Positions 1 through 35,708 of a stretch of DNA of 35,708 nucleotides are shown here, one piece after another. Both the position numbers and the translations under genes were made by a program. This DNA comes from Aequorivita sp. (GTDB taxonomy: Bacteria > Bacteroidota > Bacteroidia > Flavobacteriales > Flavobacteriaceae). The notes beneath the pieces were generated by a model that had not been told where the DNA came from, searched no databases, and was given only the letters and a program-made list of their open reading frames with translations. The stretch spans positions 1 through 35,708 of the forward strand of contig JAPKFY010000048.1 in assembly GCA_026646335.1 (NCBI GenBank). Reading direction: 5' to 3'. The number at the start of each line of letters is the position of its first letter. Position 1 is the stretch's first letter.

Positions 1-1
1 A

Positions 2-265
2 TCGGTGGATGCGGACGGATACTCGCTTGAAGGGAGCGTGGCTTGTCGGGCGCTGCCCGGATTCGATCCGGTCGAGCACCCGCGGATCGGTTTTTTCGTC
101 ATCGTGGAGGATAGCGAACTGGCGTTGAGTTATAGCTATCGTTGCCAATATGAATTTGAGGATTGTGAAATAGGCAAAAAACTGATTGACAAGCTCGAAA
201 AACAATTTCCAAATAATGAGGACATCAAAGCAGTTAAGGCCATTTTTGTGCATTGGGGAGCATAA
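2..265 (+). CDS. 3' end of an unidentified gene, cut by the window edge
   Basis: The frame is open to the left edge, so the first GTG (position 5) need not be the start and the true beginning probably lies outside. About 87 codons remain. Two parts look different. Roughly the first 130 bases are GC-rich, with codons such as CGG, CCG and CCC, and encode a segment around GFDPVEHPRIGFF. The rest is AT-rich like the window and encodes a lysine-rich helix-like tail ending HWGA. The first part faintly recalls planctomycete-type hypothetical proteins with an FDPxEHPRxGF motif, but that is memory, not a search. The gene converges on the ECF sigma gene, with only 29 bases between the two stop codons. 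No function is proposed. Confidence 0.5.
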   Translation, partial: SVDADGYSLEGSVACRALPGFDPVEHPRIGFFVIVEDSELALSYSYRCQYEFEDCEIGKKLIDKLEKQFPNNEDIKAVKAIFVHWGA

Positions 266-294
266 AAAAAGGTATTAAAAGGAATTTTAACGTT

Positions 295-960
295 TTAAAT
301 ACATTTCATCACTTTTTCAACCATTAAATCACATTTATGATTGCCAAATTCAAAGATGGAAGCGTCATGGGTTGTTTTGAAGAGTTCTTCCTTTAGTAAA
401 TTTTTGGCGCGGTGTAGGCGCACTTTCACATTGCTATCGGTGAGTTTCAGACACGCTGCGATCTCTGGATTACTCAAGCCTTCCACTTGCTGAAGCACAA
501 AAACTACTCTGTATTTTTCTGGAAGACGGTCCACAGCTTGTTCCACCAAAGCACGGGTTTCAGTCTTTATGGTTTGTTTTTCTGGATTCATATTGTTTGT
601 ATCTGGCAGTTGAAAAACGTTTTCCAAACTTTCCGTTTTTCCGTAATTTGTTACTAGCCTTTTATTTTTTCGTATATGCTGCAATGCTTCATTAATGGCT
701 ATTCTGATAAGCCAAGTGGAAAAGGAAGATTGATTGTTGAATTGTTGCAATTTAAGATATGCCTTTACATAAGCATCCTGCATAATATCCCGAACATCAT
801 CTTCGGAATGGATATAACTTCTTATTACTCTAAAAAGACGTTGGTTATATCTTCGCAACAAAATCTCGAAAAGTTCCTTCTCACCTTCCAACACACGTTC
901 CACTACTTTGGAATCGGACAATTTGGTCAAGGCGAATCTGTCTGGTTGTATCGCATTCAT
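295..960 (-). CDS. RNA polymerase sigma factor, ECF subfamily
   Basis: This is an extracytoplasmic-function sigma factor of 221 residues that would direct core RNA polymerase to a small regulon. Region 2 spans about residues 28-101: a DDVRDIMQDAYVKAY helix for the -10, then STWLIRIAINEALQHIRKNKR. Region 4 spans about 144-193, LPEKYRVVFVLQQVEG followed by a helix-turn-helix with SNPEIAACL and NVKVRLHRAK. A tail of about 25 residues containing HKCD follows, as in some Bacteroidota ECF factors. ATG at 960 is the first start in frame. No anti-sigma gene lies beside it. The only divergent partner is the DoxX-like membrane protein at 1066, and both genes sit behind identical mirrored promoter-like elements, which suggests autoregulation and a shared regulon. 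Confidence 0.93.
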   Translation of the reverse strand: MNAIQPDRFALTKLSDSKVVERVLEGEKELFEILLRRYNQRLFRVIRSYIHSEDDVRDIMQDAYVKAYLKLQQFNNQSSFSTWLIRIAINEALQHIRKNKRLVTNYGKTESLENVFQLPDTNNMNPEKQTIKTETRALVEQAVDRLPEKYRVVFVLQQVEGLSNPEIAACLKLTDSNVKVRLHRAKNLLKEELFKTTHDASIFEFGNHKCDLMVEKVMKCI

Positions 961-974
961 ATTGTGTTTTTCTT

Positions 975-1040
975 TTTAGATGCCATAACTCGTTTAAAGT
1001 TACAAATTTTTGTAACCGTTGTTTTTTAAAAACATCTAAA
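975..1040. promoter_or_regulatory. Mirror-image divergent ECF-type promoters sharing an 18-bp palindrome
   Basis: A perfect palindrome, GTTACAAATTTTTGTAAC, lies at 999-1016. Reading outward to the right, TTTGTAAC (1009-1016) is followed after exactly 16 bases by CATCTAAA (1033-1040). Reading outward to the left on the minus strand, the same TTTGTAAC (1006-999) is followed after exactly 16 bases by the same CATCTAAA (982-975). GTAAC-like -35 boxes with a -10 box about 16 bases away are typical of ECF promoters. This geometry fits two back-to-back promoters read by the same ECF sigma factor, one for the sigma gene itself and one for the 1066 gene. It is not the housekeeping TAnnTTTG pattern. 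Confidence 0.7.
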
Positions 1041-1065
1041 CCATAGAACTTAAAATAAAAAAACT

Positions 1066-1458
1066 ATGACAACAGTAGCAAACAGTATCGAAATCAACAA
1101 AATACAAACCCTTATGAAATACGTCTTTGTGATTGTGCCAATTGTGGCGGGTCTGGACAAATTTTTTAACATTTTAGTGCAATGGGATACTTATCTTGCA
1201 CCTTCCACTTTAGAGGCGCTTCCGTTTAGCGGAGCAACATTTATGATGATTGTTGGCGTAATAGAGATTATTGCCGGAGTCATCGTGCTTACCAAAACAC
1301 GGTTGGGCGCATACATCGTGTCAATCTGGTTATTGCTTATCGCCCTGAGCCTCCTATTTACTTGGCATCACCCAGACGTGGCCGTGCGCGACATAGTGAT
1401 GGCCATATCTGCATTTGTTTTGGCAAAGTTGAGCGCTCCTGAAATTAAAACATACTAA
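1066..1458 (+). CDS. Four-helix DoxX-like inner-membrane protein
   Basis: A 130-residue hydrophobic protein with four predicted membrane helices at about residues 16-35, 55-77, 81-99 and 107-125. The first helix contains the FVIVPIVAGLDKFFNIL motif seen in small DoxX/DUF417-like proteins of flavobacteria. The reaction is unknown; the wider DoxX family is linked to thiosulfate or quinone-related redox and stress protection, but nothing here fixes a substrate. ATG at 1066 follows an A-rich leader 25 bases after the CATCTAAA element at 1040. The gene is divergent from the ECF sigma gene and is its most likely target. A strong terminator (1492-1536) follows, so it is probably transcribed alone. 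Confidence 0.7.
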   Translation: MTTVANSIEINKIQTLMKYVFVIVPIVAGLDKFFNILVQWDTYLAPSTLEALPFSGATFMMIVGVIEIIAGVIVLTKTRLGAYIVSIWLLLIALSLLFTWHHPDVAVRDIVMAISAFVLAKLSAPEIKTY

Positions 1459-1491
1459 TTCCCTCATTCCAATTTTCCTTTGTGTTTTTAA

Positions 1492-1536
1492 AATCTTCTC
1501 TATCGTTTTAAATTGCGGTAGGGAAGATTCTTTTTT
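1492..1536 (+). terminator. Rho-independent terminator after the DoxX-like gene
   Basis: A 14-bp stem pairs 1492-1505 with 1516-1529, including two G-U pairs, around a 10-base loop (1506-1515). It is followed by a C and six T residues. It sits 33 bases after the stop codon at 1458 and separates that gene from the kinase operon. Confidence 0.8.
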
Positions 1537-1682
1537 AACGTAATCTAAGTTGGCTTTAATACTGAATAAATGATTTCGGATCCCATCAGAAATGGAAAAT
1601 ATATTCAAATAAATGTCCAATTATAGTCATAGAAAAAAAATAATCGTAAATTTAGAATCAACAAACAACCCATTTTCATAAA

Positions 1683-3560
1683 ATGAAACGACTATTACTC
1701 AGTGTAGTATTAGCTTGCGTTTCGTGGAGTAGTCTTCCTCAAACTCCTTCTCAGACACAAGAAGACACGCTTAAAAGTTCCACTTTGGATATAGTTCCAA
1801 TAGTTGAAGACACCCTACAGCAATACGAAAACTTCAAAAAAACAATTCAGCTTTCCCAAAAAAACAAGGATTTTAATACCCTTGGTGAAGCTTACATCGG
1901 TTTGGCAAAATGGCACGAAGACCATACAGTGTTAGATTCATCTATAGTTTATCTTCAAAAGGCTATTGCTGTTTATAAGAAGCAAGACGAGTCAAAATCT
2001 TTGGCAAATACCTACCTTTTATTAGTAGCTAATTACAGTGGTACAGCAGAATATGATAAAGCTTCAGAAGCCGTTTATAAAGCGCTAGCCATTTATGAAG
2101 AAATTGGCGACCAACGTGGTGTTGCGCAATCTTATACGAAAATAAGTGACTTGCTATATTATTCTGACAGTTATGCCGAAGGCGCGGAATATTGTAAAAA
2201 AGCAATCGCCATCCAAGAAAAATACGGCTATGAGGAAGACATGGCGCTCTCCTATCGCCGACTTGCTGAAAACCAGCTTTTTTTAAGCAATCTGGAAGAA
2301 AGCTTGGCAAGCATGAATCGGGCCATCGATTTATACAAAAAAGTAGGTATCATCGATGCCCCACTTTTGGCCTGTTACAATGGCCGCGGGAATATTTATA
2401 AATATATGGAACGCTATGACGAAGCCATTGCCGACTACAACAGGTGTTATGAGGGCGCAAAAGAGATAGGGCTGGAACGTTACATGATGCCGCCTACCGC
2501 CAATATAGGCCACGTTTATATTCTACAAGGAAAATATGCCGAAGCCCTACCCTACAACCTTAAGGCCATAGAAATTATGAAACGCATTGGCAACACCAAA
2601 AACCTTTGGGAAAACTATATGCATGTTTCCAATATTTACAGCAAATTGGGCGATTATAAAAATGCCTTGGAATATCACGAGCTATATGAACAAGGCCATT
2701 CGGAATACCTCAACACCATTATTGCGCGGAAGGATAGCGAACTGCAAGTAAAATATGAAACGGCGCAAAAGGATATGGAAATTCTGGACCAAGAGGCAAA
2801 AATTTCGCAACAGCGAAAAACACAAATCCTCTATATTGGCATAGCCGGATTGCTTACCGTTATTCTCTTCGGAATGTATTTTACATTGAAGAACATTCGC
2901 AAAAAACGAAAGGCCCTTTCCCTATTGAATGTAGAACTGGATGCCAAAAACAAACAGAACGAACTGCTATTAAAAGAAATTCATCACCGCGTAAAGAACA
3001 ACCTGGAAATGGTGAAAAGTCTTATCGCTTTACAATCGTCTAAACTGGAGGATGGTGCCAGTAAAGAAGCCATGCTAGCCAGCCAAAATCGCGTTCAGAG
3101 TATGGGCATTATTCATCAAAAATTGTATCAAGGAACCAATCTAGGCGCAATTGAAATGAAGGATTATTTCGTGAATTTAGGGGAAGGCATTTTAGATACT
3201 TTCAATGCGGAAGACAAAGTGAAAATTGAATGTGCGATGGACGACCTCAACCTGGACGTAGATACAGCAGTACCCATCGGACTTATTGTGAACGAGCTTT
3301 TAACCAATTCCCTAAAATACGCTTTCCCAGACGGGGTAAAGGGGCAGATTAACATTAGCCTTACCCAAAGAGATAACGATCTTTTACTGAAAGTTTCAGA
3401 CAACGGCATCGGTAAAACGGAAGGTTCAAAACCAAAAGGGACCGGTTTTGGCACGCAACTGATACAGCTGCTCACCCAGCAGCTGAATGGCACTATTTCG
3501 GAAGACCACAAAAACGGAACCGCGGTGGTTTTCAACTTTAAAAATTTCAAAATAGCTTAA
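1683..3560 (+). CDS. TPR sensor histidine kinase (HisKA_2 type)
   Basis: A 625-residue membrane sensor kinase. A signal peptide (about 1-20) is followed by roughly six to seven TPR units (about 60-345) predicted to be periplasmic, a coiled coil (345-378), one membrane helix (about 382-401) and a cytoplasmic kinase. The HisKA_2 dimerisation segment has KEIHHRVKNN (431-440) with H435 the likely phosphate acceptor. The ATPase domain shows an N box NELLTNSLKYAF (537-548), G1 DNGIG (573-577) and G2 GTGFG (586-590), so the protein should be active. The TPR domain is the probable ligand- or protein-sensing part. Its stop overlaps the ATG of the response regulator by one base, so the two are translationally coupled and form a two-component pair. 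Confidence 0.93.
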   Translation: MKRLLLSVVLACVSWSSLPQTPSQTQEDTLKSSTLDIVPIVEDTLQQYENFKKTIQLSQKNKDFNTLGEAYIGLAKWHEDHTVLDSSIVYLQKAIAVYKKQDESKSLANTYLLLVANYSGTAEYDKASEAVYKALAIYEEIGDQRGVAQSYTKISDLLYYSDSYAEGAEYCKKAIAIQEKYGYEEDMALSYRRLAENQLFLSNLEESLASMNRAIDLYKKVGIIDAPLLACYNGRGNIYKYMERYDEAIADYNRCYEGAKEIGLERYMMPPTANIGHVYILQGKYAEALPYNLKAIEIMKRIGNTKNLWENYMHVSNIYSKLGDYKNALEYHELYEQGHSEYLNTIIARKDSELQVKYETAQKDMEILDQEAKISQQRKTQILYIGIAGLLTVILFGMYFTLKNIRKKRKALSLLNVELDAKNKQNELLLKEIHHRVKNNLEMVKSLIALQSSKLEDGASKEAMLASQNRVQSMGIIHQKLYQGTNLGAIEMKDYFVNLGEGILDTFNAEDKVKIECAMDDLNLDVDTAVPIGLIVNELLTNSLKYAFPDGVKGQINISLTQRDNDLLLKVSDNGIGKTEGSKPKGTGFGTQLIQLLTQQLNGTISEDHKNGTAVVFNFKNFKIA

Positions 3561-4330
3561 TGGAAAGAGCCGTAAAAATATTGATTGTGGAAGATGAAAT
3601 GGTCATTGCGGCAAATATCTCTTTACAGCTCAGCGAACTGGGTTATGAAGTAACGGGAATTTTGCCCCGCGGGGAAGAAGCCCTTGCGCACGTAAGGGTA
3701 GAAATACCAGATATTGTCTTGATGGATATTCAGCTAAAGGGAAAGATGGACGGGATTGAAACTGCACAGCTAATGCAAGTTGATTACAACATACCCGTAA
3801 TTTATCTCACCGCAAATACCGATGATGCGCACTTTAACCGCGCCAAAGAAACACATCCATATGCCTTCATTTCTAAACCCTTCAAAAAGCTGGATCTGCA
3901 ACGCGCCATTGAACTTACGGTTGAAAGAATACTATTGGAAAAATCTCCAGAAAATTTCGAAAAAGAAAATGGTTCTGAATCCAACACTTTAAATGGAAAT
4001 ACCCCAGATTTCATTTTGAACGACCGGATTTTTATTCGGCATAATGAAAAAATGCTGAAAATAGACATCCAGGACATTCTTTACATTGAAGCAGACCGCA
4101 ATTATTGTCGTATTTTTTCACAAGGCCGTGAATATCTTTTGGTAATGACCTTAAAGGACCTTGACGAAAAACTTCCGCAGAAACATTTCCTTAGAATTCA
4201 CCGAAGCTACATCATCAATCTTTCCCAAATAGACGAAGTGGCGGGCACACACGTGGTCATTTCAAAAAAAGCAATCCCGATGAGCAAAGCCACGCGGGCG
4301 GAACTTCTTAAGCGGCTGCAAACCATTTAA
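3560..4330 (+). CDS. Response regulator with LytTR DNA-binding domain
   Basis: A 256-residue regulator and partner of the overlapping kinase. The receiver domain (about 5-122) has the acidic pair E11-D12, phospho-acceptor D56 in IVLMDIQ, T84 in YLTAN and K106 in SKPF, so all key residues are present. A linker leads to a LytTR domain (about 150-255) with IEADRNYCRIF and HRSYIINLSQI. LytTR proteins bind imperfect direct repeats upstream of their targets. No convincing pair was found upstream of the next genes, so the regulon is unknown. The plus-strand cluster that follows is a reasonable but unproven target. Confidence 0.94.
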   Translation: MERAVKILIVEDEMVIAANISLQLSELGYEVTGILPRGEEALAHVRVEIPDIVLMDIQLKGKMDGIETAQLMQVDYNIPVIYLTANTDDAHFNRAKETHPYAFISKPFKKLDLQRAIELTVERILLEKSPENFEKENGSESNTLNGNTPDFILNDRIFIRHNEKMLKIDIQDILYIEADRNYCRIFSQGREYLLVMTLKDLDEKLPQKHFLRIHRSYIINLSQIDEVAGTHVVISKKAIPMSKATRAELLKRLQTI

Positions 4331-4374
4331 CAATTCAGAATTAATTTCCCCTTCGGCAAATAAAAACCCTTCTT

Positions 4375-4397
4375 CGGACAGTTTTAAAGGCTGTTCG
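4375..4397 (+). terminator. Possible weak terminator hairpin after the response regulator
   Basis: A 7-bp stem with one G-U pair (4375-4381 with 4391-4397) encloses a 9-base loop, 44 bases after the regulator stop. No T-run follows immediately; a TTTTT tract comes about ten bases later. It may end the two-component operon but is weak. Confidence 0.35.
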
Positions 4398-4482
4398 TCC
4401 TAAATCGTTTTTCCTTCTTCTTGATTGTCTGTTACTTAGACCCACTCCCCACAACATTTGTTTCACAATTAAACTTTCAATT

Positions 4483-4713
4483 ATGAAAACGATACTTTTT
4501 ATGGGGTTTGCAACGGCTCTTTCATTAACCACTTGCGAACAAGACGAATACTACGCACACCCTTAACCAGAACTAATAACTCATAACCCAGTAAATGAGG
4601 CCTATTATATGAAGGAAAGAATCCAGAAAGAGATCGGTTTTTCGGATTGCCTAAAAATTACCACAGACTTGAACCAATTAAAAACACACTCAAAAAACAT
4701 CGCAAAAAATTAA
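4483..4713 (+). pseudogene. Small lipoprotein gene interrupted by an in-frame stop
   Basis: ATG at 4483 opens a 27-codon frame with a lipoprotein-like start (MKTILFMGFATALSLTTC, then EQDEYY) that ends at TAA 4564-4566. The same frame then stays open for 48 more codons to TAA 4711-4713 and reads as ordinary protein (for example EAYYMKERIQKEIGF). The signal peptide resembles that of the next gene at 4768, so this may be a decayed, shortened paralogue. It could also be a genuine 27-residue lipopeptide followed by chance open sequence. It occupies most of the 437-base gap between 4330 and 4768. Confidence 0.4.
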
Positions 4714-4767
4714 CCGTGAAATTTAATCAGAATAGCATACTACTAATCAATTTAAACATTCAAAATC

Positions 4768-5295
4768 ATGAAAAAACTAATCTTTTTAGGACTTGCAATA
4801 GTCCTTTCGTTAAATGCCTGTCAGCAACAGGAAAAGCGTTACACCCAGCAATCGCCAGAAATAGACACTTATAAAAAAGTGATTGAAGCTTATGATAAGC
4901 AAGATTGGGAAGCAATGGCTAGCCATTATGCAGATACCGCAAAAATAATGAATAATGTAACAGAAAAGGAAGCTCAAACCCTAGCAGAATTGGTTGCTAA
5001 TGATAAAGAAGACGCCGCTCTCTTTTCAAGTTGGGAATATGTAGACGACCAATCTGAATATGAAATGGTTCTAGACGACAAAGGCAAAACATATGTAAAC
5101 TTTTGGGGACTCTGGAAAGGAACCCTAATAGCCAATAATAAAACGTATACCATACCAACTCACATTACTGCCCAATTTGTTGATGGCAAAATAGTAAAAG
5201 AGTTTGGCTATTGGGATCTTTCAAAAATTATGCTGGATTTACAAGCAATGCAACACGCAGACACAACAGCTGTGGGTAATACAAAAAATCTATAA
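4768..5295 (+). CDS. NTF2/SnoaL-like lipoprotein
   Basis: A 175-residue lipoprotein with a signal peptide and lipobox ending at C18 (LSLNAC). The mature part begins EIDTYKKVIEAYDKQDWEAMASHYAD, the usual first helix of NTF2/SnoaL-like cone-barrel domains, and later has FWGLWKG and a FVDGKIVKEFGYWD strand pair as in SnoaL-like ester-cyclase relatives. Such domains bind or cyclise small hydrophobic molecules; no substrate can be read from the sequence. It lies 8 bases before the alcohol dehydrogenase and is the first intact gene of the long plus-strand cluster. It is likely anchored on the periplasmic face of a membrane. Confidence 0.75.
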   Translation: MKKLIFLGLAIVLSLNACQQQEKRYTQQSPEIDTYKKVIEAYDKQDWEAMASHYADTAKIMNNVTEKEAQTLAELVANDKEDAALFSSWEYVDDQSEYEMVLDDKGKTYVNFWGLWKGTLIANNKTYTIPTHITAQFVDGKIVKEFGYWDLSKIMLDLQAMQHADTTAVGNTKNL

Positions 5296-5303
5296 ATTAA
5301 ATA

Positions 5304-6320
5304 ATGAAACAGATGAAAGTTAACGGATACGCAGCCAGTGGGCCAAAAGCAAAACTAACGCCTTATTCTTATGAATTAGGAGCGATAGGTCCTGAACAAG
5401 TTGATATTAAAGTTTCCTATTGTGGCATTTGTCATTCAGATTTAAGTATGATAAATAATGAATGGGGAATGACTCAATATCCCATTGTTCCTGGCCACGA
5501 AATAATAGGAGAAGTAATAGCTGCAGGTAATGCGGTTAAAAATGTGAAGGTTGGAGATAAAGTAGGATTGGGGTGGATGTCATCTTCCTGCATGAGTTGC
5601 GAGCAATGTATGGACGGGCACCACCACCTCTGCTCTCAAAGTGAAGCTACCATTGTAGGTAGAAACGGTGGATTTGCCGATTATGTTCGTGGGCATTGGT
5701 CCTGGGCCATTCCGCTTCCAGCTGCTATAGATATGAGTAAAGCAGGGCCCCTGCTATGTGGAGGGATTACAGTTTTCAACCCAATAATATTAGCTGGTGT
5801 AAAACCCACAGATAAGGTTGGCGTCATCGGAATTGGAGGATTAGGGCATATGGCTATCAAGTTCTTAAAACATTGGGGATGTGAAGTGATTGCCTATAGC
5901 TCAAACCCAGATAAAAAGAAGGAAATCTTAAATATGGGAGCCAGCCAAGTAATCAATTCAACAGCTCCTGAAGAATTAGAACGCATCGCTGGAAAACTAA
6001 ATTTTATTCTCAATACCACTAATGTAACATTGGATTGGAGTTCGTATTTGACCGCATTGGCACCGAAAGGAAAATTTCATACCGTAGGAGCTGTATTGGA
6101 GCCAATGGCAATTCCTGCATTCAGTTTGATGTTGGGCGAAAAAACAGTTGGAGGAAGCCCGATAGGCAGTCCTGCATTAACTAAAACCATGCTAGATTTT
6201 TGTGTAAGACACAATATTTATCCAGATGTTGAGGAATTCCCGATGGCAAAAGTAAATGAAGCAATTGAACACCTAGAAAACGGGAAAGCGCGATTTAGGA
6301 TAGTATTGAAAAATAAATAA
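5304..6320 (+). CDS. Zinc-dependent alcohol dehydrogenase, NAD(P)(H)-dependent
   Basis: A 338-residue cytoplasmic medium-chain dehydrogenase of the cinnamyl-alcohol/YahK-like branch, interconverting alcohols and aldehydes with NAD(P)(H). Catalytic zinc residues are C40 in CGICHSD and H65-E66 in PGHE. The structural zinc site is complete with C96, C99, C102 and C110. The Rossmann motif GIGGLGH lies at about 176-182. Length is normal for the group. No export signal is present, unlike the lipoprotein 8 bases upstream, with which it is probably co-transcribed. The physiological substrate is unknown; related enzymes reduce a broad range of aldehydes. Confidence 0.92.
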   Translation: MKQMKVNGYAASGPKAKLTPYSYELGAIGPEQVDIKVSYCGICHSDLSMINNEWGMTQYPIVPGHEIIGEVIAAGNAVKNVKVGDKVGLGWMSSSCMSCEQCMDGHHHLCSQSEATIVGRNGGFADYVRGHWSWAIPLPAAIDMSKAGPLLCGGITVFNPIILAGVKPTDKVGVIGIGGLGHMAIKFLKHWGCEVIAYSSNPDKKKEILNMGASQVINSTAPEELERIAGKLNFILNTTNVTLDWSSYLTALAPKGKFHTVGAVLEPMAIPAFSLMLGEKTVGGSPIGSPALTKTMLDFCVRHNIYPDVEEFPMAKVNEAIEHLENGKARFRIVLKNK

Positions 6321-6355
6321 TTATTTAGCCAAACCCTGCCGAGAAAAACAATACC

Positions 6356-6420
6356 GGAGTAATACTCCATAAGGCCCGACAGGCATTGCTCGTGAGGAGG
6401 CAACCAACCTGTTGGGTCTT
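6356..6420. repeat. Palindromic intergenic element (two hairpins)
   Basis: A small hairpin pairs GGAGT (6356-6360) with ACTCC (6364-6368). It is followed by a 13-bp stem, 6371-6383 with 6408-6420, containing two G-U pairs and a core of the CCCGACAGG / CCTGTTGGG type, around a 24-base loop. CCTGTnGGG palindromes recur between genes in flavobacteria as dispersed repeats or terminators. No good T-run follows, so a dispersed repeat or mRNA-stabilising structure between the dehydrogenase and the epimerase gene is more likely than a simple terminator. Confidence 0.5.
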
Positions 6421-6472
6421 TATAAAAATCCCCTTTTAAATTAAAAGCCAACCGTCTTTACGGGAATACATT

Positions 6473-7411
6473 ATGAAAACAGTAGGAATAATAGGAGGTT
6501 CAGGCTTTATAGGAAGCCACACAACTCATATATTTTTAAAAGAAGGATACAACGTAAAGGTATCTGTTACCGATATTAAAAAGAGTGAAAAATACCAACA
6601 TCTTTTCAATCTTGAAAATACGGACAACCTCAACATAAGTGCGGTAAGAGTAGAAGATTTGGGAACGTTGAAAGATTTTATCAGCGATTGCGAAATTGTT
6701 GTACACGGCGGCACGCCCTTTCAACTGGATGTAAAAGATCCGCAAACAGAACTTTTTGATCCTACAATTAAGGGAACGGAAAATTTTTTGAAAGCAATAA
6801 GCGAAACTCCTTCAATTGAAAAGGTTGTTTTAATTGCTTCGGTGGCAGCTTATAATACCAATTTTCCCCTTCCGGCAGGAAGTAAAAACCCGAATGATAC
6901 TTTCAACGAAAAGGATACCCCTTTTATGAGCGAGGAAAGCCATCCGTATGCACAGGCAAAATTTCTTGCCAATCAAACGGTGGAAAAATTTATAAAGGAA
7001 AACCCAAAGCTTTCTTTTGAAATCATTTCAGTCTCACCGGTTGGGGTTATGGGGAAATCTTTATCAAATAGGGAAGATTCAACTTCAACGGGGCTGCAAT
7101 TTCTATTTAAAAACAAAATTGCCCCCAATCCATTTGTGCAAATGCTCTATGACATCAATGCGGAAATGGCCATAGTAGATGTTAGGGATGTTGCGGAAGC
7201 CATCTTCAAAGCTGCTACGACTTCCGGTTTGCACGGTAAAAACTATTTGTTGAGCAGCGAAACCTATTCGGTTAGCGACATGAACCTGATGCTTAACCAC
7301 CAAGCCCCAAAAAACAAAGCAAGTGTAGTTTATGAAAACACTTTGGCAATCAACGATTTGGGAATGAAATTCAGACCTGTTCAAGAAACATTAAACAATT
7401 ATTCAAAGTAA
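6473..7411 (+). CDS. NAD-dependent epimerase / dihydroflavonol-reductase-like protein
   Basis: A 312-residue extended short-chain dehydrogenase. The dinucleotide motif GGSGFIGS is at 8-15. The catalytic set is S123 (VLIASVAAY) with Y159 and K163 (YAQAK). The C-terminal half has the VDVRDVAEAIFKA motif typical of the dihydroflavonol 4-reductase/aldehyde-reductase-like group, which reduces carbonyls on varied small molecules with NADPH. It is cytoplasmic, with no signal. It sits after the palindromic element and 37 bases before the next NTF2-like gene, inside the same plus-strand series. The substrate is unknown. Confidence 0.85.
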   Translation: MKTVGIIGGSGFIGSHTTHIFLKEGYNVKVSVTDIKKSEKYQHLFNLENTDNLNISAVRVEDLGTLKDFISDCEIVVHGGTPFQLDVKDPQTELFDPTIKGTENFLKAISETPSIEKVVLIASVAAYNTNFPLPAGSKNPNDTFNEKDTPFMSEESHPYAQAKFLANQTVEKFIKENPKLSFEIISVSPVGVMGKSLSNREDSTSTGLQFLFKNKIAPNPFVQMLYDINAEMAIVDVRDVAEAIFKAATTSGLHGKNYLLSSETYSVSDMNLMLNHQAPKNKASVVYENTLAINDLGMKFRPVQETLNNYSK

Positions 7412-7448
7412 AATCAAACAGAATATTAACCAAGTAAATACATAAACA

Positions 7449-8435
7449 ATGAACAATTCAATGAAAAATCACGAACACCAAACAAACAGTATTTGGACCG
7501 TGAGTAGAACAACAATTCTATCGGTAATGATGCTAATTGCTTGCATTACCTATTCGCAAAAAAAGAATGGAACTATTTACATAGACCATCCGGCAATTAC
7601 CACAGTGGAGGCTATGACACAAGCTTTTGTTAGTGGAGATTCAGACAAGGTAGCCAGTTATCTGGCCGATGATTTTAAGGCCTACAATGGCACGAGTACC
7701 GACCCAAATGACAAGGGGCAAGACAAAGAAAGCTTTTCAAAATCTGCAAAAGGTTGGAATGACGCTCTTGATTATTTTTCAATAAGCCGCTCCCCGGGTG
7801 CCTATCCTGATGCATTGGAATACAAAGACGACAACCAAAAAGATGTGATGTGGGTACAGACTTGGGAAGACATGAAAGGTGTTCACAAAAAAACAGGTGT
7901 TAAGGTAAACCAACCTATGCACCGATTATTCATAGTGAATAAAAACAATAAAATACAAACCATTATAACCTATAGCAACGCCAATATTGGTTCGGAAATT
8001 CGCCAAAGTTATTCCGACAGGAAAAATGGTACTATCTACAACCATCACGAAAATATAAACACCGTTCGTAAAATGATTTATGCCATAGAGTTCAATGATT
8101 GGGACAAAGTGTACAGTTTTTATGATAAAGATGTACGGTTCATAGATTCCAGCTCACCCACAATGGAAAGCATTTCATTAACGGAACAAAAAGCCTTAGA
8201 CAAAAAGATTTTAGAAAAATATGATGTTGCCAGCATTGATATGGTAGGTTATCCTGATTATTTGCATTACGAAATGGGAGATCAGGGTTTAGTACAATCT
8301 TGGTGGAATATAAATTTTGTTCGCAAATCTGATAAAAAAGCAATTGTACTGCCCATATTTTATATTATGGATTTCAATAATGAAGGAAAAATAACTTCGG
8401 AAACGGCCTATTACAATGCAAAAATATTGGATTAG
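7449..8435 (+). CDS. Exported protein with two tandem NTF2/SnoaL-like domains
   Basis: A 328-residue protein whose N-terminus has a long polar lead (about 24 residues), then a hydrophobic stretch TTILSVMMLIACITYSQ that reads as a signal peptide. A later internal start is therefore possible. The mature protein is an internal duplication. One copy starts KKNGTIYIDHPAITTVEAM (about 38) and the second RKNGTIYNHHENINTVRKM (about 194), each followed by a helix with DxDKV and a conserved tryptophan-rich strand (VQTWEDM, VQSWWNI). Both halves match the NTF2-like cone fold used by SnoaL-type cyclases and small-ligand binders. It is predicted to be periplasmic. Catalytic residues cannot be assigned. 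Confidence 0.7.
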   Translation: MNNSMKNHEHQTNSIWTVSRTTILSVMMLIACITYSQKKNGTIYIDHPAITTVEAMTQAFVSGDSDKVASYLADDFKAYNGTSTDPNDKGQDKESFSKSAKGWNDALDYFSISRSPGAYPDALEYKDDNQKDVMWVQTWEDMKGVHKKTGVKVNQPMHRLFIVNKNNKIQTIITYSNANIGSEIRQSYSDRKNGTIYNHHENINTVRKMIYAIEFNDWDKVYSFYDKDVRFIDSSSPTMESISLTEQKALDKKILEKYDVASIDMVGYPDYLHYEMGDQGLVQSWWNINFVRKSDKKAIVLPIFYIMDFNNEGKITSETAYYNAKILD

Positions 8436-8501
8436 ACTCCCCGAGTTATTCACTATAAACTCCCCAGTTAATTGAAAAAAACAATTCAATACTAATCAGT
8501 T

Positions 8502-8516
8502 TCCGCCCAAGGCGGA
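8502..8516. repeat. Short GC-rich hairpin between genes
   Basis: TCCGCC (8502-8507) pairs with GGCGGA (8511-8516) across a CAA loop, 17 bases before the ATG at 8534. It stands out in AT-rich surroundings. GGCGGA hairpins are common scattered elements in this phylum. It could modulate translation or message stability of the 8534 gene. Confidence 0.4.
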
Positions 8517-8533
8517 GACACAAAATAAAAATC

Positions 8534-9301
8534 ATGAGGAAATTAATTTTTACAATGCTTTTGTTGCCACTATTGGCAATATCGCAAAACAGTACCGAAT
8601 ACGGCGTATTCGAAAATGCAGTATTAACGCCAAATCCCGCTCAAGTAACGCAGTTTGAGGCAGGGCTCGCGGCTCACAACAAAAAATATCACGCAGAGGG
8701 CGCTTATGGAGCAGATGTATTTTGGATTTCTAGCGGTCCCAACGCCGGCAGTTATTTATGGAGTATGGGGCCAACCCCTTGGAGCGCAATGGATAAACGG
8801 CCCGCACAAAAAGATGGCCACGATGCAGACTGGAACAACAATGTGCTAAAATACATGATGCCCGAAGGCGGCCAAACCTATTGGAAAGCAATTCCTGAAG
8901 CATCACGATTTGCAAAGAATATGACCATTAAAAACCTTGTGGTGGACATTTATGATGTAAAGCGCGGAAAAATGAAAGACGCTATGGCACTGGTAGAAAA
9001 AATACACAAGGTTTACACCGAAAAACTTCCAGGCGAGACCTACGGAATTTACACCAATGAATTTTCCAGTACTAAGGAAGGTCAGGATCTTGCCGTAGTT
9101 TCTTTTTACGAAAATATGGGAGAGTTTAGCCAAGACAGTGGGATGGACAAAAAATTTGACGAAGTGTACGGCAAAGGAAGTTGGGACCAGTTTTTAAAAG
9201 ATTGGTATAATGTTACCGACGGTAGCGAAAGTGAACTTTGGATTTTTCGTCCAGATTTGAGCGGCACAAATGGCGAGATAAATGTTGCTCCAAAAAAATA
9301 G
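8534..9301 (+). CDS. Exported protein of unknown function, probably two ABM-like halves
   Basis: A 255-residue protein with a clear signal peptide (MRKLIFTMLLLPLLAISQ). I do not recognise a named family with certainty. The mature part has two segments that each look like a ferredoxin-like dimeric alpha/beta-barrel unit. The first is around PAQVTQFEAGLAAHNKKYHA with FWISSGPNAGSYLW, and the second around VVDIYDVKRGKMKDAMALVEK with YGIYTNEFSS and LAVVSFYE. That layout recalls antibiotic-biosynthesis-monooxygenase or EthD-like proteins fused head to tail. Aromatic residues are abundant. It is predicted to be periplasmic and sits between the double NTF2 protein and a small cytoplasmic protein. Confidence 0.6.
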   Translation: MRKLIFTMLLLPLLAISQNSTEYGVFENAVLTPNPAQVTQFEAGLAAHNKKYHAEGAYGADVFWISSGPNAGSYLWSMGPTPWSAMDKRPAQKDGHDADWNNNVLKYMMPEGGQTYWKAIPEASRFAKNMTIKNLVVDIYDVKRGKMKDAMALVEKIHKVYTEKLPGETYGIYTNEFSSTKEGQDLAVVSFYENMGEFSQDSGMDKKFDEVYGKGSWDQFLKDWYNVTDGSESELWIFRPDLSGTNGEINVAPKK

Positions 9302-9382
9302 GCTTTTAAAGAAAAGTGTGCGGTGTGGCATTGTCGCGGCGTACATTTTTCACTTTAAGGTATTCATCTAAAAAACATAGTT

Positions 9383-9718
9383 ATGAAAACTGGCGAAACA
9401 CAATGGAGCAAGGAAGAACTGAAAACCTATATTTTAATCCTCTGCGCAAAGGCTGATAAAATAGAAGTCGAAGAAGAGATTACACTCATAAAAACCAAAA
9501 CATCCAACGAAGTTTTCGATAAAATGTACCGTGAATTTCAAAATAATGATGAAGATGAAAGCCTTGAAAAAATCCAGGATGCCTTGGAGCGGCACCAATA
9601 CTCTGAACTGGAGCTGTGCGAACTAAAAAATGAAATTCAGCAACTCTTTGCGGCTGACCGCAAGATACCGATGTCTGAAAGCAACCTGGGAAGGATTTTG
9701 GAGAATATTATTTATTGA
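9383..9718 (+). CDS. Small acidic protein, possibly TerB-like
   Basis: A 111-residue, mostly helical, acidic cytoplasmic protein without signal or membrane segment. The segment YILILCAKADKIEVEEEITLI is like the first helices of TerB-like domains (a helix followed by an acidic EEE stretch), and LFAADRKIPMSESNLGRIL resembles the final helix. The assignment is structural guesswork; no catalytic motif is seen. It may be a separate transcription unit, since 81 bases precede it and 56 follow it. Confidence 0.55.
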   Translation: MKTGETQWSKEELKTYILILCAKADKIEVEEEITLIKTKTSNEVFDKMYREFQNNDEDESLEKIQDALERHQYSELELCELKNEIQQLFAADRKIPMSESNLGRILENIIY

Positions 9719-9774
9719 AGTCGAACTAAGTTAAATATCAAGCTTATAACTAATAAATAAAAAATCGAAAAGAA

Positions 9775-10212
9775 ATGAATTTAAAAATACACATCCTAAT
9801 ATCTTTTCTGTTGCTGGGGATTATTTCGGTCAATGCCCAAAACAGTGACCCTCATGGCGACCATGAATCGGCTATCACTGGCATGCCTTCGGAAAAAGTA
9901 TTGATGGTTTTGGATATTGCGGTGAACGACTCACTTCAATACCAACAGTATCGTTTAAAAGTGGAACCGCTTATTGAAAAATATGGCGGAATCTATTTGG
10001 TGCGTTCTGGCGGAATGGCCTTTGATCCAGATCCGGACCGTAAAGTGATTCCCGTGGAAGGATACTGGACCCCCTACAGATTTATTATCGTGCAATGGGA
10101 TTCCATGGAAGCGCTACAAAATTTTACAACTTCGGAAGAATATAAAACCGTGGCGAAAATTCGGGGAAATTCAGCATCTACAAAATCGATTATTGTAAGG
10201 AAATATAATTGA
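9775..10212 (+). CDS. Exported DUF1330-like protein
   Basis: A 145-residue protein with a signal peptide cleaved after about residue 21 (SVNAQ) and a DUF1330-like dimeric alpha/beta-barrel domain from about residue 40. The hallmarks are DSLQYQQYRLKVEPLIEKYGG, YLVRSGG and FIIVQWDSMEALQNF. DUF1330 proteins are usually cytoplasmic and about 95 residues long; an exported version is less usual. The linker contains a small histidine cluster (DPHGDHES), which might bind metal. No reaction is established for the family. Confidence 0.75.
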   Translation: MNLKIHILISFLLLGIISVNAQNSDPHGDHESAITGMPSEKVLMVLDIAVNDSLQYQQYRLKVEPLIEKYGGIYLVRSGGMAFDPDPDRKVIPVEGYWTPYRFIIVQWDSMEALQNFTTSEEYKTVAKIRGNSASTKSIIVRKYN

Positions 10213-10270
10213 AACAGAAAAAGGATAAAAACTTAATTTATAATTCAGCAGAATTCAAATCATTACAAAA

Positions 10271-11206
10271 ATGGCAACAACTTTTAATTATTGTTTTTTG
10301 ATAAGCCTTGCCTTCAGCTTGATGAATATAAATCATGCTATTGGTCAAAATTCCGATGCAATGAAAAAAACACAAGCAACAAACAAAACAGTGAAAATTT
10401 ACACCCAAGACGAAGCGGATGTAAAAGCAACCATTGAACAATTTCTAATTGTGGCAGGTAATTACAATTTGGATGCCATGGCAAATATGATGTCAGACAA
10501 AGCAAGTCTCGCAATCGCAAGATTAAGGGACGGCAAATGGACTACCGAAACCATGTTAATAAGTGAATATTTTGAAGCGGCAAAAAACAGAACAAATCGC
10601 CCTTATTTTGAACCCGTAAAAGAATACACAATCCACCTAAGCGATGGACATTTGGCATTTGTAAAAGCCGATGCTGTTTTACATGCTTTTGGAGTTCCAC
10701 TTTTGAACAACATCGATTATTTCACATTGATAAAGGAAAACGAGGTTTGGAAGTTTATCAATATTTCGTTCACCTCAACCCGTATTCCAGAAGCTGAAAG
10801 AATTTACGACCCAATCGTATTCGCTAAGAGTTATGCACAGGCTTGGTGTAGTCAAAATCCTGATTTTGTCGCTTTGTTTTATGCCGAAGATGGTTCATTG
10901 AACATTAATAACGGTACTCCCGCTGTTGGCAGGACAGCCATTACCCAATCTGCCAAAGCCTTTATGGATGCCTTTCCGGATGATATGATCGTTGCTTTTG
11001 ACAAGTTGGTAAAAACCCCAAAAGGCACTGAATTCCATTGGACGTTAACAGGAACCAACACAGGCCCCAACGGAACAGGAAAGAAAGTAAACATAAGCGG
11101 TTTTGAACTTTGGCAGTTGGATGAGACCGGTTTAATAAAAGAATCCAAAGGCACTTTTGATGCTGAAGAATATAGCCGGCAGATTAAATATGGCAGTGAC
11201 AATTAA
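10271..11206 (+). CDS. Exported protein with two NTF2/SnoaL-like domains
   Basis: A 311-residue protein with a signal peptide (about 1-25, ending NHAIGQ). A first NTF2-like domain (about 48-173) begins with a helix ADVKATIEQFLIVAGNYNLD and contains the ISFTST terminal strand. A second, SnoaL-like domain (about 181-305) begins VFAKSYAQAWCSQNPDFVALFYAEDGSL and contains ALADWV-like equivalents (AITQSAKAFMDAFPD) and FELWQLDETGLI. Such domains handle small hydrophobic ligands. It lies 27 bases before the O-methyltransferase. Together with the 4768 and 7449 genes this makes five NTF2-like domains within 6.5 kb. It is predicted to be periplasmic. Confidence 0.75.
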   Translation: MATTFNYCFLISLAFSLMNINHAIGQNSDAMKKTQATNKTVKIYTQDEADVKATIEQFLIVAGNYNLDAMANMMSDKASLAIARLRDGKWTTETMLISEYFEAAKNRTNRPYFEPVKEYTIHLSDGHLAFVKADAVLHAFGVPLLNNIDYFTLIKENEVWKFINISFTSTRIPEAERIYDPIVFAKSYAQAWCSQNPDFVALFYAEDGSLNINNGTPAVGRTAITQSAKAFMDAFPDDMIVAFDKLVKTPKGTEFHWTLTGTNTGPNGTGKKVNISGFELWQLDETGLIKESKGTFDAEEYSRQIKYGSDN

Positions 11207-11233
11207 ATTTTGAACTATAAATCTAAAATATAA

Positions 11234-12277
11234 ATGGAAAACACCACCACACAAGCAACACCTGCAGCAATCCTTCAAATGGGATCAGGATTTTGGGCAT
11301 CAAAAATACTTTTGACAGCAGTAAATTTTGAACTCTTTACACATCTTGCAAAGCAACCGAATCAGTCTGCCAAGAAGCTCAAATCTTTATTGAATTTGAA
11401 ATGTACAGACAGAAACACTTACGACTTTTTGGACTGTCTGACCGGATTTGGATTTTTGAAACGGGAAGGGCTTTTGGAAACTGCGAGATATTCCAATACA
11501 ATAGACACTGATATTTTTTTAGATAAAGAAAAACCATCATATATAGGTGGAATTCTCGAAATGATGAACAATAGACTCTGGGAGTTTTGGGGAAATCTAG
11601 ATGACGGTTTAAAAACAGGCTTGATTCAGAATGAAGCCAAGGATGGCGGAAAAGGTATTTTCGATTTAGTTTACAGCAATCCCGAATTATTAAAAAGCTT
11701 CGTAAATGGTATGACTGGTGTACAGATAGGGAATTTTATGGCTTTGGCGAAAAAGTTTGATTTTTCAAACTTCAAAACCATGGTAGATGCAGGGGGTTCG
11801 GCAGGCGTACTTTCTGCGATGGTCGCCAAAAATAATTCACATATGACCTGTACCACGTTCGACCTACCTCCGTTGGAAACTATGGCGAAAGAAACTGTCC
11901 AAAAATTCCAGTTGGAAGAGCGTGTGAAAGTTTTGAGCGGTGATTTTTTCAAGAATGAACTGCCAAAAGCAGATATCGTATCCATGGGGAATATATTGCA
12001 CGATTGGGACGAAGGCACCAAAATAAACCTGATGCAAATCGCTTATGATGCGCTGCCAAAAGGAGGTGCTTTTATCGCCATTGAAAATGTTATTGACAAT
12101 GATAGAAAACAAAACGTTTTTGGAATGATGATGAGCCTGAACATGCTCATTGAAACCGGCGATGGCTTTGACTATACTTTCAACGATTTTACGAAGTGGG
12201 CCAAGATAGTAGGCTTTTCATCTACTGAATTAATGCCTTTGGCAGGTCCATCAAGCGCAGCAATTGCAATAAAATAA
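11234..12277 (+). CDS. SAM-dependent O-methyltransferase, acetylserotonin-OMT-like
   Basis: A 347-residue cytoplasmic methyltransferase of the plant-COMT/ASMT/tetracenomycin type (Methyltransf_2). The N-terminal winged-helix dimerisation domain covers about 15-95. The SAM-binding motif VDAGGSAG is at 184-191, with TTFDLPP at 207-213. The likely catalytic base is H256 in ILHDWDE, matching the conserved His-Asp pair of the family. Members methylate hydroxyl groups of phenols, polyketides or indoles. The enzyme supports the view that the cluster modifies an aromatic or polyketide-like compound, but the acceptor is unknown. Confidence 0.88.
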   Translation: MENTTTQATPAAILQMGSGFWASKILLTAVNFELFTHLAKQPNQSAKKLKSLLNLKCTDRNTYDFLDCLTGFGFLKREGLLETARYSNTIDTDIFLDKEKPSYIGGILEMMNNRLWEFWGNLDDGLKTGLIQNEAKDGGKGIFDLVYSNPELLKSFVNGMTGVQIGNFMALAKKFDFSNFKTMVDAGGSAGVLSAMVAKNNSHMTCTTFDLPPLETMAKETVQKFQLEERVKVLSGDFFKNELPKADIVSMGNILHDWDEGTKINLMQIAYDALPKGGAFIAIENVIDNDRKQNVFGMMMSLNMLIETGDGFDYTFNDFTKWAKIVGFSSTELMPLAGPSSAAIAIK

Positions 12278-12303
12278 TTTATTAACTAAACATTAAAACC
12301 AAA

Positions 12304-12825
12304 ATGAAAACAACAAAAATTACAACTATAGCACTCGCTTTGGTAGCGGTAATTTCACTATCAAGTTGCAACGAAAAAGCCAAAACAGAAACAACTGTAG
12401 AAAAACCAGAAACTACTGAAACAGTTGTAGTAAATGAAACCCCAGACTATTTTCTGCTACGCCCAGAAGTTGAAAAAGCCTATGGCTATTCGCATGCCGT
12501 AAAAATTGGCAACGACATAAAAATCTCCGGTGCCGTAAGTATGGACGATGAAGGCAACCCAACAGCCGTTGGCGATCTGGAACAACAAATGAAAAACTGT
12601 TATGCCGATTTAGAAAAAATCCTAAAGCACAACGGATGCACTTTTGACGATGTGGTAGTGGAAAACGTATTTACAACCAACATGCCCAAATTTTTGGAAG
12701 TTGCGGGCTACCGGGCAGAAATCTACAAAAAGCAATTTCCAACGGGATCCTGGCTTGGTGTAAAGGAACTTGCGATTCCCGAATTTATGATTGAAATTGA
12801 GCTGGAAGTGCATAAAGTTAAATAA
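12304..12825 (+). CDS. RidA-like (YjgF/UK114) lipoprotein lacking the catalytic arginine
   Basis: A 173-residue lipoprotein, lipobox SLSSC with C22, then a TET-rich linker and a RidA-fold domain (about 48-171). Family features are IKISGAVSMDDEG, LEQQMKNCYADLEKILKHNGC and the final IEIELEVHKVK strand. Classical RidA enzymes are cytoplasmic imine/enamine deaminases that need an arginine in a P-x-R-S motif before the last strands. Here the segment reads PTGSW, with glycine 148 in that position. The protein should therefore not be a normal RidA deaminase, and it is exported. It may bind a small ligand. It precedes the cupin gene by 31 bases, and both start MKTTK. Confidence 0.82.
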   Translation: MKTTKITTIALALVAVISLSSCNEKAKTETTVEKPETTETVVVNETPDYFLLRPEVEKAYGYSHAVKIGNDIKISGAVSMDDEGNPTAVGDLEQQMKNCYADLEKILKHNGCTFDDVVVENVFTTNMPKFLEVAGYRAEIYKKQFPTGSWLGVKELAIPEFMIEIELEVHKVK

Positions 12826-12856
12826 TATCATCAAATAAAAATTTAAAAAATATATT

Positions 12857-13309
12857 ATGAAAACAACCAAAAATTACCTGTTATTCATCGCTGTCATTTT
12901 AATTACGACGGCTTCATTTGCTCAAGAAAAATTAGATGCAAAAACCTTTGCCTATAATACCGGTAATCCAGCCGATTGGCCTGCCGAACTGGATGCGGTT
13001 ATAGCCGCACCAAATAATCATAAGATTTTACTGGAAAACGATAAAGTCAGGGTTTTGGAAGTAACACTACTACCAGGCGAAAAAGAACCACTTCACCATC
13101 ATCAATGGCCAAGTACGCTTTATATAATGAAAGCAGGCGATTTTGTAGATTATGACAGCAAAGGCAATGTGATTCTCGATTCCCGTAAGTTTTCACAACC
13201 ATCGACCTATCCATTAACCATTTTCAAAAATCCCGAAGCTCCGCATCAAGCTGAAAACTTGAGCAAAACAGAAACCATAAAGCTTATTCGGGTTGAAATG
13301 AAGCAATAA
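12857..13309 (+). CDS. Exported cupin-domain protein
   Basis: A 150-residue protein with a signal peptide (about 1-22, TASFAQ) and one cupin beta-barrel (about 58-148). Motif 1 shows VLEVTLLPGEKEPLHHHQWP with H80-H82 as metal ligands; the second motif supplies another His in PEAPHQAEN. Small exported cupins of this type usually have no assigned reaction, though the metal site would allow dioxygenase or isomerase chemistry or binding. It is placed between the RidA-like lipoprotein and the EthD gene (15 bases) and is probably co-transcribed. Expected location is the periplasm. Confidence 0.82.
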   Translation: MKTTKNYLLFIAVILITTASFAQEKLDAKTFAYNTGNPADWPAELDAVIAAPNNHKILLENDKVRVLEVTLLPGEKEPLHHHQWPSTLYIMKAGDFVDYDSKGNVILDSRKFSQPSTYPLTIFKNPEAPHQAENLSKTETIKLIRVEMKQ

Positions 13310-13324
13310 TTAAAACAAAAAATC

Positions 13325-13630
13325 ATGATCAAACTAACAGTCCTTTATGGACACCCAACAGACATTACAGCATTTGAAGATTATTATGCCAATACCCACT
13401 TGCCCAAAGCGGCAAAAATGAAAGGACATACAAAGCTTGAACTTACCAAATTTTTAAGTGCCCCAGATGGTTCAAAAGCTGCGTATTACCGAATGGCGGA
13501 ATTTTGGTTTTCCAGTCCAGAAGCCATGCAGACGACCATGGGTTCGCCTGAAGGTCAGGCAACCGCGGCAGATTTAGCCAATTTTACAACTGGTGGTGCA
13601 ACGCTTTTGGTTGGAACTGTGGATGAATAA
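13325..13630 (+). CDS. EthD-family protein
   Basis: A 101-residue cytoplasmic protein of the EthD dimeric alpha/beta-barrel family. The hallmarks are the initial strand IKLTVLYGHP, the FEDYYANTHLPKAAKMKG segment with the conserved HLP, and AEFWFSSPEAMQTTMGSPEGQA. EthD-like proteins accompany oxygenases and ether-, quinone- or polyketide-processing enzymes. Full family length, apparently intact. It starts 15 bases after the cupin stop. No partner cytochrome P450 is present in the window. Confidence 0.88.
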   Translation: MIKLTVLYGHPTDITAFEDYYANTHLPKAAKMKGHTKLELTKFLSAPDGSKAAYYRMAEFWFSSPEAMQTTMGSPEGQATAADLANFTTGGATLLVGTVDE

Positions 13631-13673
13631 TAAATTAATTTAATACCAACCAAAAACAATAAAAAAAGTCGAT

Positions 13674-14537
13674 ATGAAAACAGTACTAATTACAGGAACA
13701 AGCAAAGGTATAGGCCTTGAAACAGCATTGGCATTCGGCCGTGCAGGTTATAAAGTATTTGCCACTATGCGAAATCCGGATAAAGCAGATGATCTTAAAA
13801 AAATAATAAAAAACGAATCTTTAGATGTCAGGATCACAAAAATGGATGTAGACTCAGATCATTCTGTTCAGCAATGTATGAATGGGCTGCTCTATGAATT
13901 TAAACATATAGATGTTCTCGTCAACAATGCTGGTATTGAACGCCATGGCTCAATTGAAGAGATGTCGATGGACGATTTCCAATCCGTTATGAACACCAAT
14001 TATTTGGGAGTCCTTCGCTGTACCAAAGCCTTGTTGCCCCTAATGCGAAAAAACAAAAAAGGTTGCATAATTAATATTGCTTCAGTATCGGGTCATATTG
14101 CCAATAGTCCGTTGGGTGCTTATTCAGCAAGTAAATATGCGCTTGAAGCTGTTAGTGAAGCCTTGGCACAAGAAGTAAAACCCTTTAATATTCGGGTTGC
14201 TATCGTAGAACCCGGCATCATCAATACCGAAATGGCTGCAGATATTTCAGTAGATGGGAAATCAATTTATCCACATTCCAAACGTTTGGCAGGACTTTTT
14301 TCGGCATCGCTTCAAACGCCAACGCCACCAACACTCGTGGCAGACAAAATTTTGGAAATTTCAGAAAGCAATGATTGGAAATTAAGACATCCCGTTGGCC
14401 CAGATGCAGAACCGTTTATTGCATGGAGAGCTTCTATGACTGATGAACAATGGGTTGATTGGAATGCCACAAACGATGACGATTGGTACGAGGCCGTGCA
14501 AAATACATTTGGATTGGATGCGAGATTGACAACATGA
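13674..14537 (+). CDS. Short-chain dehydrogenase/reductase (SDR)
   Basis: A 287-residue classical SDR. The cofactor motif TGTSKGIG is at 7-14, NNAG at 84-87, the catalytic Ser is probably S137 (INIASVSG), with Y150 and K154 in YSASK. VEPGIINTEM is the usual PG motif. The C-terminal extension with many tryptophans (EQWVDWNATNDDDWYEA) is characteristic of a subgroup of about 280-residue SDRs. It would reduce or oxidise a carbonyl/alcohol with NAD(P)(H) in the cytoplasm. Together with the ADH and the epimerase-like enzyme it is the third oxidoreductase of the cluster. Confidence 0.9.
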   Translation: MKTVLITGTSKGIGLETALAFGRAGYKVFATMRNPDKADDLKKIIKNESLDVRITKMDVDSDHSVQQCMNGLLYEFKHIDVLVNNAGIERHGSIEEMSMDDFQSVMNTNYLGVLRCTKALLPLMRKNKKGCIINIASVSGHIANSPLGAYSASKYALEAVSEALAQEVKPFNIRVAIVEPGIINTEMAADISVDGKSIYPHSKRLAGLFSASLQTPTPPTLVADKILEISESNDWKLRHPVGPDAEPFIAWRASMTDEQWVDWNATNDDDWYEAVQNTFGLDARLTT

Positions 14538-14594
14538 AAACGGAGCAGCCGAAAACCGCATAGAGTAGGCAATAACAATTTAAATTACAATACA

Positions 14595-14861
14595 ATGACA
14601 ACAATAGTAGCACGCCACAAAGTAGGCAATTTTAACACTTGGCTTAAAGGCCATCAAGAAAGGGTAAAGTTATTTACACCTTCTGTTTCCAGTTTTAAAA
14701 CCTTTCAGGATACGGATGATCCCAATTCGATAGCGATAGTAGCCGAAGTTACGGATATGGAAAAGTTTAAAGCAATGCTAGTCAGTCCTGACAGCATAGA
14801 GGCACAGAAAAGACATACCGTGTTGAAACCGATTACCGTTTCGATGCAAGTAGAACCATAA
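14595..14861 (+). CDS. Small DUF3764-like / ABM-like protein
   Basis: An 88-residue cytoplasmic protein with the pattern of a dimeric alpha/beta-barrel unit: TTIVARHKVGNFNTWLKGH, an FKTFQDTDDPNSIAIVAEV hairpin, then DMEKFKAMLVSPDSIEAQKR and a short final strand. It resembles DUF3764 and antibiotic-biosynthesis-monooxygenase relatives. Function unknown. It lies 57 bases after the SDR, and 112 bases separate it from the MFS gene. Confidence 0.7.
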   Translation: MTTIVARHKVGNFNTWLKGHQERVKLFTPSVSSFKTFQDTDDPNSIAIVAEVTDMEKFKAMLVSPDSIEAQKRHTVLKPITVSMQVEP

Positions 14862-14973
14862 GCGAATGTTTTGAAAAGGATTGCTAAACAGCAAGACTTC
14901 CTCAAAAGAGACAGTTTCCCCATGTCATTAAAGACCAATAGATTTAAGTCCGCCAATTTTAAAAACCAAAATC

Positions 14974-16338
14974 ATGACAAAAGGAAGAAAAAGCAGAAAA
15001 AAAGGATTCAGCCGAAATTTGACCGACAATGCGTTAACGCGTTATATTACTTTTTCTGCCCTCTATATTGCTCAAGGGATACCAGAAGGCATTACCTTTT
15101 TTGCTATCCCGGCCTGGTTGGCGATGAACGGCAAATCGCCATTGGAAATAGCGGCATTTGTTGGTGTTATCGGTATTCCCTGGAGTTTCAAAATCTTGAT
15201 TGCCCCCTTGATGGACCGTTTCACAATCTTGGCAATGGGCCGAAAGCGGCCGTGGGTAATTTTTGGACAACTAGGTTTGATAGTCAGCTTTTTGAGCATT
15301 GGATTGGTTCACGACCCATTAAACAATCTTTCTGCATTGATGGTCGCAGGGTTTTTCATCAGTCTTTTTGGCGCCTTCCAAGATGTGGCGACAGATGGAA
15401 TGGCGGTGGACGTGATCCCAGCCAACGAACAAGCCAGGGCCAATGGTCTGATGTGGGGCACCAAAACAATCGGTATTTCAGCGTCTTTGGTCATTGGCAC
15501 TTGGCTTATCAATACCGTTGGTTTTTCCATTGCTGTTTCCTCATTGTCCATTGCAGTGGCAACCATCATGTTTTTTCCTATTTATTTTAGGGAACGGCCG
15601 GGCGAAAAATCAATGCCTTGGACAGCGGGCGCCGTATCGCCGGATTCCAAACAAACACAATTGCGGAGCTGGAGACATATTTTTAAATGTCTTTATAAGG
15701 TGGTAAGCCTAAAATCCAGTATCGTTTTTGGTATTGGATGTTTTGCTGTAGGGATAATGTTTGGACTTATCGATACACTTCTGCCCATATTTACCATTCA
15801 GGAATTGGGCTGGACAAACACCTCCTTTTCCCAAGTTTTCTCCATGACCACGGTGGTAGGTGGAATATTGGGAATGGTTGTAGGTGGTTATTTGGTAGAT
15901 TTTTTTGGAAAATTAAAAATGCTGACACTATATCTCGGCATCTTGACCGTCCTGATAACGGTCTTTGCCTTTTTGCCCAATTTATGGGGCCATAATATCA
16001 TTATTTACATTTTTATACTGAGCTACTATACCCTCTACACTTTTTTGTGCATTGCGGTATTTGCATCTGCTATGCATCTATGCTGGAAGACAGTGGCAGC
16101 AACACAATTTACACTTTACATGGCATTGAGCAATATGGGGAGGGCATCCGGTTCGGCCTTATTGGGCGTGCTGAAAACAAATTTCAGTTGGGAATGGGTA
16201 TTTCTTTTTATTGCCCTTATGCCATTGCTGATGGCCATCATTATACAATTTATAAATTTCAAAAAACACAGACATACGGTGGAGAGCTTTGTTGTTTTAA
16301 AACAAACCTTAGTAGCACCGCCAGTACTTAAAGACTAA
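14974..16338 (+). CDS. MFS transporter, AmpG/PAT-like
   Basis: A 454-residue inner-membrane protein with about 12 predicted helices and a central cytoplasmic loop (around 205-235). FSALYIAQGIPEGITFFAIPAW, IPWSFKILIAPLMDR and FQDVATDGMAVD are signature-like segments of the AmpG/PAT branch, whose best-known member imports muropeptides. Related flavobacterial proteins are simply annotated as MFS. The substrate here is not known; the context suggests import or export of the compound handled by the cluster. It starts with a basic N-terminus (MTKGRKSRKKG) and is followed after 4 bases by the S33 peptidase gene, so these two are tightly coupled. Confidence 0.85.
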   Translation: MTKGRKSRKKGFSRNLTDNALTRYITFSALYIAQGIPEGITFFAIPAWLAMNGKSPLEIAAFVGVIGIPWSFKILIAPLMDRFTILAMGRKRPWVIFGQLGLIVSFLSIGLVHDPLNNLSALMVAGFFISLFGAFQDVATDGMAVDVIPANEQARANGLMWGTKTIGISASLVIGTWLINTVGFSIAVSSLSIAVATIMFFPIYFRERPGEKSMPWTAGAVSPDSKQTQLRSWRHIFKCLYKVVSLKSSIVFGIGCFAVGIMFGLIDTLLPIFTIQELGWTNTSFSQVFSMTTVVGGILGMVVGGYLVDFFGKLKMLTLYLGILTVLITVFAFLPNLWGHNIIIYIFILSYYTLYTFLCIAVFASAMHLCWKTVAATQFTLYMALSNMGRASGSALLGVLKTNFSWEWVFLFIALMPLLMAIIIQFINFKKHRHTVESFVVLKQTLVAPPVLKD

Positions 16339-16342
16339 TATT

Positions 16343-17401
16343 ATGAAAAAAACACTTATCACTTTCGCAATTGCAGCATGTTTTTTGGCCAGCTGTAAAA
16401 ACAATGCTGACAAATCAAAACCGAATACTGAAGAAATGCCTACTTCAAATTATTTTGATTATTCCAACAGCGATGACCAAATTACGGGCGGTATTAAAAT
16501 GATTCCTATTACCACCCCAAAAGGTACTTTTAATGTGTGGACGAAACGCATGGGCAACAACCCAAAAATGAAGGTTCTACTGCTTCACGGCGGTCCGGGC
16601 GGTACACACGAATTTTTTGAGAATTTTGACGGGTACCTTCCAAATGAAGAAATTGAATACATCTACTACGATCAACTGGACAGTTATTACAGCGATAAAC
16701 CAAACGATTCCACCCTATGGACAACTGAACATTTTGTGGAAGAAGTAGAACAAGTTCGCAAAGCATTAAATCTTGACAAAGACAATTTCTACCTACTAGG
16801 CCAATCGTGGGGCGGAATTCTCGCAATGGAATATGCATTGAAATATCAAGACAATCTGAAGGGCTTAATCATTTCAAATATGATGGCAAGCGCCCCAGAA
16901 TATCAAAAATATGCTGATGAAGTTTTGGGCCCACAACTTCCGCCAGAGATTTATAAAGAAATTATGGATATGGAAGCCAAAGAAGATTTTTCAAATCCAA
17001 GATATGCCGAGTTGGTTATGAACCATTATTACACAGAACACATCCTGAGAAAACCTATGGCCGAATGGCCTGAGTTTATCAATCGCGCCTTTTCGCACCT
17101 CAACCCAGCTATTTACATCTATATGCAAGGTCACAGCGAATTTGGAATGACGGGTAATGCAACTTTAAAGAATTGGGATGTTTCAAAAAGATTAAATGAA
17201 ATAAAAACGCCAACACTAATGATTGGAGGAAAATATGACACCATGGATCCAAAATATATGGAATGGATGAGTACCGAAGTTCAAAAAGGAAGAAGTCTCA
17301 CCGTGAATTCTGGGCACGTTTCCCAATATGATGATCCAGAAACTTATTTTACGGGATTGATAAAATTTATTAAAGATGTAGATAATGGAGAATTCAAATA
17401 A
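16343..17401 (+). CDS. Proline iminopeptidase-like S33 hydrolase lipoprotein
   Basis: A 352-residue lipoprotein with signal peptide and C18 lipobox (FLASC). The alpha/beta-hydrolase core has the oxyanion motif HGGPGG (82-87), nucleophile S155 in GQSWGG, acid D299 in KYDTMDP and H325 in NSGHVSQYD. This is the proline-iminopeptidase (S33) pattern, giving removal of N-terminal proline or hydrolysis of amide/ester bonds. A membrane-anchored periplasmic form is typical for Bacteroidota. It starts 4 bases after the MFS gene, suggesting that a product released by this hydrolase is what the transporter moves; that is inference. Confidence 0.88.
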   Translation: MKKTLITFAIAACFLASCKNNADKSKPNTEEMPTSNYFDYSNSDDQITGGIKMIPITTPKGTFNVWTKRMGNNPKMKVLLLHGGPGGTHEFFENFDGYLPNEEIEYIYYDQLDSYYSDKPNDSTLWTTEHFVEEVEQVRKALNLDKDNFYLLGQSWGGILAMEYALKYQDNLKGLIISNMMASAPEYQKYADEVLGPQLPPEIYKEIMDMEAKEDFSNPRYAELVMNHYYTEHILRKPMAEWPEFINRAFSHLNPAIYIYMQGHSEFGMTGNATLKNWDVSKRLNEIKTPTLMIGGKYDTMDPKYMEWMSTEVQKGRSLTVNSGHVSQYDDPETYFTGLIKFIKDVDNGEFK

Positions 17402-17418
17402 GGCATAAAAAAAAGAAA

Positions 17419-17469
17419 CACAGAGGCACAGAGGCACAGAGGATTCTTTGTGAGCGCTGTGCCTCTGTG
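17419..17469. repeat. CACAGAGG direct repeats in an inverted-repeat element
   Basis: Three consecutive copies of CACAGAGG (17419-17442) are followed by CTGTGCCTCTGTG (17457-17469), the reverse complement of CACAGAGGCACAG present in the first arm. The element is flanked by A-runs on both sides (17407-17414 and 17472-17478). CACAGAG-rich palindromes are scattered in many bacterial genomes. On the minus strand it would look like a terminator with a T-run, but no minus gene lies nearby. It therefore reads as a small dispersed repeat inserted between the peptidase and permease genes. Confidence 0.6.
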
Positions 17470-17492
17470 GTAAAAAAATCAACTAACAACAA

Positions 17493-18794
17493 ATGACCCC
17501 AAAAGACGAAGGATTAATTAGAACCATTGGCGTTTTCGGCCTTTCGGCGAATATCATCAACATTATTATTGGCTCTGGTATTTTTGTGTTGCCTGCCATT
17601 ATCGCTGGAATCATGGGTGCTTCCAGTATTTTTGCATATCTGTTCTGCGGAATTTTGATTGCCCTCATCACCCTTTGTTTTGCAGAAGCTGGTAGCAAAG
17701 TGACCAATACTGGCGGGGCTTACACCTATATTGAAACCGCTTTTGGCGATTATGCCGGCTTCATTGCTGGTGTTTTTGCCGTTGTGAGCGCCTTCCTTTC
17801 AGACGCTGCCGTTTCCAATGCGTTAGTAAATGTTTTGGCATCGGTCTATCCAGCTTTTGGAACCGGCTGGATGCGTTTGTGTTTTTTATTCATCATCTTT
17901 TCTGGGTTGGCTTTTATCAATGTTTTAGGTATAAAACAAGGCATGCAGTTTGTAAAATTGAATACTGTGCTAAAACTAGTGCCTTTGCTGTTATTGGTCT
18001 TTTTTGGTTGGAAGAACGTTTCAACTTTTAACTTGCACATCGAAACCTTACCAAGTCTAAAAGATTTAGGACAAACCTCCTTGATTCTATTTTTTGCATT
18101 TGTTGGAGTAGAAACAGGATTGATTGTGGGTGGCGAGATAACCAATCCCAAACGCACCGTTCCACGGGCTATATTCATTAGCATTACTACTGTGGTAGTT
18201 TTGTATGTTCTTGTCCAAATGGTATCCCAAGGCGTTTTGGGAAATGATTTGGTCAGTTTCAAGGCCGCTCCACTTGCCGAAACCGCCAAAGTTGTCTTTG
18301 GACCCGTTGGCTATATTGTTTTGATTGTAGGCGCGAGCATTTCTATGCTCGGCTTTTTAAGTGGTGAGGTATTAAACGTTCCGCGCATATTATATGCGCT
18401 TGCACGCGATAAAGTTATTCCCATAAAAGCATTGACCAAAATCCATAAAAAATATGCCACACCTTACATTGCCATAATAGTTTATGCTTTGGGAGGTTTT
18501 ATCGTTGCAGCCACAGCTTCTTTTGAACAATTGGTAGTGATTGCCACAAGTTCCATTCTTATCCTTTATTTTGGAGTGGCGCTTTCCGTGATAAAGCTTC
18601 GCCGAACCCATAAAACGGAAAAAAAGGAATTCAAAATTCCTGGAGGCTGGACTGTGCCTATTTTGTCTATGTGCATCATTCTGTATTTTCTCTCAAACCT
18701 TTCCAAAAATGAAATGATTGGCACAGGAATATTTATAGGTGTATTAACGCTTATATTTTTCGCTATTAAGTTTTTAAAAAAGAAAGCTGTATGA
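17493..18794 (+). CDS. APC-family amino acid permease
   Basis: A 433-residue inner-membrane transporter with about 12 predicted helices. The start of helix 1 has the APC signature IINIIIGSGIFVLPA, and FFAFVGVETGLIVGGEITNPKRTVPRAI is the typical helix 6-7 region. Substrates are amino acids or polyamines; which one cannot be told. ATG at 17493 follows the CACAGAGG element by 23 bases. Its TGA stop overlaps the ATG of the small 18791 stub. There is no matching enzyme next to it; the S33 peptidase upstream could supply amino acids. Confidence 0.9.
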   Translation: MTPKDEGLIRTIGVFGLSANIINIIIGSGIFVLPAIIAGIMGASSIFAYLFCGILIALITLCFAEAGSKVTNTGGAYTYIETAFGDYAGFIAGVFAVVSAFLSDAAVSNALVNVLASVYPAFGTGWMRLCFLFIIFSGLAFINVLGIKQGMQFVKLNTVLKLVPLLLLVFFGWKNVSTFNLHIETLPSLKDLGQTSLILFFAFVGVETGLIVGGEITNPKRTVPRAIFISITTVVVLYVLVQMVSQGVLGNDLVSFKAAPLAETAKVVFGPVGYIVLIVGASISMLGFLSGEVLNVPRILYALARDKVIPIKALTKIHKKYATPYIAIIVYALGGFIVAATASFEQLVVIATSSILILYFGVALSVIKLRRTHKTEKKEFKIPGGWTVPILSMCIILYFLSNLSKNEMIGTGIFIGVLTLIFFAIKFLKKKAV

Positions 18795-18862
18795 TAAAAC
18801 TCTTTAGAAAAATTCATGGAACGCTTTCAAGATATGGACGTAAACCAATAACTACACTTTAA
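18791..18862 (+). pseudogene. 23-codon stub resembling the N-terminus of DUF6090-type proteins
   Basis: ATG 18791 overlaps the permease stop and reads MIKLFRKIHGTLSRYGRK before a TAA at 18860-18862. Many Bacteroidota carry DUF6090 membrane proteins that start MIKFFRKIR and continue with a membrane helix; only the first residues match here and no helix follows. It may be a remnant of such a gene or a chance short frame. Confidence 0.3.
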
Positions 18863-19132
18863 AAAGGGCGGCTTTTGAAAACCATGGTTCATTTGGCAAA
18901 ATTGAGTTGATCAACAATCACAAATTGCTAAATATGTACACCTAAATATCCATAAGCATCTTTTATCTGAAAACGAATTTCCCTTAAAAATTAACAATGG
19001 CAATAGGAGCAGCTTTCTGAGTTAATTTATTAACTTTAACAATCTCCCCACAAAAAGCTATATTCCCAAAAAAACCAAAATAAACAATGTCCATATTGAA
19101 AAGTTTTAAAATCGATTTCTAAAAAAAATATT
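18863..19132. other. Non-coding gap, nothing recognised
   Basis: With the preceding stub this makes a 338-base stretch without a normal gene. It is AT-rich, has no long frame, no tRNA-like cloverleaf, no strong hairpin with T-run and no clear TAnnTTTG promoter. It may be decayed coding sequence. Confidence 0.5.
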
Positions 19133-19696
19133 ATGGAAGAACAAGAAGAACAACCAACCCAAATTCCAATTTTAAAAAACAAACATACGGACGATCTTGT
19201 GGACCATTATTGGGGCAGCATTAATTATGTAGCCGGCTTGATTAAGGCTTCCGAACTGAAAGCTGGACTTATTCTTTCCTTTTATGGAATCTTATTGAAT
19301 TTTATTTATCAAGGTGTGACAATGGCGGTAAAAAATGTGCCAAATGAAATGATATTGTACATTCTTTTAGGGCTTTGGCTTTGTAGTACTGTGGCGTCCA
19401 TTTATTTTGCGATTCGCTGTTTTATTCCTAGAATCGAGGCAAAATATGACAAAAACATATTCTTCTTCCGAGACGTAATTTCAAAATTTGGGACCATTAA
19501 TGAATTCTCCAAAACCTTCCACCAAATAAGTAAAGATGAAGATCAACTTTTTGACCATTTGGGACAACAAGTGTTTATCATTTCAAAAATTGCGACAATA
19601 AAGTTTAAAAATGTGCAGCGGTCGCTTAAATTTTTGGCATTGGGTTTGGTTTTAGTGCTGATTACTATTATTTATTATGTGATTACTACCCTATAA
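19133..19696 (+). CDS. Pycsar-effector-like membrane protein (DUF5706), orphan
   Basis: A 187-residue protein with three predicted membrane helices at about 46-64, 75-96 and 165-186 and a soluble middle part. The first helix region SINYVAGLIKASELKAGLILSFYGILLNFIY matches the pattern of DUF5706/PycTM proteins, the membrane effectors of cyclic-pyrimidine (Pycsar) anti-phage systems, which carry a D/E-x-K-A-G-x-x-L motif at the same place. In Pycsar, cCMP or cUMP made by a uridylate/cytidylate cyclase activates the effector to damage the membrane. No cyclase gene is adjacent, so function as a defence effector is uncertain. Orphan copies are frequent in flavobacteria. Confidence 0.65.
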   Translation: MEEQEEQPTQIPILKNKHTDDLVDHYWGSINYVAGLIKASELKAGLILSFYGILLNFIYQGVTMAVKNVPNEMILYILLGLWLCSTVASIYFAIRCFIPRIEAKYDKNIFFFRDVISKFGTINEFSKTFHQISKDEDQLFDHLGQQVFIISKIATIKFKNVQRSLKFLALGLVLVLITIIYYVITTL

Positions 19697-19802
19697 AAAT
19701 ACCAATCAAATCGCTTAAACGGCAAATAGCAAAAATCTAAAATGGTTCAAATTAAAGTTGGACAGAAATCGTTACCTTTAAAAAATCTATACACTGTTTG
19801 TT

Positions 19803-21255
19803 ATGAGACTTTTAGCTCCTTTTCTTTTATTGTTTTTTATAATTTCTTGCAAGCAGCAGGAAACGAAAAAAAATTATCTGGGTGTTGTAAATATTACAAT
19901 CACTGGAAAGAAAAGTGCCCAGCCCCACTTTGAAAAAGGATTATTGCTTTTGCATTCCTTTGAGTATGAAGATGCTCGAGACGCTTTTCAAGAAGCACAA
20001 AAGAAAGACCCAAAAATGCCCATGGCCTATTGGGGGGAGGCAATGACCTATAACCACAGCTTGTGGCACGAACAGGATTATGAGGCCGCAACAGCGGTCT
20101 TAGCAAAGCTTGACAGCCTTGATCTAGAGAAAAATACAACCAAAATTGAACAGGATTTAATTGAATCTGTACATATACTCTATCAGCCGAAAACAGAAAA
20201 AAAGCAACGGGACCTTGCGTATGCAAATTTTATGGAGGGCTTGCACCAAAAATATCCTTCCAATCAGGAAGTAGCCGCATTTTATGCTCTATCTTTATTG
20301 GGTTCAGTGCCTGAAGGAAGGGATGATATTCTTTACGGCAAAGGAGCAAAAATTGCAAAGGGGATTTTAAAGGAAAACCCAAACCACCCAGGTGCGCTGC
20401 ATTATCTTATTCATTCCTATGACGATCCTAATCATGCATCGCTTGCCTTGAATGCCGCCTATGCCTATTCAAATGTAGCGCCAGATGCTAGCCATGCACT
20501 GCATATGCCTTCCCATATATATGTTGCAATGGGCATGTGGGACAATGTTATTTCTTCCAATATTGCTTCCTACCAAGCGAGTATTAATAGAATGGAACAG
20601 AAAAACCTTGACAACGATGCCCGTGGATATCACGCTTTTCATTGGCTGGAATACGGTTATCTCCAAAAAGGAAATTACGAAGAAGCAAGAAAAATGGTAC
20701 TCAGCATGAAAAAATATGCAACCGAAAAACCATCAAAAAAGGCAAGGGTACATTTAGTGTTTTTAAAGGGAACCTATTTAGCTGAAACGGATGATTGGAA
20801 GGGAGATATTTCGAACATCCCAGTAGATATAACAGATTTGAACATTTCCGTCCGTTCACAATATCATTTTATGGAAGGGATGAAAGCATATAAAGAAGGT
20901 AATCCACAAAAGCTAGACAGTGTCCTCAATATAATGGATCAGGACATTAGGCGGGAAACTTTCGTCGTTAATGAAGGGAGCTCGAAGCTCTGTTCAAGTG
21001 TTAACCGCGATGAAGCACAATAACATTGTACTAGCTGAAGAATATTTTATAAAATCCATTGATATTGAAAATAGTATCAGTTATAGTTACGGGCCACCTT
21101 CTATCCAGAAACCTACTCATGAACTTTATGCGGACTGGCTGCTTTCCCAAAAAAGAACTGAAGAGGCTGGCCAACAGTATACACTTGCCCAAAAAATTGG
21201 ACCAAGCAGACTGCGTGTTTTGGAGGGTATTGAAAAAACACAACAGGTATTATAA
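19803..21255 (+). pseudogene. TPR lipoprotein, frameshifted
   Basis: ATG 19803 starts a lipoprotein (lipobox FIISC, C16) with TPR-like helices, for example HSFEYEDARDAFQEAQKKDPKMPMAYWGEA and later HYLIHSYDDPNHASLALNAAYAYSNVAPDASHALHMPSH. The frame stops at 21023 after a nonsense tail (SSKLCSSVNRDEAQ). The downstream frame continues sensibly to 21255 with YGPPSIQKPTHELYADWLL and a last TPR helix. Removing one G from GGG at 20976-20978 joins both parts as NEGARSSVQVL, giving about 483 residues. It is therefore either a one-base insertion mutation or a sequencing error. Such proteins are probably periplasmic scaffolds; no reaction is known. Confidence 0.8.
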
Positions 21256-21301
21256 ATCTCCAAACTAAATAAACAACTGAATAATATTTTGAATTTACAC
21301 A

Positions 21302-21332
21302 TTGCGGGCAAAACTGCTTTTCCCTACCTTTA
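21302..21332 (+). promoter_or_regulatory. Candidate promoter for the carbonic anhydrase gene
   Basis: TTG (21302-21304) and TACCTTTA (21325-21332) are 20 bases apart, close to the Bacteroidota housekeeping layout of TTG, about 19-20 bases, TAnnTTTG (one mismatch in the last base). It lies 26 bases before the ATG at 21359. Confidence 0.45.
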
Positions 21333-21358
21333 AATCCTGAAAAAACACTTCAAAAAAT

Positions 21359-21985
21359 ATGAATATCGAGCAAATTTTCAAAAACAACGAAATTTGGGTA
21401 AACAGTAAATTGGGAGTTGATCCCGAGTATTTCAAAAATCTTGCCAACGGGCAGAACCCAGATATTCTCTATATTGGTTGTAGCGACAGCCGTGTAACTG
21501 CAGAAGAAATTATGGGGGCCAAACCTGGCGAAGCCTTTATATTGCGCAATATTGCCAATATGGTTTCCAATCTGGATCTCAGCGCAATGAGCGTTATTAA
21601 TTATTCAGTAAATATTTTAAAAGTAAACCATATCGTTATCTGTGGCCATTACGGATGTGGCGGTGTAAAAGCTGCAATGCAATCAAAGGATTTGGGTATT
21701 TTGAACCCCTGGCTGCGAAACATTCGGGATGTGTACCGCTTGCACCGTGACGAATTGAACTCTATTGACAACGAAGAAAAAAAATACCGTCGCTTAGTGG
21801 AATTAAACGTGCAGGAACAGTGCGTAAATGTAATAAAAACAGCCGATGTACAGCTTGCTGCCAGAAATAGAAACCTCAACGTTCATGGCTGGGTAATGGA
21901 TATGGAAACAGGAAAATTGATCGATTTAAAAATTGATTTTGATAAAGTGCTGAAAGGGATTATGGAGATTTATCACTTAGACTAA
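21359..21985 (+). CDS. Beta-class carbonic anhydrase
   Basis: A 208-residue cytoplasmic enzyme converting CO2 and water to bicarbonate and a proton. Zinc ligands are C41, H97 and C100 (GHYGCGG), with the D43-R45 dyad of CSDSR. ILRNIANMV and the C-terminal VHGWVMDMETGKLIDL are standard for the family, and length is normal. It has its own promoter candidate and a strong terminator, so it is probably a single-gene unit. No bicarbonate transporter is adjacent. Confidence 0.96.
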   Translation: MNIEQIFKNNEIWVNSKLGVDPEYFKNLANGQNPDILYIGCSDSRVTAEEIMGAKPGEAFILRNIANMVSNLDLSAMSVINYSVNILKVNHIVICGHYGCGGVKAAMQSKDLGILNPWLRNIRDVYRLHRDELNSIDNEEKKYRRLVELNVQEQCVNVIKTADVQLAARNRNLNVHGWVMDMETGKLIDLKIDFDKVLKGIMEIYHLD

Positions 21986-22006
21986 TCCAAAAAAAAATCT
22001 AAATAA

Positions 22007-22040
22007 AAATGCCGCTTTCCTGAATTGGAAAGCGGCATTT
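22007..22040. terminator. Bidirectional terminator between carbonic anhydrase and FAS1 genes
   Basis: A perfect 14-bp stem pairs 22007-22020 (AAATGCCGCTTTCC) with 22027-22040 (GGAAAGCGGCATTT) around a 6-base loop. A-rich sequence on the left and T residues on the right allow it to work in both directions between two converging genes. Confidence 0.85.
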
Positions 22041-22057
22041 CACTTAAAAAGCACCTG

Positions 22058-23014
22058 TTACAATTGGGGAAGAAGCACTTTATCTATAGCGTGAACAACA
22101 CCGTTTGATGCTTGAACATTCACAACTATTATATTACTAACTCTTCCATTTGGATCTGTAAGGGTAGCGTTTGAAGCATCAACAACTAAGTTTGCTCCAA
22201 GTGTTGTTACCGTTCCATCTACCAAATCTTCAGCACGAACATTAGCACCGGCAATAACGTGGGTATTTAATGTTGCGGTTAGTACAGTTCCATCAATATC
22301 ACCTAATCCACTCGCGCCAAGCTCAGCCAGCAGGGACACAAAAGCATCATTGGTTGGAGCGAATACTGTAAATGGCGCAGGGCTAGTTCCTGCAGGAGTT
22401 GATAGTACAGCCACATAATCAGGCTGATCGGCACGAGTCAAAGCCGATACCAGAATGTTGAAAGTTGGATCTGCTACTGCAAAGGTAACTACTGTTGGCA
22501 AGCCAATCACCGCATTAACAGCGTGAATAACTCCATTGTCAACAGCTATATCTGCCGTTGTTACAGCGGAAACTCCATTCAAATTTACACCTGAGGAAGT
22601 ATTAACATACATACTCAAGTTTTTTCCTGAAGTTGATTCAGTTGCTAAAGAGTTAATGTAGCCAGTGCTCAAATCAGCCGCCATTACTTTACCACTTACA
22701 ACGTGGTTTAACAATACATTTGTAAGCAAACTAGTTGGAACATCATCTAAAGAGGCAAATCCATTTGCAGTTAAAAATGCAGCAAAAGCAGCATTGTTTG
22801 GTGCAAAAACAGTATAATCTCCTTGTCCCGCAAGCGTTGCAGTAAGACCAGCTTTATCTAATGCTGCTTCCAAAGAAGAGTAATCGTCATTTGAAGCTAC
22901 AAAATCCGCGATTGTGTTTGTTGGAGGAGTTTGATTGTTGTCGTCGTCATCACTACAAGAGGTAATTCCCAAAGCAATAAAAACGATTAAAGAAATTTTC
23001 AATAAATTTTTCAT
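22058..23014 (-). CDS. Lipoprotein with two fasciclin (FAS1) domains
   Basis: A 318-residue lipoprotein: signal peptide with lipobox GITSC (C20), an acidic SDDDDN spacer, then two FAS1 domains at about 36-168 and 180-318. Each has the paired FAS1 motifs: YTVFAPNNAAFAAF with NHVVSGKV and GVIHAVNAVI in the first; FTVFAPTNDAFVSL with THVIAGANV and GVVHAIDKVL in the second. FAS1 domains mediate adhesion or protein-protein contacts. The SDDDD after the cysteine resembles the lipoprotein export signal for surface display in Bacteroidota, so it may be surface-exposed. A consensus promoter lies at 23060-23089. Confidence 0.93.
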   Translation of the reverse strand: MKNLLKISLIVFIALGITSCSDDDDNNQTPPTNTIADFVASNDDYSSLEAALDKAGLTATLAGQGDYTVFAPNNAAFAAFLTANGFASLDDVPTSLLTNVLLNHVVSGKVMAADLSTGYINSLATESTSGKNLSMYVNTSSGVNLNGVSAVTTADIAVDNGVIHAVNAVIGLPTVVTFAVADPTFNILVSALTRADQPDYVAVLSTPAGTSPAPFTVFAPTNDAFVSLLAELGASGLGDIDGTVLTATLNTHVIAGANVRAEDLVDGTVTTLGANLVVDASNATLTDPNGRVSNIIVVNVQASNGVVHAIDKVLLPQL

Positions 23015-23059
23015 GATTTTTAGAGATTAATTGTTTAATGTTTTTAATTAAAGTTTAAA

Positions 23060-23089
23060 CAAAACTATTAAAGTGCTTTGCTCTTCAAA
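23060..23089 (-). promoter_or_regulatory. Consensus Bacteroidota promoter for the FAS1 lipoprotein
   Basis: On the minus strand TTTG (23089-23086) is followed after 18 bases by TAGTTTTG (23067-23060), a full match to TTTG / TAnnTTTG. The transcript would begin roughly 40 bases before the ATG at 23014. Confidence 0.65.
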
Positions 23090-23213
23090 AGAACTTTAAC
23101 TTTTGTTTATGCTTTACTCTTAAAGATTAAACAACATTTGAAAAAAATAAATTTATAATCTGAATACAAAACTTATCTTTAGAACAAATTTTAACCATCT
23201 TTCAAATTAAATT

Positions 23214-24695
23214 ATGAAATACACTTTTCTGTTTTTTTCCTTTCTACTATTCTCAAACACATTAATATCTCAATCTGAAAAAGAAAAGGTGGAAGCCACG
23301 ATTACTAAAAACAAAATTGAAGGCCATATCTATTTTCTTGCAGACGATCTTTTAAAAGGCCGGGCCACAGGCACGCCCGAAAATAAGATTGCGGCTTCCT
23401 ATTTGGCCAATACCCTTAGAGGGTATGGCGTAAAACCAGTTTCGGCCATGGATGGGTATTATCAGCAAATTAAACTATCCAAAACCACTTCCCCTACCCG
23501 ATTGGCCCTAAACCTTGGCGGACAGGAATTTAAAAATAAAATTGCCCTGAAGGCCGAAAACACGAACTTTTCGGGCATTGCAATCTATCTAGGATATGGT
23601 CTAGAGGAAGACTATATTGGTAAAGATGTCGCTGAAAAAATAATTGTTGTAAAGGGTGGTGCTCCCAACGGGACCGATGCCTTTTCGGCTTTTAGCCTCG
23701 CTACCCAAAAACAGCAATTGGCATTGCAACATGGCGCAGTGGCCATCGTTGAATTTATTGACACCGATGATATCACCTGGGGTAAAATAGAGCACTTTGC
23801 AAATTCGGAACGATTAGTTTTAGTCGGGGATGAAAATCCATCACTCAGCAAAAAGTCTCTGAGTCACCTTTGGGTTCAGGACAAAAATGGAATTTTTGGC
23901 GTTCAATTAAAAACAAAAGAAAACATCAAGACCGAGTTAAAAATAGAAGGCATAACCAAAACCACGGTTTATTCACAAAATGTGGTGGGAATGTTAGAGG
24001 GCAGCGATCCACTTTTAAAAGATGAATTTATCATTTACTCCGCCCACTACGACCATGTGGGAATTGGCAGCCCAGATGCCACTGGCGACACTATTTACAA
24101 CGGTGCCCGGGACAATGCCGTGGGAACAACCACCGTTTTGTCCATAGCCGAAAACATTGCCAAATACCCAACCAAACGCTCTGCACTTTTTATACTTTTT
24201 ACAGGGGAAGAAAAAGGTCTTTTGGGCAGTCAATATTATGTTGAAAATCCGGTTTTACCTCTTGAAAAGATGGTGTACTGTTTTAATAGCGACAATGCGG
24301 GTTATAACGATACTTCATTAATAGTTGGCATTGGCATGACCCGAACCACAGCTTCCGATAAAATTGAACAGGCTGCCAAAGCTTTTGGTTTAACCGCAGT
24401 TGACAATGTTGCTCCGGAACAAGGTCTTTTTGACCGAAGTGACAACGTAAGTTTCGCGAAAAAAGGAATCCCCGCTCCTACCTTTTCATTGGGCTTTAAA
24501 ACTTTTGATGGCGATGTAACCAAATATTATCATCAAGCTGGCGATGAAGCAGACACCTTGGATTACGACTATTTATTGAAATTTTTTCAGAGCTATGTTC
24601 TTGCCGGCCGCTTAATTGCAAATGATCCAAAAACCCCAACATGGACCGCAGGAGATAAATATGAAGAAGCAGGGAAAAAACTATATAAAAAATAG
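23214..24695 (+). CDS. M28 family zinc aminopeptidase with PA-like insert, exported
   Basis: A 493-residue exported peptidase. A signal peptide (about 1-20) leads to the N-terminal segment HIYFLADDLLKGRATGTP, typical of Bacteroidota M28 enzymes, then a PA-like domain (about 120-225). The two-zinc catalytic site is complete: H278 in SAHYDHVG, D300 in GARDNAVG, E332-E333 in FTGEEKG, D360 in NSDNAG and H440 in KYYHQ. It would remove N-terminal residues from peptides in the periplasm or outside. It is divergent from the FAS1 gene and followed by a strong terminator, so it is a single-gene unit. Confidence 0.94.
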   Translation: MKYTFLFFSFLLFSNTLISQSEKEKVEATITKNKIEGHIYFLADDLLKGRATGTPENKIAASYLANTLRGYGVKPVSAMDGYYQQIKLSKTTSPTRLALNLGGQEFKNKIALKAENTNFSGIAIYLGYGLEEDYIGKDVAEKIIVVKGGAPNGTDAFSAFSLATQKQQLALQHGAVAIVEFIDTDDITWGKIEHFANSERLVLVGDENPSLSKKSLSHLWVQDKNGIFGVQLKTKENIKTELKIEGITKTTVYSQNVVGMLEGSDPLLKDEFIIYSAHYDHVGIGSPDATGDTIYNGARDNAVGTTTVLSIAENIAKYPTKRSALFILFTGEEKGLLGSQYYVENPVLPLEKMVYCFNSDNAGYNDTSLIVGIGMTRTTASDKIEQAAKAFGLTAVDNVAPEQGLFDRSDNVSFAKKGIPAPTFSLGFKTFDGDVTKYYHQAGDEADTLDYDYLLKFFQSYVLAGRLIANDPKTPTWTAGDKYEEAGKKLYKK

Positions 24696-24726
24696 TCTCT
24701 GTAAAAAAATCTCCATTCAATCTATA

Positions 24727-24754
24727 AAAAAAGCCATCAAAAGATGGCTTTTTT
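24727..24754 (+). terminator. Terminator after the M28 peptidase
   Basis: AAAAAAGCCATC (24727-24738) pairs with GATGGCTTTTTT (24743-24754) around an AAAA loop. The A- and T-runs make it usable in both directions, serving also the converging cupredoxin gene at 24857. Confidence 0.85.
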
Positions 24755-24856
24755 ATTGTAACAATTCAATTTACATCCACTCAGGAAACTGAATTCCCAA
24801 GCTTAACTATATAATCCAGCAGCCTGTTGCGCCATCTGGATATTTTTGTATAAATT

Positions 24857-25435
24857 TTATTTCTTTGTTACTTTAAAAGTAGATTGCAATTCTCCAGAAG
24901 TAGCATTTATAAAATACATTCCACTCTCTAAGTTAGACATATCAATTTCTGTAATGTTGCCATTAGCCGCTCCTTGAGACACCAGTTTCCCCAAAATATT
25001 GTAGATTTTGTAACTATCCAGTTTATAAAGGGATGCAACCGTTAGCCTATTACTTACTGGATTGGGATAAAAAGAAATATTCTTGCGGAATTGGTCCTCA
25101 ATTGATGCGGTTTGCTCCACAGTAATGGTCCCTTGCATGCTCGAATGGACATCACACGCATAATCATTTACGCCTATTTGGGTAAAAGTGAACGAAAACT
25201 GCGTTCCATTACCAGTTAGGATTCCACTATCAAAATCTTCTTGGCTCCCAGAGTCGCTAGTAACAGAATGAGGAACCTCGTCTGTCCATGTCCATCTTAC
25301 GGTATCTCCCGGTGCTACGGTAATACTCACATTGCCACTGGGCACACCCACGAACCAGTCAAGATCAAAAGTTGTTTGCGCCGTTGCCATTAAGGATGTA
25401 AGCGCTGCTAAAAAAAATAGTTTGGTTTTTTTCAT
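24857..25435 (-). CDS. Secreted cupredoxin with type IX secretion sorting domain
   Basis: A 192-residue protein: signal peptide (1-20), a plastocyanin/azurin-like domain (about 21-107) and a type IX secretion C-terminal sorting domain (about 120-192, FYPNPVSNRLTV, YNILGKLV, LESGMYFINA). Type 1 copper ligands are H56 (PHSV), C94, H97 and M100 (CDVHSSM), all present. It should be an electron carrier or copper-binding protein delivered through the type IX system to the cell surface or medium. It follows the cytochrome/YceI operon on the same strand, 85 bases after its last gene, which suggests a shared redox role outside the inner membrane. Confidence 0.9.
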   Translation of the reverse strand: MKKTKLFFLAALTSLMATAQTTFDLDWFVGVPSGNVSITVAPGDTVRWTWTDEVPHSVTSDSGSQEDFDSGILTGNGTQFSFTFTQIGVNDYACDVHSSMQGTITVEQTASIEDQFRKNISFYPNPVSNRLTVASLYKLDSYKIYNILGKLVSQGAANGNITEIDMSNLESGMYFINATSGELQSTFKVTKK

Positions 25436-25495
25436 AATGTTTAATTTTTAGGTTAATAAATAATTACTGTTATTACTCTCAAATATTTTCGAATC

Positions 25496-25509
25496 TGGGA
25501 TTTATCCCA
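25496..25509. promoter_or_regulatory. Short palindrome between DUF5777-like and cupredoxin genes
   Basis: TGGGATTTATCCCA has 6-bp arms and lies 12 bases beyond the stop of the 25521 gene and about 60 bases before the cupredoxin ATG. The T-run lies on the wrong side for termination on the minus strand. It could be an operator for the cupredoxin gene or an mRNA-stabilising hairpin. Confidence 0.3.
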
Positions 25510-25520
25510 TAAAAAAATTC

Positions 25521-26408
25521 TTAAAAAACCCGGCTTATATTAAATCCAAAAAAGAAATCGCCATCGGCCCAATCGCCCTGCCCCTGTACAATGAAGCCCT
25601 CTTCAAACATGGCTTGTGCGTTTGTAAAGTGCATTTGGAACACATGGCCGCCAGTTTCAATATCTACCCCCACTGACAAAGGATTTCTAAAATTTGAGTT
25701 TTTGTTTCGGTTTAAATGAACACCATAATCTGTATTTATACTCACTCGGTTTGATATTTTATACCTTCCTCCCAACCCTATGGCATATTGATTGGGTTTT
25801 TCATCATAGTTTAAGGTCGTTCCATCAGCCAATATTTCCCGGCTGCGGGTTGCCAAGTTTTCATGGATAAATGTTGGAGCAAGCAAGACGGAAAGTGATT
25901 CATTGAACTTTTTCGAAATGAGAAGTTGGGAAGTGTACGTAAGTCTATCCACAAACTCCAGATTTGGGAATTGACCCTGCTCCAAAGAACTATTTATGGT
26001 AACCAAATTATAACCTACTAATGTTACAGGGAAACCATCCTTCTCTTGTGGCATCAACCGGTATTTAGCATGCATCCCGTATTTTTTTTGAAAAGAACTT
26101 CTTGCAACCCCTATATTTAACCAATCGTTAAAACCATAAATAAATTTTAACTGTGTCACGGCATTGTCCAGCCCGAAAAAATCGTCAAACCCATTTTTTA
26201 CGGAACCGAAGCGATGTGCCACTACAAAATAGAAATCCTTTTTATCGGCTAGTTTGGTCGACTCAAAATTTACCACTTTCAGCCCCTTAAATGCGGCGAT
26301 GATAGTTTTGTCTTCAACCGTTTCGTTTTCAAGATCGTTCAGTAAATCTTCTTGGGAAAATAAGCCCAATGGAAGAAAGAACAATAACAATGTGATTTTC
26401 CTAATCAT
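25521..26408 (-). CDS. DUF5777-like outer-membrane beta-barrel protein
   Basis: A 295-residue protein with a signal peptide (about 1-18, LGLFSQ) and an alternating-residue pattern of amphipathic strands ending in a terminal aromatic (FFFGFNISRVF), as in outer-membrane barrels. The segment FKGLKVVNFESTKLADKKDFYFVVAHRFG is what I recognise as DUF5777, a Bacteroidota family without known function. Its first 8 bases overlap the end of the OB-fold gene, so it is the last gene of a four-gene operon with cytochrome c and YceI. It may form the outer-membrane part of that redox module. Confidence 0.8.
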   Translation of the reverse strand: MIRKITLLLFFLPLGLFSQEDLLNDLENETVEDKTIIAAFKGLKVVNFESTKLADKKDFYFVVAHRFGSVKNGFDDFFGLDNAVTQLKFIYGFNDWLNIGVARSSFQKKYGMHAKYRLMPQEKDGFPVTLVGYNLVTINSSLEQGQFPNLEFVDRLTYTSQLLISKKFNESLSVLLAPTFIHENLATRSREILADGTTLNYDEKPNQYAIGLGGRYKISNRVSINTDYGVHLNRNKNSNFRNPLSVGVDIETGGHVFQMHFTNAQAMFEEGFIVQGQGDWADGDFFFGFNISRVF

Positions 26409-26790
26409 TGGTTTTATTTAAAAGTGAACATTGATCGAGTTTTACAATTTCGAAAAGCTCATCATACCCAATACATCTGCCTTTGATTACTACTTTATCA
26501 TTTGTATTAAGCTCAGAAATTTGCTCGGAAAAACTTGCATATACACTTTCATCGAGGGTAACAGCGCCTTCTTCCATATTGGTTATCGTCCCAGTTACGG
26601 TTATGGTTTTGTTCAACAGTGCAGCACCGTCATTTGTTTTGAAACGTTCCAGCAAATAGGGTGCGGTAATCTCAATTTGTGAAGTTTCCGATTGAATGTC
26701 CCTATGATCTTGGTAGACATAATTATAGCCAATATAGCCTCCAACTAGAAGTATAAAAATCAGAATCAGGAATTTTCTTTGCTTGCTCAT
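26401..26790 (-). CDS. Membrane-anchored OB-fold protein (tRNA_anti-like)
   Basis: A 129-residue protein with one N-terminal membrane anchor (about 7-25), then a spacer and an OB-fold domain (about 55-122). LNKTITVTGTITNMEEGAVTLDESVYASF and KVVIKGRCIGYDELFEIVKLDQCSL fit the tRNA_anti-like/OB pattern used for ligand or nucleic-acid binding. As the domain faces the periplasm, nucleic acid is an unlikely ligand. It lies between YceI (11 bases) and the DUF5777-like gene (8-base overlap). I read it as a conserved partner of this operon, function unknown. Confidence 0.75.
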   Translation of the reverse strand: MSKQRKFLILIFILLVGGYIGYNYVYQDHRDIQSETSQIEITAPYLLERFKTNDGAALLNKTITVTGTITNMEEGAVTLDESVYASFSEQISELNTNDKVVIKGRCIGYDELFEIVKLDQCSLLNKTND

Positions 26791-26801
26791 CGGTTTTTTT
26801 A

Positions 26802-27350
26802 TTATTGTTTTTGTAAACTGAATACCACAGAAACATTGACGTCCTTGGCAATTTTATTACTTACGATCGATGGAATTTTAATTTTGAAATCTTCTGGTTG
26901 AAGGACAAAATGGGCAGTAAGCATTACAACTTCTCCATTAACGGAAATAATTGCAGGTACCTCAAAGTTTTTGTCAACCCCGTGAAGGTTGAAAGTTCCC
27001 TTAATTAAATATTCACGTTTTCCCGAAACTTCTGAAAGTTTAAAATCCTGAATGGTTCCTTTAAAAGTGGCCTTGGGGTATTTGGAAGATTCTATATAGT
27101 TTTCATTAAAGTGTTCTTCCATTAAAGCCACTTTAAACCGAAATCCTTTCATTAGGGCGAGTGCAGCAAAATTTCCTGTTGCTGTTTCTAAAACAGCGCT
27201 CACATTGGTATTATTTGCCTTTACTTCTTCAAAAGATGGAACCGAAGCTTCAAAATTGATTTCCCCGGTTTTGGTGGCGTATTTTTCCTGCCCAATTGCC
27301 GTAGCCATAAAAGCCAAGTAAATAATTGATAGAATGATTGTATTTTTCAT
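26802..27350 (-). CDS. YceI family periplasmic protein
   Basis: A 182-residue exported protein with signal peptide (1-20, TAIGQ) and a YceI lipocalin-like barrel. Family marks are TGEINFEASVPSFEEVKANN, HFNENYIESSKYPKATFKG and TFNLHGVDKNFEVPAII. YceI proteins bind isoprenoid chains such as those of quinones. It is second in the operon, 6 bases after the cytochrome c gene, which fits transfer of electrons or handling of a quinone-like lipid in the periplasm; the pairing is inference. Confidence 0.93.
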   Translation of the reverse strand: MKNTIILSIIYLAFMATAIGQEKYATKTGEINFEASVPSFEEVKANNTNVSAVLETATGNFAALALMKGFRFKVALMEEHFNENYIESSKYPKATFKGTIQDFKLSEVSGKREYLIKGTFNLHGVDKNFEVPAIISVNGEVVMLTAHFVLQPEDFKIKIPSIVSNKIAKDVNVSVVFSLQKQ

Positions 27351-27356
27351 CTTTAT

Positions 27357-27719
27357 TTAATTTTCCAATAGCCCATCAAGGTTCCATTGTGTTATTAGAT
27401 CGATTTGTTGCTGGGGCAAACGTGGACCTCCCAAAGGCATTAGTCCTTGCTCGCCTTCGTCTCTGCTGATCCGGTCCAATAGCCCTCTGGTTTCCACGGC
27501 ATTCTTTATTTCGGAATAATTGGTCAAGGCCATCGGAGCTCCATTTTGCGGTGGATTGCTGTGGCAGGCTGTACAGTTATTTTCAAAAATAAAAGCCACA
27601 TCCTGGAAGATTACAAGCTCTCCTTGATTTTCTTCCTGAATTTCTTCAATATCATCATAGGTACTAGTGGTACAGCTCGCTATCATAAAAGAAAAAAAGA
27701 TCAGGGAATATCGTTTCAT
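27357..27719 (-). CDS. Lipoprotein c-type cytochrome, monohaem
   Basis: A 120-residue lipoprotein (lipobox MIASC, C16) with one haem-binding motif CTACH (C49, C52, H53) and a likely distal ligand M94 in QGLMPLGGP. The short segment after it, PQQQIDLITQWNLDG, is the usual last helix of small cytochrome c domains. It is an electron carrier on the periplasmic face. First gene of the minus-strand operon with YceI, the OB-fold protein and the DUF5777-like barrel. Downstream is a separately spaced blue-copper protein, a plausible redox partner. Confidence 0.9.
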   Translation of the reverse strand: MKRYSLIFFSFMIASCTTSTYDDIEEIQEENQGELVIFQDVAFIFENNCTACHSNPPQNGAPMALTNYSEIKNAVETRGLLDRISRDEGEQGLMPLGGPRLPQQQIDLITQWNLDGLLEN

Positions 27720-27790
27720 AAGGTATTTGTTATTTTTCCTTGTAAGTATTATTAAAACATTTCAAAAAAGGAAAACCCTACTTTTCTTTT

Positions 27791-27831
27791 AAAAAAATGC
27801 TTGAGAAAAAAAATTCGGGTAGCATTTTTTT
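27791..27831 (-). terminator. A/T-rich stem-loop, second hairpin behind the 27889 gene
   Basis: AAAAAAATGCT (27791-27801) pairs with AGCATTTTTTT (27821-27831) around a 19-base loop. On the minus strand the right arm is transcribed first and the stem ends in a T-run, so it can act as a terminator following the hairpin at 27841-27862. Confidence 0.5.
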
Positions 27832-27840
27832 CAAACTAAA

Positions 27841-27862
27841 AAGCCACGGAAAACCGTGGCTT
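27841..27862 (-). terminator. Terminator of the 27889 lipoprotein gene
   Basis: AAGCCACGG (27841-27849) pairs with CCGTGGCTT (27854-27862) around a 4-base loop. On the minus strand it is followed by a TTTT tract. It lies 26 bases beyond the stop codon of the gene. Confidence 0.75.
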
Positions 27863-27888
27863 GAAAGGGGGAACAAAAAAAGGAGAGT

Positions 27889-28356
27889 TTATATTTTTTC
27901 AAAGGTTAAGAAATCCGTACCGCCATTGCCACCGCTTACATCGGTCAATTCTATTACAGAATTGTTTATAAAAATGATTTCCCAATCATCAGAAAGATCT
28001 TCAAAATCTGATGGCGTAGCAAAGAAAATATTAAAATCAACATCGCTTGAACCTCCATCATCGTCACTGGAATTACTGTCTGTAACAGACCAAGTCCCAG
28101 TAATTGTTGTGCTTCCATTTACCGCTCGCAGAGAACCGTTTTCATTGAAGGTAAATACATATCCTACAAAATGGTCTGTTTCATTTTGATCAGAATCAAA
28201 GAAATAGGTTATTTTCCAATTTCCACTTTCAGCAACATCTTTAATTTCTGAGACAGATGAATTCTGTTGTGAAATGTTATCATCATCTTTCTCGCAAGAC
28301 ATTGCCAAGCCTGTGTAAATAAAAATTACGAGAATTCCTTTTAGTATCAATTTCAT
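27889..28356 (-). CDS. Small lipoprotein with one copy of a WD/SG repeat domain
   Basis: A 155-residue lipoprotein (lipobox LAMSC, C21, followed by EKDDDN, like a surface-export signal). From about residue 40 to the end it carries one beta-rich domain: GNWKITYFFDSD, GYVFTFNENG, GTWSV, FNIFF, DLSDDWEI and DVSGGNGGTDFLTF. The same domain occurs three times in the larger neighbour upstream (28411-30183). It may be a lipocalin-like barrel; I do not know a function. Gap to the larger gene is 54 bases, so both may be co-transcribed. The domain copy count is the main point of interest. Confidence 0.85.
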   Translation of the reverse strand: MKLILKGILVIFIYTGLAMSCEKDDDNISQQNSSVSEIKDVAESGNWKITYFFDSDQNETDHFVGYVFTFNENGSLRAVNGSTTITGTWSVTDSNSSDDDGGSSDVDFNIFFATPSDFEDLSDDWEIIFINNSVIELTDVSGGNGGTDFLTFEKI

Positions 28357-28410
28357 AGTTTAATAAATATTTAGAATTAGTATTTGCTTAAAATTTTACT
28401 GAATGTTTCT

Positions 28411-30183
28411 TTAATTCTTTTTGAAAATCAAGGTATCTTCAATTTCTCCTTGGCTATTTCGGGTAATAAAAGTTACCAATGTAGACGTGTATTGCAGCAC
28501 CTTGTATTCATTATTATCGGCACCATTTATGGGACTGTCCATGTCAAACTCAAAATTGAGCTCTTGACCTGTTACGGTAATTATCCAGATACCATACACA
28601 TATTCAACCCCGTTTGTAGCATATACAGTTTCATTGTTGTAAAAGTTGAAATCATACCCATAGTAATCTAAAGTTTCATCATCGCCATCGTCCAGAAATT
28701 TATCTACATACCAAGTGCCGTCCTCAAGAATATCTCTCAGCTCTTGTGGATCCGGGCCACCACCGCCTCCCCCATTGGGTTCGCGACCAAAAGTGAGAAG
28801 ATCCGTTCCACCGCCGCCACCACTCACGTCAGAAAGACGGATGATGGTTTGCGTAGCCTCCAAAACATCCCAATCGTCGTTCAGTTCTGCAAAATTACTA
28901 TTGGTTCCCGTTTCAAAGTTTATAATGAAGTCCAAATTGCCACTGTCCACTTGAGCAGTCCAAAAACCGTTGATGGTATTATTGCTGCTTACGGCAACCG
29001 CGGATCCGTTTCTTAAAAAAGTGAATTCATATTCATTGAAATTTGCCGTGTGGTCAGTTCCATTTTCCTCCAGCAAGTTTACGAACCAACTTCCGGTTAT
29101 CAGATTTTCAATAAAAATGTTCAATTCCGTATTGTTTCCACCCGTATTTGGATTACGGCCAAAGGTCAAATAGTCCGTGCTTCCATCACTTCCACTAATG
29201 TGCTTAAGTTTAATGATGTCTGCACTTGCTTCAAGGATTTCCCAGTCTTCATCCAACTCATCCAGCGGGGCATTTGTTCCGAAGAAAATATCAAACTTAA
29301 AATTGTCAACAAGCGCCCAGGTTCCAGCTGTAACTATGCTTGCCTTAACGGTCTGTGCCGTTCCGTCCAAAGCAAACGTAAATTCATATCCGGCATAATT
29401 GTCGGTTTCGTCATAATCATCAAAAAAGTATTGAACGTACCAAAGGCCGCTTGTCAAGTCTTCCTCAAATTGCGAAATATCTATAGGGTCGTCATTTGTA
29501 TTCGCCACACAATCAGCAATTAATGTTTGAAGCTCTTGGTTACTACCCACTTGCATTGTAGCACCATCTTCGAGAGTCACAGAAATAGGAAAATCAAGAC
29601 TGATAAAATCATTTGGACCCAAATTTTGCAGGAAGCCAAACAGTTCCAGATCATCATTAACAGTAACCGTTCCTGTTTGTTGCTGATCTGCATTATAGGT
29701 AAAAAATGAAATAGGGTATACAAAATCCAAACAGCCAATTTCAACATCGTTTGTGCCGCAAGTGGCAGCGAGAGCATCCAATTCGGCCTGGGTGTTCACC
29801 GTTATTTGAGTGTAATCAAACAGTTCTAAAGTTATCGGAAATAAGATTTCTAAAGTGTCGGTATCGTTTGGAAACAGATTAAATATTTCTTGGACAATAG
29901 TTATATCTTCCGGAGCGGTAATGGTCACCTGCTGTCCGTTGGCAATAACGGTCACAGGCAGCACTACCGACGCACAGCCATTACCATCAATTATATCATC
30001 ATAAGCTCCCGGATTTTGGGACGTGCGCAACAACAGCCCTGTCAATGGTGAACTGGCGGTAATAGTCTCTTCATCTTGAGTTTCATCAATATATTCCTCT
30101 TCTTCCTTTTGGCATGAAAAAAGAGAAACACTTAAAAAAAACAAAATAAAAAAACGGAAGAAGTGTATTTTTTTCAAATTCAA
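28411..30183 (-). CDS. Large repeat-containing lipoprotein, three C-terminal and two N-terminal repeats
   Basis: A 590-residue lipoprotein (lipobox LFSC, C24, then QKEEEEY). Residues about 70-142 and 151-225 are two related repeats (LPVTVIANGQQVTI with ILFPITLELFDYTQI; VYPISFFTYNADQQQT with LDFPISVTLEDGATM), each ending in a cysteine (C142, C225). Residues about 236-343, 352-467 and 478-590 are three copies of the domain also present in the 27889 gene, joined by glycine-rich linkers. The first two contain [DE]LDEDWE or ELNDDWD and SGxxGxTDxLTFGR; the third has diverged and lost them. No ATG exists in frame: the start must be TTG at 30183 or TTG at 30177. It is divergent from the FecI-FecR-receptor unit and may be its surface partner. 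Function unknown. Confidence 0.85.
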   Translation of the reverse strand: MNLKKIHFFRFFILFFLSVSLFSCQKEEEEYIDETQDEETITASSPLTGLLLRTSQNPGAYDDIIDGNGCASVVLPVTVIANGQQVTITAPEDITIVQEIFNLFPNDTDTLEILFPITLELFDYTQITVNTQAELDALAATCGTNDVEIGCLDFVYPISFFTYNADQQQTGTVTVNDDLELFGFLQNLGPNDFISLDFPISVTLEDGATMQVGSNQELQTLIADCVANTNDDPIDISQFEEDLTSGLWYVQYFFDDYDETDNYAGYEFTFALDGTAQTVKASIVTAGTWALVDNFKFDIFFGTNAPLDELDEDWEILEASADIIKLKHISGSDGSTDYLTFGRNPNTGGNNTELNIFIENLITGSWFVNLLEENGTDHTANFNEYEFTFLRNGSAVAVSSNNTINGFWTAQVDSGNLDFIINFETGTNSNFAELNDDWDVLEATQTIIRLSDVSGGGGGTDLLTFGREPNGGGGGGPDPQELRDILEDGTWYVDKFLDDGDDETLDYYGYDFNFYNNETVYATNGVEYVYGIWIITVTGQELNFEFDMDSPINGADNNEYKVLQYTSTLVTFITRNSQGEIEDTLIFKKN

Positions 30184-30253
30184 GATTTTTACTTTACATT
30201 AATAACAAACTAATTAAAATCTACCCTACCCACTAAGTTGAAAAACTTTTAAA

Positions 30254-30261
30254 TATATTTG
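30254..30261 (+). promoter_or_regulatory. -7 element for the FecI/FecR/receptor operon
   Basis: TATATTTG matches the TAnnTTTG housekeeping -7 box, 18 bases before ATG 30280. No TTG at the proper upstream distance is visible (nearest is 13 bases away), so only this half is convincing. Its position also argues against a TTG start at 30259. Confidence 0.45.
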
Positions 30262-30279
30262 AATTCCATCAATCCATTT

Positions 30280-30789
30280 ATGAAAGAATCCGAAAACGTT
30301 TGTGACGAAAAAACTTTCAACCGTCTGTATGAGGCTCACGGAAAGCCCGTTTGGCGTTTTATCTATTTTAAATGTGGTGATGAAGCCCAAGCAGACGATT
30401 TGGTGCAGGAGGCTTTCATAAAACTATGGCAAAACTGTGCGAAAGTTACGAAAGAAAAGGCAAAGTCGTTTTTATACACCGTTTGTAACAATGCTTTTTT
30501 GAACGAGGTGGCCCACAAAAAAGTAGTTTTAAAACATGCTAAAAGGCAGCCCGATAAAACGAATTTCCAATCCCCAGAGTTTTTGATGGAGGAAGAACAG
30601 TTTCGCGAAAAGCTCAAGAATTCCATCGAAAATCTTACCGAGGCGCAACGAACCGCTTTTCTTTTAAATCGTATTGATGGAAAAAAATATGCAGAAATAG
30701 CCGAAATGCTCAATATTTCAGTAAAAGCAGTAGAAAAAAGAATGAGCCAAGCTTTGGCAACACTTCGGAAGGAAATCGGGAATGTTTAA
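30280..30789 (+). CDS. FecI-type ECF sigma factor
   Basis: A sigma factor of about 169 residues from ATG 30280 (MKESENVCDEKTF); a TTG 21 bases earlier would lie in the promoter and is less likely. Region 2 is NRLYEAHGKPVWRFIYFKC with DEAQADDLVQEAFIKLW, and region 4 is LTEAQRTAFLLNRIDGKKYAEIAEMLNISVKAVEKRMSQAL. FecI-like factors are held by a FecR anti-sigma and released when a TonB receptor binds its ligand, switching on the receptor operon. FecR and the receptor follow directly in the same direction, so this is a complete cell-surface signalling unit. Confidence 0.93.
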   Translation: MKESENVCDEKTFNRLYEAHGKPVWRFIYFKCGDEAQADDLVQEAFIKLWQNCAKVTKEKAKSFLYTVCNNAFLNEVAHKKVVLKHAKRQPDKTNFQSPEFLMEEEQFREKLKNSIENLTEAQRTAFLLNRIDGKKYAEIAEMLNISVKAVEKRMSQALATLRKEIGNV

Positions 30790-30830
30790 ATTTTTAAAGT
30801 AGGGTAATCGATTGTTGAACTGTTTCACCT

Positions 30831-31757
30831 ATGAATACAATGAAAATGGATAAAGACCACTTATTACACAAATGGCTAAACAATGAAGCCTCTCCAGAAG
30901 AACTGGAACAGTTAAAAGCTGATCCAGAATATGCTTCCTATGTTCATATTGCCAATGCCAGTAAGGGTTTTGATGTTTCCGGCATGAATTCAGAAGCAAA
31001 CTTTATAGCTATTTCGAATAAAATAAAACCCGTCCGTCAATTACAAAAACCGAATGTTTTTTCAATTGTTTGGAAAGTGGCTGCCGTATTTGCGTTGCTT
31101 CTTGCGGGATATTATTATACCACAACGCTTGACACTTCGGTAAAAACTGAAATTGCACAAACCGAAACCTTTTCACTGCCCGATGGTTCCGAAGTGGTCT
31201 TAAATTCTGGCTCAAAAATTACATATAACAAAAAAAACTGGGATGATGCCCGCGAGCTTTCTTTGGATGGAGAAGCGTATTTCAAAGTAAACAAAGGAAG
31301 TAAATTTAGTGTAAAAACCTTAGAAGGAACAGTAAGCGTTCTGGGTACCCAGTTCAATGTTTTTGCAAGGGATGGACTTTTTACGGTTGCCTGTTACGAA
31401 GGTTTGGTTAGCGTAGCCTTCCACGATACGCTTTTAAAAGTGCCCGCCGGAAACAAGATACAGATAGAAAACGGAAAATTGGTTTTTAATGAACCTTCTG
31501 AAAACCCTTCTCCCATATGGCTTACCGATGAAAGCCATTTTGAAAATGCCCCACTGCGAATGGTTATAAAAGAACTGAAAAGAAAATATCTGGTCAATGT
31601 TTCTTTGGAAAATATAGATTCTACCAAAAGATTCACAGGCACCTTTACCCACAAAAATCTTGACCTTGCATTAAAATCAATATGTGAGCCCCTTCAGTTG
31701 AATTATAAAATAAATAATAACGGAGCAGTAACCATTGATGCCAAAAATAGCAAGTAG
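30831..31757 (+). CDS. FecR-type anti-sigma factor
   Basis: A 308-residue inner-membrane protein. A cytoplasmic N-terminus (about 1-75) binds the sigma factor; one membrane helix lies at about 80-97 (VWKVAAVFALLLAGYYY). The periplasmic FecR domain covers about 108-215 (TFSLPDGSEVVLNSGSKITY, LDGEAYFKV, VLGTQFNVFA), and a DUF4974-like tail follows (FENAPLRMVIKELKRKY, FTGTFTHKNLDLALKSIC). ATGs at 30831, 30840 and 30846 are all possible starts; the first is used. Its last 20 bases overlap the start of the receptor gene. It relays the signal from the receptor's STN domain to the sigma factor. Confidence 0.93.
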   Translation: MNTMKMDKDHLLHKWLNNEASPEELEQLKADPEYASYVHIANASKGFDVSGMNSEANFIAISNKIKPVRQLQKPNVFSIVWKVAAVFALLLAGYYYTTTLDTSVKTEIAQTETFSLPDGSEVVLNSGSKITYNKKNWDDARELSLDGEAYFKVNKGSKFSVKTLEGTVSVLGTQFNVFARDGLFTVACYEGLVSVAFHDTLLKVPAGNKIQIENGKLVFNEPSENPSPIWLTDESHFENAPLRMVIKELKRKYLVNVSLENIDSTKRFTGTFTHKNLDLALKSICEPLQLNYKINNNGAVTIDAKNSK

Positions 31758-34308
31758 CTACAGAATCTTAATTTTACTTTTGGTGTTCTGTGCCTTTGGA
31801 GCAAAAACCATAGCACAAGAGACCGAAGAAACTACTCTTTTGGCATATTTGAAATCTTTGGAGAAAGAATACAATGTAAGGTTTTCCTACGTTCTAGAGG
31901 AAGTGGAACCAATTGCACTGAAGCCGCTTTCAAATGAAAACAATTCTATAGAAAATGTGCTTTCCCACCTTCGGAAAAACACGAAAAACACCCCTTTACT
32001 TTACCACCGCATCAATGAACGCTATATCACCATTACTTCCAAAGAAAATGAAAGCAGCCTTTGCGGAAGGATAATCGACTTTGAAACCCAGTTGCCACTG
32101 GAAGGCGCAACCATTATTTCAGAAAACAATTCCTTTAAAACAATCTCGAACGCAGAAGGTTTTTTTTATATTCCACCGCAAAACAAAAAAACAGCCTTCA
32201 CAGTTTCGTTTGTGGGTTATACCAAAATCACGAAAAACACTTCAAATTTATCACCGGACTGCCCAGTCTTGCTTATGTTTCCTTCCGTTTCGGTGCTGGA
32301 GCCCGTAATGATCCAAAATATTTTCACTAAGGGAATCGATAAAAACTTAGACGGCTCCATTTTGCTTTCAACACAACATTTTGGACTGTTACCTGGCCAA
32401 GTGGAAAACGATGTGCTACAGATTGTACAGGCGCTTCCGGGCGTGGAAAGTGTGGATGAATCCATCTCAAACATCAATATTCGCGGAGGGACCCACGATG
32501 AAAACCTATTGCTTTGGGACGATATAAAAATATACCAAAGCGGACATTTTTTTGGACTTATTTCCGCCTTTAATCCAGACATTACAAAGAAGGTAACTCT
32601 TTATAAAAACGGAACTAACATACGTTATGGCGATGGGGTTTCGGGCGTGCTGGATATGCGTTCAAATAATTCTGTCTTACCAAAAACCGAAGCAGGGATC
32701 GGTTTCAATTTAATAAACGGAAACGGATTTTTGGACGTTCCCATATCGGAAAAATTTAGTATTCAAGTTGCTGCCCGAAAATCGATTAACCATCTCTGGG
32801 AATCGCCCGTTTATGAAAATTATACTAAACGGATTTTCCAGGACAGCGAAATTACCAATGTTGAGAACAGCCAAAACAATATCGCGATAAATACGGACGA
32901 GAATTTCAGTTTTTATGATTTCGGCACCAAATTGCTTTGGGATATTTCAGAAAAAGACAAGCTTCGCATCAACTTTTTGACCATCGATAACTCGCTCGAT
33001 TTTACCGAATCTCTGGAAACCACTTCCCAATCAAAAACCAGCGAGCTGGACCAACGCAGTTTGCTTGGCGGTGTTTCTTGGTATCGCTTGTGGAATGATA
33101 AGATTGAAACAACCATTTTAGGGTATGGCACCTATTATTTACTTGACGCAATCAATAAAGACATATTCACTACGCAGGAACAAATTCAACAAAATGAAGT
33201 TTTGGAAACTGGTGTTAAACTTGATGCAAACGTCAAGCTTTCTGAAAAGCTAAAACTTCAAACAGGCTATCATTTTTCTGAAATTGGCATTGCAAATACC
33301 CAGGATATTAACCTGCCGCGCTTTCGCGATTATGAAAAAGATGTATTGCGCACACACGTATTTTTTGCTGGACTTAATTATCTTTCAGAAAATCAAAAAA
33401 CCTTTGTTAGCGGAGGTTTACGGGGAAATTATTTCGATAAATTTGAAGAAATTTTAATTGAGCCACGGCTGAGCCTACATCAAAAAATAGGCAACGGTTT
33501 TGCTGTTGAGGTTTTGGGTGAATTCAAAAGCCAAAGTACTACACAAAGGATCGATTTTGAAAGTGATTTTCTAGGTATTGAAAAAAGACGCTGGATATTG
33601 GCCGACGAGGAAAACACACCTATCATAAAAAGCAAACAAGCTTCAACGGGTTTTGTATACAGCAAGAATGGTCTCTTTATGAATGTGGAAGGATTTTATA
33701 AAATCGTGGAAGATATAAATAGTGCGAACCAAGGACTTCAAAACCAGTTCCAGTTTTCAAGAGCCATAGGAAATTATACTGTGAAAGGTGCCGAGATTGT
33801 GATCAACAAAAAAACAAAATCCTTCAGTGCCTGGGCCAGTTATGTGTACAGTAAAAATGATTATGAATTTGAAACCCTTACCCCTTCAACGTTTCCGAGC
33901 AATCTAGACATACAACATGCTGCAACGCTTGCGGGAACTTATTCGTGGAATGCATTGAAGATTGCTTTGGGACTGAATTGGCACAGCGGAAAACCTTATA
34001 CCATTCCTTTGGAAGGTGCCGAAACCACAATGGAAGGTATATTGACTACCATACAGTATGATGTGCCAAATAATGAAAGATTGCCAGATTACTTCCGGAC
34101 GGATTTCTCTGCGGAATATCTTTGGAAAATCTCCCCTTCCATTGATGCTAAAATAAACATTGCGCTTTTGAATCTGCTGAATACCGAAAACACCTTAAAT
34201 ATCCGCTATGCTCTGATAAGGGACGAAAACAATGAAATTTCGGTAAATAAAATTGAAGAAATTTCTTTGGGAATGACACCAAATTTTTCGTTTCAAGTTT
34301 TGTTTTAA
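31738..34308 (+). CDS. TonB-dependent outer-membrane receptor with STN signalling domain
   Basis: An 856-residue receptor from ATG 31738; a TTG one codon earlier is possible. Order: signal peptide (about 1-26), STN domain (about 28-100) that contacts FecR, a carboxypeptidase-regulatory-like domain (about 105-185, SLCGRIIDFETQLPLEGATI), plug (about 210-325, with IRGGTHDENLLLWDDIKIY and DGVSGVLDMRS), then a beta-barrel ending in the aromatic F of SFQVLF. It should import a ligand using TonB energy and signal its presence to FecI/FecR. The ligand is unknown; no glycan-pathway genes or SusD homologue follow, so a siderophore, cofactor or peptide is as likely as a carbohydrate. Its stop is 3 bases from the converging argS stop. 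Confidence 0.93.
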   Translation: MPKIASSYRILILLLVFCAFGAKTIAQETEETTLLAYLKSLEKEYNVRFSYVLEEVEPIALKPLSNENNSIENVLSHLRKNTKNTPLLYHRINERYITITSKENESSLCGRIIDFETQLPLEGATIISENNSFKTISNAEGFFYIPPQNKKTAFTVSFVGYTKITKNTSNLSPDCPVLLMFPSVSVLEPVMIQNIFTKGIDKNLDGSILLSTQHFGLLPGQVENDVLQIVQALPGVESVDESISNINIRGGTHDENLLLWDDIKIYQSGHFFGLISAFNPDITKKVTLYKNGTNIRYGDGVSGVLDMRSNNSVLPKTEAGIGFNLINGNGFLDVPISEKFSIQVAARKSINHLWESPVYENYTKRIFQDSEITNVENSQNNIAINTDENFSFYDFGTKLLWDISEKDKLRINFLTIDNSLDFTESLETTSQSKTSELDQRSLLGGVSWYRLWNDKIETTILGYGTYYLLDAINKDIFTTQEQIQQNEVLETGVKLDANVKLSEKLKLQTGYHFSEIGIANTQDINLPRFRDYEKDVLRTHVFFAGLNYLSENQKTFVSGGLRGNYFDKFEEILIEPRLSLHQKIGNGFAVEVLGEFKSQSTTQRIDFESDFLGIEKRRWILADEENTPIIKSKQASTGFVYSKNGLFMNVEGFYKIVEDINSANQGLQNQFQFSRAIGNYTVKGAEIVINKKTKSFSAWASYVYSKNDYEFETLTPSTFPSNLDIQHAATLAGTYSWNALKIALGLNWHSGKPYTIPLEGAETTMEGILTTIQYDVPNNERLPDYFRTDFSAEYLWKISPSIDAKINIALLNLLNTENTLNIRYALIRDENNEISVNKIEEISLGMTPNFSFQVLF

Positions 34309-34311
34309 AGG

Positions 34312-35708
34312 TTACATTCTTTCGGGAACCTGAATTCCCAATAACGCAAATGCACTTTTTATAACCTCAGCAACCGCTCTAGAAAGTTTTACCCGAAAGG
34401 CTTTTTCGGCTTCGTTGTCCGTTGCTAAAATGGGTACGTTTTGGTAGAAACTGTTGAATTCCTTCACCAAATCGTACGTGTAATTTGCAATCAACGCCGG
34501 ACTGTAATTAGTAGCTGCCAACTGAATGGTTTCAGGGTATTGCTGGATAATCTTTATCAGTTCCTTTTCTTTGGGTTGCATCATTAACGATGTCAGATCG
34601 AGCGCAGTCGAGACCTCCCCCGCTTTTCGTAAAATAGATTGAATCCGCGCGTAGGTATATTGAATAAAAGGCCCTGTATTTCCTTGAAAATCGACGCTTT
34701 CTTCGGGATTGAAAAGTATTCGTTTTTTGGGGTCCACTTTTAGGATATAATACTTCAACGCTCCCAAACCGATCATTCGATAAAGTGCTTCCTTTTCTTC
34801 TTTGGAAAAATCGTCAATTTTTCCGAGTTCTTCGGAAATGGTCTGTGCAGTCTCAGTCATTTGTGAAATCAAATCATCAGCATCAACCACTGTTCCTTCA
34901 CGGCTTTTCATTTTTCCGGAAGGCAGATCTACCATTCCGTAGCTAAGATGAAACAGGTTTTTGGCCCAGCTGTAGCCCAGTTTTTTCAGAATTAAAAACA
35001 ATACCTTAAAATGGTAATCCTGCTCGTTGCCCACGGTGTAAATCATTCCGCCAATGTCTGGGTGATCTTTAACACGTTGCACGGCAGTGCCGATATCCTG
35101 CGTCATGTAAACTGCTGTGCCATCGCTTCGCAAAACGAGTTTTTCATCCAGGCCGTCTTCAGTTAAATCGCACCAAACAGAGCCATCGTCTTTCACAAAG
35201 AAAACATCGTTTTTTATGCCTTCTTCTATAATATCCTTTCCTAATAGATAGGTATCGCTTTCGTAATAATAAAAATCAAAATCTACGCCAATAGATTTAT
35301 AGGTTTCTTCAAATCCTTCATAAACCCAGCCATTCATCTTGTTCCAAAGCGCTAAGGTTTTTTTATCACCAGCCTCCCATTTCCTAAGCATATCTTGCGC
35401 ATCATGGAGTATCGGAACTAATTCTTGCGAATTTCCCTCCACAAATGATTTCACTTTTTCCAAGGTACTATTTGAATAATATTTCTCAATCAATATAGGA
35501 TCCATTGGATTTACAAAATTGGATTCTCCAAGCCAAGCTCTATAATTTACCAAAAATTCGTCTCTTAAATTTGAAACTTCTTCTAGATGTTTTTTCTCAA
35601 TTATATGATCTAAATATTTTGAAAAAATAATATCGTAGTTTTCATTATCAGTAAACTTTAAATTTATAGAATGGTTCTTATAATTAAGAAATTCAATTAA
35701 CGACTTTT
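34312..35708 (-). CDS. argS: Arginyl-tRNA synthetase, partial, with unusual upstream segment
   Basis: The C-terminal part of ArgRS, which charges tRNA-Arg. From QDMLRKWEAGDKK onward the match to Bacteroidota ArgRS is clear: NKMNGWVYEGFEETYK, VYMTQDIGTAVQR, GNEQDYHFKVLF, the KMSK-equivalent KMKSREGTVVDADD, GNTGPFIQYTYARIQSILRKA and the C-terminal anticodon-binding DALR domain ending PERM. The frame stays open to the right edge, so the gene is cut off. The roughly 90 residues before QDMLRKWE (for example VNYRAWLGESNFVNPMDP) are not the sequence expected between the HIGH region and this point, and their DNA is more AT-rich. A chimera or rearrangement is possible. Confidence 0.9.
   Translation of the reverse strand, partial: KSLIEFLNYKNHSINLKFTDNENYDIIFSKYLDHIIEKKHLEEVSNLRDEFLVNYRAWLGESNFVNPMDPILIEKYYSNSTLEKVKSFVEGNSQELVPILHDAQDMLRKWEAGDKKTLALWNKMNGWVYEGFEETYKSIGVDFDFYYYESDTYLLGKDIIEEGIKNDVFFVKDDGSVWCDLTEDGLDEKLVLRSDGTAVYMTQDIGTAVQRVKDHPDIGGMIYTVGNEQDYHFKVLFLILKKLGYSWAKNLFHLSYGMVDLPSGKMKSREGTVVDADDLISQMTETAQTISEELGKIDDFSKEEKEALYRMIGLGALKYYILKVDPKKRILFNPEESVDFQGNTGPFIQYTYARIQSILRKAGEVSTALDLTSLMMQPKEKELIKIIQQYPETIQLAATNYSPALIANYTYDLVKEFNSFYQNVPILATDNEAEKAFRVKLSRAVAEVIKSAFALLGIQVPERM

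Follow-up and report, generated by a model that had tools for sequence, protein, structure and literature searches.

Which sigma factor reads the pair of back-to-back promoters that lies between an ECF sigma factor gene and the gene of a small DoxX-like membrane protein in Aequorivita sp., and does the mirrored arrangement of the two promoters matter? We addressed these questions for a window of 35,708 nucleotides (the whole stretch of DNA that was analysed; Table 1), which we compared with the corresponding loci of relatives. ECF genes are often autoregulated, and the reading that we favour (with a probability of about 0.8, on the strength of sequence comparison) is that the window encodes an autoregulated ECF sigma factor of the NF008888 family, which has no linked anti-sigma factor and would drive both its own gene and that of the DoxX-like protein.

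The promoter pair in the window

A pattern search of the window found TTTGTAAC-N16-CATCTAAA once on each strand, at 975-1006 (minus) and 1009-1040 (plus), exactly where the initial annotation had placed two outward-facing sites of 8+16+8 bases; the pattern has no match in 100 dinucleotide shuffles of the window, and when gaps of 14-18 bases are admitted, the whole genome (G000; 3.05 Mb in 163 contigs) contains the same two sites and no others. The annotation had also described an 18-bp palindrome and an exact mirror image. Both 8-bp arms of GTTACAAATTTTTGTAAC are perfect, but its central TT is not self-complementary, so that 16 of the 18 positions are symmetric; the mirror symmetry covers the boxes and the spacing, but not the spacers, whose sequences differ.

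Table 1. Features of the sigma factor/DoxX-like locus, in window coordinates
Feature	Position	Strand	Remarks
ECF sigma factor gene	295..960	-	221 aa; sigma region 2, region 4, C-terminal extension
C-terminal extension of the sigma factor	298..378	-	residues 195-221, with C210 (codon 331-333)
-10 box CATCTAAA, sigma-gene promoter	975..982	-	core CATCTAA ends 15 bp before ATG
-35 box TTTGTAAC, sigma-gene promoter	999..1006	-	pattern search and comparison with relatives
Inverted repeat GTTACAAATTTTTGTAAC, formed by both -35 boxes	999..1016		GTTACAAA-TT-TTTGTAAC
-35 box TTTGTAAC, DoxX-like promoter	1009..1016	+	pattern search and comparison with relatives
-10 box CATCTAAA, DoxX-like promoter	1033..1040	+	core CATCTAA ends 26 bp before ATG
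DoxX-like integral membrane protein gene	1066..1458	+	130 aa; four long predicted helices; mean pLDDT 88.2

Conservation of the promoter pair in relatives

Loci were collected through relatives of the DoxX-like protein in 299 genomes of the family and in genomes of named species (68 loci), the nearest named records being a Flavobacteriaceae genome and Aequorivita species. Among the 98 loci, the ECF gene is divergent from the DoxX gene in 73; in 14 DoxX precedes a co-directional ECF gene, in three ECF precedes DoxX, in seven no ECF gene is nearby, and the remaining one is a decayed, convergent pair. After identical intergenic regions had been merged, the 73 divergent loci, among which the window counts three times, gave 61 distinct regions. 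Under a strict rule, which asks for TGTAAC (one mismatch allowed) and, at the proper distance, for TC.AA, both promoters are present in 55 of the 61; among 61 shuffled regions, single-strand sites are expected in 0.92 and 0.56, and sites on both strands in 0.005. The spacer is 16 bp in 108 of the 110 promoters and 17 bp in two. The TGTAAC boxes are 4-7 bp apart in 49 of the 55 regions (six bases in 34 pairs, five in 13, four and seven in one each); five pairs, which belong to the branch holding Chitinophagaceae, have gaps of 19-43 bp, and one (L054) has two intact promoters 295 bp apart. A wider pattern search of a larger locus set gave 63 distinct mirrors; the gap is 4-8 bp in 57 of them and 10-43 bp in the other six. 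The strict rule failed in six of the 61 regions: in four from Sphingobacteriaceae (L065, L079, L085, and L086) the spacer of the DoxX-side site is 17 bp and the ECF side lacks a strict -10 box, the decayed-looking L028 has the ECF-side site only, and L094 has neither promoter under this rule.

We compared 48 of the 49 tight pairs side by side (L015 was left out for its 17-bp spacer). The ECF side favours GTAACTTT and ATCTAA, with ATC and AA of the -10 box invariant; on the DoxX side the preference is for GTAACC or GTATCC and ATCAAA. The two promoters, called identical in the initial annotation, are so in the window, but this is not general: both 8-bp boxes are alike on the two sides in three of the 48 pairs, the window among them. 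Two mirrors (L030 and L083) flank a DoxX gene that has no adjacent ECF gene, and in L175 a mirror is present for which no partner frame was found. In the region before DoxX of L044, TTTGACAAAT-like repeats were seen by eye on either side of the mirror.

Since the compact mirror is kept in many relatives, we regard it as a real, testable regulatory module and not as a chance pattern. The annotation had named the absence of the boxes and the 16-base gap from relatives with the same gene pair as what would count against it, and both are conserved there; its picture of a sigma gene and a membrane-protein gene facing outward from one centre with two ECF-type promoters is supported. Comparison among the loci establishes the putative promoter pair, its conservation, the way it follows the gene arrangement, and its co-occurrence with the sigma family.

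Which regulator reads the sites

Across the same 299 genomes, DoxX (E <= 1e-6) and the sigma factor (E <= 1e-38) are each present in 27, and both in 25, where 2.4 would be expected. The genomes with DoxX only (G059 and G072) have weak ECF pieces beside it (L029 and L028, respectively). In these two loci the decayed ECF and DoxX genes lie side by side, as if lost jointly. Among the genomes with the ECF gene only, G231 (L189) has a tight mirror in which the partner is a small CxxCH lipoprotein-like gene, and in G251 (L195) no such promoter was found. The ECF genes of the family in L176 and L196 have a promoter of their own and no mirror. If another sigma factor of the genome read both promoters, candidates would be at hand, as the genome has 14 matches to the window sigma factor (itself included); but among these only the window sigma factor exceeds the NF008888 cut-off, and the DoxX genes track the NF008888-type family, which makes such a substitute quite improbable.

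A near-perfect 18-bp inverted repeat between divergent genes also occupies the classical position of an operator, which a separate dimeric repressor or activator could bind. An operator should keep both half-sites whatever the gene order, but among the nine loci (of 14) with DoxX then ECF in which a promoter is called, only L068 shows a second GTTACA within 50 bp. DoxX is non-divergent from ECF in 24 loci, for 17 of which the strict rule calls a promoter (TGTAAC is readable by eye in the other seven: L047, L055, L066, L090, L091, L095, and L096); 13 of the 17 keep one half and, even when one mismatch is tolerated, show no mirrored counterpart within 50 bp, so a half-site appears to work alone as a -35 box. 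The other four comprise two true mirrors (L030 and L083) and two loci with a second box, exact in L068 and with one mismatch in L088, that has no -10 box of its own. In some loci, moreover, 10-295 bp separate the halves, nearly all of which have a -10 box of their own at 16 bp, and no other regulator gene is widely common nearby (a response-regulator-like gene occurs in 10 of the 68 named loci, mostly of the Aequorivita type). The single halves and the split promoters of L054 indicate that the palindrome follows from two -35 boxes standing back to back; we reject the operator as very improbable, given the single-promoter loci and the halves lying apart.

On the same strand after the DoxX gene, positions 1683-4330 of the window hold genes for a 625-aa TPR-type sensor kinase-like protein and a 256-aa response-regulator-like protein, which are found at the same place in seven Aequorivita-type loci.

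The sigma factor and its control

The window sigma factor matches the Pfam domains Sigma70_r2 (PF04542; 60.3 bits) and Sigma70_r4_2 (PF08281; 55.1 bits), both above cut-off, and with regions 2 and 4 both present it is an ECF (group 4) sigma factor. It belongs to NF008888 (PRK11922), which it matches over residues 9-220 with 231.4 bits (cut-off 204). All 72 sigma factors of our alignment A1 (from 85 distinct ECF proteins, near-copies being omitted by hand and L028, L056, and L096 excluded) match NF008888 at E <= 1e-30, the score relative to the cut-off being known for the window protein. The C-terminal extension has the motif FEFGxxxCDxxVxxVMxxI, whose cysteine, C210, is invariant in 72 of the 72 homologues and forms one of 12 invariant columns; a helix is predicted at residues 207-220 (pLDDT about 86-88). 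A PDB fold search with the model of the sigma factor returned ordinary ECF sigma factors. A second, distant ECF-like gene (22% identity) lies on the same contig, at 30307-30780 of the window.

No anti-sigma gene follows the ECF gene of the window, where the sole same-strand frame (84 aa) is antisense to a convergent ORF at 2-265. In 49 of 78 loci there is no same-strand ORF of at least 45 aa that starts within 150 bp after the ECF stop; the frames that recur in the other 29 are FolE (6), a 69-aa protein (4), and three that resemble by eye the tRNA_anti-like protein of L160, and the motif HxxxCxxC occurs in none of the longest downstream frames of these 29 loci (one per locus). After the ECF stop of L008 lies a 146-aa frame that looks by eye like a small membrane protein, perhaps DoxX-like. 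The annotation's claim that the locus has no anti-sigma factor is thus borne out, and none recurs beside the ECF gene in relatives. The canonical ECF arrangement, with an anti-sigma gene adjoining the sigma gene, is not found here, although an anti-sigma factor might be encoded elsewhere. Because no anti-sigma factor is linked, the activity is probably set within the sigma protein.

The DoxX-like membrane protein

The name "DoxX-like" is fair in that 27 of the 62 relatives in our alignment A2 (62 of 82 DoxX proteins) match the PF07681 profile at E <= 0.01 (best E 1.5e-5), but weak for the window protein, which is unmatched at this level. The DoxX paralogue of L160 reaches 22.9 bits against a threshold of 23.6 bits for PF07681, and MauE is matched by 38 of the 62 relatives. 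A fold search with the model of the DoxX-like protein gave nothing at E <= 0.001 (the best match was NACHO/TMEM35A, E 0.17, then VKOR-like proteins), and therefore we assign it no function.

The initial annotation had proposed that the membrane protein itself could be the regulator; it might then act on the sigma factor as a membrane-bound anti-sigma factor or as its sensor. Its adjacency to the sigma gene, the close co-occurrence of the two (both in 25 and either in 29 of the 299 genomes), and the lack of any other anti-sigma candidate agree with such a role, but the features of the protein do not. It is nearly all membrane helix (hydrophobic stretches begin near residue 12), which leaves little room for a cytoplasmic sigma-binding domain; cysteine is absent from 67 of the 82 homologues; in L022, L024, L027, and L062 the DoxX gene stands apart from the sigma gene under its own promoter; and the ECF gene of L189, in a genome without a DoxX match, keeps its mirror with another partner. 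The proposal is unsupported, and we consider this role improbable. With no anti-sigma gene, a tail that carries C210, and a DoxX-like protein filled by helices, the cysteine of the C-terminal extension would be the likelier candidate for the sensor.

Candidate regulon

In the genome of the window (94.4% complete), further targets were sought with a strict pattern, which gave nine sites against seven for the reversed control, and with a loose one (up to two mismatches), which gave 67 against 100. As there is no excess of sites, only the mirror pair is detectable in this genome, and a large regulon is rejected there; a set of two targets would be an unusually small regulon. In 12 relatives with DoxX, the strict pattern gave 45 sites, including the mirrors themselves, against 10 for the reversed control, some mirrors being missed owing to the strictness of the pattern. 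Other sites, inspected in five genomes (G027, G209, G198, G102, and G019), include some upstream of genes for FolE, an FNR-like flavin reductase, a tRNA_anti-like protein, and a second ECF sigma factor, of a DUF4142 gene with a cupredoxin gene behind it, and of a gene for a RoxA/MauG-like di-haem cytochrome with one for a ResB-CcsA-like protein behind it; these Pfam names come from G027 proteins only, and the products in the other genomes were read by likeness. FolE and the reductase are also encoded near DoxX in 14 and 11 of the 68 named loci, respectively, and tight mirrors pair the ECF gene with partners other than DoxX: FolE (L161), the reductase (L022, L027, L062, and L179, where FolE comes next), and the CxxCH gene (L189). 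The mirror of L030 pairs DoxX with the reductase.

A relative of the same genus has a second ECF gene of the family in a cluster (L160, G027:C1:279500-297500, positions 1032-16160) with genes for DUF4142, cupredoxin, di-haem cytochrome, ResB-CcsA-like fusion, FolE, DoxX, and flavin reductase proteins, and with four further promoters of the same type besides that of DoxX. In the genome of the window, the di-haem cytochrome has no match (in a search run without a positive control), and the FNR-like reductase has five, of which two were inspected (on C75 and C98), with no such promoter in the scanned stretches. A relative of the flavin reductase (76% identical, with an interrupted frame) lies at about 2941-3608 of L170 (G000:C75:15500-20500). 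Since promoters of the same type precede, in relatives, genes of periplasmic electron transfer, FolE, and flavin reductase, the module probably serves to respond to redox or respiratory stress.

Does the mirror geometry matter?

The distance between the two boxes is far more constant than their distances to the genes: in the same 49 loci, the gap has a standard deviation of 0.53 bp, and the two -10-to-ATG distances have 6.5 and 9.7 bp. On the sigma tree, which was built quickly and has several weak branches, four changes suffice for the four architectural states, where the minimum is three and the shuffled mean 24.5; one branch has a single promoter before the DoxX-ECF pair. The fixed gap of 5-6 bp may thus be a functional switch, as the initial annotation had suggested, in which a bound holoenzyme excludes firing in the other direction; this reading would add to the favoured one and not replace it, with sigma and target synthesis competing and the feedback limiting itself. 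The gap of 4-7 bp in 49 of 55 pairs with its small deviation, the few changes on the tree, the 5-6 bp gaps that recur with other partners (L022, L027, L062, L161, L179, and L189), and a centre-to-centre distance of 11-12 bp, which would put the boxes on about the same face of the DNA, argue for the switch. Against it stand the gaps of 10-43 bp in six of the 63 distinct mirrors and of 295 bp in one pair, the co-directional loci that manage without a mirror, and the fact that a gap of about 6 bp would arise simply from two T-rich -35 boxes meeting head to head.

The last point suggests a gap without any function of its own, the promoters being packed as tightly as the -35 elements allow. In the 48 tight pairs, TGTAAC is preceded on either side by two positions that are T in 88-90% of cases, which would account for most of the gap, and L054 does with 295 bp between two intact promoters; but insertions are few within a deeply branching group, and the same gap is seen with other partner genes. 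Because T-rich boxes alone give about 6 bp, only insertions at one point are informative. We give this packing close to an even chance, and take the functional switch as a tentative reading with odds nearer one in three. The wide, split (L054, 295 bp), and single-promoter forms imply that the module can do without exclusion; a built-in switch by which the two promoters shut each other out is no more than plausible. The most far-reaching version, a one-polymerase two-way switch shared by several Bacteroidota families, strikes us as unlikely: here a single holoenzyme would choose between sigma factor and response, self-limiting feedback would come from the layout of the DNA rather than from an anti-sigma factor, and the sigma factor would sense directly through its invariant-cysteine tail.

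Proposed mechanism and its meaning

From these comparisons we infer recognition of the sites by the window sigma factor, autoregulation, a sensing step, and competition between the promoters. In the favoured reading, 975-1040 would be back-to-back promoters read by the sigma factor of the adjoining gene, whose holoenzyme would recognise the -35 box TTTGTAAC and, 16 bp on, a -10 box HATCHAA. Firing leftward would make more sigma factor (positive autoregulation), and firing rightward would yield the DoxX-like membrane protein, whose gene is the one target besides the sigma gene that could be detected in this genome. The activity is probably set within the sigma factor, most likely through the C-terminal helix with the invariant cysteine, by a redox or metal signal; the closeness of the -35 boxes would probably keep two polymerases from occupying the site together.

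Searches of the open-access literature found nothing, among the papers listed, on an ECF/DoxX pair or such a mirror, nor on the promoter, targets, or control of the NF008888 ECF family. The comparison defines a conserved regulatory module for this family, with a promoter motif, a candidate regulon (cytochrome c, cupredoxin, FolE, flavin reductase, and DoxX), and a candidate sensing residue that are specific enough for testing. If the geometry matters, the mirrors would be a naturally replicated positive-feedback circuit that is limited by promoter overlap and not by an anti-sigma factor.

Comparison with known systems

The closest parallel is ECF41 (Ecf41Bli and Ecf41Rsp), for which the available part of the report describes no obvious nearby anti-sigma gene, a C-terminal extension that controls activity, a conserved neighbour gene as the only detected target, the same motif before sigma factor and target, a spacer of 16 +/- 1 bp, and a divergent gene order in 55 loci (15%) (PMC3426412). 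Our system resembles it in lacking a linked anti-sigma gene and in having a C-terminal extension with a probable regulatory role, a linked putative target under the same promoter, and a spacer of about 16 bp. However, the extension of ECF41 is described as large and SnoaL-like (PMC8999054), whereas ours, about 27 residues after region 4 with one invariant cysteine, has no Pfam match to a SnoaL-like domain; the -35 box of ECF41 is TGTCAC and its partner a COE enzyme, in place of TGTAAC and a DoxX-like protein; and the accessible text on ECF41 mentions no fixed mirror (PMC3426412). Membership in ECF41 is rejected, as extension, -35 box, and partner differ. CorE and CorE2 (ECF238) are likewise described as ECF sigma factors without an anti-sigma factor and with a cysteine-bearing C-terminal extension, but theirs is a metal-sensing, cysteine-rich domain (PMC8999054, in the part consulted); C210 is the sole invariant cysteine in A1, and the window protein does not qualify as CorE-like.

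DoxX itself has been connected with ECF sigma factors elsewhere. It is mentioned in a report on Caulobacter sigmaF, an ECF sigma factor of the heavy-metal response (PMC3511200). According to the accessible part of a further report, the regulons of Haemophilus influenzae RpoE2 and Neisseria SigE include a DoxX cluster, in an oxidative-stress setting (PMC7907618). RpoE2 differs from our system in that it has a cytoplasmic anti-sigma factor of 67 aa (an anti-sigma factor is present for Neisseria SigE, too), that the DoxX cluster, judging by locus tags, is located at another place in the H. influenzae genome, and that it hardly regulates its own gene, as far as the same source describes (PMC7907618). 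What the H. influenzae and Neisseria systems and ours would have in common, in our case from comparison of sequences, is an ECF sigma factor with a DoxX-like target (PMC7907618, in part).
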